40,134 nt of DNA. Origin: a filamentous cyanobacterium CCP2 (GTDB lineage: Bacteria; Cyanobacteriota; Cyanobacteriia; Elainellales; Elainellaceae). Each line of letters opens with the position of its first letter. Within the stretch, counting starts at the first letter, position 1. The translations under genes and the position numbers were made by a program. Under the pieces are notes generated by a model. It saw only the letters and a list, made by a program, of their open reading frames with translations, was not told the DNA's origin and searched no databases. Shown in pieces: positions 1 through 40,134 of this stretch. Location of the stretch: contig PVWD01000023.1 in the NCBI GenBank assembly GCA_003003615.1, positions 1 to 40,134 on the forward strand. The letters are read 5' to 3'.

Positions 1-1371
1 GTTGAACAGACCCGCTACCGTTCAGGGCATCCAGCCATTGCCAACCTGGAGCGCAAAGTTGATGCTCTCAATGCTCTACTACAGGAACGGATTGGGCAAG
101 TTGTGAGCAACGGGGGGCCCGTTCCAACCGGAAATTTACAGCTCGGTGATCTTCAGCAAGGACTGATCTCAGATTTGGTGCGCTCAGAAGCAGAGCGGGT
201 TGGGTTATCGGAACGGCTCAGTTCTCTGTCCAATGCTCAGTCGGCTTATCGGGCAAGAGCAAATGCACTGCCTCGGTTAGAGGAAACGCAGCGAGAGCTA
301 GAACGTCGCTTGAAAGCAGCACAGACCACCTATGAAGTCCTTTTGTCCCGCTTGCAGGAAGTCCAAGTCGCTGAAAACCAAAACATTGGCAATGCTCGCG
401 CCCTCTCTTCGGCCATCGTTTCAGAACGCAGTTCTAACAGAAAGATGGGGTTGGCATTAGGAGGAGGAGTTGGGATCTTGCTGGCTGTGGCGGCCGCCTT
501 TGCAGCGGATTTGTTAGATCGTTCTGTGAAAACGCTCAAGGAAGTCAAGGATCTGTTTGGTTACACGCTCTTGGGGGTGGTTCCACTGCTGAATGGTAAG
601 CCCGTTAGGCAACGTAGTCATTTTGAGGGAACTGCTCATCCGATTCCGCGGGTGTATGTGCGGGAGTTGCCTTTCTCCTCTGCTGCGGAAGCTTATCAGA
701 TGCTGCAAGCAAACTTAAGATTTTTGAGATCAGATAAGGAAATTAAAACGGTTGTTGTAACGAGTTCAGTTGCACAAGAAGGAAAATCTGAAGTCGCCGC
801 TAATTTGGCAGCCTCAATGGCTCAAGTTGGACGGCGGGTACTGCTGGTGGATGCTGATATGCGTTATCCCGTTCAACACCACGTTTGGGATCTGGTCAGC
901 ACGATTGGACTGAGCAACGTCATTGTGGAACAGTTTGTTCCTGATGTCGCCATACAGGAAGTTGCTCCCAACCTCTATGCATTGCCGTCTGGCATCATCC
1001 CCCCAAACCCGATCGCACTGCTTGATTCCAAACGCATGGCTTCATTGGTTGAAGGATTTGCCAGAGATTATGATTTGATAATTTTTGACACTCCGCCGTT
1101 AGCCGGAAAGGCAGATGCGGCCATTCTTGGCAAAATGACGGATGGCATCTTGCTGGTCGTTCGTCCAGGGATTATTGATTCAGCCAGTGCCAATGCCGCG
1201 AAGGAATTCTTGAAACAATCAGGGCAGAATGTTTTGGGAATGGTGATTAATGGCGTAGATGTACGGAGTGAGCCTGACAGCTACTTTTACCACACCAGAG
1301 AGCGCGGTAAGCGAAATGTTGCTGCGCTTGACACAATCACAGACTCCATCCCAACCGAAGTTGAACGGTAA
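1..1371 (+). CDS. Wzc-like polysaccharide co-polymerase / BY-kinase, 5' end missing
   Basis: Inner-membrane chain-length regulator and tyrosine autokinase that works with the outer-membrane exporter in Wzy-dependent exopolysaccharide secretion. The frame is open from base 1, so the N-terminus lies outside the window; an internal GTG at 103 is not the real start. What is seen: a coiled periplasmic segment typical of Wzz proteins (HPAIANLERKVDALN near the left edge, then Arg/Glu-rich helices), a transmembrane stretch at about 450-520 (GLALGGGVGILLAVAAAF), then a P-loop kinase domain with a Walker A variant (SVAQEGKSE, about 769-795), Walker A' (VLLVDADMR) and Walker B (LIIFDTPP). The C-terminus has only a small tyrosine group (SYFYHTR) rather than a long Tyr-rich tail. 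The next gene, 77-20 bases downstream depending on its start, is the Wza-like partner, so the two form an operon. Confidence 0.93.
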   Translation, partial: VEQTRYRSGHPAIANLERKVDALNALLQERIGQVVSNGGPVPTGNLQLGDLQQGLISDLVRSEAERVGLSERLSSLSNAQSAYRARANALPRLEETQRELERRLKAAQTTYEVLLSRLQEVQVAENQNIGNARALSSAIVSERSSNRKMGLALGGGVGILLAVAAAFAADLLDRSVKTLKEVKDLFGYTLLGVVPLLNGKPVRQRSHFEGTAHPIPRVYVRELPFSSAAEAYQMLQANLRFLRSDKEIKTVVVTSSVAQEGKSEVAANLAASMAQVGRRVLLVDADMRYPVQHHVWDLVSTIGLSNVIVEQFVPDVAIQEVAPNLYALPSGIIPPNPIALLDSKRMASLVEGFARDYDLIIFDTPPLAGKADAAILGKMTDGILLVVRPGIIDSASANAAKEFLKQSGQNVLGMVINGVDVRSEPDSYFYHTRERGKRNVAALDTITDSIPTEVER

Positions 1372-1448
1372 AAACGCTGTTCCTTGGCTCAATGACAATC
1401 AAAACGCTGTGTGCAGATAATCCCTATTCAGTAAACATTGCTGCTACT

Positions 1449-2531
1449 ATGAGCAACCGTTTGAATCTCTCAAAGGCTTTTTATGCAGTTACCCTATCGT
1501 TAGTCTGTATTTCAGGTTCTCCTCTGGCTGCATTGGCTCAAACTGTGCCGAGCCTTGATGCTGAGACTAATCCAGATCTTGAAGTTGATATTCCCCCTGA
1601 GACTGTTTTTGAAACACCTCAGCAGTTACCATCTGATTACCTTTTAGGACCAGGTGATGAAGTTGAAATTACGGTTTTTGGGTATGAGGAGTACACTGGC
1701 AGAAAAGTGATCTTGCCGGATGGGACAATTAGTTTGTCTTTGATCGGCAGTATTGAGGCTGAAGGGCAAACAACCGATGAGTTGGCAGAGGAATTAACTA
1801 CTCAACTGGAAACCCTGTTGGTGAATCCAGTGGTAACAGTGAATTTGACCACGCTACGACCAGTTGTTGTACAAGTTTCTGGTGAAGTCATGCGTCCGGG
1901 TCCGCTACAGCTATCGGAGGGGATCACGCTCAGTGCAGCATTGGTTCAGTCTGGGGGCATTACCCAGAATGCAGATGTCCGTCAGGTCATCATTCGACGT
2001 AATGCGCCAAATGGTGAAGCGTCTACCATTACGGTTAACCTTTGGGACGCACTGAGTTCTGATGATGCCTACGCGAATCCGATTTTGCGATCGGGGGATT
2101 CGGTCTACATTCCCCGTTTAACCGCCGATGCTACGGTCGATCGCAGGCTACTTTCTCAGTCTAGCCTTGCTCCACAGTCCGTTCGGGTGAGAGTAGTGGG
2201 TGAAGTGAATAGCCCCGGTGAAATTGAGGTTTCTCCTAATAGCTCCATCTCCAGTGCAGTGGCGATCGCGGGTGGGCCAACGGAAGATGCTCGGCTGAGC
2301 CAAGTTGCTTTTGTGCGGATGAATGAAAGCGGTCAAATCGAGCGACAGGTCGTGGATCTGCGTGACCTAATTGATAATTACCAGGTTCAGGAAGGAGATG
2401 TCGTTATTGTGCCTAGACAACGATCATCTTCATTCCTCAATGTAGCAAGTCGATTTGTGATCAACCCGTTGGCTTCTGTAATCAATCTGTTTTTGGGTAT
2501 CGATCGGTTCGTAGATTCAGTCAATCGTTAG
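1449..2531 (+). CDS. Wza-like polysaccharide export outer-membrane protein
   Basis: Outer-membrane/periplasmic channel component through which the polymer leaves the cell, partner of the Wzc-like protein just upstream. The start at 1449 gives a clean signal peptide (n-region SNRLNLSK, hydrophobic core, then AALAQ/TVPS). An in-frame ATG at 1392 would put 19 polar residues before it; neither has a clear ribosome binding site, so 1392 remains possible. The mature protein begins with a Poly_export domain (DYLLGPGDEVEITVFGYEEY ... VKILPDG-like strand, about residues 60-140), followed by two SLBB-like repeats (VVVQVSGEVMRPGPL and VRVRVVGEVNSPGEI). The C-terminal tail NPLASVINLFLGIDRFV is amphipathic. 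Length of about 360 residues fits the family. A strong hairpin terminator follows 30 bases after the stop. Confidence 0.92.
   Translation: MSNRLNLSKAFYAVTLSLVCISGSPLAALAQTVPSLDAETNPDLEVDIPPETVFETPQQLPSDYLLGPGDEVEITVFGYEEYTGRKVILPDGTISLSLIGSIEAEGQTTDELAEELTTQLETLLVNPVVTVNLTTLRPVVVQVSGEVMRPGPLQLSEGITLSAALVQSGGITQNADVRQVIIRRNAPNGEASTITVNLWDALSSDDAYANPILRSGDSVYIPRLTADATVDRRLLSQSSLAPQSVRVRVVGEVNSPGEIEVSPNSSISSAVAIAGGPTEDARLSQVAFVRMNESGQIERQVVDLRDLIDNYQVQEGDVVIVPRQRSSSFLNVASRFVINPLASVINLFLGIDRFVDSVNR
2262..2269. repeat. HIP1 palindrome
   Basis: GCGATCGC inside the Wza-like gene; supports a cyanobacterial host. Confidence 0.85.
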
Positions 2532-2562
2532 TTAGTATACATTCTGAATTCTGAGTGAATAG

Positions 2563-2609
2563 AAATGTCCTCTCCTTTCTGAGTTCGCATCTTAGGAGAG
2601 GGCATTTTT
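2563..2609 (+). terminator. Intrinsic terminator after the Wza-like gene, possibly bidirectional
   Basis: A 14-bp stem (arms 2563-2576 and 2594-2607, AAATGTCCTCTCCT paired with AGGAGAGGGCATTT, one G-U pair) with a 17-nt loop, running into TTTTT at 2605-2609. It lies between the stop of the rightward Wza-like gene and the stop of the convergent leftward gene, so it may serve both. The U-tract on the minus side is weak. Confidence 0.85.
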
Positions 2610-2631
2610 ATCGTGTGGCTGTACCCAAAAT

Positions 2632-3561
2632 TTAGATCACTATACTTGCTCTTTTGAATAGAGCTTTGCTCCGTTGACGAATCCGCTTCAACCCATACTT
2701 GACAACATTCAGTTGGTAATTAAACACAGTTTGCCAATTCGTTCGGATTTGCCGGACTTCTCCTGTCGTAGCCCAGACTTTCAACCTCTCAACCTCACGG
2801 TGATAGACAGGATGTTCACTCCAAATATAAGCAAAGTGAACCACTGCGGGAGAAACGGCCCGCGAACCTTTCTTGAAGGTACACTTTCCGGCTAATGCAT
2901 CCATCTTGAGCTTGCCTCTCAGTCCAACAGGAGTTCTCATAATACTGCCATTGTCTTGAAATATGCTTTGCTGATGCATCTCCATTGATGTTGCTAGGAT
3001 TGGCTCTTCATTTGGCCCATCACCGCGAAACTCGGCGAATCCTAATTTGTCAAAATCTCGTAGGATTTCTCGGGCTGTTTTGTAAATAGAGCGAGCTGTA
3101 TCACTATCATCAAAATAGTAAATGCCGCCGTTAAATTTGGGTAATTTGCTCAATCTAAAACTTTTCAGAATGAAATCAACATTCAGGTAAGGATCTTTGT
3201 CGCCTGGCTTTAGGTGATATTTTCCACCCACCACTGCGAAGTTCTTTTCTGCAAAGGATTCAAAAACAAAACCAAGATCGCGAACAACAATACAATCGCT
3301 ATCAATAAACAGAGTTCGTGCGTAAGGGGAATACTGATCAAGATGAATTTTCTGCCTTACGTTTGAACCATATTCGGGCTTGTAAGGAATAAGCTGATCA
3401 AAGAGTTCCGCCAATTCTTTATCGTCTTGGCGATCGGTGACAATTGCCCGTGGAATATTTGGCGAATGGAGAAGCAAGGAACGCCCAAGCGTTTTTGCCA
3501 TTTCAATATATTTGGGTGCTCCATAAGCAAGGGTAATAATACCCTTTTCCATAGAAATCAT
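2632..3561 (-). CDS. GT8-like nucleotide-sugar glycosyltransferase
   Basis: Probable GT-A fold glycosyltransferase that adds one sugar to the growing repeat unit in the cytoplasm. It opens with a strand typical of the GT8 superfamily (GIITLAYGAPKYIEMAKTL), has the metal-binding DxD at residues 87-89 (TLFIDSDCIVV), the FNGGIYYF strand that matches the family's FNxG segment, and a late VVHFA segment. The acceptor and donor cannot be read from sequence. A GGAG seven bases before the ATG at 3561 supports this start; an in-frame ATG three codons later is less well spaced. It is the last leftward gene and converges on the Wza-like gene across a shared terminator. Its 5' side is a ~600-base spacer that carries repeat copy 1. 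Confidence 0.75.
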   Translation of the reverse strand: MISMEKGIITLAYGAPKYIEMAKTLGRSLLLHSPNIPRAIVTDRQDDKELAELFDQLIPYKPEYGSNVRQKIHLDQYSPYARTLFIDSDCIVVRDLGFVFESFAEKNFAVVGGKYHLKPGDKDPYLNVDFILKSFRLSKLPKFNGGIYYFDDSDTARSIYKTAREILRDFDKLGFAEFRGDGPNEEPILATSMEMHQQSIFQDNGSIMRTPVGLRGKLKMDALAGKCTFKKGSRAVSPAVVHFAYIWSEHPVYHREVERLKVWATTGEVRQIRTNWQTVFNYQLNVVKYGLKRIRQRSKALFKRASIVI

Positions 3562-4147
3562 ATTCTTACTCCATAAAGACTGCGCAAACTGACGTTAGAA
3601 TTCGATTCGTTCTCTACCGTTGGCCCTGAGGCAACCTCTCAATATAGAGACGATTTAAGTGGTAAAAGTTCTGATTACATGCCCTGCATCGGTGGAGGTA
3701 GTAAGTTGAAAAAACGTCCTTGCACAAAGGGACTTTGACTTTCCAAACATTGCTCCTCATAGAAGAAAATAGCAACTAGTCGGAAAAATATAAGGAAGAA
3801 AAAGGGGGTAAGACGAGTGGAAAACGGGGGGAAATCGGGGGTAGGCTTAGCTTAACAGATTGATCTCTTGTCTGCAACAGACAAATTGTTGACCGTGGGA
3901 TGCATGTCCTGTAGTCAACATTTACTGACAAACCGGAACGTTAATTAGTTAGCTGTTTTACCGTAGAAAGACAAACAATTTTCCTGCTTAATAAAGAAAC
4001 AGGATGAACACTAAGGATAAATTGTCTAATCTTCTGAAACTGCTATACAAAACGATAACGGAATTCTAATCTACGCTAGAAAAACCATTACTCAGATAAG
4101 AAATATACTTCTTTCCACTGCTCCTAATTCGTAAGAGCCAGCTGGGA
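3562..4147. other. Spacer upstream of the GT8-like gene, mostly repeat copy 1
   Basis: No credible coding region. Bases 3562-3750 contain no motif I recognise beyond the ribosome binding site of the GT8-like gene. Bases 3767-4140 are copy 1 of the dispersed repeat, and the insertion sequence starts at about 4148. Any promoter for the GT8-like gene should be here. Confidence 0.7.
3767..4140. repeat. Dispersed ~370-bp non-coding repeat, copy 1
   Basis: Matches 7801-8173 in the same orientation. The first ~166 bases (3767-3932) align without gaps at an offset of 4034 with only about seven differences; the remainder is more diverged (roughly three-quarters matching by eye). Conserved parts: three G-runs (3804-3808, 3826-3831, 3837-3841), a perfect hairpin TTGTCTG-CAA-CAGACAA (3868-3884), a second hairpin with GTTGAC/GTCAAC arms around ATGCAT (3888-3919), and a CCTG...CAGG motif near 3990. 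It contains no conserved ORF. It ends just before the left end of the insertion sequence. It could be a small mobile element, a structured RNA, or a duplicated intergenic region. Confidence 0.9.
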
Positions 4148-5400
4148 GGGTGACAAGGAGGTTACAACATCGAGCGAATCAGCGCCATAGCCTGGCCCCG
4201 TTGATGAAACAAGCGTTTTCCGGGTGAAAGTGCCAGCAGTGTCTCTACGGTTGCTTGGTAAGATTGCTCAAAGTTCACCCAAGCATAGGCATATAAACCA
4301 ACATAAAAATGACTGTGACGCAAAGACGCACCAACGACATCTTTTGACCTGGCAACGTATTTGTCAAGCTTGAGTTGCCACAGTTTCTTGCCTTCAAAGG
4401 TCGCTGCTCCATAGGCTAAAGTCATCGCCAATAGTAACGCCTGCAAGCGAGTTCCGCTCAAGCCCGTTTCTTCCAAGTGATAGCCACCGCCTTTGCAATC
4501 TCTAAACATCGCTTCGATGCCCATTCTGCGGCGATAGGCACTCATTGCCTCCTTAAAGCTGCCCAGATTCGTTAACACAAACCAGCCTTCTTTAGCACGT
4601 CGCTTACGGTATTGTCTCTTCCAGTAGGCTGCTAAATTTCATCCTCCAAAGCCGTGAGACTTGGTGACTTTGATGCCTTCAAAGTAAAGCATCATCCCAG
4701 GTGCTAATCCCAACTCGTTTAACTGCACCAAAACCCCGTCTTGGGTCTCAATGTATTCGTTGCATCGCAATCGTAAAGTGCAGTAGACTCGTTGGTGCTT
4801 CAGCCATCGCGCCAATCGTGCAGAACAAAACTCCCGGTCGCCCAGCACGACTACATCATAAGCTTTCAACTCGATTAAGGCTTTGAGCAATAGTGTCTTT
4901 TGTTGCTTGAAATTGCTACTGCCCAGATGGGGTAGGATGACCCAATAAAGGGGAATGCCCCGTCTATCTTTGATCCAGCTTACTGTCAGCAGATTGATGG
5001 ATTTCCACTGCGTTCGGTCGAGGGCAAGATAGACTCGTTGCAATTGAGGATGGCTTTGAGCGATCCACATCTGCCAAATCGGAAACCACAGCAGTTCCAG
5101 CTTTAATTGCGGTAGAGACAAAAAGCGTTGCAGCTTGCGTCGTCGGCTCTCTGCCAGAATCGGCAGGGGTAGGGTTGTAGCTAATGATTCGAGTTCAACC
5201 GTGCGCAGACTTTGTAACAGTTGGATCAGCAAGCTCAGTAATAGAAACTGAGCCAAACTCAATTGACCTTTGAGGTGAGTTTGGTAGAATTCAGGCATCT
5301 TTTTTAGATTAGGGGTCGGCGATATCAGCTTTGACCCTTTTTTTCTACCTCATTTGCCTGGACTTCCGATACTGCCTACCTTTAAACCTTTTTGTCACCC
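4148..5400. mobile_element. IS4-family insertion sequence, about 1.25 kb, inactivated
   Basis: Bounded by imperfect terminal inverted repeats. The left end reads GGGTGACAAGGAGGTT (4148-4163) and the right end, read inward on the minus strand from 5400, is GGGTGACAAAAAGGTT. It carries one transposase reading frame on the minus strand, broken by an in-frame stop. A target duplication could not be settled: GGGAG lies at 4143-4147 and GGGAG at 5405-5409, but the second is not adjacent to the inverted repeat. It inserted at the outer end of repeat copy 1. Confidence 0.85.
4162..5298 (-). pseudogene. IS4-family DDE transposase interrupted by an in-frame TGA
   Basis: Cut-and-paste transposase of the insertion sequence. 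Read from ATG 5298 the frame has the first catalytic Asp at codon 94 (LALDRTQW), the second at codon 154 (VVLGDREFCSARL) and, beyond the stop, the Glu at codon 262 inside a perfect YREK signature Y(2)R(3)E(6)K (YRRRMGIEAMFRDCK). The only lesion is TGA at 4639-4641 (codon 220, after SHGFGG). The frame on either side is the same, and the bases between the stop and 4578 translate well (NLAAYWKRQYRKRRAKEGWF), so this is a nonsense mutation, not a frameshift. The truncated product lacks the catalytic Glu and should be inactive unless the stop is read through. Confidence 0.88.
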
Positions 5401-5637
5401 CCTAGGGGAGAATCAGTAGTTATTGGACTGCTCATCAATCAATATGAGTTTGGATTATCTATCTAGTCGCCGATCCATACGTCTAGAACACTGCTGCAGC
5501 GGAGAATGTACCCCTACTAGATTCAATCTTCATTCCAAGGAGGTGGCAAAACGTGGCGCAGAGGCGTTCCTGAAACCATGAAGGCTTGGATGAGAGATGC
5601 TAACCAGAAACTATCGTTGCCGCTAAATAATCTCTAA
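5401..5637 (+). other. Short spacer with a possible C-terminal gene remnant
   Basis: Non-coding flank of the insertion sequence. An open stretch of about 38 codons (5522-5637, plus strand) begins right after a TAG, has no start codon, and ends with TAA immediately before the convergent stop of the 5638 gene. Its reading contains RGVPETMKAWMRDANQKL, which loosely recalls the C-terminal helix of some sulfotransferases (a Pro-Glu-Thr start and a late Asn-x-x-Leu). This is only a weak resemblance; it may be chance. Confidence 0.25.
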
Positions 5638-6474
5638 TCAGCTGTGATGAATTTCAAGTAAGCGAGAACGAATATATTCCCGTTCACCGTCATCAAATAA
5701 TTTGAAGAACTTGTTGGAATTGTCTTTTGAAATTGACTGATAGACAGTGGATTTCCAAGGTTCACTGTCAAGCACAATGCTTTTTGCCGCTGATTTGCGG
5801 TTTTGCATCATACTTTGATCAAATTCAACACCCAAAAAGTCACAAAGCTTCTCAAGGATTGCCTGCGGGTTGTTGACTAAGTTTTCGTAGACTACCAAGA
5901 TATGATTAGGTTGATGCGAGTAGCGTTGGCTAATTTGGATACTACTGTTCCAGCTTGTAATACACTCGTCTATATCCAGGGCACGCCCCCACTGTTCAGG
6001 ATATTGATTAGTTGCTTCATAGAGCGAGGCAACAACATCCTCTCCCTGACGGATGATGTGAATAAATTTTGCGTCTGGTATAACCTTTGTGATGTAGTCG
6101 ATATAGCGTAAATGTCCAGGGGTTTTTTCAATCCATATACTTTTACCTTGTTCTTTCGTAAAGTCGTCCAGAATCTGAGTAAAGGCTCGAACATATTGGA
6201 GGTTGAAGAGACCGAATCTTGGCAAATACTGCTTTCTATTCTCTTGTCCAATGTTACGAAGCAGAGACTTAAGCCGACCTCTTCCCCGGCGCGAAATGAA
6301 TTCTAATCTTCCTAAAGTTTCATTCCAAAACTTACTTTTGAAGCTAAGGTGCTTAAAAAAATGAGTTTCAGGAACCGATGCAATTTGTGGATGTGCTGCG
6401 AGCAGACTTTGAAGCAGAGTCGTCCCAGAGCGGGGGCAACCAACGAGAAAAACTCTTGATTTCATTTGATCCAT
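5638..6474 (-). CDS. Sulfotransferase family protein (Sulfotransfer_3-like)
   Basis: Predicted to move a sulfuryl group from PAPS to an acceptor, here probably a sugar hydroxyl of the exopolysaccharide. The 5'-phosphosulfate-binding loop is at residues 12-19 (GCPRSGTT, followed by LLQSLLAAHP). A WIEKTPGHLRYID segment near 114-126 and the 3'-phosphate-binding strand IHIIRQGEDVVAS at 138-150 fit the stand-alone bacterial family. The C-terminal part (LVVYENLVNNPQAILEKLCDFLGV) is the usual helix-turn that follows. Length of 278 residues is normal. No strong ribosome binding site precedes ATG 6474; an ATG three codons later is an alternative. It is one of four divergent sulfotransferases in the locus, and lies 115 bases downstream of the next one. 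Confidence 0.9.
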   Translation of the reverse strand: MDQMKSRVFLVGCPRSGTTLLQSLLAAHPQIASVPETHFFKHLSFKSKFWNETLGRLEFISRRGRGRLKSLLRNIGQENRKQYLPRFGLFNLQYVRAFTQILDDFTKEQGKSIWIEKTPGHLRYIDYITKVIPDAKFIHIIRQGEDVVASLYEATNQYPEQWGRALDIDECITSWNSSIQISQRYSHQPNHILVVYENLVNNPQAILEKLCDFLGVEFDQSMMQNRKSAAKSIVLDSEPWKSTVYQSISKDNSNKFFKLFDDGEREYIRSRLLEIHHS

Positions 6475-6588
6475 ATCTAGAATACGAATATCTTGCAGTG
6501 CTAAATCAGCTAATTTCGGTTAACTAGTTTGAGCACTTAGTCAATGCTTGGCGGCCAAATTTTACTTAACTATAAAAACAAATGAATT

Positions 6589-7428
6589 TCAACTATCAAA
6601 TTGGTATCCTTCTAGAAATTCAAAGTTCTTTGCCTTTAATTCAACCAGTCGGATCAGATCGTTTGTCCAATCCACATCAAGCCGACTCTTATGAGGAGAA
6701 TTTTTGACAATGCTGGCACAATCTCGCAAATATTCACTTGTATAGTCGATATCCAAAAATTCAATTAGTTGCTTCATTCCCATCTGTGGATCTTCAACAA
6801 ATGTTTCATGCCGAATGTCTATAATTTCGGTCTCATCAACCATTTCTTTGATATCAGCAACCCCTTGACATAAGAAGAAATATACCTCAATTGCTTCAGA
6901 AAGAGATTTGCTACTTCTACTACACCTCCTATAAATGGTACTGATATTGTCGTAGGGATTTCGTAAAACGTGGATAACCTTTACCCTAGTCTTTAGTGTC
7001 GACTTTAGCTTTTCAAGCAGACTTGGATTTCTTGCCAATCTCTCTGTAGTCACCCTACCCTTCTTATCACCAATTACACACAACTCCTTAAAACTTCCTT
7101 GATACTGATTAGGAACAACATACTTGTAATCAGTCCATTCTCTACCATTCTGCGTAAAGTTCTTATCATTCCTTAGAATCAATGAGAAAAGCTGATTTTT
7201 GCTGAAGCCAGATTCGAGAAACCCCAAAGCATCTAGCTCATGAGAAATGACCGCATTGGGATGAGCATCTAGTAAAGAACCCAAAAGGCTATGTCCACTT
7301 CGTGGGTAACCGATAAACATACAGTATGTTCCGATGCTATTGAATAAACTTCGATTTCTGAAGCCTTCATACAGCGACGTTAGATAAGCGAGCTTCTTAC
7401 CTTTTTGCTCATATCTGTAAGCTGTCAT
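6589..7428 (-). CDS. Sulfotransferase family protein, second
   Basis: Predicted PAPS-dependent sulfotransferase. From ATG 7428 the PAPS loop is residues 40-47 (GYPRSGHS, then LLGSLLDAHP), with a VIGDKKG segment near 119-124 and the 3'-phosphate strand VIHVLRNPYDNIS at 151-163; ETFVEDPQMGMKQLIEFLDI matches the conserved late helix. A Ser-His replaces the usual Thr-Thr/Ser after the Gly of the loop, a known variant in this superfamily. The start is chosen at 7428 because GGAGGAG lies eight to ten bases upstream; a GTG at 7437 sits directly on that site and is unlikely. Sequence is clearly different from the 5638 gene outside the motifs, so the two probably act on different positions or sugars. 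Confidence 0.87.
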   Translation of the reverse strand: MTAYRYEQKGKKLAYLTSLYEGFRNRSLFNSIGTYCMFIGYPRSGHSLLGSLLDAHPNAVISHELDALGFLESGFSKNQLFSLILRNDKNFTQNGREWTDYKYVVPNQYQGSFKELCVIGDKKGRVTTERLARNPSLLEKLKSTLKTRVKVIHVLRNPYDNISTIYRRCSRSSKSLSEAIEVYFFLCQGVADIKEMVDETEIIDIRHETFVEDPQMGMKQLIEFLDIDYTSEYLRDCASIVKNSPHKSRLDVDWTNDLIRLVELKAKNFEFLEGYQFDS

Positions 7429-7504
7429 TACTTTCACTCCTCCTAATTAGAAACAGCAATATAACTATCATCTACAACAATCGTGGCGTGGCTCAACAGT
7501 ATAA

Positions 7505-7796
7505 AGTCACTATATCGATGAACACAGATTCAATAAAAAAGCTATTCAGAAGCATCTTCTTGCGAGACCAGTTACTTTAAGGGGAAGTATTGCTTATTCA
7601 TTTAACGCCGATCCATCTAATTACTGTCACTGGGTGTGGCGGACGCTGTCAATGCTCAGAACCAACAATGAGCTTTACGGATTAGATGCAATAGACTTTA
7701 CCTGTATTGGTCAATCTCCATTTGCAAATTCTTATCAAGAAAGTCCAGTACAAGCAGACACTCCCCTGCAAAAAGCGATCAAACACGCTCCTTATG
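7505..7796 (+). pseudogene. Fragment of a GT61 (DUF563) glycosyltransferase gene
   Basis: About 97 codons in one frame, opposite in strand to the neighbours, without a start codon and preceded by an in-frame TAA at 7502. The reading closely follows the middle of the intact GT61 gene at 16096-17292. IDEHRFNKKAIQKHLLARP aligns with IDEHSIQFNKLPIRKKVLSKA, DPSNYCHWVWRTLSMLR with DPSNYYHWMCRTLPLLR, and GLDAIDFTCIGQSPF with GLDAIDFFYVGQSPF. Similarity continues through QESPVQADTPLQKAIK and stops at the edge of repeat copy 2, where the frame runs into a TAG at 7811. The conserved His-Trp pair of the family is kept. Neither terminal part of the enzyme is present, so it cannot be active. It is a relic of a second GT61 gene, not a recent exact duplicate. 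Confidence 0.88.
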
Positions 7797-7800
7797 GAAA

Positions 7801-8173
7801 AAATAGCAACTAGTCGGAAAAAAAAAAGGAAGAAAAAGGGGGTAAGACGAGTGGAGATCGGGGGGAAATCGGGGGTGATCTTAGCTTAACAGATTGATCT
7901 CTTGTCTGCAACAGACAAATTGTTGACCGTGGGATGCATGTCCTGTAGTCAACATTTACTGACAAACAAGAATGCTGATCGATTGGCTACTTTACCGTAG
8001 AAAGACAATAAATTTTCCTGCTCAGTGAAGAAGCAGGACAAGTCCCAAAGATAAATTGAGCCAATCTTCTAAAACTGGCACACAAAACGAAAATGGACTT
8101 CTAATCTACGCTAAAAGAGCCGCTACTCAGATGAAATATATTTCCTTCCACTGGTCTCAATTCCGCAAGCTCC
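7801..8173. repeat. Dispersed ~370-bp non-coding repeat, copy 2
   Basis: Same orientation as copy 1 at 3767. It keeps the G-runs (7838-7842, 7860-7865, 7871-7875), the perfect TTGTCTG-CAA-CAGACAA hairpin (7902-7918), the GTTGAC/GTCAAC hairpin (7922-7953) and a CCTGCT...AGCAGG hairpin near 8025. It starts exactly where the GT61 fragment loses homology and ends about 15 bases before the stop of the convergently placed lyase gene. Weak similarity to copy 1 may reach leftward to about 7785 (GCTCCT). Confidence 0.9.
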
Positions 8174-8187
8174 ACGAGAACGAGAGT

Positions 8188-10485
8188 TCAACTTTCATCT
8201 GCAACAACCAGGTCTAGGCTTGATGTGCCGGCTGGAATATTGATTGTAATGGAATCATCAGTTGCTTGAACGATCGGCGCAGGAGAACCATTTATATAGG
8301 CTCCTCTAATCGTCGGGTAATACAGGGTCAGCCTTTGGGCGGTTGGAGAGACAACTTGACCGGACCCCTCGCGGAGGTAGAGGGCAAGATCTTGCTCAGC
8401 TTGAAATCCTTTTCTGCCCAAATCTGCATCATATTCAAACGATCTACCCACAGCATAAACAGCCCGCAAATCAGTTCCTACCAGCCGAAATAATGACCGA
8501 GATGCTTGAAAGGCTGCGTTGTCGATTGGCTCTACTGCATTGGGGTCTGATTCAACAATGTAGTCAATCACTCCATCACCATGATCGACCTTCGCACCGG
8601 AATAATACTCTCCCCTAATTTGCTCCAATTCAGGTTTCTGATGATCGTGATCGGAAGGCACAAGTACCGTGACGATTTGCTTCTTCCCAGAGCTACGGTT
8701 GTATGATGCGTAAAGATATTGGTTCTCAATATCTGGGCCAGCAATCACCCCGTTATGTAGTGTGACATCATCAGGCGGTGTTCCTAAAAATACGGTCAAA
8801 TCTACATCAGTGATCTCGGTGTCTTCATAGTTCACAATATCGGCTTGATATTCTGCTGGAGAAGCTTGATTGAGTGTTCTAGCGTAGGGATGAAAGGCAA
8901 GATGAACCTGATTTCCGCCTGTAAATTCATCGATTAAAAACCAGTAGCCGTGCTTGCCGTCAGATGGGTGAACAAAGTGAAAATTGCGAAAATGTTGACC
9001 GTTCGGCAGAGCTTCCCCAGAATCACCTCTAGCATAGTCAAAGGTTGGTGTAAGTAACCATTCTTGAATTCCGGCACCATGCTTGTATTGATGATCATTT
9101 TCTTCAGGCGGATTGCCTTCTTGTGTGCGATCGAATTGGTAATCAATTAAACCTGTATTTCCTGATACTGCTCGATCGTGAATGTAATCCCAGGAAAAAT
9201 TGCCAACTCCTCTGCGCCAGCCTTTATAGCCAGAGTTGGAGAGCAAATGCGCTCCGTAGCCACTAAGGAAAATGGCATTGGTTTCCTTATGGGAGTGTCC
9301 GCTGGAGTGGGTAGGGTTCCACATTGCTCCGGCAAGTGCCTTGCGGGACTGCTGGTTTTCCAGAAACCACGCCCCTCCATCTGGAAAGACCCGGCTTGGC
9401 GGCACTACTTTCACCGATAGATCAGGTACTTCATCTGCCATCAAAATGTAAGTTAATAACCTACCATTTGGATGCATTGCAGCATTTCCAGAGGGCATTC
9501 TATGCCCATCCTGCATTTGCCAGGTCGCATACCGGCGCGTAAACTCACCGAACCGATAGGCTCGATAAGGTTGCGTACTGCAATTGGCAGGAGTGTGTCG
9601 GCTGCCTCCTAAAAGATAGAAGTTTGGCAGACTATCGCCAAAAGCCATTGTCCTGAAGTCGGGGGTATGGGAGTATCCGTAGAGCCATTCGTGCAGCTTG
9701 ATAAATTGCTCGTTGGTATAGTAGTTATGATGTCCCTGGTATTCCCAGACATCCATGCCCAAGGCTTTATGTTCGCGACTGCAACTCCCAATGCGTTCAG
9801 CAGCATATCCGGTGCCTGGCGTGTAAACTCCATCAATAGTAATGTCTACAACCCAGGATTCATCATATTGTTGAAGTTCTTGTTCAAATTTTGAGGTATC
9901 TCTTTCATAAAATGCCCACAATGCTGATACAGAGTGATTGGCTGGGCCCCAGTTATCTCTGAAGCCGTTGACCAGTTGGGCAATATCTGTCTCCAGGGTA
10001 GAGCGTTCATGAGCAGGCAATTCGCGATAAATAATATCGAGGGCTAAGATTGCGTTGAAAATTCCACCCTGAAATGGAACGGTTGTATCCCAGTTGTCTC
10101 GCTCTTTCCGCTCGCTCAGCATATCTGGTAAGGCAACGTTCAGCGTTTCTTGAATTTTATCGACGTAGCGTTCTTTGTTTGCTGAATCGAGAATATACGC
10201 AAGGGCAGTATATCCCATCATATCTCGCAGCTTATAACCTGCCCCCCGGCCATTGTCTTCTTCCGGATCATAGGTTAGCTCTTGCGCCTGTTGAATTGCC
10301 TCCAATCGCATTTCACTCCAGGGAAGCCGATTCGCTCGATCGCGCAATTCCGGGTAGTCAGATTCTCGAACGATCAAGAAGGGATGCCTTGCCGTATCTG
10401 CATGCGCTGCGATAAACACAGCAAATATCCATGTGGCAATAAAGCATACACAAAGCACAATTTTTCTTGCAGTGGATTGCCTCAT
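8188..10485 (-). CDS. Secreted heparinase II/III-like polysaccharide lyase
   Basis: Probable extracytoplasmic eliminase that cleaves a uronate-containing polysaccharide. Residues 1-29 form a signal peptide (basic start, long hydrophobic core, cut near AAHA/D). Residues of about 40-380 are helix-rich and look like the alpha/alpha-toroid domain, with NHSVSALWAFYERD and EYQGHHNYYT as candidate substrate-binding segments. From about 400 the beta-rich heparinase II/III-type part begins with SGHSHKETNAIFLSGYGAHL, equivalent to the family's HxHxD/E signature. Beta-strand-rich sequence continues to the C-terminus. The length of 765 residues fits two-domain lyases of this group. It sits among biosynthesis genes, which suggests trimming, release or turnover of the locus's own polymer, as lyases in alginate-type clusters do. 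The true substrate is unknown. Confidence 0.78.
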   Translation of the reverse strand: MRQSTARKIVLCVCFIATWIFAVFIAAHADTARHPFLIVRESDYPELRDRANRLPWSEMRLEAIQQAQELTYDPEEDNGRGAGYKLRDMMGYTALAYILDSANKERYVDKIQETLNVALPDMLSERKERDNWDTTVPFQGGIFNAILALDIIYRELPAHERSTLETDIAQLVNGFRDNWGPANHSVSALWAFYERDTSKFEQELQQYDESWVVDITIDGVYTPGTGYAAERIGSCSREHKALGMDVWEYQGHHNYYTNEQFIKLHEWLYGYSHTPDFRTMAFGDSLPNFYLLGGSRHTPANCSTQPYRAYRFGEFTRRYATWQMQDGHRMPSGNAAMHPNGRLLTYILMADEVPDLSVKVVPPSRVFPDGGAWFLENQQSRKALAGAMWNPTHSSGHSHKETNAIFLSGYGAHLLSNSGYKGWRRGVGNFSWDYIHDRAVSGNTGLIDYQFDRTQEGNPPEENDHQYKHGAGIQEWLLTPTFDYARGDSGEALPNGQHFRNFHFVHPSDGKHGYWFLIDEFTGGNQVHLAFHPYARTLNQASPAEYQADIVNYEDTEITDVDLTVFLGTPPDDVTLHNGVIAGPDIENQYLYASYNRSSGKKQIVTVLVPSDHDHQKPELEQIRGEYYSGAKVDHGDGVIDYIVESDPNAVEPIDNAAFQASRSLFRLVGTDLRAVYAVGRSFEYDADLGRKGFQAEQDLALYLREGSGQVVSPTAQRLTLYYPTIRGAYINGSPAPIVQATDDSITINIPAGTSSLDLVVADES

Positions 10486-10523
10486 TTCTATGGATGTGAT
10501 GAGTAGAGGTGAGTAGACACCAA

Positions 10524-11630
10524 TTACCGAATTGGTTCTTCCTCTAGGGCTGAGCGATAGATTTTAAGCAGAGAATTACAGTAATTGTGAATATTAAGTG
10601 GTTCGACTCGCTTTCTAGCGTTTTCTCCAATCGTAAATCGCAGTTCCTCATTTTCGATCAAAGCAGTGAGTGCTGAGGCAATCTGTTGCACATTCCCTGG
10701 TTCCACCAGAATTCCGTCTTTGCCCGTAGTCACAAGTTCTGGAATGCCGCCAACGGGTGTTGTAATCGAAGGTAATCCCCAACCCATAGCCTCTAATAAA
10801 GCCAATGGCAACCCTTCATTGCGAGTTGGCAAAACAAAAACATCGGATTTAGCCAAGTAGGTATCCCGTTGCTCTGGATTTAACCAGTCAAGAATGGTGA
10901 CAAACTCCGACAGATTTAAACGTTGAACTTGCGCCCGTGCTTTTTCCACCTCTCCATCTCCTGCAATGGTAAGGTGCGCCTCAGCCTTTCGCTGATCTGA
11001 AAGCGTTGCAAATGCCTCAATTAAATCAAAGGCTCCTTTACGTTGCCCGATTCTTCCCAAAAATAAAACGTGAATTGGTTTTGCTACCGAACGACTTGGA
11101 ACATGCTCTGGCAACTGAACCGGATTCGGCAAAACCACCACCTGGAAATCATCCAGGTTCAACCGAGTCATATAGTATTTCTTCCAGCTTTCCGACAGCG
11201 CAATGAAATGAGCGCACTTTTGGTAAACCCAGCGGATAACCTGTTGTTTTGGTTGGGGAAGATTGTCAAAGAATACATGAAACTCACTACTTTGGGCGTG
11301 CAAAACAACTGGCTTACCATAGGCTCTAACAATCAGCGTTAGAATTGCTTTCCTCCAAGCACTTCCCCTTTGTGAAAGCAGAATATGCACAACATCTACT
11401 GGTTTAGTTGATAGTATCCAGATTGTTTTGAGTACGGCAAAGAGAAATAATTTAATCCTAAATAGCACTGAACCATAGTCGTGGGTCGCAATATGAGTGA
11501 TTTTTAGTTCAGAAGGCGCATGAGCCACAACCAGATTTTCAACAGTGGCCATTCCGCCCATCTGTTCTAATGCTGGTCCCAACATCATGATTTTGAGCGG
11601 CGGTGTGTCGGTTTGAGTTTGGCTTTCCAT
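10524..11630 (-). CDS. GT4-family glycosyltransferase
   Basis: Cytoplasmic GT-B glycosyltransferase. It has the N-terminal Rossmann start KIMMLGPALEQMGGMATVE, a middle boundary VLFLGRIGQRKGAFDLIEAF at the start of the donor-binding domain, and the EX7E motif EGLPLALLEAMGWG followed by LPSITTPVGGIPELV. The frame extends upstream to a TTG at 11672, but the ATG at 11630 has a GAGG nine bases ahead and leaves no extra leader, so 11630 is chosen (368 residues). It lies about 68 bases downstream of the polymerase gene and reads in the same direction, so both are probably in one operon. A perfect 7-bp hairpin (10519-10536, loop ACCG) straddles its stop but has no U-tract. Confidence 0.9.
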   Translation of the reverse strand: MESQTQTDTPPLKIMMLGPALEQMGGMATVENLVVAHAPSELKITHIATHDYGSVLFRIKLFLFAVLKTIWILSTKPVDVVHILLSQRGSAWRKAILTLIVRAYGKPVVLHAQSSEFHVFFDNLPQPKQQVIRWVYQKCAHFIALSESWKKYYMTRLNLDDFQVVVLPNPVQLPEHVPSRSVAKPIHVLFLGRIGQRKGAFDLIEAFATLSDQRKAEAHLTIAGDGEVEKARAQVQRLNLSEFVTILDWLNPEQRDTYLAKSDVFVLPTRNEGLPLALLEAMGWGLPSITTPVGGIPELVTTGKDGILVEPGNVQQIASALTALIENEELRFTIGENARKRVEPLNIHNYCNSLLKIYRSALEEEPIR

Positions 11631-11697
11631 GATATTTTGCCTCTGCAATTTCAAATAGGAACTTCCAATCAAAAGTCTGTTTCGCAGATCGCAGGCT

Positions 11698-12960
11698 CTA
11701 ATGGGCAGGTGATAGGGTGTGAATCATCTCTGTTGGTTGATGTCTGCGAATGCGGCGTAGCTCAACAACAGCAGACGTAGAGAAGGATACATATAGTATC
11801 CAGAAAAAGTGGTCTTTCAGGATCGTAATGCCAACGCTATATTGGGATGAAATCATAATGATCAGAAACAAAAACATCCAGAAAAATTCCGAAGATTGTG
11901 TCAAGTTAACAAGGCGGAACAGTCTGACTAAAGTTGTTATTGAAGCAATTGTAAATAAAATCAAACCAGGAAAGCCAAAGTGGAGTAACAGATCGATAAA
12001 GCCGCTGTGAGCATGGCTCGGAAACCAAGCAACGAAGCGATTTCCTAAAGCAACCTGCTCAGGATCGTTCCAGAATGCTTCATAGCCAAATCCTAACAAG
12101 GGACGTTTTGCAATCTGTTCCAAGAGATACTCCCAAACTTGAGCACGCCCATTGAGCGTCAAGCTTTTTCCAAGTACATCTACAATAATGTACTCAAGAT
12201 TGCTAGAAACCCATACTGTCAAGCTAGTTCCTGCCAGTAGAGCAAGCGTTTGCAGCAAAACTTTTGTTCGGTAAGCTTGCAAGAATGAGCGGTAGAGCGG
12301 TAATAGCATCAGCACGCCGAAGCAGATGGACAGGGAGGACTTAGCTTGGGTGAGAATCAGTGTGGTCAGAGCGAGACCAAACATCAAGAAGCAAAACCTC
12401 TTCCTTTTTTGTCCGTAGAGCGTGAAGGTGATGAAGTATGTTGTTGCCAAAGCCATCATCAACCCAAGGTAATTTTTATGCGGAAAAATGCCTCGCCACT
12501 CTCCTCCCAACATTTTCCCATAGGATGAAACTCCCAAAGCAGTGAGTAAACTGAAAACAGTAAATAAACCAAGTGACCACCCAACCAAACGTATAAGTTC
12601 CTTCGGGCGATAACGACTTGCCAAGTAAAGCCCAAATATCGTTGAGCGAATTACAACTCTTAAGAAACGGCTCTGAGTTATTTCAGGTCTAATCGACCAA
12701 GTAATTGAGAATAAAGGAAGTAGTAAGAGTATTAACAAGGCCTTATTTGTAGTCAAAAAATAAAGAATCTTCTTCCAATGCCGGAGGAAGGAGATTACAA
12801 TAAATAGGTAGTAAAGAGCGACTAAAGCTCTATCAATCACTCCAAGAATTGCAGGAGCACCAGTCCTGGCTGAAAGATTTGGATCAGCAACATACATTAA
12901 GAAAACGACAGATATTATCGGTTCCAGCCTTTCCCAAATCTTTGAGATAGAGCGATTCAC
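11698..12960 (-). CDS. Wzy-type O-antigen polymerase/ligase family membrane protein
   Basis: Integral membrane protein with about ten to twelve hydrophobic segments, predicted to polymerise lipid-linked repeat units at the outer face of the inner membrane. Family hallmarks are present: GGEWRGIFPHKNYLG in the middle, the large periplasmic loop with NGRAQVWEYLLEQIAKRPLLGFGY, and SHAHSGFIDLLLHFGFPGL before the last helices (Wzy_C/ligase superfamily, EpsE/ExoQ type). It starts with GTG at 12960; a GGGAG seven bases upstream supports this. It is the only polymerase in the window and therefore the natural partner of the Wza/Wzc pair at the left edge. Confidence 0.88.
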   Translation of the reverse strand: MNRSISKIWERLEPIISVVFLMYVADPNLSARTGAPAILGVIDRALVALYYLFIVISFLRHWKKILYFLTTNKALLILLLLPLFSITWSIRPEITQSRFLRVVIRSTIFGLYLASRYRPKELIRLVGWSLGLFTVFSLLTALGVSSYGKMLGGEWRGIFPHKNYLGLMMALATTYFITFTLYGQKRKRFCFLMFGLALTTLILTQAKSSLSICFGVLMLLPLYRSFLQAYRTKVLLQTLALLAGTSLTVWVSSNLEYIIVDVLGKSLTLNGRAQVWEYLLEQIAKRPLLGFGYEAFWNDPEQVALGNRFVAWFPSHAHSGFIDLLLHFGFPGLILFTIASITTLVRLFRLVNLTQSSEFFWMFLFLIIMISSQYSVGITILKDHFFWILYVSFSTSAVVELRRIRRHQPTEMIHTLSPAH

Positions 12961-13041
12961 GGTAATACTCCCATTTTTTCAGCATTCAAAAAGGATTTGT
13001 AAAAATTGTGAAAGATAAACTTTGTTAGTAAAAGTTTTAAA

Positions 13042-13078
13042 GGGCAAATCTGACAAATTCAGCATCCTCACTTTGCCC
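13042..13078 (-). terminator. Candidate terminator at the end of the 13068 GT4 gene
   Basis: GGGCAAA and TTTGCCC arms (13072-13078 and 13042-13048) with a 23-nt loop, followed on the minus strand by TTTAAAACTTTT. One arm lies inside the last codons. The U-rich tail is interrupted, so termination may be partial, and the polymerase gene starts only about 80 bases further. Confidence 0.4.
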
Positions 13079-14342
13079 CACTGTATGATTTGGCTGATAA
13101 AAGGTCATTGAATAAGGATAAGTAGCGACGGGCGGGAGTTTCCATTGTGAAAGATTGTTCAATTCTCTGCCGTGCCGAAGTTGACAACCGTTGATGTCGT
13201 TCCTGATTTTCCATCACCCAAAGTATTCCTTTCGTCAAGTCATCAATTTGGTAGGGGGTAGCAAGATAACCATTTTGTTGATGAACGATTAGATCGGGCA
13301 TTCCGCCGATGGCAAACGCAACGCAAGGCAATCCACAGGCAAGTGCTTCTAAAACAGTGTTCGCCAGATTTTCCTGAATGGAAGGAGCAACGAAAACATC
13401 AGCCGCTGAATAGAGTAATGCCAAGGAAAGATCGTCATTTAATTGACCTAGATAGCGGCATCGAAATCCAAGTTCGGGCGGTTTTTCGGGTTGAGAGGCA
13501 CCGAAAACAATGAGTTCAACCGCATCATCAGGTAGCAATTGCCGCAAATTCTGCAAAGCAGGCTGCAACAAATGAAACCCTTTCCGAGGATCACTAGTTG
13601 AATTTACAGCACCAAAGAGAATAAGTTGTTTGTCCTGCGGTAAATTCAGCAAGTTTCGGGACAGTTGGCGATCGAACGGTCGATATTGCCGCGTATCGAT
13701 GCCATTTGGAATGACCTCAATGCGAACATCGCGAAAGAGAGAACTAGCGGCTGCACAGTCTGCCAACCAAGAACTAAGGGCAACGATAGTTAGGTTCAAA
13801 TTTTTCCAGGCTTTTGCTTTACGTTTCCAGACCCATCGGGACAAGTCCCAATCCTGACGGCTCCCTAGTTGAGGACAAGAACCACAGGAGTTAGTGTAGT
13901 GCTCGCAGTCGAAATTGTAGTGACATCCTCCTGTAAAAGCCCACATATCTCGGAGTGTCCAGACAATCGGCTGTTGAAACTGAGAAAGGGTTTCAATTTG
14001 TAAGTACCCTTGGCAAATCCAATGAAGATGGACAATATCTGGATTAATTTGGGTAATGGCTGGCGTGAGTTTATTGGGCAACCACTGTAAGGAATAAGAA
14101 CTCTTTTCGCGTTGACGATAGAGCTTAAGCGGCAGGCGATCGAGTACAACGCGCATTCCTGCAACCACTTGCCCGGCTCCTGAGCTACTTTTTGAACCTA
14201 TTACTGTTGTGTCATCACTATGTTTTGTTTGCACTAACATGCGAGAATCAATCCCGATTGCTCGGAAGCTACGATGGAGTCGATAAGCAGCACGAGTAGA
14301 ACCTGAACCAGCATCTTCAGTACTCAAGAGCAATGCCTTCAT
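13068..14342 (-). CDS. GT4-family glycosyltransferase, WcaC-like subgroup
   Basis: Cytoplasmic GT-B enzyme for repeat-unit assembly. It begins KALLLSTEDAGSGSTRAAYR, then has the subgroup's marker WTLRDMWAFTGGCHYNFDCE with the spaced cysteines Y-x-C-x2-C-P (SCGSCPQLGS), which may bind a metal or form a structural knot. The donor domain opens with LILFGAVNSTSDPRKGFHLL and carries EX7E in ENLANTVLEALACG followed by LPCVAFAIGGMPDLI. The ATG at 14342 is preceded by AAGGA at a normal distance. Length of 424 residues is typical. Substrate cannot be assigned. Confidence 0.9.
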   Translation of the reverse strand: MKALLLSTEDAGSGSTRAAYRLHRSFRAIGIDSRMLVQTKHSDDTTVIGSKSSSGAGQVVAGMRVVLDRLPLKLYRQREKSSYSLQWLPNKLTPAITQINPDIVHLHWICQGYLQIETLSQFQQPIVWTLRDMWAFTGGCHYNFDCEHYTNSCGSCPQLGSRQDWDLSRWVWKRKAKAWKNLNLTIVALSSWLADCAAASSLFRDVRIEVIPNGIDTRQYRPFDRQLSRNLLNLPQDKQLILFGAVNSTSDPRKGFHLLQPALQNLRQLLPDDAVELIVFGASQPEKPPELGFRCRYLGQLNDDLSLALLYSAADVFVAPSIQENLANTVLEALACGLPCVAFAIGGMPDLIVHQQNGYLATPYQIDDLTKGILWVMENQERHQRLSTSARQRIEQSFTMETPARRYLSLFNDLLSAKSYSGAK

Positions 14343-14440
14343 AGTTGTCCTTGTGATTAGAGGAAGACTTAAACATTCTTGTCATCAAACAGCAAAGAAA
14401 TTTACAGCCAAGTTGTAATCTAAGCCTAAAAGCTGACCGA

Positions 14441-15313
14441 TTAATATTGATAGCCGACTGCGCCTGCAATGGTTCGCGTTATTTCTTCGATGTATTTCCT
14501 GTCTACTTCTAGCAGTGCCTCTCCTCTCGTTACTTTCCCTTGTCTAACAAAAGCAGTCTTCTGAGTTTTTACAAGATAAGCTGACTTGTGAATGATTTCC
14601 GACTGTCTCATATTTTCCTTAGAACTAAGTTTGACCGCCTCTTGTAATTCGCAATCGGTCAAACTCAGCCCAATAAGATCCATTACCCTACGGAGTTGCT
14701 CATACGGGTTATCAATGAGGTGTTCGTACAATAAAATCTGAATGTTTTGACTCGAATTTTTTGTAAAAAACCATGACTCCGTATGCTTTGCCCATGCACT
14801 TGCTCCAAACTTTGAACTGCGAACAAATTGCGACAAATCCCACTCATCCGGTATCTTTTCGTAGTTTTTAAGAAAATGATAGTAGGAGATAAGCGCATCT
14901 CTTGGATCTCTAACTAACAAAATGACTCTATAGTAGTAAGGATTATAAACACTGTGACTCTTGATAATTCTCGGAACATCGAGCCGTCCAAATGTTCCAG
15001 TGGATTGAATACGTCTAGAAAGCTGAATGTCTGGAACAATGTCATGGATTGAGAAAAAATTGACTTGGCGTTCAAGATTAAATTTGATCTTGATAGCATT
15101 TGCAACTAGAAACCTTAACCATGTGTTTCCAGATTTGGGAAAAGACACAAGATAAATATCTTCAAGCTTGTAGTCTTCAGGCAAAAGATTCTGATGTTTT
15201 GCTCCTAGCAAATTCCATCCAGTCTTATTTTTGGCAAAATTGAATCTACTTGCTGAAATTGGTAATAAGGATTTAATTCGATAGATCATTTGAGCTAAAC
15301 TCGACTTAATCAC
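14441..15313 (-). CDS. Sulfotransferase domain protein (PF00685-like), third
   Basis: Predicted PAPS-dependent sulfotransferase closer to the classical cytosolic type. The PAPS loop is residues 58-65 (FPKSGNTW, then LRFLVANAI), and the 3'-phosphate strand is RVILLVRDPRDALISYYHF at 129-147, with a conserved IKSHSVYNP segment just before it. The late region LLYEHLIDNPYEQLRRVMDL and the C-terminal VRQGKVTRGE (the RxGxxGxW-like 3'-phosphate contact, here degenerate) complete the fold. It starts with GTG at 15313, overlapping the stop of the next sulfotransferase by eight bases, which points to translational coupling; an ATG at 15289 would shorten it by eight residues. It carries an ~50-residue N-terminal extension before the loop. 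Confidence 0.88.
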   Translation of the reverse strand: MIKSSLAQMIYRIKSLLPISASRFNFAKNKTGWNLLGAKHQNLLPEDYKLEDIYLVSFPKSGNTWLRFLVANAIKIKFNLERQVNFFSIHDIVPDIQLSRRIQSTGTFGRLDVPRIIKSHSVYNPYYYRVILLVRDPRDALISYYHFLKNYEKIPDEWDLSQFVRSSKFGASAWAKHTESWFFTKNSSQNIQILLYEHLIDNPYEQLRRVMDLIGLSLTDCELQEAVKLSSKENMRQSEIIHKSAYLVKTQKTAFVRQGKVTRGEALLEVDRKYIEEITRTIAGAVGYQY

Positions 15314-16073
15314 TTCTAGAAATTATTTGAAGCTGACGATAGAGTTTCAGTGCTGCATCAACTTCGTTGGCATGATCTAATTTCATCTGCTCAACCTGTT
15401 CTGAGGGAGCAGAACGAAATGCTTTGTGCGAAAAGACCTTGCTAAAGTCAATTGACTTTAGCTCAAAACCAAACTTCTCTATTACTTTACACCGTAAGCG
15501 ATCGGGATCGTGGATAATTTCGTCTATATCAAAAACAACACATACATTTGCATTATGGCTACAAAATCTGAGAATTTGCTGATTATAGACGTTCCAAACT
15601 CTTATACCGTTAATTGCATTTCGAGAAATGTGCTTTTCGTGATCTCGTCGCAGAAGCGAGTCAACCACAGATAGAGGATGTCGCACTAGAAGCAAGTAAT
15701 GCAAATCCTCAATCATTTCACCCCAAAAATCTAAGAACAACGTACTTCTAGGATCTTTCCATCCCCACTGTGAAAAAAAAGCTCTTGACTTGACAATCCT
15801 ATTCGCCACTTCTCTATCTTTCTTGCCCACGCAAACAGGTATCCTGAACGATCGGGTAGGAAAATCACCAATAAATTTATTCTTCAAGATCCGCTTGTGA
15901 AAATTGGTGAACTCGCGATCCTCGTGGTGTCCACCGTAATAATTTCGAGACGAGTTTAACGCCGAAGAGGTCAAATCGCTTCCTATATGAAGTCCACATT
16001 CCCCTAAATACTGAGCAGCAAGTGAAGTGCCGCTACGATGCATCCCAGTGATCATTAAAACTTTAGATACCAT
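15306..16073 (-). CDS. Sulfotransferase family protein, fourth
   Basis: Predicted sulfotransferase with PAPS loop GMHRSGTS at residues 10-17, WGWKDPR at 103-109 and 3'-phosphate strand YLLLVRHPLSVVDSLLRRD from 127. The conserved GGHHEDREFTNFH segment (48-60) marks the subgroup that includes many stand-alone bacterial proteins next to glycosyltransferases. The start is set at ATG 16073 because AGGA lies about ten bases upstream; a GTG at 16082 is too close to that site. It is followed by the third sulfotransferase with an eight-base overlap and preceded by the GT61 gene after 22 bases, so the three form a tight operon unit: add a sugar, then sulfate it twice (inference). Confidence 0.85.
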   Translation of the reverse strand: MVSKVLMITGMHRSGTSLAAQYLGECGLHIGSDLTSSALNSSRNYYGGHHEDREFTNFHKRILKNKFIGDFPTRSFRIPVCVGKKDREVANRIVKSRAFFSQWGWKDPRSTLFLDFWGEMIEDLHYLLLVRHPLSVVDSLLRRDHEKHISRNAINGIRVWNVYNQQILRFCSHNANVCVVFDIDEIIHDPDRLRCKVIEKFGFELKSIDFSKVFSHKAFRSAPSEQVEQMKLDHANEVDAALKLYRQLQIISRSD

Positions 16074-16095
16074 CTTTACCACATCCTTAACAAAG

Positions 16096-17292
16096 TCATG
16101 AAAATATTTGCTTACAAAGCTGTTTCAGCTTGTGAATATCTATGTAAAGATCAAAATGATGGGGATCAGTATGGGTTTGAATAATCTCTTCCCCTTGCAA
16201 GTAGGAATAATCAGCTTTTCCATAATTAGAAAGCACATAGTAACAACTATTAACAAACCCGTAGGGAAATAGCTCAATTACTTTAGTTTTTGGCTGAATA
16301 AATAGTAAATTGGTCAGTGCTGCTCCATGTGGAGCAACAATTGCCTCCGAATTAGAAAATATCTTTACTTGCTCCTGCAATGTTTTACCATCCATCGACA
16401 CTACTTTAAATCCATACTCCTTAAGCAAGCTGATGACTTCTGTTTCATTCATTAATCTTCTGCGCTGCACATTACCTCTAGCAACATAAATACGTTCCTT
16501 GCCATAGTTTGACTTTAATTCCTCCTGAAATAGGTTTCTGCTAAATATATAGCTTTTCTCAATAATGGGGGCAGAACCGTAATGGCGCGATCGGTTGATA
16601 ATTGCTGCGATAATTCTATCGGCAGTGCAAGCTCTTTGAATCACCCTTTCCAAGGGTACTCCTGCCCGAATTAAACTCTCTCTATGAAAATCACAGAATG
16701 GGGACTGTCCAACATAAAAAAAATCAATTGCATCTAAGCCATGCCATTCATCATAAATTCTTAATAACGGTAGAGTGCGGCACATCCAATGGTAGTAATT
16801 AGACGGATCTGTATTGGATAGGTAAGCAACTCGCCCCTCTAGTGAAACCGCTTTTGAAAGAACTTTTTTTCTTATAGGTAGCTTATTGAATTGAATGCTA
16901 TGCTCATCAATAACATTCATTCCATCATCTAAAAGATGATTGTTCCGCAAAGAAAAATTTTTATTCCTGATATCTAATAGAACGATTTCTGCTTCTACTT
17001 TAATAGGAGAAATTGATTGCAGTTCTTGCTGATCGACGCAGCGTGCAGGTTTTGTATAGAAATGGTTTACCTCCAAAACGGAGTTCACTTTGATATTATC
17101 TCTCCCTTTCCTTACCATTTTTTCAGCATTAGCAGCAGTCAATGGAACATAACTATTGCAAACAAAAACTCCCAGAGCTTTGAAAAGAGATGAAATTGGA
17201 CTTTTTCTCAAGTACTGAACCGCTAAAGCACTGAGCTTGCGCTTCAAGGAGAATGGTAATAAGTGTTGTGAAGGCTTTGGATTACTAATCAT
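16096..17292 (-). CDS. GT61 (DUF563) capsular-polysaccharide glycosyltransferase
   Basis: Family GT61 enzymes transfer sugars such as xylose or GlcNAc in plants and animals; bacterial members occur in capsule and exopolysaccharide clusters. Seen here: the central DPSNYYHWMCRTLPLL block (His-Trp pair near residue 168), the nucleotide-binding-like GLDAIDFFYVGQSPF, an ERIYVARGNVQRRRLMNE strand-loop, and the diagnostic AIVAPHGAALTNLLF near the C-terminus. The frame reaches a TTG at 17310; the ATG at 17292 is preferred, though no clear ribosome binding site is visible for either. A truncated relative lies at 7505-7796 on the other strand. Base composition is A/T-richer than the genes on the right side of the locus. 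Confidence 0.87.
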   Translation of the reverse strand: MISNPKPSQHLLPFSLKRKLSALAVQYLRKSPISSLFKALGVFVCNSYVPLTAANAEKMVRKGRDNIKVNSVLEVNHFYTKPARCVDQQELQSISPIKVEAEIVLLDIRNKNFSLRNNHLLDDGMNVIDEHSIQFNKLPIRKKVLSKAVSLEGRVAYLSNTDPSNYYHWMCRTLPLLRIYDEWHGLDAIDFFYVGQSPFCDFHRESLIRAGVPLERVIQRACTADRIIAAIINRSRHYGSAPIIEKSYIFSRNLFQEELKSNYGKERIYVARGNVQRRRLMNETEVISLLKEYGFKVVSMDGKTLQEQVKIFSNSEAIVAPHGAALTNLLFIQPKTKVIELFPYGFVNSCYYVLSNYGKADYSYLQGEEIIQTHTDPHHFDLYIDIHKLKQLCKQIFS

Positions 17293-17365
17293 AAGAGTAT
17301 GCACTATCAATCAAAGTTGAATCATCTTTTTTAGTTTCACGTATCTTTGTTAAATCATTGGATTA

Positions 17366-19159
17366 TCAAACTTTCTCTGCAACAACTTCCTCATAGCTTC
17401 CAACTTGAACTACTTCTCCATTATCCATTACATAAATGCGATCGCAGTGCTCAATCGTAGAAAGCCGATGAGCAATGATAATCATTGTTTTGTGTCCAGA
17501 CAAAGCCTGAATTGCTTCAGTTACCAAGTTCTCTGTCTCATTATCCAAAGCAGAAGTTGCCTCATCTAGCACCAAGATTTCTCGTTCATGGTATAGGGCT
17601 CTAGCAATGCCAATGCGCTGTCGCTGACCACCGGACAACCTTACCCCACGCTCACCAACATATGTTTTCACTCCATCTGGTAGTTGCCTGACTAAATCGT
17701 CTAGCTGAGCTGCACGAATTGCCCCTTCTAATCTCTTTTGGTCAACCAGTTCTGAAGCAACTCCGAAAGCAATGTTTCCCTCAATCGTATCATCCGTTAG
17801 AAAAATAGATTGGGGGATGTAACCAACTAAGTTTTGCCATGCACGAAGACGTTGATAAATAGAAACACCATCGACGCGGATATCCCCTCTTTCAGGCTCC
17901 AAGAGTCCGAGAATAACATCGACCAATGTCGTCTTGCCAGCTCCAGATTTACCAATTAAGGCAATTGATTCTCCTTTATTAATTTTCAAAGAGATATCCT
18001 TGACAGCAGCCTCATCCGCTTGAGGATAACGATATGTTATGCGATGTAGCTCAATCTCATTGCTGAAGAACATTGTCTGGCTGCGATAGAGGTGAGAAGA
18101 ATTTCTGTCCATACCGCTTTTTAAGTTAAGTTCCCTTTCGGCATCCAACTTCTCAATCTCCTTTAAGTCAAAGCACAGCATGTCAAGAGCATATGCAGAA
18201 ACTTGCAAATTTCCAATTGCTTGAAAAAATTGGCTGGTTGAAGGAATCAAGCGGATTGAAGCAACAGCGAAAACTCCCAAGACAGATGTTAGGTCTTGTT
18301 CTAGATCCCTTAAAGCAAAAGCAGATACAAAAAAAACGATCGAGATGACCAAGGCCGTCTCCAACATGATGCGGGGTAACAACTGGGATGACTGAAACAG
18401 TGTTGCAGAATCCTCAAGAATTTGTGTCTGCTTAATCATTTGTTTCTGAAAATACGGCTCACACCCTATCACACGGGTCTCTTTGAAGCCTCCTAAGGAG
18501 TGATTAATAATCTTAATAATTTCTTTCTGCGACTCCGATGTTCTCTTACCCCACACTCTTGTTCTCTTACCAACGAACTGAAATATCAGCACCAAAGGCA
18601 AAAACGTTAATAAAAGCAGTCCCAAAAACAGGGCACTTGTTCTAAGAAGCAAAATTAAAAGAACGATAGTAACAACGAGATTGGAGATCGCCTGCAAAAG
18701 CTGCAAAAGGCATTGATTGCAAAACTTATTTGTTTCAACAACAATATTGTTAATGAGAGTGGATGTATTTTTGTTGGTGTGAAAGGTGTAAGGAGCAGAT
18801 AGATAGGCACTTAACAATCTTGTACACAGCCTGCCCTTTTGATCGAAGCTGAATTTAATGATGTAGGTTCGGGCAAGAAAATAGATGAGGGATTTGAGAA
18901 CAAAGACGATCGCAATTGCCAGACCTAACAGAGCAATGAATTGTTCAGGCGACCTGATGTTGAGTTGGGAGTAGATGCCGTTTAGCCACTCATTTTGGAG
19001 GATGTACTCCGGCTCAGAGGCCACGGTAATAAATGGGCCAATGAGTCCGATTCCTAGAGCTTCTAGAACGGAGGTTAGGATAAATGTAAGCATCAAGAAA
19101 AACAGGTGTTTCCTTGAGCCTGAGAGCGCGTATAGAACTTTTGAAAGATACTTTATCAC
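17366..19159 (-). CDS. ABC exporter (fused permease-ATPase), PglK/MsbA-like
   Basis: Half-transporter with six membrane segments (residues about 15-310) fused to an ATPase domain. Motifs: Walker A GKSGAGKTT at 403-411, Q-loop GYIPQSIFL, signature LSGGQRQRIGIARAL from 508, Walker B ILVLDEATSALD at 528-539 and the H-loop IIIAHRLST. The arrangement GVRLSGGQRQRIGIARAL and the long linker resemble PglK, which flips lipid-linked oligosaccharides. Since no Wzx-type flippase is visible in the window, this protein is a good candidate for moving the repeat unit across the membrane; lipid or small-molecule export is the alternative. It starts with GTG at 19159. A long imperfect palindrome separates it from cysC upstream. 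Confidence 0.85.
   Translation of the reverse strand: MIKYLSKVLYALSGSRKHLFFLMLTFILTSVLEALGIGLIGPFITVASEPEYILQNEWLNGIYSQLNIRSPEQFIALLGLAIAIVFVLKSLIYFLARTYIIKFSFDQKGRLCTRLLSAYLSAPYTFHTNKNTSTLINNIVVETNKFCNQCLLQLLQAISNLVVTIVLLILLLRTSALFLGLLLLTFLPLVLIFQFVGKRTRVWGKRTSESQKEIIKIINHSLGGFKETRVIGCEPYFQKQMIKQTQILEDSATLFQSSQLLPRIMLETALVISIVFFVSAFALRDLEQDLTSVLGVFAVASIRLIPSTSQFFQAIGNLQVSAYALDMLCFDLKEIEKLDAERELNLKSGMDRNSSHLYRSQTMFFSNEIELHRITYRYPQADEAAVKDISLKINKGESIALIGKSGAGKTTLVDVILGLLEPERGDIRVDGVSIYQRLRAWQNLVGYIPQSIFLTDDTIEGNIAFGVASELVDQKRLEGAIRAAQLDDLVRQLPDGVKTYVGERGVRLSGGQRQRIGIARALYHEREILVLDEATSALDNETENLVTEAIQALSGHKTMIIIAHRLSTIEHCDRIYVMDNGEVVQVGSYEEVVAEKV
17438..17445. repeat. HIP1 palindrome
   Basis: GCGATCGC, the highly iterated palindrome of cyanobacterial genomes, inside the ABC exporter gene. 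Others are at 2262, 30418, 35231 and 37603; all five fall in coding sequence. Confidence 0.85.
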
Positions 19160-19187
19160 TGCATCTTAGCCCTGTCTTTTCATTAAG

Positions 19188-19319
19188 ATAGCTGACTGAA
19201 TTAATGGATAGAATTTAATCATTTACTCTCCAGCGAACTAAGTACCTAAGCAATGTAATTAGCGAATTTTCCCCAGAAGAAAATGTTGTTAATTTCTACA
19301 CCATCTATCAGTCAGCTAT
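19188..19319. repeat. 132-bp long imperfect palindrome between cysC and the ABC exporter gene
   Basis: The outer 12 bases of each end are perfect inverted repeats (ATAGCTGACTGA at 19188-19199 against TCAGTCAGCTAT at 19308-19319). Pairing continues imperfectly inward (ATGG and TAGAA-TTAA blocks, then CATTT-CT), giving arms of perhaps 40-50 bases. There is no ORF. In the leftward transcript it would form a long hairpin between cysC and the exporter. A miniature transposable element or a processing/stability hairpin are the main readings. Confidence 0.7.
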
Positions 19320-19351
19320 ATTTGAGCCATGTTGTTGTATGAGCGGTGTTA

Positions 19352-19903
19352 TCAGTTTAAAGCCACTAATGGCTTAGAAACATAACCCATTTCCGTAAGT
19401 TTTTGCCACACCTTCGACAGGCTTTCTTCTAGAACCTCTTCATGGGTCTGACAATTCACTTCTGGATTTAAAGGCGGCTCATAGGGATCGTCAATTCCTG
19501 TAAACTGTCTGATTTCTCCTGCTCTTGCTCGTTTGTAGAGTCCTTTGACATCTCGCTGCTCGCAAACTTCCAGCGGAGTGCTGACATACACTTCAACAAA
19601 ATCGTTGATCCGGTGGCGCACTTCTTCACGAATTGCCCGGTAAGGAGAAATAGCAGAAACTAGAACAATGACACCATTACGAGTTAACAGTTGAGCGACA
19701 AAACCAATCCGACGAATATTTTCATCGCGGTCTTCTTTACTAAAGCCCAGTCCTTTGGTTAAGTTTTCGCGAACTACATCGCCATCAAGAACTTCGACTT
19801 TGTATCCCTGCTCTCGTAACTCTTGTTCCAACGCTTTACAAATTGTGGTTTTTCCTGCCCCACTTAAGCCTGTAAACCAAATCGTTACTCCACGCTGTTG
19901 CAT
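19352..19903 (-). CDS. cysC: Adenylylsulfate (APS) kinase
   Basis: Phosphorylates APS at the 3' position to give PAPS, the sulfate donor used by sulfotransferases. The P-loop is residues 12-19 (GLSGAGKT). The family's other marks follow: EVLDGDVVRENLTKGLGFSK, DRDENIRRIGFVA, VSAISPYRAIREEVR and the C-terminal GIDDPYEPPLNPEV with the ARAGEI-x-FTG loop. It is a stand-alone kinase (183 residues) without a sulfurylase domain. ATG 19903 is chosen over a TTG two codons earlier because AGAGG is about ten bases ahead. Placed between a sulfate-type transporter and four sulfotransferases, it most likely serves polymer sulfation rather than only general assimilation; ATP sulfurylase is not in the window. 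Confidence 0.96.
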   Translation of the reverse strand: MQQRGVTIWFTGLSGAGKTTICKALEQELREQGYKVEVLDGDVVRENLTKGLGFSKEDRDENIRRIGFVAQLLTRNGVIVLVSAISPYRAIREEVRHRINDFVEVYVSTPLEVCEQRDVKGLYKRARAGEIRQFTGIDDPYEPPLNPEVNCQTHEEVLEESLSKVWQKLTEMGYVSKPLVALN

Positions 19904-20182
19904 TTTCAAATAACCTCTATCAACTTAATGTGAAACTCATGGGGATTCCCCTTTCAAGCAGCTTCAGTCAGGGGTAATACATACCGTTAGCAGTTTTAAA
20001 CCTAAAGAATTTGCATTTGGCTTGCTTAGACAACTTTGACGAATAGCTGTTAAAGTTGTTAAATTTGATGAAAATCATACTGAGTTTCCGTAAGAAATAG
20101 CTAGATAGCTGTGGTAACTTCATCTACTCTTTGCAATTCCTACTTAAGTATCCCGCAACTGAAAGTTAGGATATGTAGCCCG

Positions 20183-21976
20183 CTATTCCAGTCCATAGAG
20201 AAGAATAATCAGGGGTGGCGTAATCAGTGCCATCAACAGGTTTAGCGGTAGCCCAACGCGCACGAAATCCAGAAAGCGATACCCACCTGGGCCGTAGACC
20301 ATTGTGTTTGTCTGGTAGCCGATCGGTGTGAGGAAACTATTAGACGCAGCAAACGTTACCGCCAATATGAAGGCAAATGGGTTGAGATCCAGATTTTCTG
20401 CTACTTTCGCTGCGATCGGCAGCAATAGCACGACGGATGCATTGTTGGAAAGAATTTCTGTGAGCAGGGATGTGATGATAAAAAAGAAGGTTAACAACCA
20501 ATATCCAGAAAGATTGCCCTGAAGGGAAACCAGATAATCTGCCAACCATTGAGTCGTTCCAGACTTGTCCATTGCAATACCCAACGGAATCAAGCCTGCC
20601 AGCAGAAAGATAATGTCCCACCGCACAGAGCCATACAACTCCCCCGGCTTTAAACAGCCTGTCAGTATCATGAGCAGTACGCCTGTAAGGGCACTAACTA
20701 GAATGGGAAACCAATCGAGGGCTGCTACGATGACAACCCCAAGGCAGATGGCAATGGCAATGGGGATTTTGTCTCGGCGTAAGGTTTCCACATCTCGCTG
20801 TTCAATGACCAGTAAATCCTGGCTAGTTTGCAATCCGAGAAAACTTTCCCTTGGCCCCTGCACCAGTAAGAGGTCGCCAAACCGTAGTGAAACTTTACCC
20901 AACCGTTCACGAACCAGTTCTTCCCCCCGTCGGATTGCCAACACGGTGGCATTGTAGCGTTGTCTAAAACGCAGTTCTTTCAGGGTTGAACCAGTCAAGT
21001 TGGAATTTGACAGAATCAAAACTTCAGCGATCGACTCTTCTCCAGAACTCAGGCTTTCTTCGAGCAACGGTTGTCCAAACTGCACATCGGGAAGGATGTC
21101 AATCTCCCGTTCATCTTTAATTTTGAGCAAGTCCTCTCTTCCGCCGCGCACCAACAAAATATCTCCTGCGAGCAGGCGTTTATCTGCCAAAGGTTGGGGA
21201 AAATGAATGTTGTTGCGAATTAACTCCAGAACATCGACATCAAACTTGCGCTGAAGTTGGCTCGATCGCAACGTTTGCCCGATTAGTCCGGAACCCGGTG
21301 TGATAACAATCTCACTGACATAATCTTTCAATTCATAGCAGCCACTAATCCCATCGCTGCTGGGCACTTTGCGATCGGGTAGCAGGCGGGGAGCTAGAAG
21401 CACTAAATATAAGGTGCCAATGACAAATGTAATGATTCCCAATATTGAGAATTCAAATAAGCCAAATGCACCATAGCCCATTTGTTCCGAAAGACCGCTT
21501 GCCAGAACGTTTGTAGAGGTACCGATCGTGGTGATCATTCCTCCGAGAATGGTGGTAAATGATAATGGAATCAACAGCTTAGACGTAGAGATGCTCTGCT
21601 TTCTGCACCAGGTTTCCACAACAGGGATGAAAATCGCAACGACGGCCGTGTTGTTGATGAAGGCAGAGATTGGACCGACGATTGCCCCCATTGCGATGAT
21701 TTGCCGGGTGAGATGTTTACCACCTGCCCGTATTAAAAGGTTACTGACCATTTGAATCGCTCCTGTACGAGCAATCCCAGCACTCAGAATGAACATTGCC
21801 ATTACGGTAATGGTTGCTGAGTTGCTGAATCCTGAAATGCCTTCCTCAGGAGTGACCAATTCTAAGAGCATTAGCCCAATCATCACAGCAATTGCAGTGA
21901 TATCAACGGGCAACCATTCACCAATGAAGCAGATCAGAGCAATAACTACGACGCTCAAAGTCATCGCAATAGTCAT
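20183..21976 (-). CDS. SLC13/DASS-family anion transporter, probable sulfate permease
   Basis: Inner-membrane secondary transporter of 597 residues. Two halves of membrane helices (about 1-200 and 400-597) flank a soluble insert with two TrkA_C/RCK_C-like domains, visible as repeated beta-strand blocks ending ADKRLLAGDILLVRGGREDL and LGKVSLRFGDLLLVQGPRES. The helical halves carry the paired family motifs: FINNTAVVAIFIPVV with TTIGTSTNVLASG, and LSNNASVVLLLPIA with TPIGYQTNTMVYGPGGY. Cyanobacterial and algal proteins of this build include Na+/sulfate symporters (SLT/SAC type). Placement directly upstream of cysC supports sulfate as substrate, though other anions cannot be excluded from sequence. 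ATG 21976 has a modest AGAAG upstream; an ATG four codons later is possible. Confidence 0.88.
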   Translation of the reverse strand: MTIAMTLSVVVIALICFIGEWLPVDITAIAVMIGLMLLELVTPEEGISGFSNSATITVMAMFILSAGIARTGAIQMVSNLLIRAGGKHLTRQIIAMGAIVGPISAFINNTAVVAIFIPVVETWCRKQSISTSKLLIPLSFTTILGGMITTIGTSTNVLASGLSEQMGYGAFGLFEFSILGIITFVIGTLYLVLLAPRLLPDRKVPSSDGISGCYELKDYVSEIVITPGSGLIGQTLRSSQLQRKFDVDVLELIRNNIHFPQPLADKRLLAGDILLVRGGREDLLKIKDEREIDILPDVQFGQPLLEESLSSGEESIAEVLILSNSNLTGSTLKELRFRQRYNATVLAIRRGEELVRERLGKVSLRFGDLLLVQGPRESFLGLQTSQDLLVIEQRDVETLRRDKIPIAIAICLGVVIVAALDWFPILVSALTGVLLMILTGCLKPGELYGSVRWDIIFLLAGLIPLGIAMDKSGTTQWLADYLVSLQGNLSGYWLLTFFFIITSLLTEILSNNASVVLLLPIAAKVAENLDLNPFAFILAVTFAASNSFLTPIGYQTNTMVYGPGGYRFLDFVRVGLPLNLLMALITPPLIILLYGLE

Positions 21977-22447
21977 ATCAGCGTCTTCTCAAATTAATAG
22001 AATCGGTCAGAGAGAACTCACTGTTGCAAGAACCAGATAAACCAAACGATCGCTCATACAAACTCATACAAATGCACTACCTGATGATCTGCTGTGCTGG
22101 AAATGGCTAAAGCAAAAATATCAGACTGTCAATTTTTTGATGCACTGCTCGATGAAATTTTGCTAGCACAAAACCAGCACTGTTGCTTTAGGTTTTAACT
22201 GAGCATATGCTAATTGATCAATTTGAAATAACCTAGTGATTGTTGTTCCTTTCACAAAGTCTTCGCAGTCTATCTAACTCAACTGAGTAAAGACGATCGG
22301 ATATACCCCTTTGTTTCTGACAGACACCAGAAGAGGCAAGCATTGCGTCACCCAAACGGCGGCTTCAACAATGCACGCTGACGATATATTTTAATGCTAA
22401 AAATGATGCTTGGAGAGTAAAAGGGCGTATTCGCAACGCCATCTTAG
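21977..22447. other. Gene-free spacer between the sulfate transporter and a GT4 gene
   Basis: About 470 bases with stop codons in all frames and no recognisable RNA or repeat. A short tandem motif (CATACAAACT / CATACAAATG near 22056-22075) lies in the presumed promoter region of the transporter operon. No hairpin with a U-tract was found by eye downstream of the GT4 gene. Confidence 0.5.
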
Positions 22448-23638
22448 CTAATGCAGCACTTTGCTGTAGGCTTCCAGTAGCTTAGGAGCTTGATGCCGCC
22501 ATTCCAACATTTTCTCCATCCGATGTCGTCCTTCCAGAGACATTTTCTCTCGACGAGACGGATCATTGAGCAATTCTACGATTTTCTCGGCAAAGTCTAC
22601 AGGATTATTGCCTTCCGCATACACGGATGCGCCCTCAGCCGATCGCATTCCTTCAAGTAGTTCAAACTGCACGATCGGCTTACCCATTGCCATGTACTCC
22701 ATGATCTTATTCATGGTTGAGAGATCGTTATATGGCATTTTCTTATCGGGGTTCACGCAGACATCGCAGCTAGAGAGCCGCGCTAACAGTTCGGCATCGG
22801 AAATCCGTCCTGTAAATTCTACATAATCCGCTACTCCTAGTTCTTTTGCTATGTTCTGGAGGTTCTCAAACATGGGGCCGCTGCCAATCAGCATAAACTG
22901 GATATCATGCCGGTTTTGCTCATGAACCAAGTAACGGACAGACTCTAAAAGATAATCAATTCCTTCAGGCTCCCCCATCACGCCAACATATCCAACTAAA
23001 TAACTCCGCCCTTTGCGATAAGCGAGGGTTGGTGGCACAGGCTGAAATCGGGAAAGGTCAGGGCCGCTACGAACGACAAAAACCTCCTCCGGCTTTTTGC
23101 GTCCTCGTGTTAGGGCAATGGTGCGGTAGGATTCATTGGTTGAAATGACGATATCAGCCGTTGCAAATGACAGCCGCTCCGCCCAGCTTAATCCGTAGTA
23201 AAAGAAATCCCGCCGCCCATACTTGGCTTCGTACATTTCCAGGTTAATGTCGTGATGATCAAAGATCACCCGGACTCCATGAAAGAGCTTGAACCAGCCT
23301 GCTACCAAAAATAATAAGTCAGGAGGATTGCAGACATGAACAATGTCAAATCCACGCTCGCGCCAAACCCGATGGGCCAGCCGGAATTCCCAATACAGGG
23401 CGGTGCCGTATTCCCGTAAGTATCCGGTGACTGAACTAATGTCAGGTGGCATTGGATGACGGTAAATATGCACCTGATCAATCACTTCATAATCCTTCTC
23501 GTATCCTTTCCCTTTGGGACAGATTACGGATACTTCATACCCTGCTTTCTGCAAAGTAATGGATTCCATCCAGACACGGCGATCGAACGGAACGGGTAAA
23601 TTTTCAACAATGATGAGTACCTTACCAAGCAATCCCAT
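22448..23638 (-). CDS. GT4-family glycosyltransferase lacking a canonical EX7E
   Basis: GT-B glycosyltransferase. The N-terminal half has VLIIVENLPVPFDRRVWMES and DIVHVCNPPDLLFLVAGW, then FDHHDINLEMYEAKYG; the donor half has GYVGVMGEPEGIDYLLESV and LSSCDVCVNPDKKMPYNDLS. Where most GT4 enzymes have EX7E, this one has NDLSTMNKIMEYMAMGKPIV. The second Glu is kept and the first is Asn/Asp, as in the WcaI-like subgroup of bacterial polysaccharide transferases. The ATG at 23638 overlaps the end of the dehydrogenase gene by 17 bases, so the two are translationally coupled; a transferase using the dehydrogenase's uronate product is a reasonable guess. Confidence 0.88.
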   Translation of the reverse strand: MGLLGKVLIIVENLPVPFDRRVWMESITLQKAGYEVSVICPKGKGYEKDYEVIDQVHIYRHPMPPDISSVTGYLREYGTALYWEFRLAHRVWRERGFDIVHVCNPPDLLFLVAGWFKLFHGVRVIFDHHDINLEMYEAKYGRRDFFYYGLSWAERLSFATADIVISTNESYRTIALTRGRKKPEEVFVVRSGPDLSRFQPVPPTLAYRKGRSYLVGYVGVMGEPEGIDYLLESVRYLVHEQNRHDIQFMLIGSGPMFENLQNIAKELGVADYVEFTGRISDAELLARLSSCDVCVNPDKKMPYNDLSTMNKIMEYMAMGKPIVQFELLEGMRSAEGASVYAEGNNPVDFAEKIVELLNDPSRREKMSLEGRHRMEKMLEWRHQAPKLLEAYSKVLH

Positions 23639-24923
23639 GATAATTCAAATCCTCGACTGGCTGAGTGAAAATGCCTGCTAAATCTAAGACCTGTACTCCC
23701 TTTGGAGCCTCCAGCAGGGCTTGACGGAACTCTGGCGTTGCATGAGTTACAATCACCAACTCCACATCTTCCAACGCCTGCTGATACTCAGGCACTAACA
23801 AGGCTTCAAAGTGGGGAAGGTTTTGGCGAATGTAAGCCAGGTTTGTTCCCATCAGGCGGGCTTCACAAACGGCTTTGTCGTAAATTTTAACGCTGCAACC
23901 TTCCCCCAACAGGCGTTTGACCAGTACCACTGCCGGACTTTCCCGTAGGTCATCTGTATTCGATTTAAACGCCAAGCCAAAAACTGAAACTTTTCTCACG
24001 CCGAGTCGCTGCACCTGGTAAACCGCCAGATCAATTTGAAGTGTGTTGGTTGCAGGAATCGCATTGAGTAGAGGAACGGGGACATCCATCGATCGAGCGT
24101 AGTAAATCAGTGCCCCCAGATCTTTGGGTAAGCAGGAACCCCCATAGGCAAAGCCAGGACGCATGTAAACAGGCGAAACGTTTAGCTTCGTATCCTGCAC
24201 AATTAAGCTCATCACTTCCCGACCATCCACCCCAAAAGCCTTGGCAATCCGACCAATTTCATTTGCGAAACTAACCTTCGCAGCGTGCCATCCGTTTGCT
24301 ACATACTTAACCATTTCTGCAACGGCAGGTTTAACCACTACAACGGGGGCATCTACCTTGCAGTACATTTGTCGCACAACAGCTTCTGCCACAGCGGATT
24401 CTGTGCCAATGATTGTGTAAGGTGGCTGATCGTAGTCTCGAACTGCCGATCCCTCTCGCAAAAATTCTGGGTTGAATGCAAGATGAACTGTGCCAGGATT
24501 AGTCACGCTATCAAATAATTTTTGGCAATGTTCCAGGGTGTTGGGTGGAACGGTACTTCGCAATACCACCGTGTGGGTTGTCCCTTTGCGGCGAACGGCG
24601 GTTGCAATATCCTTACATACATTCCAAACGTAGTTCAGATCGGGTTCTCCTCGATCGGTTGGAGGCGTTCCAACGCTAATCAAAGATGCATCTGAAGCCT
24701 GTATCGCTTCCTCAGTATCTGTAGTTGCTCGAATTCGTCCTGATCTAACTCCCTCAGTCAGCAGCTCAGCTAAATATGGTTCAATGATCGGAGACTCTCC
24801 CCTAGAAATCAATGCGACCTTTTCTGGATTGACATCAACCCCAATTACTTCATGCCCATCTCTGGCGAAACAGGCAGCAGTGACCGCTCCGACATAACCA
24901 AGACCAAAAATACTAATCTTCAT
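23622..24923 (-). CDS. AlgD-like nucleotide-sugar 6-dehydrogenase (GDP-mannose or UDP-glucose type)
   Basis: NAD-dependent four-electron oxidation of a sugar nucleotide to its uronate. The N-terminal NAD site is GLGYVGA (residues 7-13), with DVNPEKV as the adenine-ribose strand; NPEFLREGSAVRDYDQPP (151-168) and the catalytic cysteine at 264 (GGSCLPKD) are in place. Several stretches follow GDP-mannose dehydrogenase AlgD more than UDP-glucose dehydrogenase: WHAAKVSFANEIG (212-224), YMRPGFAYGGSC (253-264), and the terminal GIAW against AlgD's GICW. Donor choice is therefore inferred as GDP-mannose with moderate confidence. AGAGG six bases before ATG 24923 supports the start. Overlaps the following GT4 gene. 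Confidence 0.9.
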   Translation of the reverse strand: MKISIFGLGYVGAVTAACFARDGHEVIGVDVNPEKVALISRGESPIIEPYLAELLTEGVRSGRIRATTDTEEAIQASDASLISVGTPPTDRGEPDLNYVWNVCKDIATAVRRKGTTHTVVLRSTVPPNTLEHCQKLFDSVTNPGTVHLAFNPEFLREGSAVRDYDQPPYTIIGTESAVAEAVVRQMYCKVDAPVVVVKPAVAEMVKYVANGWHAAKVSFANEIGRIAKAFGVDGREVMSLIVQDTKLNVSPVYMRPGFAYGGSCLPKDLGALIYYARSMDVPVPLLNAIPATNTLQIDLAVYQVQRLGVRKVSVFGLAFKSNTDDLRESPAVVLVKRLLGEGCSVKIYDKAVCEARLMGTNLAYIRQNLPHFEALLVPEYQQALEDVELVIVTHATPEFRQALLEAPKGVQVLDLAGIFTQPVEDLNYHGIAW

Positions 24924-25000
24924 AGCGCGCCTCTTATTAACTGATTCAGTGAGTGCAAGGGCAGTTGTTCAAATCAATACGAGCTAAGGGGAAGAACCTC

Positions 25001-25981
25001 CTACTGGGCAGCTCTCTCTCTGAGCGACAATAAACCAAAAGTGGAAACGTCTTTGACAAATCGCATCAACAGACGGTAATTCACCTTGGCATCTAAACTG
25101 CTGGCGATGCGATAAAACGTTTGGGCTTTGCTAGCAGCTTGGGTTGGCTTGGTCAGCAGTAGCCTTAAGATTGAATTGACCCATCGGTTTACTAGCCGGT
25201 TATAAGCCTTTTCAACAGATGCCTTGGGAAGCTCCACATTTTCAGAAATAAATGAGAGCACCTTGTAATATTCTTCGATGTGGTTGCCGTCTCCCCGCGT
25301 TTTGCTTCTCACCGTTTTCCGATGAACTCTGAAATAATTCAACGGCTCAGCGATGTAGGCAATATCAGAAATTAAAAGGATTTTTGCCCACAGCATCCAA
25401 TCTGCGACTAGTCGGAGCCGCTCATCAAATCGACCTGCTTGCTCAAAGACCGATCGCCGCAGCAGAACAGAACTAGCATTGGGAATGGTGTTTTTGACAA
25501 CTAGATAGCGACATTCATCTTTGCCTTGATTCACGTAATCGTGCATCCAGCGTTCTTTATCTAGGTCATTGGTGCGGTAATACAAAGGACGAAGGATTTT
25601 ACCTTCACCGTCCATTTCCATTGACTGGGTGTAGGCGATGCCGACATTGGGATGGGCATCCATCTGCTCTACCAACTTTTCTAGCATTGTGGGATGGCAG
25701 CTATCATCCGCTCCTGCAAAGAGAATGTATTCTCCTTCCGCCAGATTGGCTCCATCATTCCAGCGTTTGTAGGGAAGCCCGCTATTTTGCTCAAAGAAGC
25801 AGGTTTTGATGCGAGAATCGTGCGTATATTGATTAATAACTTCTATGCTGTTATCGGTTGAAGCATCATCAACAATGATGAGTTCAAAATCTGTATAAGT
25901 TTGGTTTAAAACGCTTTGAATTCGTTCATCTAAATAACGAGCATAGTTATAGCTTGGAAGGATAATACTAACTTTTGGCAT
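25001..25981 (-). CDS. GT2-family glycosyltransferase
   Basis: GT-A inverting glycosyltransferase for repeat-unit assembly. It has the start PKVSIILPSYNYARYLDERI, the first aspartate pair in LIIVDDASTDNS, and the metal-binding region LFAGADDSCHP. The acceptor-side WMLWAKILLISDIAYIAEPL with FRVHRKTVRS is typical of the family. The frame extends to a TTG at 26032, but ATG 25981 has GAGAGGG nine bases ahead and begins directly at the conserved strand, so the extra 17 residues are rejected. The C-terminal ~100 residues are helical and not conserved enough to interpret. Confidence 0.9.
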   Translation of the reverse strand: MPKVSIILPSYNYARYLDERIQSVLNQTYTDFELIIVDDASTDNSIEVINQYTHDSRIKTCFFEQNSGLPYKRWNDGANLAEGEYILFAGADDSCHPTMLEKLVEQMDAHPNVGIAYTQSMEMDGEGKILRPLYYRTNDLDKERWMHDYVNQGKDECRYLVVKNTIPNASSVLLRRSVFEQAGRFDERLRLVADWMLWAKILLISDIAYIAEPLNYFRVHRKTVRSKTRGDGNHIEEYYKVLSFISENVELPKASVEKAYNRLVNRWVNSILRLLLTKPTQAASKAQTFYRIASSLDAKVNYRLLMRFVKDVSTFGLLSLRERAAQ

Positions 25982-26062
25982 CGCGATGTTCCCTCTCGAA
26001 TTACACCTTAATGTATCAGTAATAATCAACAATATATTGATTGCAACCTAATCTCGTAGTAG

Positions 26063-27226
26063 CTAAGCATGACCTGAACTACCAAATATCTTTTTCTTTC
26101 CTCTCATCCAATCTCGCGCTGGTTCTTCAAGCCAAATGTAGGTAATCCTGGCAATTAAGCTAATCAAAAAAAGATAAATGATCAGGATGAAAAATAGCAA
26201 GATTATATTGCTGCTGTCAGAATCTTTGAGAGGAAAAACTTTTCTCAAAATCAGAAGACATATGGGATGCGTCATAAATAAAGCATAGGAGGTATATCCC
26301 CAATACATCATTGATTTTGATTTGAAAAACTGAACAATTTCCCCCTTATCCCATGCCAACCCATAGATAAGTAGTGCTACAAAAGGAATCACTAATAAAT
26401 TATTTCCACCTAAAAATGGTTGAACAATGGCGGTCAGTATAAACCCTGGAAACACAATGAGATTAATAAATCGCCAGTTAAATCCAGAGCCAAATTTGAT
26501 ATCATACAGCCGATACATCAAAAATCCAAGCATAAATAAGCTTGGGTGGCGAGACAAAGTACCAATGTTTGCAAGTAAATATTGAAAGAAATCGATCGGC
26601 TTTCCGATTAATTCGGGCATTCCGATCGCAAGTCGTAAAATTGACGTAACCACTACTAAAGCAACTGTTGTGCAGATTAGAATAATAGGATTTCTAATAC
26701 GAAATGTAACAACAGCAAGAATTGGAAACATGATGTAGCAGAGCCATTCCAGGCTGAGTGTCCATGCTACTCCGTTCCAAGTCACCTGTAATGGCACACT
26801 CCACGCGCTAATCAAAAACAGATGTTGAACAAAGCTATCTAACGTATATCGTTCAGATTCACCAAAGTGAATCCCAGTGAAACTGGCTGCGATCAATATG
26901 CAGGCTAATGCCAATAAGGTGGCAACATGAACTGGATAAATTCGAGCAAGACGTTGCCATAGAAATTTTAGATAGCTTCCAGTTCTCAAAGATTGAAATC
27001 TAGGTGCATAGTTGTATGCAATGACAAAGCCACTTAAGACAAAAAATAAGGTAATTCCAACATGCCCAGCATCTGCAAACCGCATCATAAAGGACTCGTT
27101 GGGTACAAAGCGGGCTAGCTCTCCTCGAATATGAAACAAAACAACCCACCAAGCTCCCAAAGCGCGAACCCCAGTTAGTGCATCGAATAAAGGCCGTTTA
27201 CCTTTGACAACTAAATCATCACTCAT
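26063..27226 (-). CDS. Membrane O-acyltransferase (Acyl_transf_3 family)
   Basis: Polytopic protein of about ten helices that probably puts acetyl or another acyl group on the polysaccharide or its lipid-linked unit. It opens with FDALTGVRALGAWWVVLFHI, containing the family's catalytic His, then HVGITLFFVLSGFVIAY. The region WTLSLEWLCYIMFPIL matches the W-S-x-E motif, and YALFMTHPICLLIL and ITYIWLEEPARDWMRG close the domain. Its ATG overlaps the TGA of the epimerase upstream (ATGA at 27223-27226), a standard sign of coupling. Confidence 0.9.
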   Translation of the reverse strand: MSDDLVVKGKRPLFDALTGVRALGAWWVVLFHIRGELARFVPNESFMMRFADAGHVGITLFFVLSGFVIAYNYAPRFQSLRTGSYLKFLWQRLARIYPVHVATLLALACILIAASFTGIHFGESERYTLDSFVQHLFLISAWSVPLQVTWNGVAWTLSLEWLCYIMFPILAVVTFRIRNPIILICTTVALVVVTSILRLAIGMPELIGKPIDFFQYLLANIGTLSRHPSLFMLGFLMYRLYDIKFGSGFNWRFINLIVFPGFILTAIVQPFLGGNNLLVIPFVALLIYGLAWDKGEIVQFFKSKSMMYWGYTSYALFMTHPICLLILRKVFPLKDSDSSNIILLFFILIIYLFLISLIARITYIWLEEPARDWMRGKKKIFGSSGHA

Positions 27227-28350
27227 GCCTTACTCTCCAACAGCAATTTTTTTTCCTCCATTTCTTTGAGAGAATTCAGCAGAGTAGAACTGGACAGTGG
27301 ATCTTGCTCAAGATACCACCGCATATACTTAGCCAAGCCTTGCTCTAAGGAAGTGGGCTGCCATTCCTGAAAGATACTGGTGTATCGGCTCATATCTGCC
27401 ACCGCGTGCCGAATGTCTCCAACCCGGAAACGCCCAGAGTAGTTAATTTTTAATTCTTTGTTGATTGTCTTCGCGATTAGAGTAACTAACTCAACGAGTG
27501 ATGTTGGCTTGTTGCTGCCCACATTAAAGATTCGCGATAAAGAACCCTGGTAATAGATCGCTCTTGTCAGGGCAGTTGCAACATCTTCAACAAAGATGAA
27601 GTCGCGAGACATTTTGCCATCTTCAAACAGCTCTACCTCGCCCTTCTGCGTAATCAAGCTAGTGAAGATACCGATAATTCCGGTGTAGGGATTATGCAAT
27701 TCTTGCTCTGGTCCGTACACGTTTTGCAGACGGAAAATGGTGTAGTCAATTTGATTGTTTTTGGCATAGCTTTCAACAAGTTGCTCTTGCCATAGCTTCG
27801 TTAGCCCATAAATAGAGGTTGGCTGTGGTAAATAGTCTTCTCGCATGGGCAGAGGTACTAATTCTTTACCGCTCTCATCATAGATTTCCCATCTTCCGGC
27901 TTGTAGGTCTTCAACGCGCCGCCCCTTGCTGTAGACAACTGACGTACCATCAGTAAATGCTCCTTCACCGTAAACGGCTCGGCTGGAGGTAAGCACAATC
28001 CGACGTGGCTTCTGTTGAAGCTGGCTCAGAACTTCTAGCAGTCTGGTTGTTCCCTCAACATTATGCTGAATATACCGGCTCATTTCGTACATGGATTGAC
28101 CTGTGCCAGTTTGTGAAGCCAGGTGAACCACGACATCTGTTCCTTCTGCCGCTTCAAGGTAGGCATCTTGATCTCGAACATCGGCCTTGATGCAGGTGGC
28201 ACGCTTCAGCAGTTCTTCGGCAAAATCAGTTTGCGATCGGTGGACTTGGGGATCAATGGAATCAAGAACGGTAATTTCAGCATTGGTAGGTAAGTTTCTG
28301 ACTAACCACTTACCAATAAAGCCTGCTCCACCTGTAATAAGAATTTTCAT
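27223..28350 (-). CDS. Extended SDR nucleotide-sugar epimerase/dehydratase
   Basis: NAD(P)-dependent sugar-nucleotide enzyme. It has the Rossmann motif GGAGFIG (7-13), VVVHLASQTGTGQSM, TSSRAVYG (121-128) and the catalytic YxxxK at 181-185 (YGLTK). FRLQNVYGPEQ and RDFIFVEDVATAL fit the UDP-sugar epimerase group. A ~40-residue insert (about 134-172) before the YxxxK sets it apart from plain GalE proteins and recalls cyanobacterial and actinobacterial dTDP/UDP-sugar SDRs with unknown substrate. An AAAGG site precedes ATG 28350. Coupled by a 4-base overlap to the O-acyltransferase. Confidence 0.87.
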   Translation of the reverse strand: MKILITGGAGFIGKWLVRNLPTNAEITVLDSIDPQVHRSQTDFAEELLKRATCIKADVRDQDAYLEAAEGTDVVVHLASQTGTGQSMYEMSRYIQHNVEGTTRLLEVLSQLQQKPRRIVLTSSRAVYGEGAFTDGTSVVYSKGRRVEDLQAGRWEIYDESGKELVPLPMREDYLPQPTSIYGLTKLWQEQLVESYAKNNQIDYTIFRLQNVYGPEQELHNPYTGIIGIFTSLITQKGEVELFEDGKMSRDFIFVEDVATALTRAIYYQGSLSRIFNVGSNKPTSLVELVTLIAKTINKELKINYSGRFRVGDIRHAVADMSRYTSIFQEWQPTSLEQGLAKYMRWYLEQDPLSSSTLLNSLKEMEEKKLLLESKA

Positions 28351-28710
28351 TGATAACCTTTACTCAGTTAAAGTTAAAAAGTTACTTCCCGGAGGGCTTC
28401 TCAAGGTGCAACTGGGGATCGCTATAGTCTGATCGCTATGTTCCGAGCGAGTGTGCTGGCTAGTTTCTACTAGTTTTAGTGAATACCGATAGCTCTATGG
28501 TGGTAATGTCCATTAAGCTAGGATGATTCTCACGTTTTTTCTCAAAAATCTCCAGTATTTATTCGTAAACTTCACCGAAAATTTATGAGCTATGGAGATA
28601 CAAAAGCAGCGTTTAGAGAGCATTTTGAATCAAAGCGGATGCAGTTCTGCCCTTTAAATTGTCCGCATTTCATCACTCGATGACATTTCTTCGATGACGG
28701 TATGATTTCG
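28351..28710. other. Gene-free spacer between two sugar-epimerase genes
   Basis: About 360 bases with no coding signal. Short direct repeats are visible (GATCGCTAT near 28419 and 28431; TCGATGAC near 28678 and 28693). No clear terminator after the UDP-glucuronate epimerase gene, so a promoter for the leftward operon starting at 28350 probably lies here. Confidence 0.5.
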
Positions 28711-29712
28711 TTAGTCTGCGTTGTAATAGGTGCGATACCAATCAACAAAACGTGTAATTCCTAGTTCGACAGGCGTGTCAGGTTTGAAGCCGACATCGTG
28801 CATTAAATCCTCTACATCAGCGTAAGTAATAGGCACATCACCCGGTTGCATCGGTTGCAAATTCTTCTTTGCCTCCTTTCCGAGGGCTTGCTCAATCACT
28901 TCAATGAACCTTAACAGAGACATCGGTTGATTGTTGCCAATGTTGTAAAGCTTGTATGGTGCTTTTTTCGCGACCTCAGATGAATTTAAATCAGCCAGGG
29001 CAGCTGGGGGTCGGTGCATGACTCGAACCAAGCCTTCAACAATATCATCAATATAGGTAAAGTCGCGTTGCATATTGCCAAAGTTGTACACATCGATCGG
29101 CTGCCCCGATTCGATCGCTTTCACGAACTTGAAATATGCCATATCAGGTCGTCCCCAAGGGCCGTAGACAGTAAAGAAACGCAACCCTGTTGTGGGTAAA
29201 TTATATAAATGGCTGTAGGTGAATGCCATTAGCTCGTTTGCTTTTTTGCTGGCAGCATAGAGAGAAACCGGGTGGTCAACATTGTCGCTGGTTGAGAAGG
29301 GAATTTTGGTGTTAGCTCCATAGACAGAACTGGAGGAAGCATAAACCAAATGCTTGATACCGCTATGACGACAGCCTTCTAAAACATTGACAAAGCCGGT
29401 TAAATTGCTATCGACATACGCCATTGGATTAATTAAGGAATAGCGTACACCTGCCTGTGCTGCTAAATTAATTGCACAATCAAAAGAATGAGATTTGAAC
29501 AATTGGCTCATCCCTTCTTTGTCGCTCAAATCTAAAAACTGAAACGTAAATGTTGGTTGAGATTTTAGTTGAGCAAGGCGATCGTGCTTGAGTTGAACAT
29601 CATAGTAGTCATTTAAGTTATCAATTCCGTAAACGGTTATTCCCTCCTTTAAAAGACGCTGTGCTAAGTGATAGCCAATAAATCCAGCAACACCAGTAAT
29701 TAATACTTGCAT
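28711..29712 (-). CDS. UDP-glucuronate 4-epimerase (CapI/LspL type)
   Basis: Interconverts UDP-glucuronate and UDP-galacturonate, supplying acidic sugar for capsule or exopolysaccharide. Motifs: GVAGFIG (7-13), [16 protein letters not shown] (31-46, the group's hallmark), [27 protein letters not shown], and YxxxK at 152-156 ([17 protein letters not shown]). [16 protein letters not shown] and the [14 protein letters not shown] block are characteristic of GAE/CapI enzymes rather than GalE. GGAGG about ten bases before ATG 29712 supports the start. A UDP-glucose dehydrogenase to feed it is not certain in the window; the AlgD-like gene is the only candidate. Confidence 0.92.
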
Positions 29713-29850
29713 GATGATAAATCCTCCAAGGTAAGTGCATTTAATAAAAATATCAGCTATCTACTAATCTCATGCTAGCTAGATTAGCAATCACTATTAG
29801 ACGTACCATGAAGATGTAGCAATAGAGAAAATACTTTAAATAAGATGCAT

Positions 29851-29916
29851 CCTTCCGAGTTTGTTCGCTTAGTTTTGAGCAAAAATCTAATTAGAATGAT
29901 TTAGCTGCTCGGAAGG
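29851..29916. repeat. Inverted repeat after the GT39 gene
   Basis: Nine-base perfect arms (CCTTCCGAG at 29851-29859, CTCGGAAGG at 29908-29916) with a 48-nt A/T-rich loop containing CTAATTAG. It lies just past the stop of the leftward GT39-type gene, with TTATTT beyond it on that strand, so a weak terminator or attenuator is possible. Confidence 0.4.
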
Positions 29917-29927
29917 AAGAAAACTGC

Positions 29928-31496
29928 TCAGTTCTTTATGAGTTTAGGATCGAACGCTAATTTATCTACTGCTGTCTCTTTAGATACAGAGTTAGGAATT
30001 AGCAAAAACAAATCGATCGTGTCTAAATATCCTGAGAAGACTTCATGGGTTTGAACGGTAAACTGTTCATCAATAACAGACTGAAAGGCTTGTTCAGAAT
30101 CGCGAGCATTTTTACCCTTTGGTTGCACATAAAGCAACCACAAACGCGACTCGATCGGCAGTTGAGCTAAACCTTGCTGAATCGTTTCTGGCTCAACTCT
30201 TCTATAGGGTGACAGAGCCTCGGCAACATAGATGGAATTAGACCCAGAATAGTAGCGGCCCAAAACATAAGTGTTGATAAAGCCAGTCGGAACGGTAATC
30301 ACATCACCTGTTTGCTCATTCGCATTAATGATCTGCACTGCACCCCGCCAGTCCGTAATGTTCTTCTCGCCGTAGTAGTGCAGCAAACCGCCGCCCAAGG
30401 ACACCGCATAGATGAGTGCGATCGCAGAAGCAACAAAGCGATTCCATGCCCAGACCTGTATAAAAGCTGCCGACAAAAGAATAATGACGTAGGGCGTGGC
30501 TAGCAGAATGTAGCGAGGCGACCAGAGATATCCATAGGTTGTAGAAACGAACAGGAGAACTACTAGTGGCAAGAATGCCCAAGCTGCTAACCAGTTGAGC
30601 CGAGACGATCGTCGCTTGTTAAAAACTAGGAAGCCCAACAAACCCAGCATTGTCAGCCCATGAAATCCATAAAGCCAAAACTGCTGTTTGGGCAATTGTT
30701 GCATTGGCCAAAAGACGGTCGCTGCTGGCAATTGTCCAATAAGTTCAGGAATTCCCAATCTTCTCCCACCCACATCCGCTTTTGACATGAACTGGAGGAT
30801 GGCATTGAGAAACTCAGGGTTTAAAAAGACTGGAATAAATAAGAGAAATAGCGCGGAAATGCTGGCAATGACACCAATCATCACCCGACGCTGATGCCGA
30901 AATCGGAACAAGGCTAATATGACATCTGGCAGTAATAGAAGTATATTGATCGGCGTAGCATAAATTGCTAACAATCTGGCAATAATCCATCCGCCTACTG
31001 AAGCAATCGTTAACTTCTCAAGTGCATAAACCAATGCTAATGTACCAACCATTGTCAGGAAGGTACTTAGCATATAAAACCTTACTTCCTGCGAATGACG
31101 AATGAATAAAGGAGAAACAGCAATTACGAAAGCGGACAGTAACCCAGTTGACCTGCCCACTAGCCGATAACCTAGCTGGTAAGTTACAAAGATACACGCA
31201 ATGCCAAATAGCACAGACAAGCTGCGTAACCAGGCATCTGATGTACCAAATAGCATCCACACCCGAAGGAAAGCGAAGTAGAGGACGCGAAAGTGCAGCT
31301 TGAGTTCTTCTGCGGCTCTTAGGGAATGAAATTCATCTACCCAGAGGCTTTCCTCACCGAGTTGATAAAATCGCAGTAAAGTCGCAAGTATTACAATACT
31401 CAGAAGCGGAAGCCACTGGTAAAGCCATTTTTCCTTTGGCAACTGGCTCCCAGCTGTTTGTGAAGAAACCTGCTTTGATGGATTATTTGTAACCAT
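29928..31496 (-). CDS. GT39/ArnT-like membrane glycosyltransferase (PMT_2 family)
   Basis: GT-C enzyme that moves a sugar from a polyprenyl-phosphate carrier to an acceptor on the outer side of the inner membrane. About eleven hydrophobic segments follow a polar 28-residue N-terminus. The first loop carries the catalytic-site signature LLRFYQLGEESLWVDEFHS, and SPLFIRHSQEVRFYML is the second conserved block. The C-terminal soluble part (VITVPTGFINTYVLGRYYSG) is normal for cyanobacterial members. Candidate role: adding a side branch after flipping. First gene of the leftward block next to the large divergent spacer, so a main promoter should lie just right of it. Confidence 0.88.
   Translation of the reverse strand: MVTNNPSKQVSSQTAGSQLPKEKWLYQWLPLLSIVILATLLRFYQLGEESLWVDEFHSLRAAEELKLHFRVLYFAFLRVWMLFGTSDAWLRSLSVLFGIACIFVTYQLGYRLVGRSTGLLSAFVIAVSPLFIRHSQEVRFYMLSTFLTMVGTLALVYALEKLTIASVGGWIIARLLAIYATPINILLLLPDVILALFRFRHQRRVMIGVIASISALFLLFIPVFLNPEFLNAILQFMSKADVGGRRLGIPELIGQLPAATVFWPMQQLPKQQFWLYGFHGLTMLGLLGFLVFNKRRSSRLNWLAAWAFLPLVVLLFVSTTYGYLWSPRYILLATPYVIILLSAAFIQVWAWNRFVASAIALIYAVSLGGGLLHYYGEKNITDWRGAVQIINANEQTGDVITVPTGFINTYVLGRYYSGSNSIYVAEALSPYRRVEPETIQQGLAQLPIESRLWLLYVQPKGKNARDSEQAFQSVIDEQFTVQTHEVFSGYLDTIDLFLLIPNSVSKETAVDKLAFDPKLIKN
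30418..30425. repeat. HIP1 palindrome
   Basis: GCGATCGC inside the GT39-type gene. Confidence 0.85.
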
Positions 31497-31690
31497 AAAG
31501 ATTTTGCTTTCCCATAGCTAGTTAGCTTTACACCATAGAAACAAGCATCACTTTCAGTGAAGAGCAGCTTCATGCAGCTGGTTTTTAATCACTTAACAGC
31601 GATACGCTAAATGAAAGTTTGCTAACTTGTAAGTTGAAGTTCTGCATTAAAGTCAAGCGGCTTCGTACATCCTTAAAAGCATTGAAAAAA

Positions 31691-31767
31691 TAAGTTACTA
31701 CATTAAATGGGGTGAGCCTCATATTTCAAATGAGTAACTTGTGATGGTCGAGTAACTTATGATGCTC
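31691..31767. promoter_or_regulatory. Cluster of direct and inverted repeats, candidate operator
   Basis: Two adjacent 18-base units (31732-31749 and 31750-31767) share GAGTAACTT-x-TGATG; a perfect inverted copy of the second (TAAGTTACT, 31691-31699, against AGTAACTTA, 31751-31759) lies 51 bases to the left. Between them is AAAT-GGGG-TGAGCCTCA-T-ATTT, itself palindromic. Such spacing of half-sites is usual for a transcription-factor site upstream of the leftward operon, but no known consensus is recognised. Confidence 0.4.
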
Positions 31768-32004
31768 TAATCCATACTATGATTATTGGCATACTTTACA
31801 AACTTCCTGAAGTTATGAATAAACACTATGACTACCAGGTTTATTTTGGCTCTTATTTTAACTCTGTTGAATAACAATAAGTTCTAACTTAAAAATCAAA
31901 TCTAAGTATAGTCAATAACTGAATTATTTTAGTGTTTCAGGGCTAATAAAAAACCAAATATTACTATGACAAACTGCCTCCAACATCCTACCCGAATCTG
32001 TAAG

Positions 32005-32219
32005 CTAGGCGATCTTAAAGATATCTCCTTTAAAGCGAAAAGGGTTGTGAGCCTTGAAGTACTCCTCCTCGAAGTGTTTATAGCGTCGAACCCTAGTTGC
32101 GTCAACATTTGTAATCCGCTCTTTATAAAATCTTTATTAGTTCGCTCTGAAAAGCCTGGTTTTGCTGCTTGTCTAGGGGGTATTAGCTGATCTGTTCCCG
32201 TGTAAGCAATGGTTTTCAT
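32005..32219 (-). pseudogene. Small hypothetical ORF with a one-base frameshift
   Basis: From ATG 32219 the frame reads MKTIAYTGTDQLIPPRQAAK and on to codon 30 (NKD). If one T is added to the T4 run (32127-32130 on the plus strand is AAAA) the frame goes on as FYKERITNVDATRVRRYKHF, then an acidic EEEYFKAHNP and FRFKGDIFKIA to a TAG at 32005, giving a 71-residue basic, aromatic-rich protein. The uncorrected frame instead gives a less protein-like tail to 31929. No ribosome binding site or family is recognised. It may be a decayed gene, a sequencing error in a homopolymer, or chance. Confidence 0.4.
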
Positions 32220-32535
32220 GAAAAATTCGTTAAGTAAAGGGGAGAAGTCTAGATTTATGAGTTGCACTCATTTAGAATCCAGTCAACGTCTAATTAGCTA
32301 GGCTAGTCCTTAATCGCGACCTAGATTGACGGTGAATGACAACATTTGAATTTTGACGAGGGCAAACGCATTTATTGCCTTGATATCTACGGATCGCAAT
32401 GCAGCGATCGAGCAGATATCCAATGTGGTTCGGTTCCGTTCGCTCGCCCTAATCAGCATTTCGTTGCCTTTCAAGCAGCAATTTTGCTCAGATCATCTTA
32501 TTGAAAGTAGTTAACTAATTAACTTATACCGATTG

Positions 32536-33387
32536 ATGAATACTTCAAAAGCGAAGACCTATCCACATCAATTTATTCTTGCAGATGCTCATGTTCATAT
32601 CTATGACTGCTTTGATCTGGCAACGTTTTGCACCTCTGCATTAAATAACTTTAAAAGTTCAGCGCACCAGCAAGGAAAGATCGATCGCTTTCAGGGAGTT
32701 TTGCTCCTAACCGAAACCAGCAACGAAAGCTATTTTGAACAGCTCCGTCAGTCCGCACAGAGTGGTGAAAATCCGATCGAGGGTTGGTCTATCCGCCTAA
32801 CAGAGGAAGATTGCTCGCTGTGCATTGCTCATCCAGAGGGGCAGGAAATCTTTATTATTGCAGGCAGCCAGATTGTTGTTGAAGAAGACTTAGAGGTTTT
32901 AGCCCTTGCGACCACCAAACGTCTCCCAGATGGTTTGCCTCTGACAAAAGTGATTCATGAAGTGATTCACAATGAGGGTATTCCAGTAATTCCTTGGGGG
33001 TTCGGTAAATGGATGGGTCGTAGGGGGGGGATTCTTAGCCGCCTGCTCCAAGACGATCGCTTTCCTATTCTCTTTTTGGGTGATAATAGCGGTCGTCCTA
33101 GTTTTTGGAGTTATCCTCCTCATTTCACCCAGGCAGAAATTCAGCAAATCCGAATTCTTCCCGGAACTGACCCACTCCCGTTTCCTTCAGAGGTCGATCG
33201 TCCCGGTCGATTTGGATTCTCAATTCAGGGATCGCTTGATCCCCAGCGTCCTGCCAGTGGGCTGAAACAACTGTTGCTCAGTCCTGATATTCAGCTTCAA
33301 GCATACGGCCCTTTAGAGTCTCCCTTCCAATTTTTCCGCAATCAAGTTGCAATGCAGATTGTGAAACGTACAAGGAAAAAATCATGA
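32536..33387 (+). CDS. PHP/amidohydrolase-like putative metal-dependent hydrolase
   Basis: Function unknown. The N-terminus has ILADAHVHIYDCFDLATF, an H-x-H strand end typical of metal-binding TIM-barrel hydrolases (PHP or amidohydrolase type). Later candidate ligands are VIHEVIHNEG and VIPWGFGKWMGRRGG, then LFLGDNSGRPSFWSYP near residue 190. There is no signal peptide or membrane segment, so it is cytoplasmic. ATG 32536 is used; a TTG one codon earlier is in frame. The last four bases overlap the start of the glycosyltransferase (ATGA), so it is translationally tied to polysaccharide assembly. It might act on a sugar or lipid-linked intermediate, or be a phosphatase such as the capsule-regulating PHP phosphatases; the sequence does not decide. 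Confidence 0.55.
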   Translation: MNTSKAKTYPHQFILADAHVHIYDCFDLATFCTSALNNFKSSAHQQGKIDRFQGVLLLTETSNESYFEQLRQSAQSGENPIEGWSIRLTEEDCSLCIAHPEGQEIFIIAGSQIVVEEDLEVLALATTKRLPDGLPLTKVIHEVIHNEGIPVIPWGFGKWMGRRGGILSRLLQDDRFPILFLGDNSGRPSFWSYPPHFTQAEIQQIRILPGTDPLPFPSEVDRPGRFGFSIQGSLDPQRPASGLKQLLLSPDIQLQAYGPLESPFQFFRNQVAMQIVKRTRKKS

Positions 33388-34007
33388 AAGCGTTAGTGAT
33401 TGCTCCGCAGCCTTTCTTTTCACCTCGTGGTACACCCTTTAGCGTCTATTACAGAACTTTAATTACGGCAGAATTAGGTGTTGAAGTTGACCTGCTAACC
33501 TACGGACAAGGTGATGATGTCGAAATTCCTGGCGTTCGGCTAATCCGGACTCCGGCTTTTGAGTTCTTGGGCAAGATCAAAATCGGGCCTTCTGGCTTAA
33601 AACTCTTTCACGACATTTTTATTGTCATTTGGACGATCGGCTTACTGCTAACTCGCAAATACGATCTGGTTCACGCCCATGAGGAGGCCATATTTCTCTG
33701 TGCATTCCTGAAGCCAATCTTTAAGTTCAAGCTCATCTACGACATGCACTCCAGCCTGCCAGAACAGCTAACGAACTTTAATTTCACAACTTCAAAACCC
33801 TTGATCAATTTATTTAAAGCTCTGGAGGATTTCTGCCTAAAAGCATCTGATGCAACAATTACTATCTGCCCTAGTTTATATAATTACGCCTGTCAGCTTG
33901 TTGACGATCAAGACAAAGTTTTGCTGATTGAAAACTCCATCTTTGACGAGGTAAAGCTGTCTCCTGCAATGCCTCGTTCTCGCCTCCGTCGGAAATCCTT
34001 TGCGTAA
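33384..34007 (+). CDS. GT4 glycosyltransferase, N-terminal (acceptor) half
   Basis: First half of a GT-B enzyme. Seen: ALVIAPQPFFSPRGTPFSVY at the start, YDLVHAHEEAIFLCAFL, LIYDMHSSLPEQL, and a domain-closing segment SDATITICPSLYNYACQLV followed by VLLIENSIFDEV. In intact relatives the donor-binding domain would follow at once. Here the frame instead runs into a foreign-looking RSRLRRKSFA and stops at 34007. The rest of the enzyme is in another frame from 34117. Coupled to the PHP-like gene by ATGA. Alone it lacks the nucleotide-sugar site, so it is either half of a two-subunit enzyme or a dead gene. Confidence 0.8.
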   Translation: MKALVIAPQPFFSPRGTPFSVYYRTLITAELGVEVDLLTYGQGDDVEIPGVRLIRTPAFEFLGKIKIGPSGLKLFHDIFIVIWTIGLLLTRKYDLVHAHEEAIFLCAFLKPIFKFKLIYDMHSSLPEQLTNFNFTTSKPLINLFKALEDFCLKASDATITICPSLYNYACQLVDDQDKVLLIENSIFDEVKLSPAMPRSRLRRKSFA

Positions 34008-34116
34008 TTAACACCTGAACAATATTAAGAAGCCTTCCTCATTCTTGAGATCGTTCCTATCGCTCAAGCTCTTCTATTCTTACAAATATTCAGCGACGGT
34101 TTCTAGAGGTAAGTTT

Positions 34117-34719
34117 ATGTCAGTTTCTATGGATACGCATCGCAGGATGGGTGAAGAACTCATCCAATCACTTTCAGGTAAACAGTTAATCGTTTATGCG
34201 GGTACTTTAGAGTTCTATCAGGGAATTGACATTTTGGTGCGTGCTTTCAAATTTGTGCTTGAAGCAGAACCAAATGCATTCCTGCTTATTGTTGGTGGAA
34301 CGCCAGAACAGGTACAAACTTATGCAGAGTTGGCCGATGAGTGCGATATCCGATCGGCTTGCATGTTCACAGGGCGGGTGATTCAACCTCTCGCTAAGTT
34401 TTATGCTGACCATGCCGCAGTCCAAATCTCCTCACGGATCAGCGGCACAAATACACCGCTAAAGGTTTATGAGCAGCTTGCGCGAGGTATTCCGATCGTC
34501 GCGACGAATATTTATTCCCATACTCAAGTGTTAAGCGAAGATGTCGCTTTTTTGGTAGAGCCAGAGCCGAGAGATATGGCGCGGGGAATTTTAACTGCTT
34601 TGAAATCTGAATCAGAAAGTCAGCGTAGGGCGATCAATGCAAAACGATTGTATGAAGAGAAATATTCTCGCAAAGTTTATAAGGAGAAGATGAAGAAATT
34701 GCTTGAATTTGTCAGCTAA
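34117..34719 (+). CDS. GT4 glycosyltransferase, C-terminal (donor) half
   Basis: Second half of the split GT-B enzyme. It begins near the domain boundary with LIVYAGTLEFYQGIDILVRA, then FLLIVGGTPEQV, SACMFTGRV and SGTNTPLKVYEQLARGIPIV, the donor-binding loop with one of the two EX7E glutamates. The frame extends upstream to a TTG at 34045, but an AGAGG sits seven bases before ATG 34117, a good signal for independent translation. The 109 bases between the two ORFs do not translate into a normal linker in any frame, so this is more than a single-base shift. Followed by asnB after about 140 bases. Confidence 0.78.
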   Translation: MSVSMDTHRRMGEELIQSLSGKQLIVYAGTLEFYQGIDILVRAFKFVLEAEPNAFLLIVGGTPEQVQTYAELADECDIRSACMFTGRVIQPLAKFYADHAAVQISSRISGTNTPLKVYEQLARGIPIVATNIYSHTQVLSEDVAFLVEPEPRDMARGILTALKSESESQRRAINAKRLYEEKYSRKVYKEKMKKLLEFVS

Positions 34720-34861
34720 AGGGTTTTATTACTTACGCTTTATAGGCAACTTACACTACTGCATTGACGGATTAAAACTGGCAGAGTTGGTTTCTGGCTA
34801 GGCTTCCCTTAAGCAAATTTTCGATCGCCAAATTGTCACTTTTCAGCCGAGGACTCTATCA

Positions 34862-36739
34862 ATGTGTGGAATTACAGGAATCGCTGCGCTGAATGGATCG
34901 TCTCCTCCCACGCTCGAACAGCTTAAGACAATGTGCGATGCAATATACCATCGTGGGCCTGACCAAGACGGGATGGATGTGACCAATGGCGTTGGGTTGG
35001 GAATGCGACGGCTGTCTATTATTGACCTGAGTGGCGGAAGACAGCCTATCTACAACAAAGATCGCACTGTTTTAACCGTGTTCAATGGTGAAATTTACAA
35101 CTTTCGGGAACTGCGTCAGGAACTAGAAGCGAGAGGGCACGTTTTCGCCACCAACACCGATACAGAAGTGATTGTCTATGCCTATGAGGAGTATGGGCGA
35201 GAGTTTCCCAAATACTTGAACGGCATGTTTGCGATCGCCCTCCACGACACGGAGCGGCAAAAGCTTTTCCTGGTGCGGGATCATCTGGGCATTAAGCCGT
35301 TGTACTACGCCTACGATGGCAATCATTTGGTTTGGGGTTCTGAAATCAAAGCGATTTTAGCTAGCAATTTAATCCACCCAACGCTGGATATGGATGCGCT
35401 GGGTGAATTTTTTGCCTGGGAATACGTTCCGGGGCGGGCAACTCTCTTCAAAGAGATCCGAAAGCTGGCTCCCGGCGAAATGATCGAGATTGACTTACAG
35501 AATCCGGTTTGTCAGCCGGAAGTTTTTTGGGATGTGCCACCCACAGGTGAAGACGATCGGCTTTCTGCTGCCGAATGGGAAGAAGCGGTAGAGGCGCAGA
35601 TTCAAAAATCCGTAAAGATGCAGCTTGTGAGCGATGTGCCGCTGGGGGCTTTCCTTTCGGGCGGTGTGGACTCTTCCCTAATTGTGGCGTGCATGGGGCG
35701 ATCGAAAACCTTCAGCATTGGGTTTGACGATGCTACCTACAATGAGTTGGGCTGGGCGCAGCGAGTCGCAGATCATTTGGGAGTCGATCATATCGATGAA
35801 ATCATCAAGCCAAATGTAGCTGAGCTATTTGAGCATCTCATGCACTTTTTGGATGACCCGATCGGCGACTTTTCTATCTTTCCAACCTATCTGGTGTCGC
35901 GACTGGCTCGTCAGCACGTTACGGTTTCCCTGAGCGGTGATGGCGGTGATGAGCTATTTGGCGGCTATGAAACCTATTTGGCAGATGAAAAAGCAAGACA
36001 GTACGAGCGGATTCCGTCTGTCTTTCGGAAGGGTGTGATGAACCGGGTCATTCACTCATTGCGCCCTCAGCCTGCCAAGAAGGGACTAATTAACAAGGCG
36101 AAGCGGTTCGTTGAAGGGTTAGAGCATCCAGGGGACTTGTCCCATGCCCGTTGGCGAATTTTTGCTGGAGATACGGTTCGCCAGGAGCTGTTTACTTCAG
36201 CAGCACAGGCTGAGTTAGTGTCTCCGGCTGCTGCCCACATCCTGGAGCTATTTCAGCGTGCAGGGGATCGCCAACCCCTAAACCGCAGCCTGTATGTGGA
36301 TGTTAAGAGTTACCTCTGTGAGGATATCTTGACGAAGGTCGATCGGATGTCAATGGCGGTGTCATTGGAATCGCGTGTCCCTTATCTTGATCCTGATCTG
36401 GTGAGCTTGGCGTTCCGCATTCCGGAAAAATATAAAGTCAATAAAGGACAAACTAAGGTTCTGTTAAAATCTGTTGCGGCGCGTCATGTGCCCGAACAAT
36501 GTATTTATCGCCCAAAGGAGGGATTTAGCATTCCCATTAAGCATTGGTTAGGCACTGAATTTCGCCCGTTTTTAGAAGAAGCACTAGACGAAAAGCAGAT
36601 TAAAAACCAGGGAATTTTTCAGCCGCAAACGGTGCAACGTCTGAAGCAAGAACACCTTTCCGGTACCGCCAATCACAGCCACATTCTCTGGTCAATGATT
36701 GTCTTCCACAACTGGCAAAAGAAATGGTTAGCGGCTTAA
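34862..36739 (+). CDS. asnB: Asparagine synthase-type glutamine amidotransferase
   Basis: Two-domain enzyme of 625 residues. The N-terminal class II glutaminase has the catalytic Cys2 after Met1 (MCGITGIAAL), YHRGPDQDG and FNGEIYNFRELR with NTDTEVIVYAYEEYG. The C-terminal ATP-pyrophosphatase has SGGVDSS at 266-272, FSIGFDDATYNE and SLSGDGGDELFGGY. It normally makes asparagine from aspartate, ATP and glutamine. Copies inside exopolysaccharide clusters are thought to amidate a sugar or uronate instead, which would suit the acidic sugars implied here (inference). ATG 34862 must be the start because Cys2 has to be exposed. Confidence 0.93.
   Translation: MCGITGIAALNGSSPPTLEQLKTMCDAIYHRGPDQDGMDVTNGVGLGMRRLSIIDLSGGRQPIYNKDRTVLTVFNGEIYNFRELRQELEARGHVFATNTDTEVIVYAYEEYGREFPKYLNGMFAIALHDTERQKLFLVRDHLGIKPLYYAYDGNHLVWGSEIKAILASNLIHPTLDMDALGEFFAWEYVPGRATLFKEIRKLAPGEMIEIDLQNPVCQPEVFWDVPPTGEDDRLSAAEWEEAVEAQIQKSVKMQLVSDVPLGAFLSGGVDSSLIVACMGRSKTFSIGFDDATYNELGWAQRVADHLGVDHIDEIIKPNVAELFEHLMHFLDDPIGDFSIFPTYLVSRLARQHVTVSLSGDGGDELFGGYETYLADEKARQYERIPSVFRKGVMNRVIHSLRPQPAKKGLINKAKRFVEGLEHPGDLSHARWRIFAGDTVRQELFTSAAQAELVSPAAAHILELFQRAGDRQPLNRSLYVDVKSYLCEDILTKVDRMSMAVSLESRVPYLDPDLVSLAFRIPEKYKVNKGQTKVLLKSVAARHVPEQCIYRPKEGFSIPIKHWLGTEFRPFLEEALDEKQIKNQGIFQPQTVQRLKQEHLSGTANHSHILWSMIVFHNWQKKWLAA
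35231..35238. repeat. HIP1 palindrome
   Basis: GCGATCGC inside asnB. Confidence 0.85.
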
Positions 36740-36789
36740 GTTGCTTTCCTTCTATTCAGGTATTCCGGTTGACCTTATCCCCCTGAAAC

Positions 36790-38319
36790 ATGACTACGAT
36801 TTCTCGCACTCCGGCTGCATCGACAAATCAAATGTATGACCTCGCTATTGTCGGCGGTGGAGTCTATGGTGCCATGCTGGCTTTAGAGGCTGCCCGTCGG
36901 GGGTTAAAGCCACTGCTCTTGGAGAAAAATGATTTTGGTGGTGCAACCAGCCTCAACAGCTTGCGAATTGTTCATGGCGGATTGCGCTATTTGCAGTCCC
37001 TCGATCTGCATCGCTTCTTTGAATCGACGGGGGAACGGCAGTGGCTCCTGAAAACCTTTCCAGAACTGGTTGAGCCGCTTTCCTGTTTGATGCCGCTCTA
37101 TGGCAAAGGGGCCCGTCGTCCACCCGTTTTACGGGTTGCTCTCGCCCTTAATGCGGCTCTCTCCTTGAGGCGAAATCAGGGTGTGCGCTCCGATCGCCAC
37201 TTACCCGCAGGTCAGGTCATCATTGCTGAGCAGGTGCGCCGTTTGTTTCCAATGGTTGACATGGAAGGGCTGCAAGGTGGAGCCATCTGGTATGACGGCA
37301 GCATGACCCATTCACAGCGGTTGATTATGGCGGTGTTACGGTGGGCTACGATGCTGGGAGCAACCTCACTTAACTATATGGAAGCCCAATCGATGCTGAG
37401 GCAAGGCAATCAGGTGGTTGGTGTGGTGGCTCAAGATCGGCTGAATGGGCAAGTTTATGAATATCGGGCTAAATCTGTGGTGAATGCGGCGGGTCCTTGG
37501 TGCCGGGAGTTTGCTGCCCAAATTGATCGCGATATTCCCCAACTGTTTGAAAGCTCGATCGCCTGGAATGCCCTGTTCGATCGCCCGGCTTTATCCGACC
37601 ATGCGATCGCCGTTGCCCCGAAACAGCCTAATGCCCGTACCTACTTCATTCGTCCCTGGCAAGGAAGGCTGCTGGCAGGAACGGTTCATGATCCCTGGAC
37701 ACAGCCCCTCGCCGCGACTCCCATGCCCACACCGGAGCAGCTAGCAGACTGTTTGCAAGACTTAAACCACGCCATTCCGGGGTTAAACCTGAAATCATCT
37801 GAAATTGTTCGCATTTTTTCGGGATTACTGCCTGCCAAGCAAGCCGGAACAGCCGAATTATCGGTGCGAGAAGTGATCATTGACCATAGCAAACAGGGTG
37901 GGCCAAGCGGCTTATTTAGCATCTCTGGCGTGAAGTTTACCACGTCGCATTTAGTGGCAGAAAAAACGGTAAGTTGTGTGTTTCCTAATACGGTTCCCGC
38001 ATCTGATGGAGAAGCTCCGTTAGAAGTTCAGCGCAAGCGCGGCATCTTTGATTTCAACTGGTATCCCAATTCCAGTGAAGCCGACTGGCAGCGGCAATTG
38101 CAAACTCTCATTGCTGAGGAAGCCGTGTACCATCTGGATGACTTAGTGCTGCGGCGCACCAGCCTCGGAGACAACCCCGATCGCGCCCTGTCGATCGCCC
38201 CAATGCTTTGCGAATTATTTGACTGGGACGATCGCCGCTGTAAGCAAGAAATTGCCCGATTAGAAAGCTATTTTCGTCAACGCCAACCTGACTACGCCCT
38301 AGAATTTACTCCCCCTTGA
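36790..38319 (+). CDS. GlpD-like FAD-dependent oxidoreductase
   Basis: Flavoprotein of the glycerol-3-phosphate dehydrogenase / D-amino-acid-oxidase fold. The FAD site is at residues 18-27 (LAIVGGGVYGAML), then LEKNDFGGATS with the family's substrate-side SLRIVHGGLRYLQ, and RTYFIRPWQGRLLAGT near residue 280. The C-terminal ~90 residues resemble the GlpD cap but are short (509 in all). True GlpD oxidises glycerol 3-phosphate into the quinone pool; here it sits in a polysaccharide operon 50 bases after asnB, so oxidation of a sugar or polyol phosphate is an open alternative. Confidence 0.82.
   Translation: MTTISRTPAASTNQMYDLAIVGGGVYGAMLALEAARRGLKPLLLEKNDFGGATSLNSLRIVHGGLRYLQSLDLHRFFESTGERQWLLKTFPELVEPLSCLMPLYGKGARRPPVLRVALALNAALSLRRNQGVRSDRHLPAGQVIIAEQVRRLFPMVDMEGLQGGAIWYDGSMTHSQRLIMAVLRWATMLGATSLNYMEAQSMLRQGNQVVGVVAQDRLNGQVYEYRAKSVVNAAGPWCREFAAQIDRDIPQLFESSIAWNALFDRPALSDHAIAVAPKQPNARTYFIRPWQGRLLAGTVHDPWTQPLAATPMPTPEQLADCLQDLNHAIPGLNLKSSEIVRIFSGLLPAKQAGTAELSVREVIIDHSKQGGPSGLFSISGVKFTTSHLVAEKTVSCVFPNTVPASDGEAPLEVQRKRGIFDFNWYPNSSEADWQRQLQTLIAEEAVYHLDDLVLRRTSLGDNPDRALSIAPMLCELFDWDDRRCKQEIARLESYFRQRQPDYALEFTPP
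37603..37610. repeat. HIP1 palindrome
   Basis: GCGATCGC inside the GlpD-like gene, with a close relative (TCGATCGC) at about 37556. Confidence 0.85.
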
Positions 38320-38398
38320 TCAATCCAGATTCATTTGATTTGGGAAATACCGAGCCTTCTATTTCATCTTTGTAGTCAGGAATTAAAGGAGATTCATT

Positions 38399-39385
38399 AT
38401 GAAAGTTCTTGTTACAGGAGCAAACGGATTTACAGGTAGTTACCTCACCAAACACTTGCTGAACAAAGGTTATGAAGTCCGAGTATTGGTACGTAAATCC
38501 TCCAACATGAGTGCAATCGAAGGATTGCCGATCGAATACACCTATGCCAACTTAGCGGACGATACGCCGATCGACGATAGCGTCATGGCAGGAATCGATA
38601 TTGTATACCATATCGCTGCGCTGTATCGGGCAGAAAACGTTCCCCAGCAAGCTTTTTGGGATATTAATGTCGGTGGAACCAAGAAGCTTTTAGAGGCGGC
38701 AAAGCGGGCAAACGTAAAGCGATTTGTCCATTGCAGTACGGTGGGTGTTCAAGGCGAAATTTCTAACCCGCCTGCCACCGAAGAAGCCCCTTACAAACCG
38801 GGTGATTATTATCAGGAATCCAAGCGAGATGGCGAAATCCTGGCACTCAATTTCTTCAAGGAAGAAGGGCTGCCGGGAACCGTCGTCCGTCCCGTGGGGA
38901 TTTATGGCCCTGGAGACACCCGTTTTCTCAAACTCTTCAAATACATCTACAACGGCAAATTTCGCATGTTTGGCAGTGGCGAAGTGCTGTATCACTTAAC
39001 CTTTGTTGAAGATTTGGTGGCGGGTATTGCCCTGGCAGGAGAAAAGGAAGAAGCCCTGGGGCAAATCATTACGATTGGCGGGAATGGCTACGTTACTCTC
39101 AACGAGCTAGTGGAGAAAATTTCAACCGTTTTTGACAAGAAAGTTTCCAACCTCCGCTTTCCGGTTTGGCCCCTGTGGTTTGCCGGATTGCTCTGCGAAA
39201 TTCTTTGTAAGCCGTTGGGCATTTCACCCCCGATTTATCGCCGCCGGGTCGATTTCTTCCTCAAAGACCGAGCCTTTGATATTTCTAAAGCTAAAAAATT
39301 ACTGGGTTATGAACCCCAAGTGACCCTGGAGGAAGGGCTAAAACGCACAGCAGATTGGTATAAAGAACAAGGGCTTTTAACTTAG
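38399..39385 (+). CDS. Extended SDR (NAD-dependent epimerase/reductase)
   Basis: Cytoplasmic oxidoreductase with GANGFTG (7-13), VVYH-like strand DIVYHIAALYRAEN, HCSTVGVQGE and YxxxK at 138-142 (YYQESKRDG). VVRPVGIYGPGDTRFLKLFK and YHLTFVEDLVAGIALAG are close to the group that includes dihydroflavonol-reductase-like and hopanoid-associated sugar epimerases. A hydrophobic segment FPVWPLWFAGLLCEIL near 270 may dock it to the membrane. GGAG seven bases before ATG 38399 is the best ribosome binding site in the right-hand operon. Substrate not known; its place between a GlpD-like oxidase and an acyltransferase suggests modification of a nucleotide sugar. Confidence 0.88.
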   Translation: MKVLVTGANGFTGSYLTKHLLNKGYEVRVLVRKSSNMSAIEGLPIEYTYANLADDTPIDDSVMAGIDIVYHIAALYRAENVPQQAFWDINVGGTKKLLEAAKRANVKRFVHCSTVGVQGEISNPPATEEAPYKPGDYYQESKRDGEILALNFFKEEGLPGTVVRPVGIYGPGDTRFLKLFKYIYNGKFRMFGSGEVLYHLTFVEDLVAGIALAGEKEEALGQIITIGGNGYVTLNELVEKISTVFDKKVSNLRFPVWPLWFAGLLCEILCKPLGISPPIYRRRVDFFLKDRAFDISKAKKLLGYEPQVTLEEGLKRTADWYKEQGLLT

Positions 39386-39490
39386 AAACTTCCAAAATGG
39401 AAGCTCAAAAACTGTAATTGTGGAATCTACACCTTACCCATTTTAGAAAGACCTAATGCAATAGAAATTACCGATAGGGTACACAGGTTC

Positions 39491-40134
39491 ATGATGATAT
39501 CAGACGAACGACAACGCCTTGAAAAAACGCCTTTAGCCGAAAAACTGGGGCAGTCTGACGTATCCTTGCTCAGACGCTACCAGGAAAAAACGCTGGGACA
39601 CAGCCAGCTATTGCCCTTTTTGCACTATGAACTGGCCAACTTACTGTTTGGCGATGTTTCTGGCAGTGTGGGCTATGCCCTTAGAAAAATCGCCTACAAA
39701 GGTCTATTCAAGCAGGTTGCAGGAGGCTTCATTCTAGGTAAAGGCATCGTTATCCGTCATCCGAATCGGATTTCGTTGGGGCAGCGAGTGGCGATCGACG
39801 ATTATGTGCTGCTGGATGCCAGTGGAGCCGGGGAAGCAGGTATTGGGATTGGTGATGATGTGATTATCTCCCGAAATTGCGTGGTGCAGGGCAAAACGGG
39901 CCCCGTTTCCATTGGCAACAAAACCGATCTGGGCTGCAACGTGATTATTTCCTCTGGCGGAGGTGTGGTGATTGGTAATTCAGTCTTAATTGCTGGCAAT
40001 TGCTACATCGGCGGTGGACGGTATATTGCCGATCGGCTGGACATTCCCATGATGGAGCAGGGCGTTTACACCAAGGGGCCAGTGGTGATTGAAGATGGTG
40101 TCTGGCTGGGGGCAGGCGCGGTAGTGCTGGATGG
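39491..40134 (+). CDS. Left-handed beta-helix acyltransferase, 3' end missing
   Basis: The frame is open from ATG 39491 to the right edge (214 codons seen, no stop). After ~95 residues of helical N-terminus (LLRRYQEKTLGHSQLLPFL) hexapeptide-repeat strands begin: ILGKGIVIRHPNRISLGQRV, VAIDDYVLLDAS, IGIGDDVIISRNCVV, SIGNKTDLGCNVIIS, VIGNSVLIAGNCYIGG and VVIEDGVWLGAGAVVL. These are the [LIV]-G-x4 turns of LbH acyltransferases, usually acetyl- or serine-type O-acetyl donors' enzymes. The WLGAGAVVLD turn is the acyl-CoA-binding end. Probably acetylates a sugar of the polymer. An adjacent ATG at 39494 is an alternative start; no strong ribosome binding site is visible. Confidence 0.87.
   Translation, partial: MMISDERQRLEKTPLAEKLGQSDVSLLRRYQEKTLGHSQLLPFLHYELANLLFGDVSGSVGYALRKIAYKGLFKQVAGGFILGKGIVIRHPNRISLGQRVAIDDYVLLDASGAGEAGIGIGDDVIISRNCVVQGKTGPVSIGNKTDLGCNVIISSGGGVVIGNSVLIAGNCYIGGGRYIADRLDIPMMEQGVYTKGPVVIEDGVWLGAGAVVLD

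Follow-up and report, generated by a model that had tools for sequence, protein, structure and literature searches.

A two-copy noncoding repeat with an invariant hairpin core in a likely sulfated-polysaccharide cluster of the cyanobacterium CCP2

A noncoding repeat of about 385 bases is present twice, at a distance of 4,034 bp and in equal orientation, within a 40,134-nt stretch of DNA from the filamentous cyanobacterium CCP2 (contig PVWD01000023.1, positions 1 to 40,134, referred to below as the window). The most likely reading is an ordinary one, namely a private two-copy noncoding duplication of one genome. Our tentative explanation (probability roughly 0.45) is that a noncoding intercistronic segment was duplicated locally and that its hairpin core was kept as a cis-acting element. 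The ~385-bp segment, part of a sulfated-exopolysaccharide cluster, would have been copied once, in the same orientation and to a place ~4 kb away, as the accessory region around it, which contains an insertion sequence (IS) and a gene fragment too, underwent rearrangement. Each copy is placed between two successive genes of the minus strand and would be transcribed in the cluster mRNA or as the leader of the next gene. The core, most likely retained by selection while the rest drifts, may serve as an RNA hairpin, in a leader or between cistrons, or as a palindromic protein-binding site, and would set how strongly the sulfotransferase or glycosyltransferase-like gene downstream is expressed. 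Should the core act in this way, it would represent a proposed control point of this cluster at the RNA or operator level.

The repeat pair was aligned locally (same strand, 85% identity over 388 columns, E 4e-109), which bears out its existence and location as given in a preliminary description of the window; a scan of the window for further repeat pairs of this kind returned none. Homology of copy 1 may extend to 4141, at the IS start. The copies and their cores are:

3744-4130, no strand assigned: copy 1 of the repeat, delimited by the local alignment to copy 2.
7780-8163, no strand assigned: second copy (copy 2), lying 24 bp beyond the stop codon of the minus-strand heparinase-like gene 8188-10485.
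3846-3933, no strand assigned: invariant 88-bp core of copy 1, without any difference to copy 2.
7880-7967, no strand assigned: invariant 88-bp core of copy 2, identical to 3846-3933.

Over 385 columns, the alignment of the copies contains 56 substitutions (40 transitions, 16 transversions) and 5 gap columns. Divergence amounts to 8.6% in the left 93 columns (8 substitutions), 1.1% in columns 94-181 (a single substitution) and 23% in the remaining 204 columns (47 substitutions). The longest difference-free run, the 88 columns of the core, was matched in 0 of 20,000 permutations with the differences placed at random. Set beside the gap-free ~166 bases with about seven differences described earlier, the first ~180 columns hold about nine substitutions, and one gap close to the left edge. 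That the hairpin core is the most conserved part, and noncoding, was confirmed: the copies share no ORF of note, indels between them break any reading frame, their differences carry no period-3 signal, and a Pfam search with the small ORFs of the repeat gave no credible match. ARAGORN found no tRNA or tmRNA.

The most stable hairpins lie within the identical tract. Both hairpins of the preliminary description are present, and a further stem-loop lies in the more variable half:

3868-3884, minus strand: short hairpin with a 6-7 bp stem and a 3-base loop; 1 of 200 shuffles was as stable.
3885-3922, minus strand: second hairpin, with 8 bp, a symmetric internal loop and 3 bp; all but 1 of 200 shuffles folded worse.
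3982-4004, minus strand: 8-bp stem-loop, retained at 8016-8038 of copy 2 with changes from C-G to U-G and from U-A to U-G.

The short hairpin also folds on the plus strand, and on the minus strand it can fuse with the second into one long hairpin at about 3869-3933. A 70-base core was more stable than nearly all shuffles on both strands. The stem-loop 3982-4004 was scored as terminator-like, without a U run. As evidence for a functional RNA, these predicted structures are suggestive only.

The repeat is embedded in polysaccharide genes, with Wzc/Wza-like export genes at 1-2531 of the window. Copy 1 separates the IS from the gene 2632-3561, and copy 2 the heparinase-like gene from the second sulfotransferase gene. 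The neighbouring features are:

2632-3561, minus strand: putative glycosyltransferase-like gene, downstream of copy 1 on this strand; no Pfam match, homologues found.
4142-5406 (end approximate), minus strand: IS with a DDE transposase and TIR-like ends, starting 11 bp after copy 1.
5638-7437, minus strand: two sulfotransferase genes between the copies (5638-6474 and 6589-7437; Pfam PF13469/PF00685).
7514-7789, plus strand: interior fragment of a GT61 glycosyltransferase gene, corresponding to aa 134-227 of the intact paralogue 16096-17310 (minus strand), 51% identical.

The IS transposase (DDE_Tnp_1) is split into two frames, 4162-4638 and 4639-5349. A partial relative of the IS (279 bp, 84%) on contig C528 (33147-33425) has the same end sequence, so the IS beside copy 1 is an element separate from the repeat. 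The remaining parts of the fragmented GT61 copy were not found, the other side of the repeat included. The heparinase-II/III-like gene 8188-10485 has a Pfam score below the cut-off, and beyond it, likewise on the minus strand, follow glycosyltransferases, Wzy, two more sulfotransferases, GT61, an ABC transporter and an APS kinase. The region 5638-21976, which is likely a sulfated-polysaccharide cluster, was found to contain four sulfotransferases, the APS kinase and a sulfate/citrate-type transporter.

A syntenic cluster in a genome of the same family (G033) comprises a heparinase-like gene, GT4s, Wzy, a sulfotransferase and GT61. It has no counterpart of 2632-8187, the repeat is absent, and another gene follows within 60 bp after the heparinase-like gene. 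Compared with this genome (locus L023), the heparinase/GT4/Wzy/GT61 block and the 22448-31496 block stand in inverted orientation to each other (region 8188-31496), and the polysaccharide cluster has thus been rearranged. In four other cyanobacteria (G501, G043, G579, G545), loci with homologues of the sulfotransferase and glycosyltransferase-like genes that flank the copies are free of the repeat within about 1.5 kb on each side. The region is thus an accessory one that bears scars, and the suggested tie to sulfotransferase/glycosyltransferase genes is not conserved.

Further copies were sought at increasing distance. In the 6.95-Mb genome of CCP2 itself (528 contigs), blastn recovered exactly these two copies and none elsewhere, as did a covariance model with lax filters. 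There was no copy in 98 relatives (the compared genome set contains no second genome of the same genus), in 386 genomes of the phylum (few candidates scored per genome), in 388 genomes of the class scanned for the 35-base hairpin pattern with up to 3 mismatches, in plasmid and phage collections, in a viral collection (by a scan that needs exact words) or in GTDB contigs (exact 18-mer). Two covariance models, one per repeat half, gave nothing credible in 195 relatives, chance matches only. Several matches were rejected: blastn matches of 31-34 bp in three genomes (G150, G310, G355) are at about chance level for a 386-genome scan; viral hairpin matches and two 18-mer matches in GTDB contigs (Verrucomicrobia, Novosphingobium) show no further similarity; a covariance match of 29.5 bits in G487 runs antisense inside a helicase-like ORF with the 5' half unmatched and was put down to chance; and one in G014 is carried by a strong terminator-like hairpin. 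The repeat had been called dispersed, a term that does not apply, because the own genome has only these two nearby copies and none was found in the searched collections. The outcome is largely the one that the preliminary description had named as contrary to its proposals, with no further copies, a single local duplication and no compensatory changes in the stems.

A single local duplication explains the copy number, orientation, distance and absence elsewhere. Flank homology outside the repeat, past the IS and into the GT61 flank, was not significant (P 0.25 left, 0.15 right), and the duplication therefore has no visible wider unit. For a local duplication with a kept core speak the restriction to two copies, the lack of terminal inverted repeats and of target duplication, the missing counterpart of 2632-8187 in G033, the strongly uneven divergence and the coincidence of the 88-bp invariant core with the hairpins; against duplication stands the edge of copy 2, where GT61 homology is lost exactly at 7789, as would also be expected from insertion. 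That the hairpin core has stayed invariant suggests an element retained for its action in cis. Its position makes such a role in the sulfated-polysaccharide cluster plausible, since in Synechocystis the regions upstream of sulfotransferase and glycosyltransferase genes are bound by the activator XssQ (PMC8205485). Like the XssQ-bound regions of the synechan cluster (PMC8205485), the repeat is noncoding and lies upstream of sulfotransferase/glycosyltransferase-type genes in a sulfated-EPS cluster; unlike them, its sequence common to both copies has no exact match to the XssQ consensus AAGTTNNAC. This absence, and that of any promoter-like site common to both copies, argue against a cis element.

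The main neutral alternative to selection on the core is gene conversion between direct repeats, from which the uneven divergence could equally come. The repeat would then be a neutral local duplicate, its core and left half homogenised by conversion and without present function. The two direct repeats are only 4 kb apart, the identical tract adjoins a 23%-diverged part, and the surroundings are scrambled, with an IS and a gene fragment, all of which agree with such a history; we nevertheless consider it unlikely, as three levels of divergence (8.6, 1.1 and 23%) fit one conversion tract poorly and the identical tract is the very site of the most stable hairpins.

That both copies were inserted, as an orphan or non-autonomous mobile element with relatives outside the sampled genomes, is rather improbable. 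The sharp boundary at which copy 2 starts, exactly at the end of GT61 homology, is the sole feature favouring insertion; the reading is also compatible with the unrelated flanks of the two copies, with an accessory, IS-bearing region and with a fragmented assembly (528 contigs) that could conceal high-copy repeats. Cyanobacterial MITEs (reviewed in PMC10969869, citing Nezha) resemble the repeat in being shorter than 500 bp, noncoding, hairpin-forming and near an IS and a gene fragment, but the repeat differs from them in its lack of terminal inverted repeats and direct target repeats, and in forming no family. No terminal inverted repeats of the ~4-30 bp typical of MITEs were found, the best end-to-end inverted match being at chance level in both copies. 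The ends share no 6-8-mers that would indicate target duplication at either copy, a weak test since such repeats vanish in old copies. Where a MITE is expected in several copies at unrelated sites, there are two copies within 4.4 kb in the same orientation; a transposase is missing from the repeat, no transposase or family appeared in anything searched, and the other GT61 remainder is missing across the repeat. The small mobile element of the preliminary description is not supported as a dispersed one.

The other earlier proposal, a structured RNA, may hold at low probability: the hairpins do not vary between the copies, pairs in the variable half are broken about as often as expected and no Rfam family was recovered. 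A search of the window against Rfam 15 gave no match above the gathering score, and weak matches at E<=10 were rejected as chance. The longest predicted structure is:

3808-4126, minus (operon) strand: predicted closed fold of ~320 nt, a consensus from two sequences only.

On this strand, the fold of copy 2 has a z-score of -3.48, with 0 of 100 shuffles as stable, compared with -1.42 on the plus strand; for copy 1 the values are -1.49 (operon strand) and 0.39. The minus-strand consensus comprises 84 pairs, with a compensatory change in 1 and a one-sided compatible change in 11, and a consensus from two sequences is by construction selected for compatibility with both copies. One 18-bp long-range helix carries one compensatory and two wobble changes, and the closing helix two wobble changes. 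As the core is identical in both copies, stems there hold no changes, compensatory or otherwise. The plus strand yields a consensus fold much like that of the minus strand. The structure conservation index (0.71) is not above that of column-shuffled alignments (0.67, sd 0.05), and in the own fold of copy 2, 18 of the 30 pairs touched by changes are broken in copy 1, which is the chance expectation. It is accordingly very improbable that the repeat is an undescribed ~320-nt RNA acting as a riboswitch-like leader or antitermination element on the operon strand: the stability of copy 2 and the helices with compensatory or wobble changes speak for it, and the modest z-score of copy 1, the unexceptional conservation index, the similar plus-strand fold and the lack of any homologue or Rfam match against it.

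Some low probability is retained for this structured-RNA reading because the operon-strand fold of copy 2 is unusually stable and its core has not changed at all. Such an RNA, present twice in the mRNA of the sulfated-polysaccharide operon, would control sulfotransferase/glycosyltransferase expression in cis, a proposal that we rate as equally remote. The eps-associated RNA (EAR) of the Bacillus subtilis eps operon is an antitermination element of a polysaccharide operon that promotes readthrough in cis. By analogy, the repeat would be a possibly structured noncoding segment on the operon strand of a polysaccharide gene cluster; it differs from EAR-type elements in having no Rfam match, in occurring as two copies and in not being conserved in related clusters.

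The copies are also direct repeats on either side of two sulfotransferase genes, and recombination between them could delete or amplify this 4-kb module and thereby alter polymer sulfation. Two smaller observations concern the window. A perfect 22-bp palindrome (15441-15462) lies within a sulfotransferase gene, and the left part of copy 1 (3798-3843) contains three G-rich 13-mers (GAAAAAGGGGGTA-like), two of which are also found in copy 2.
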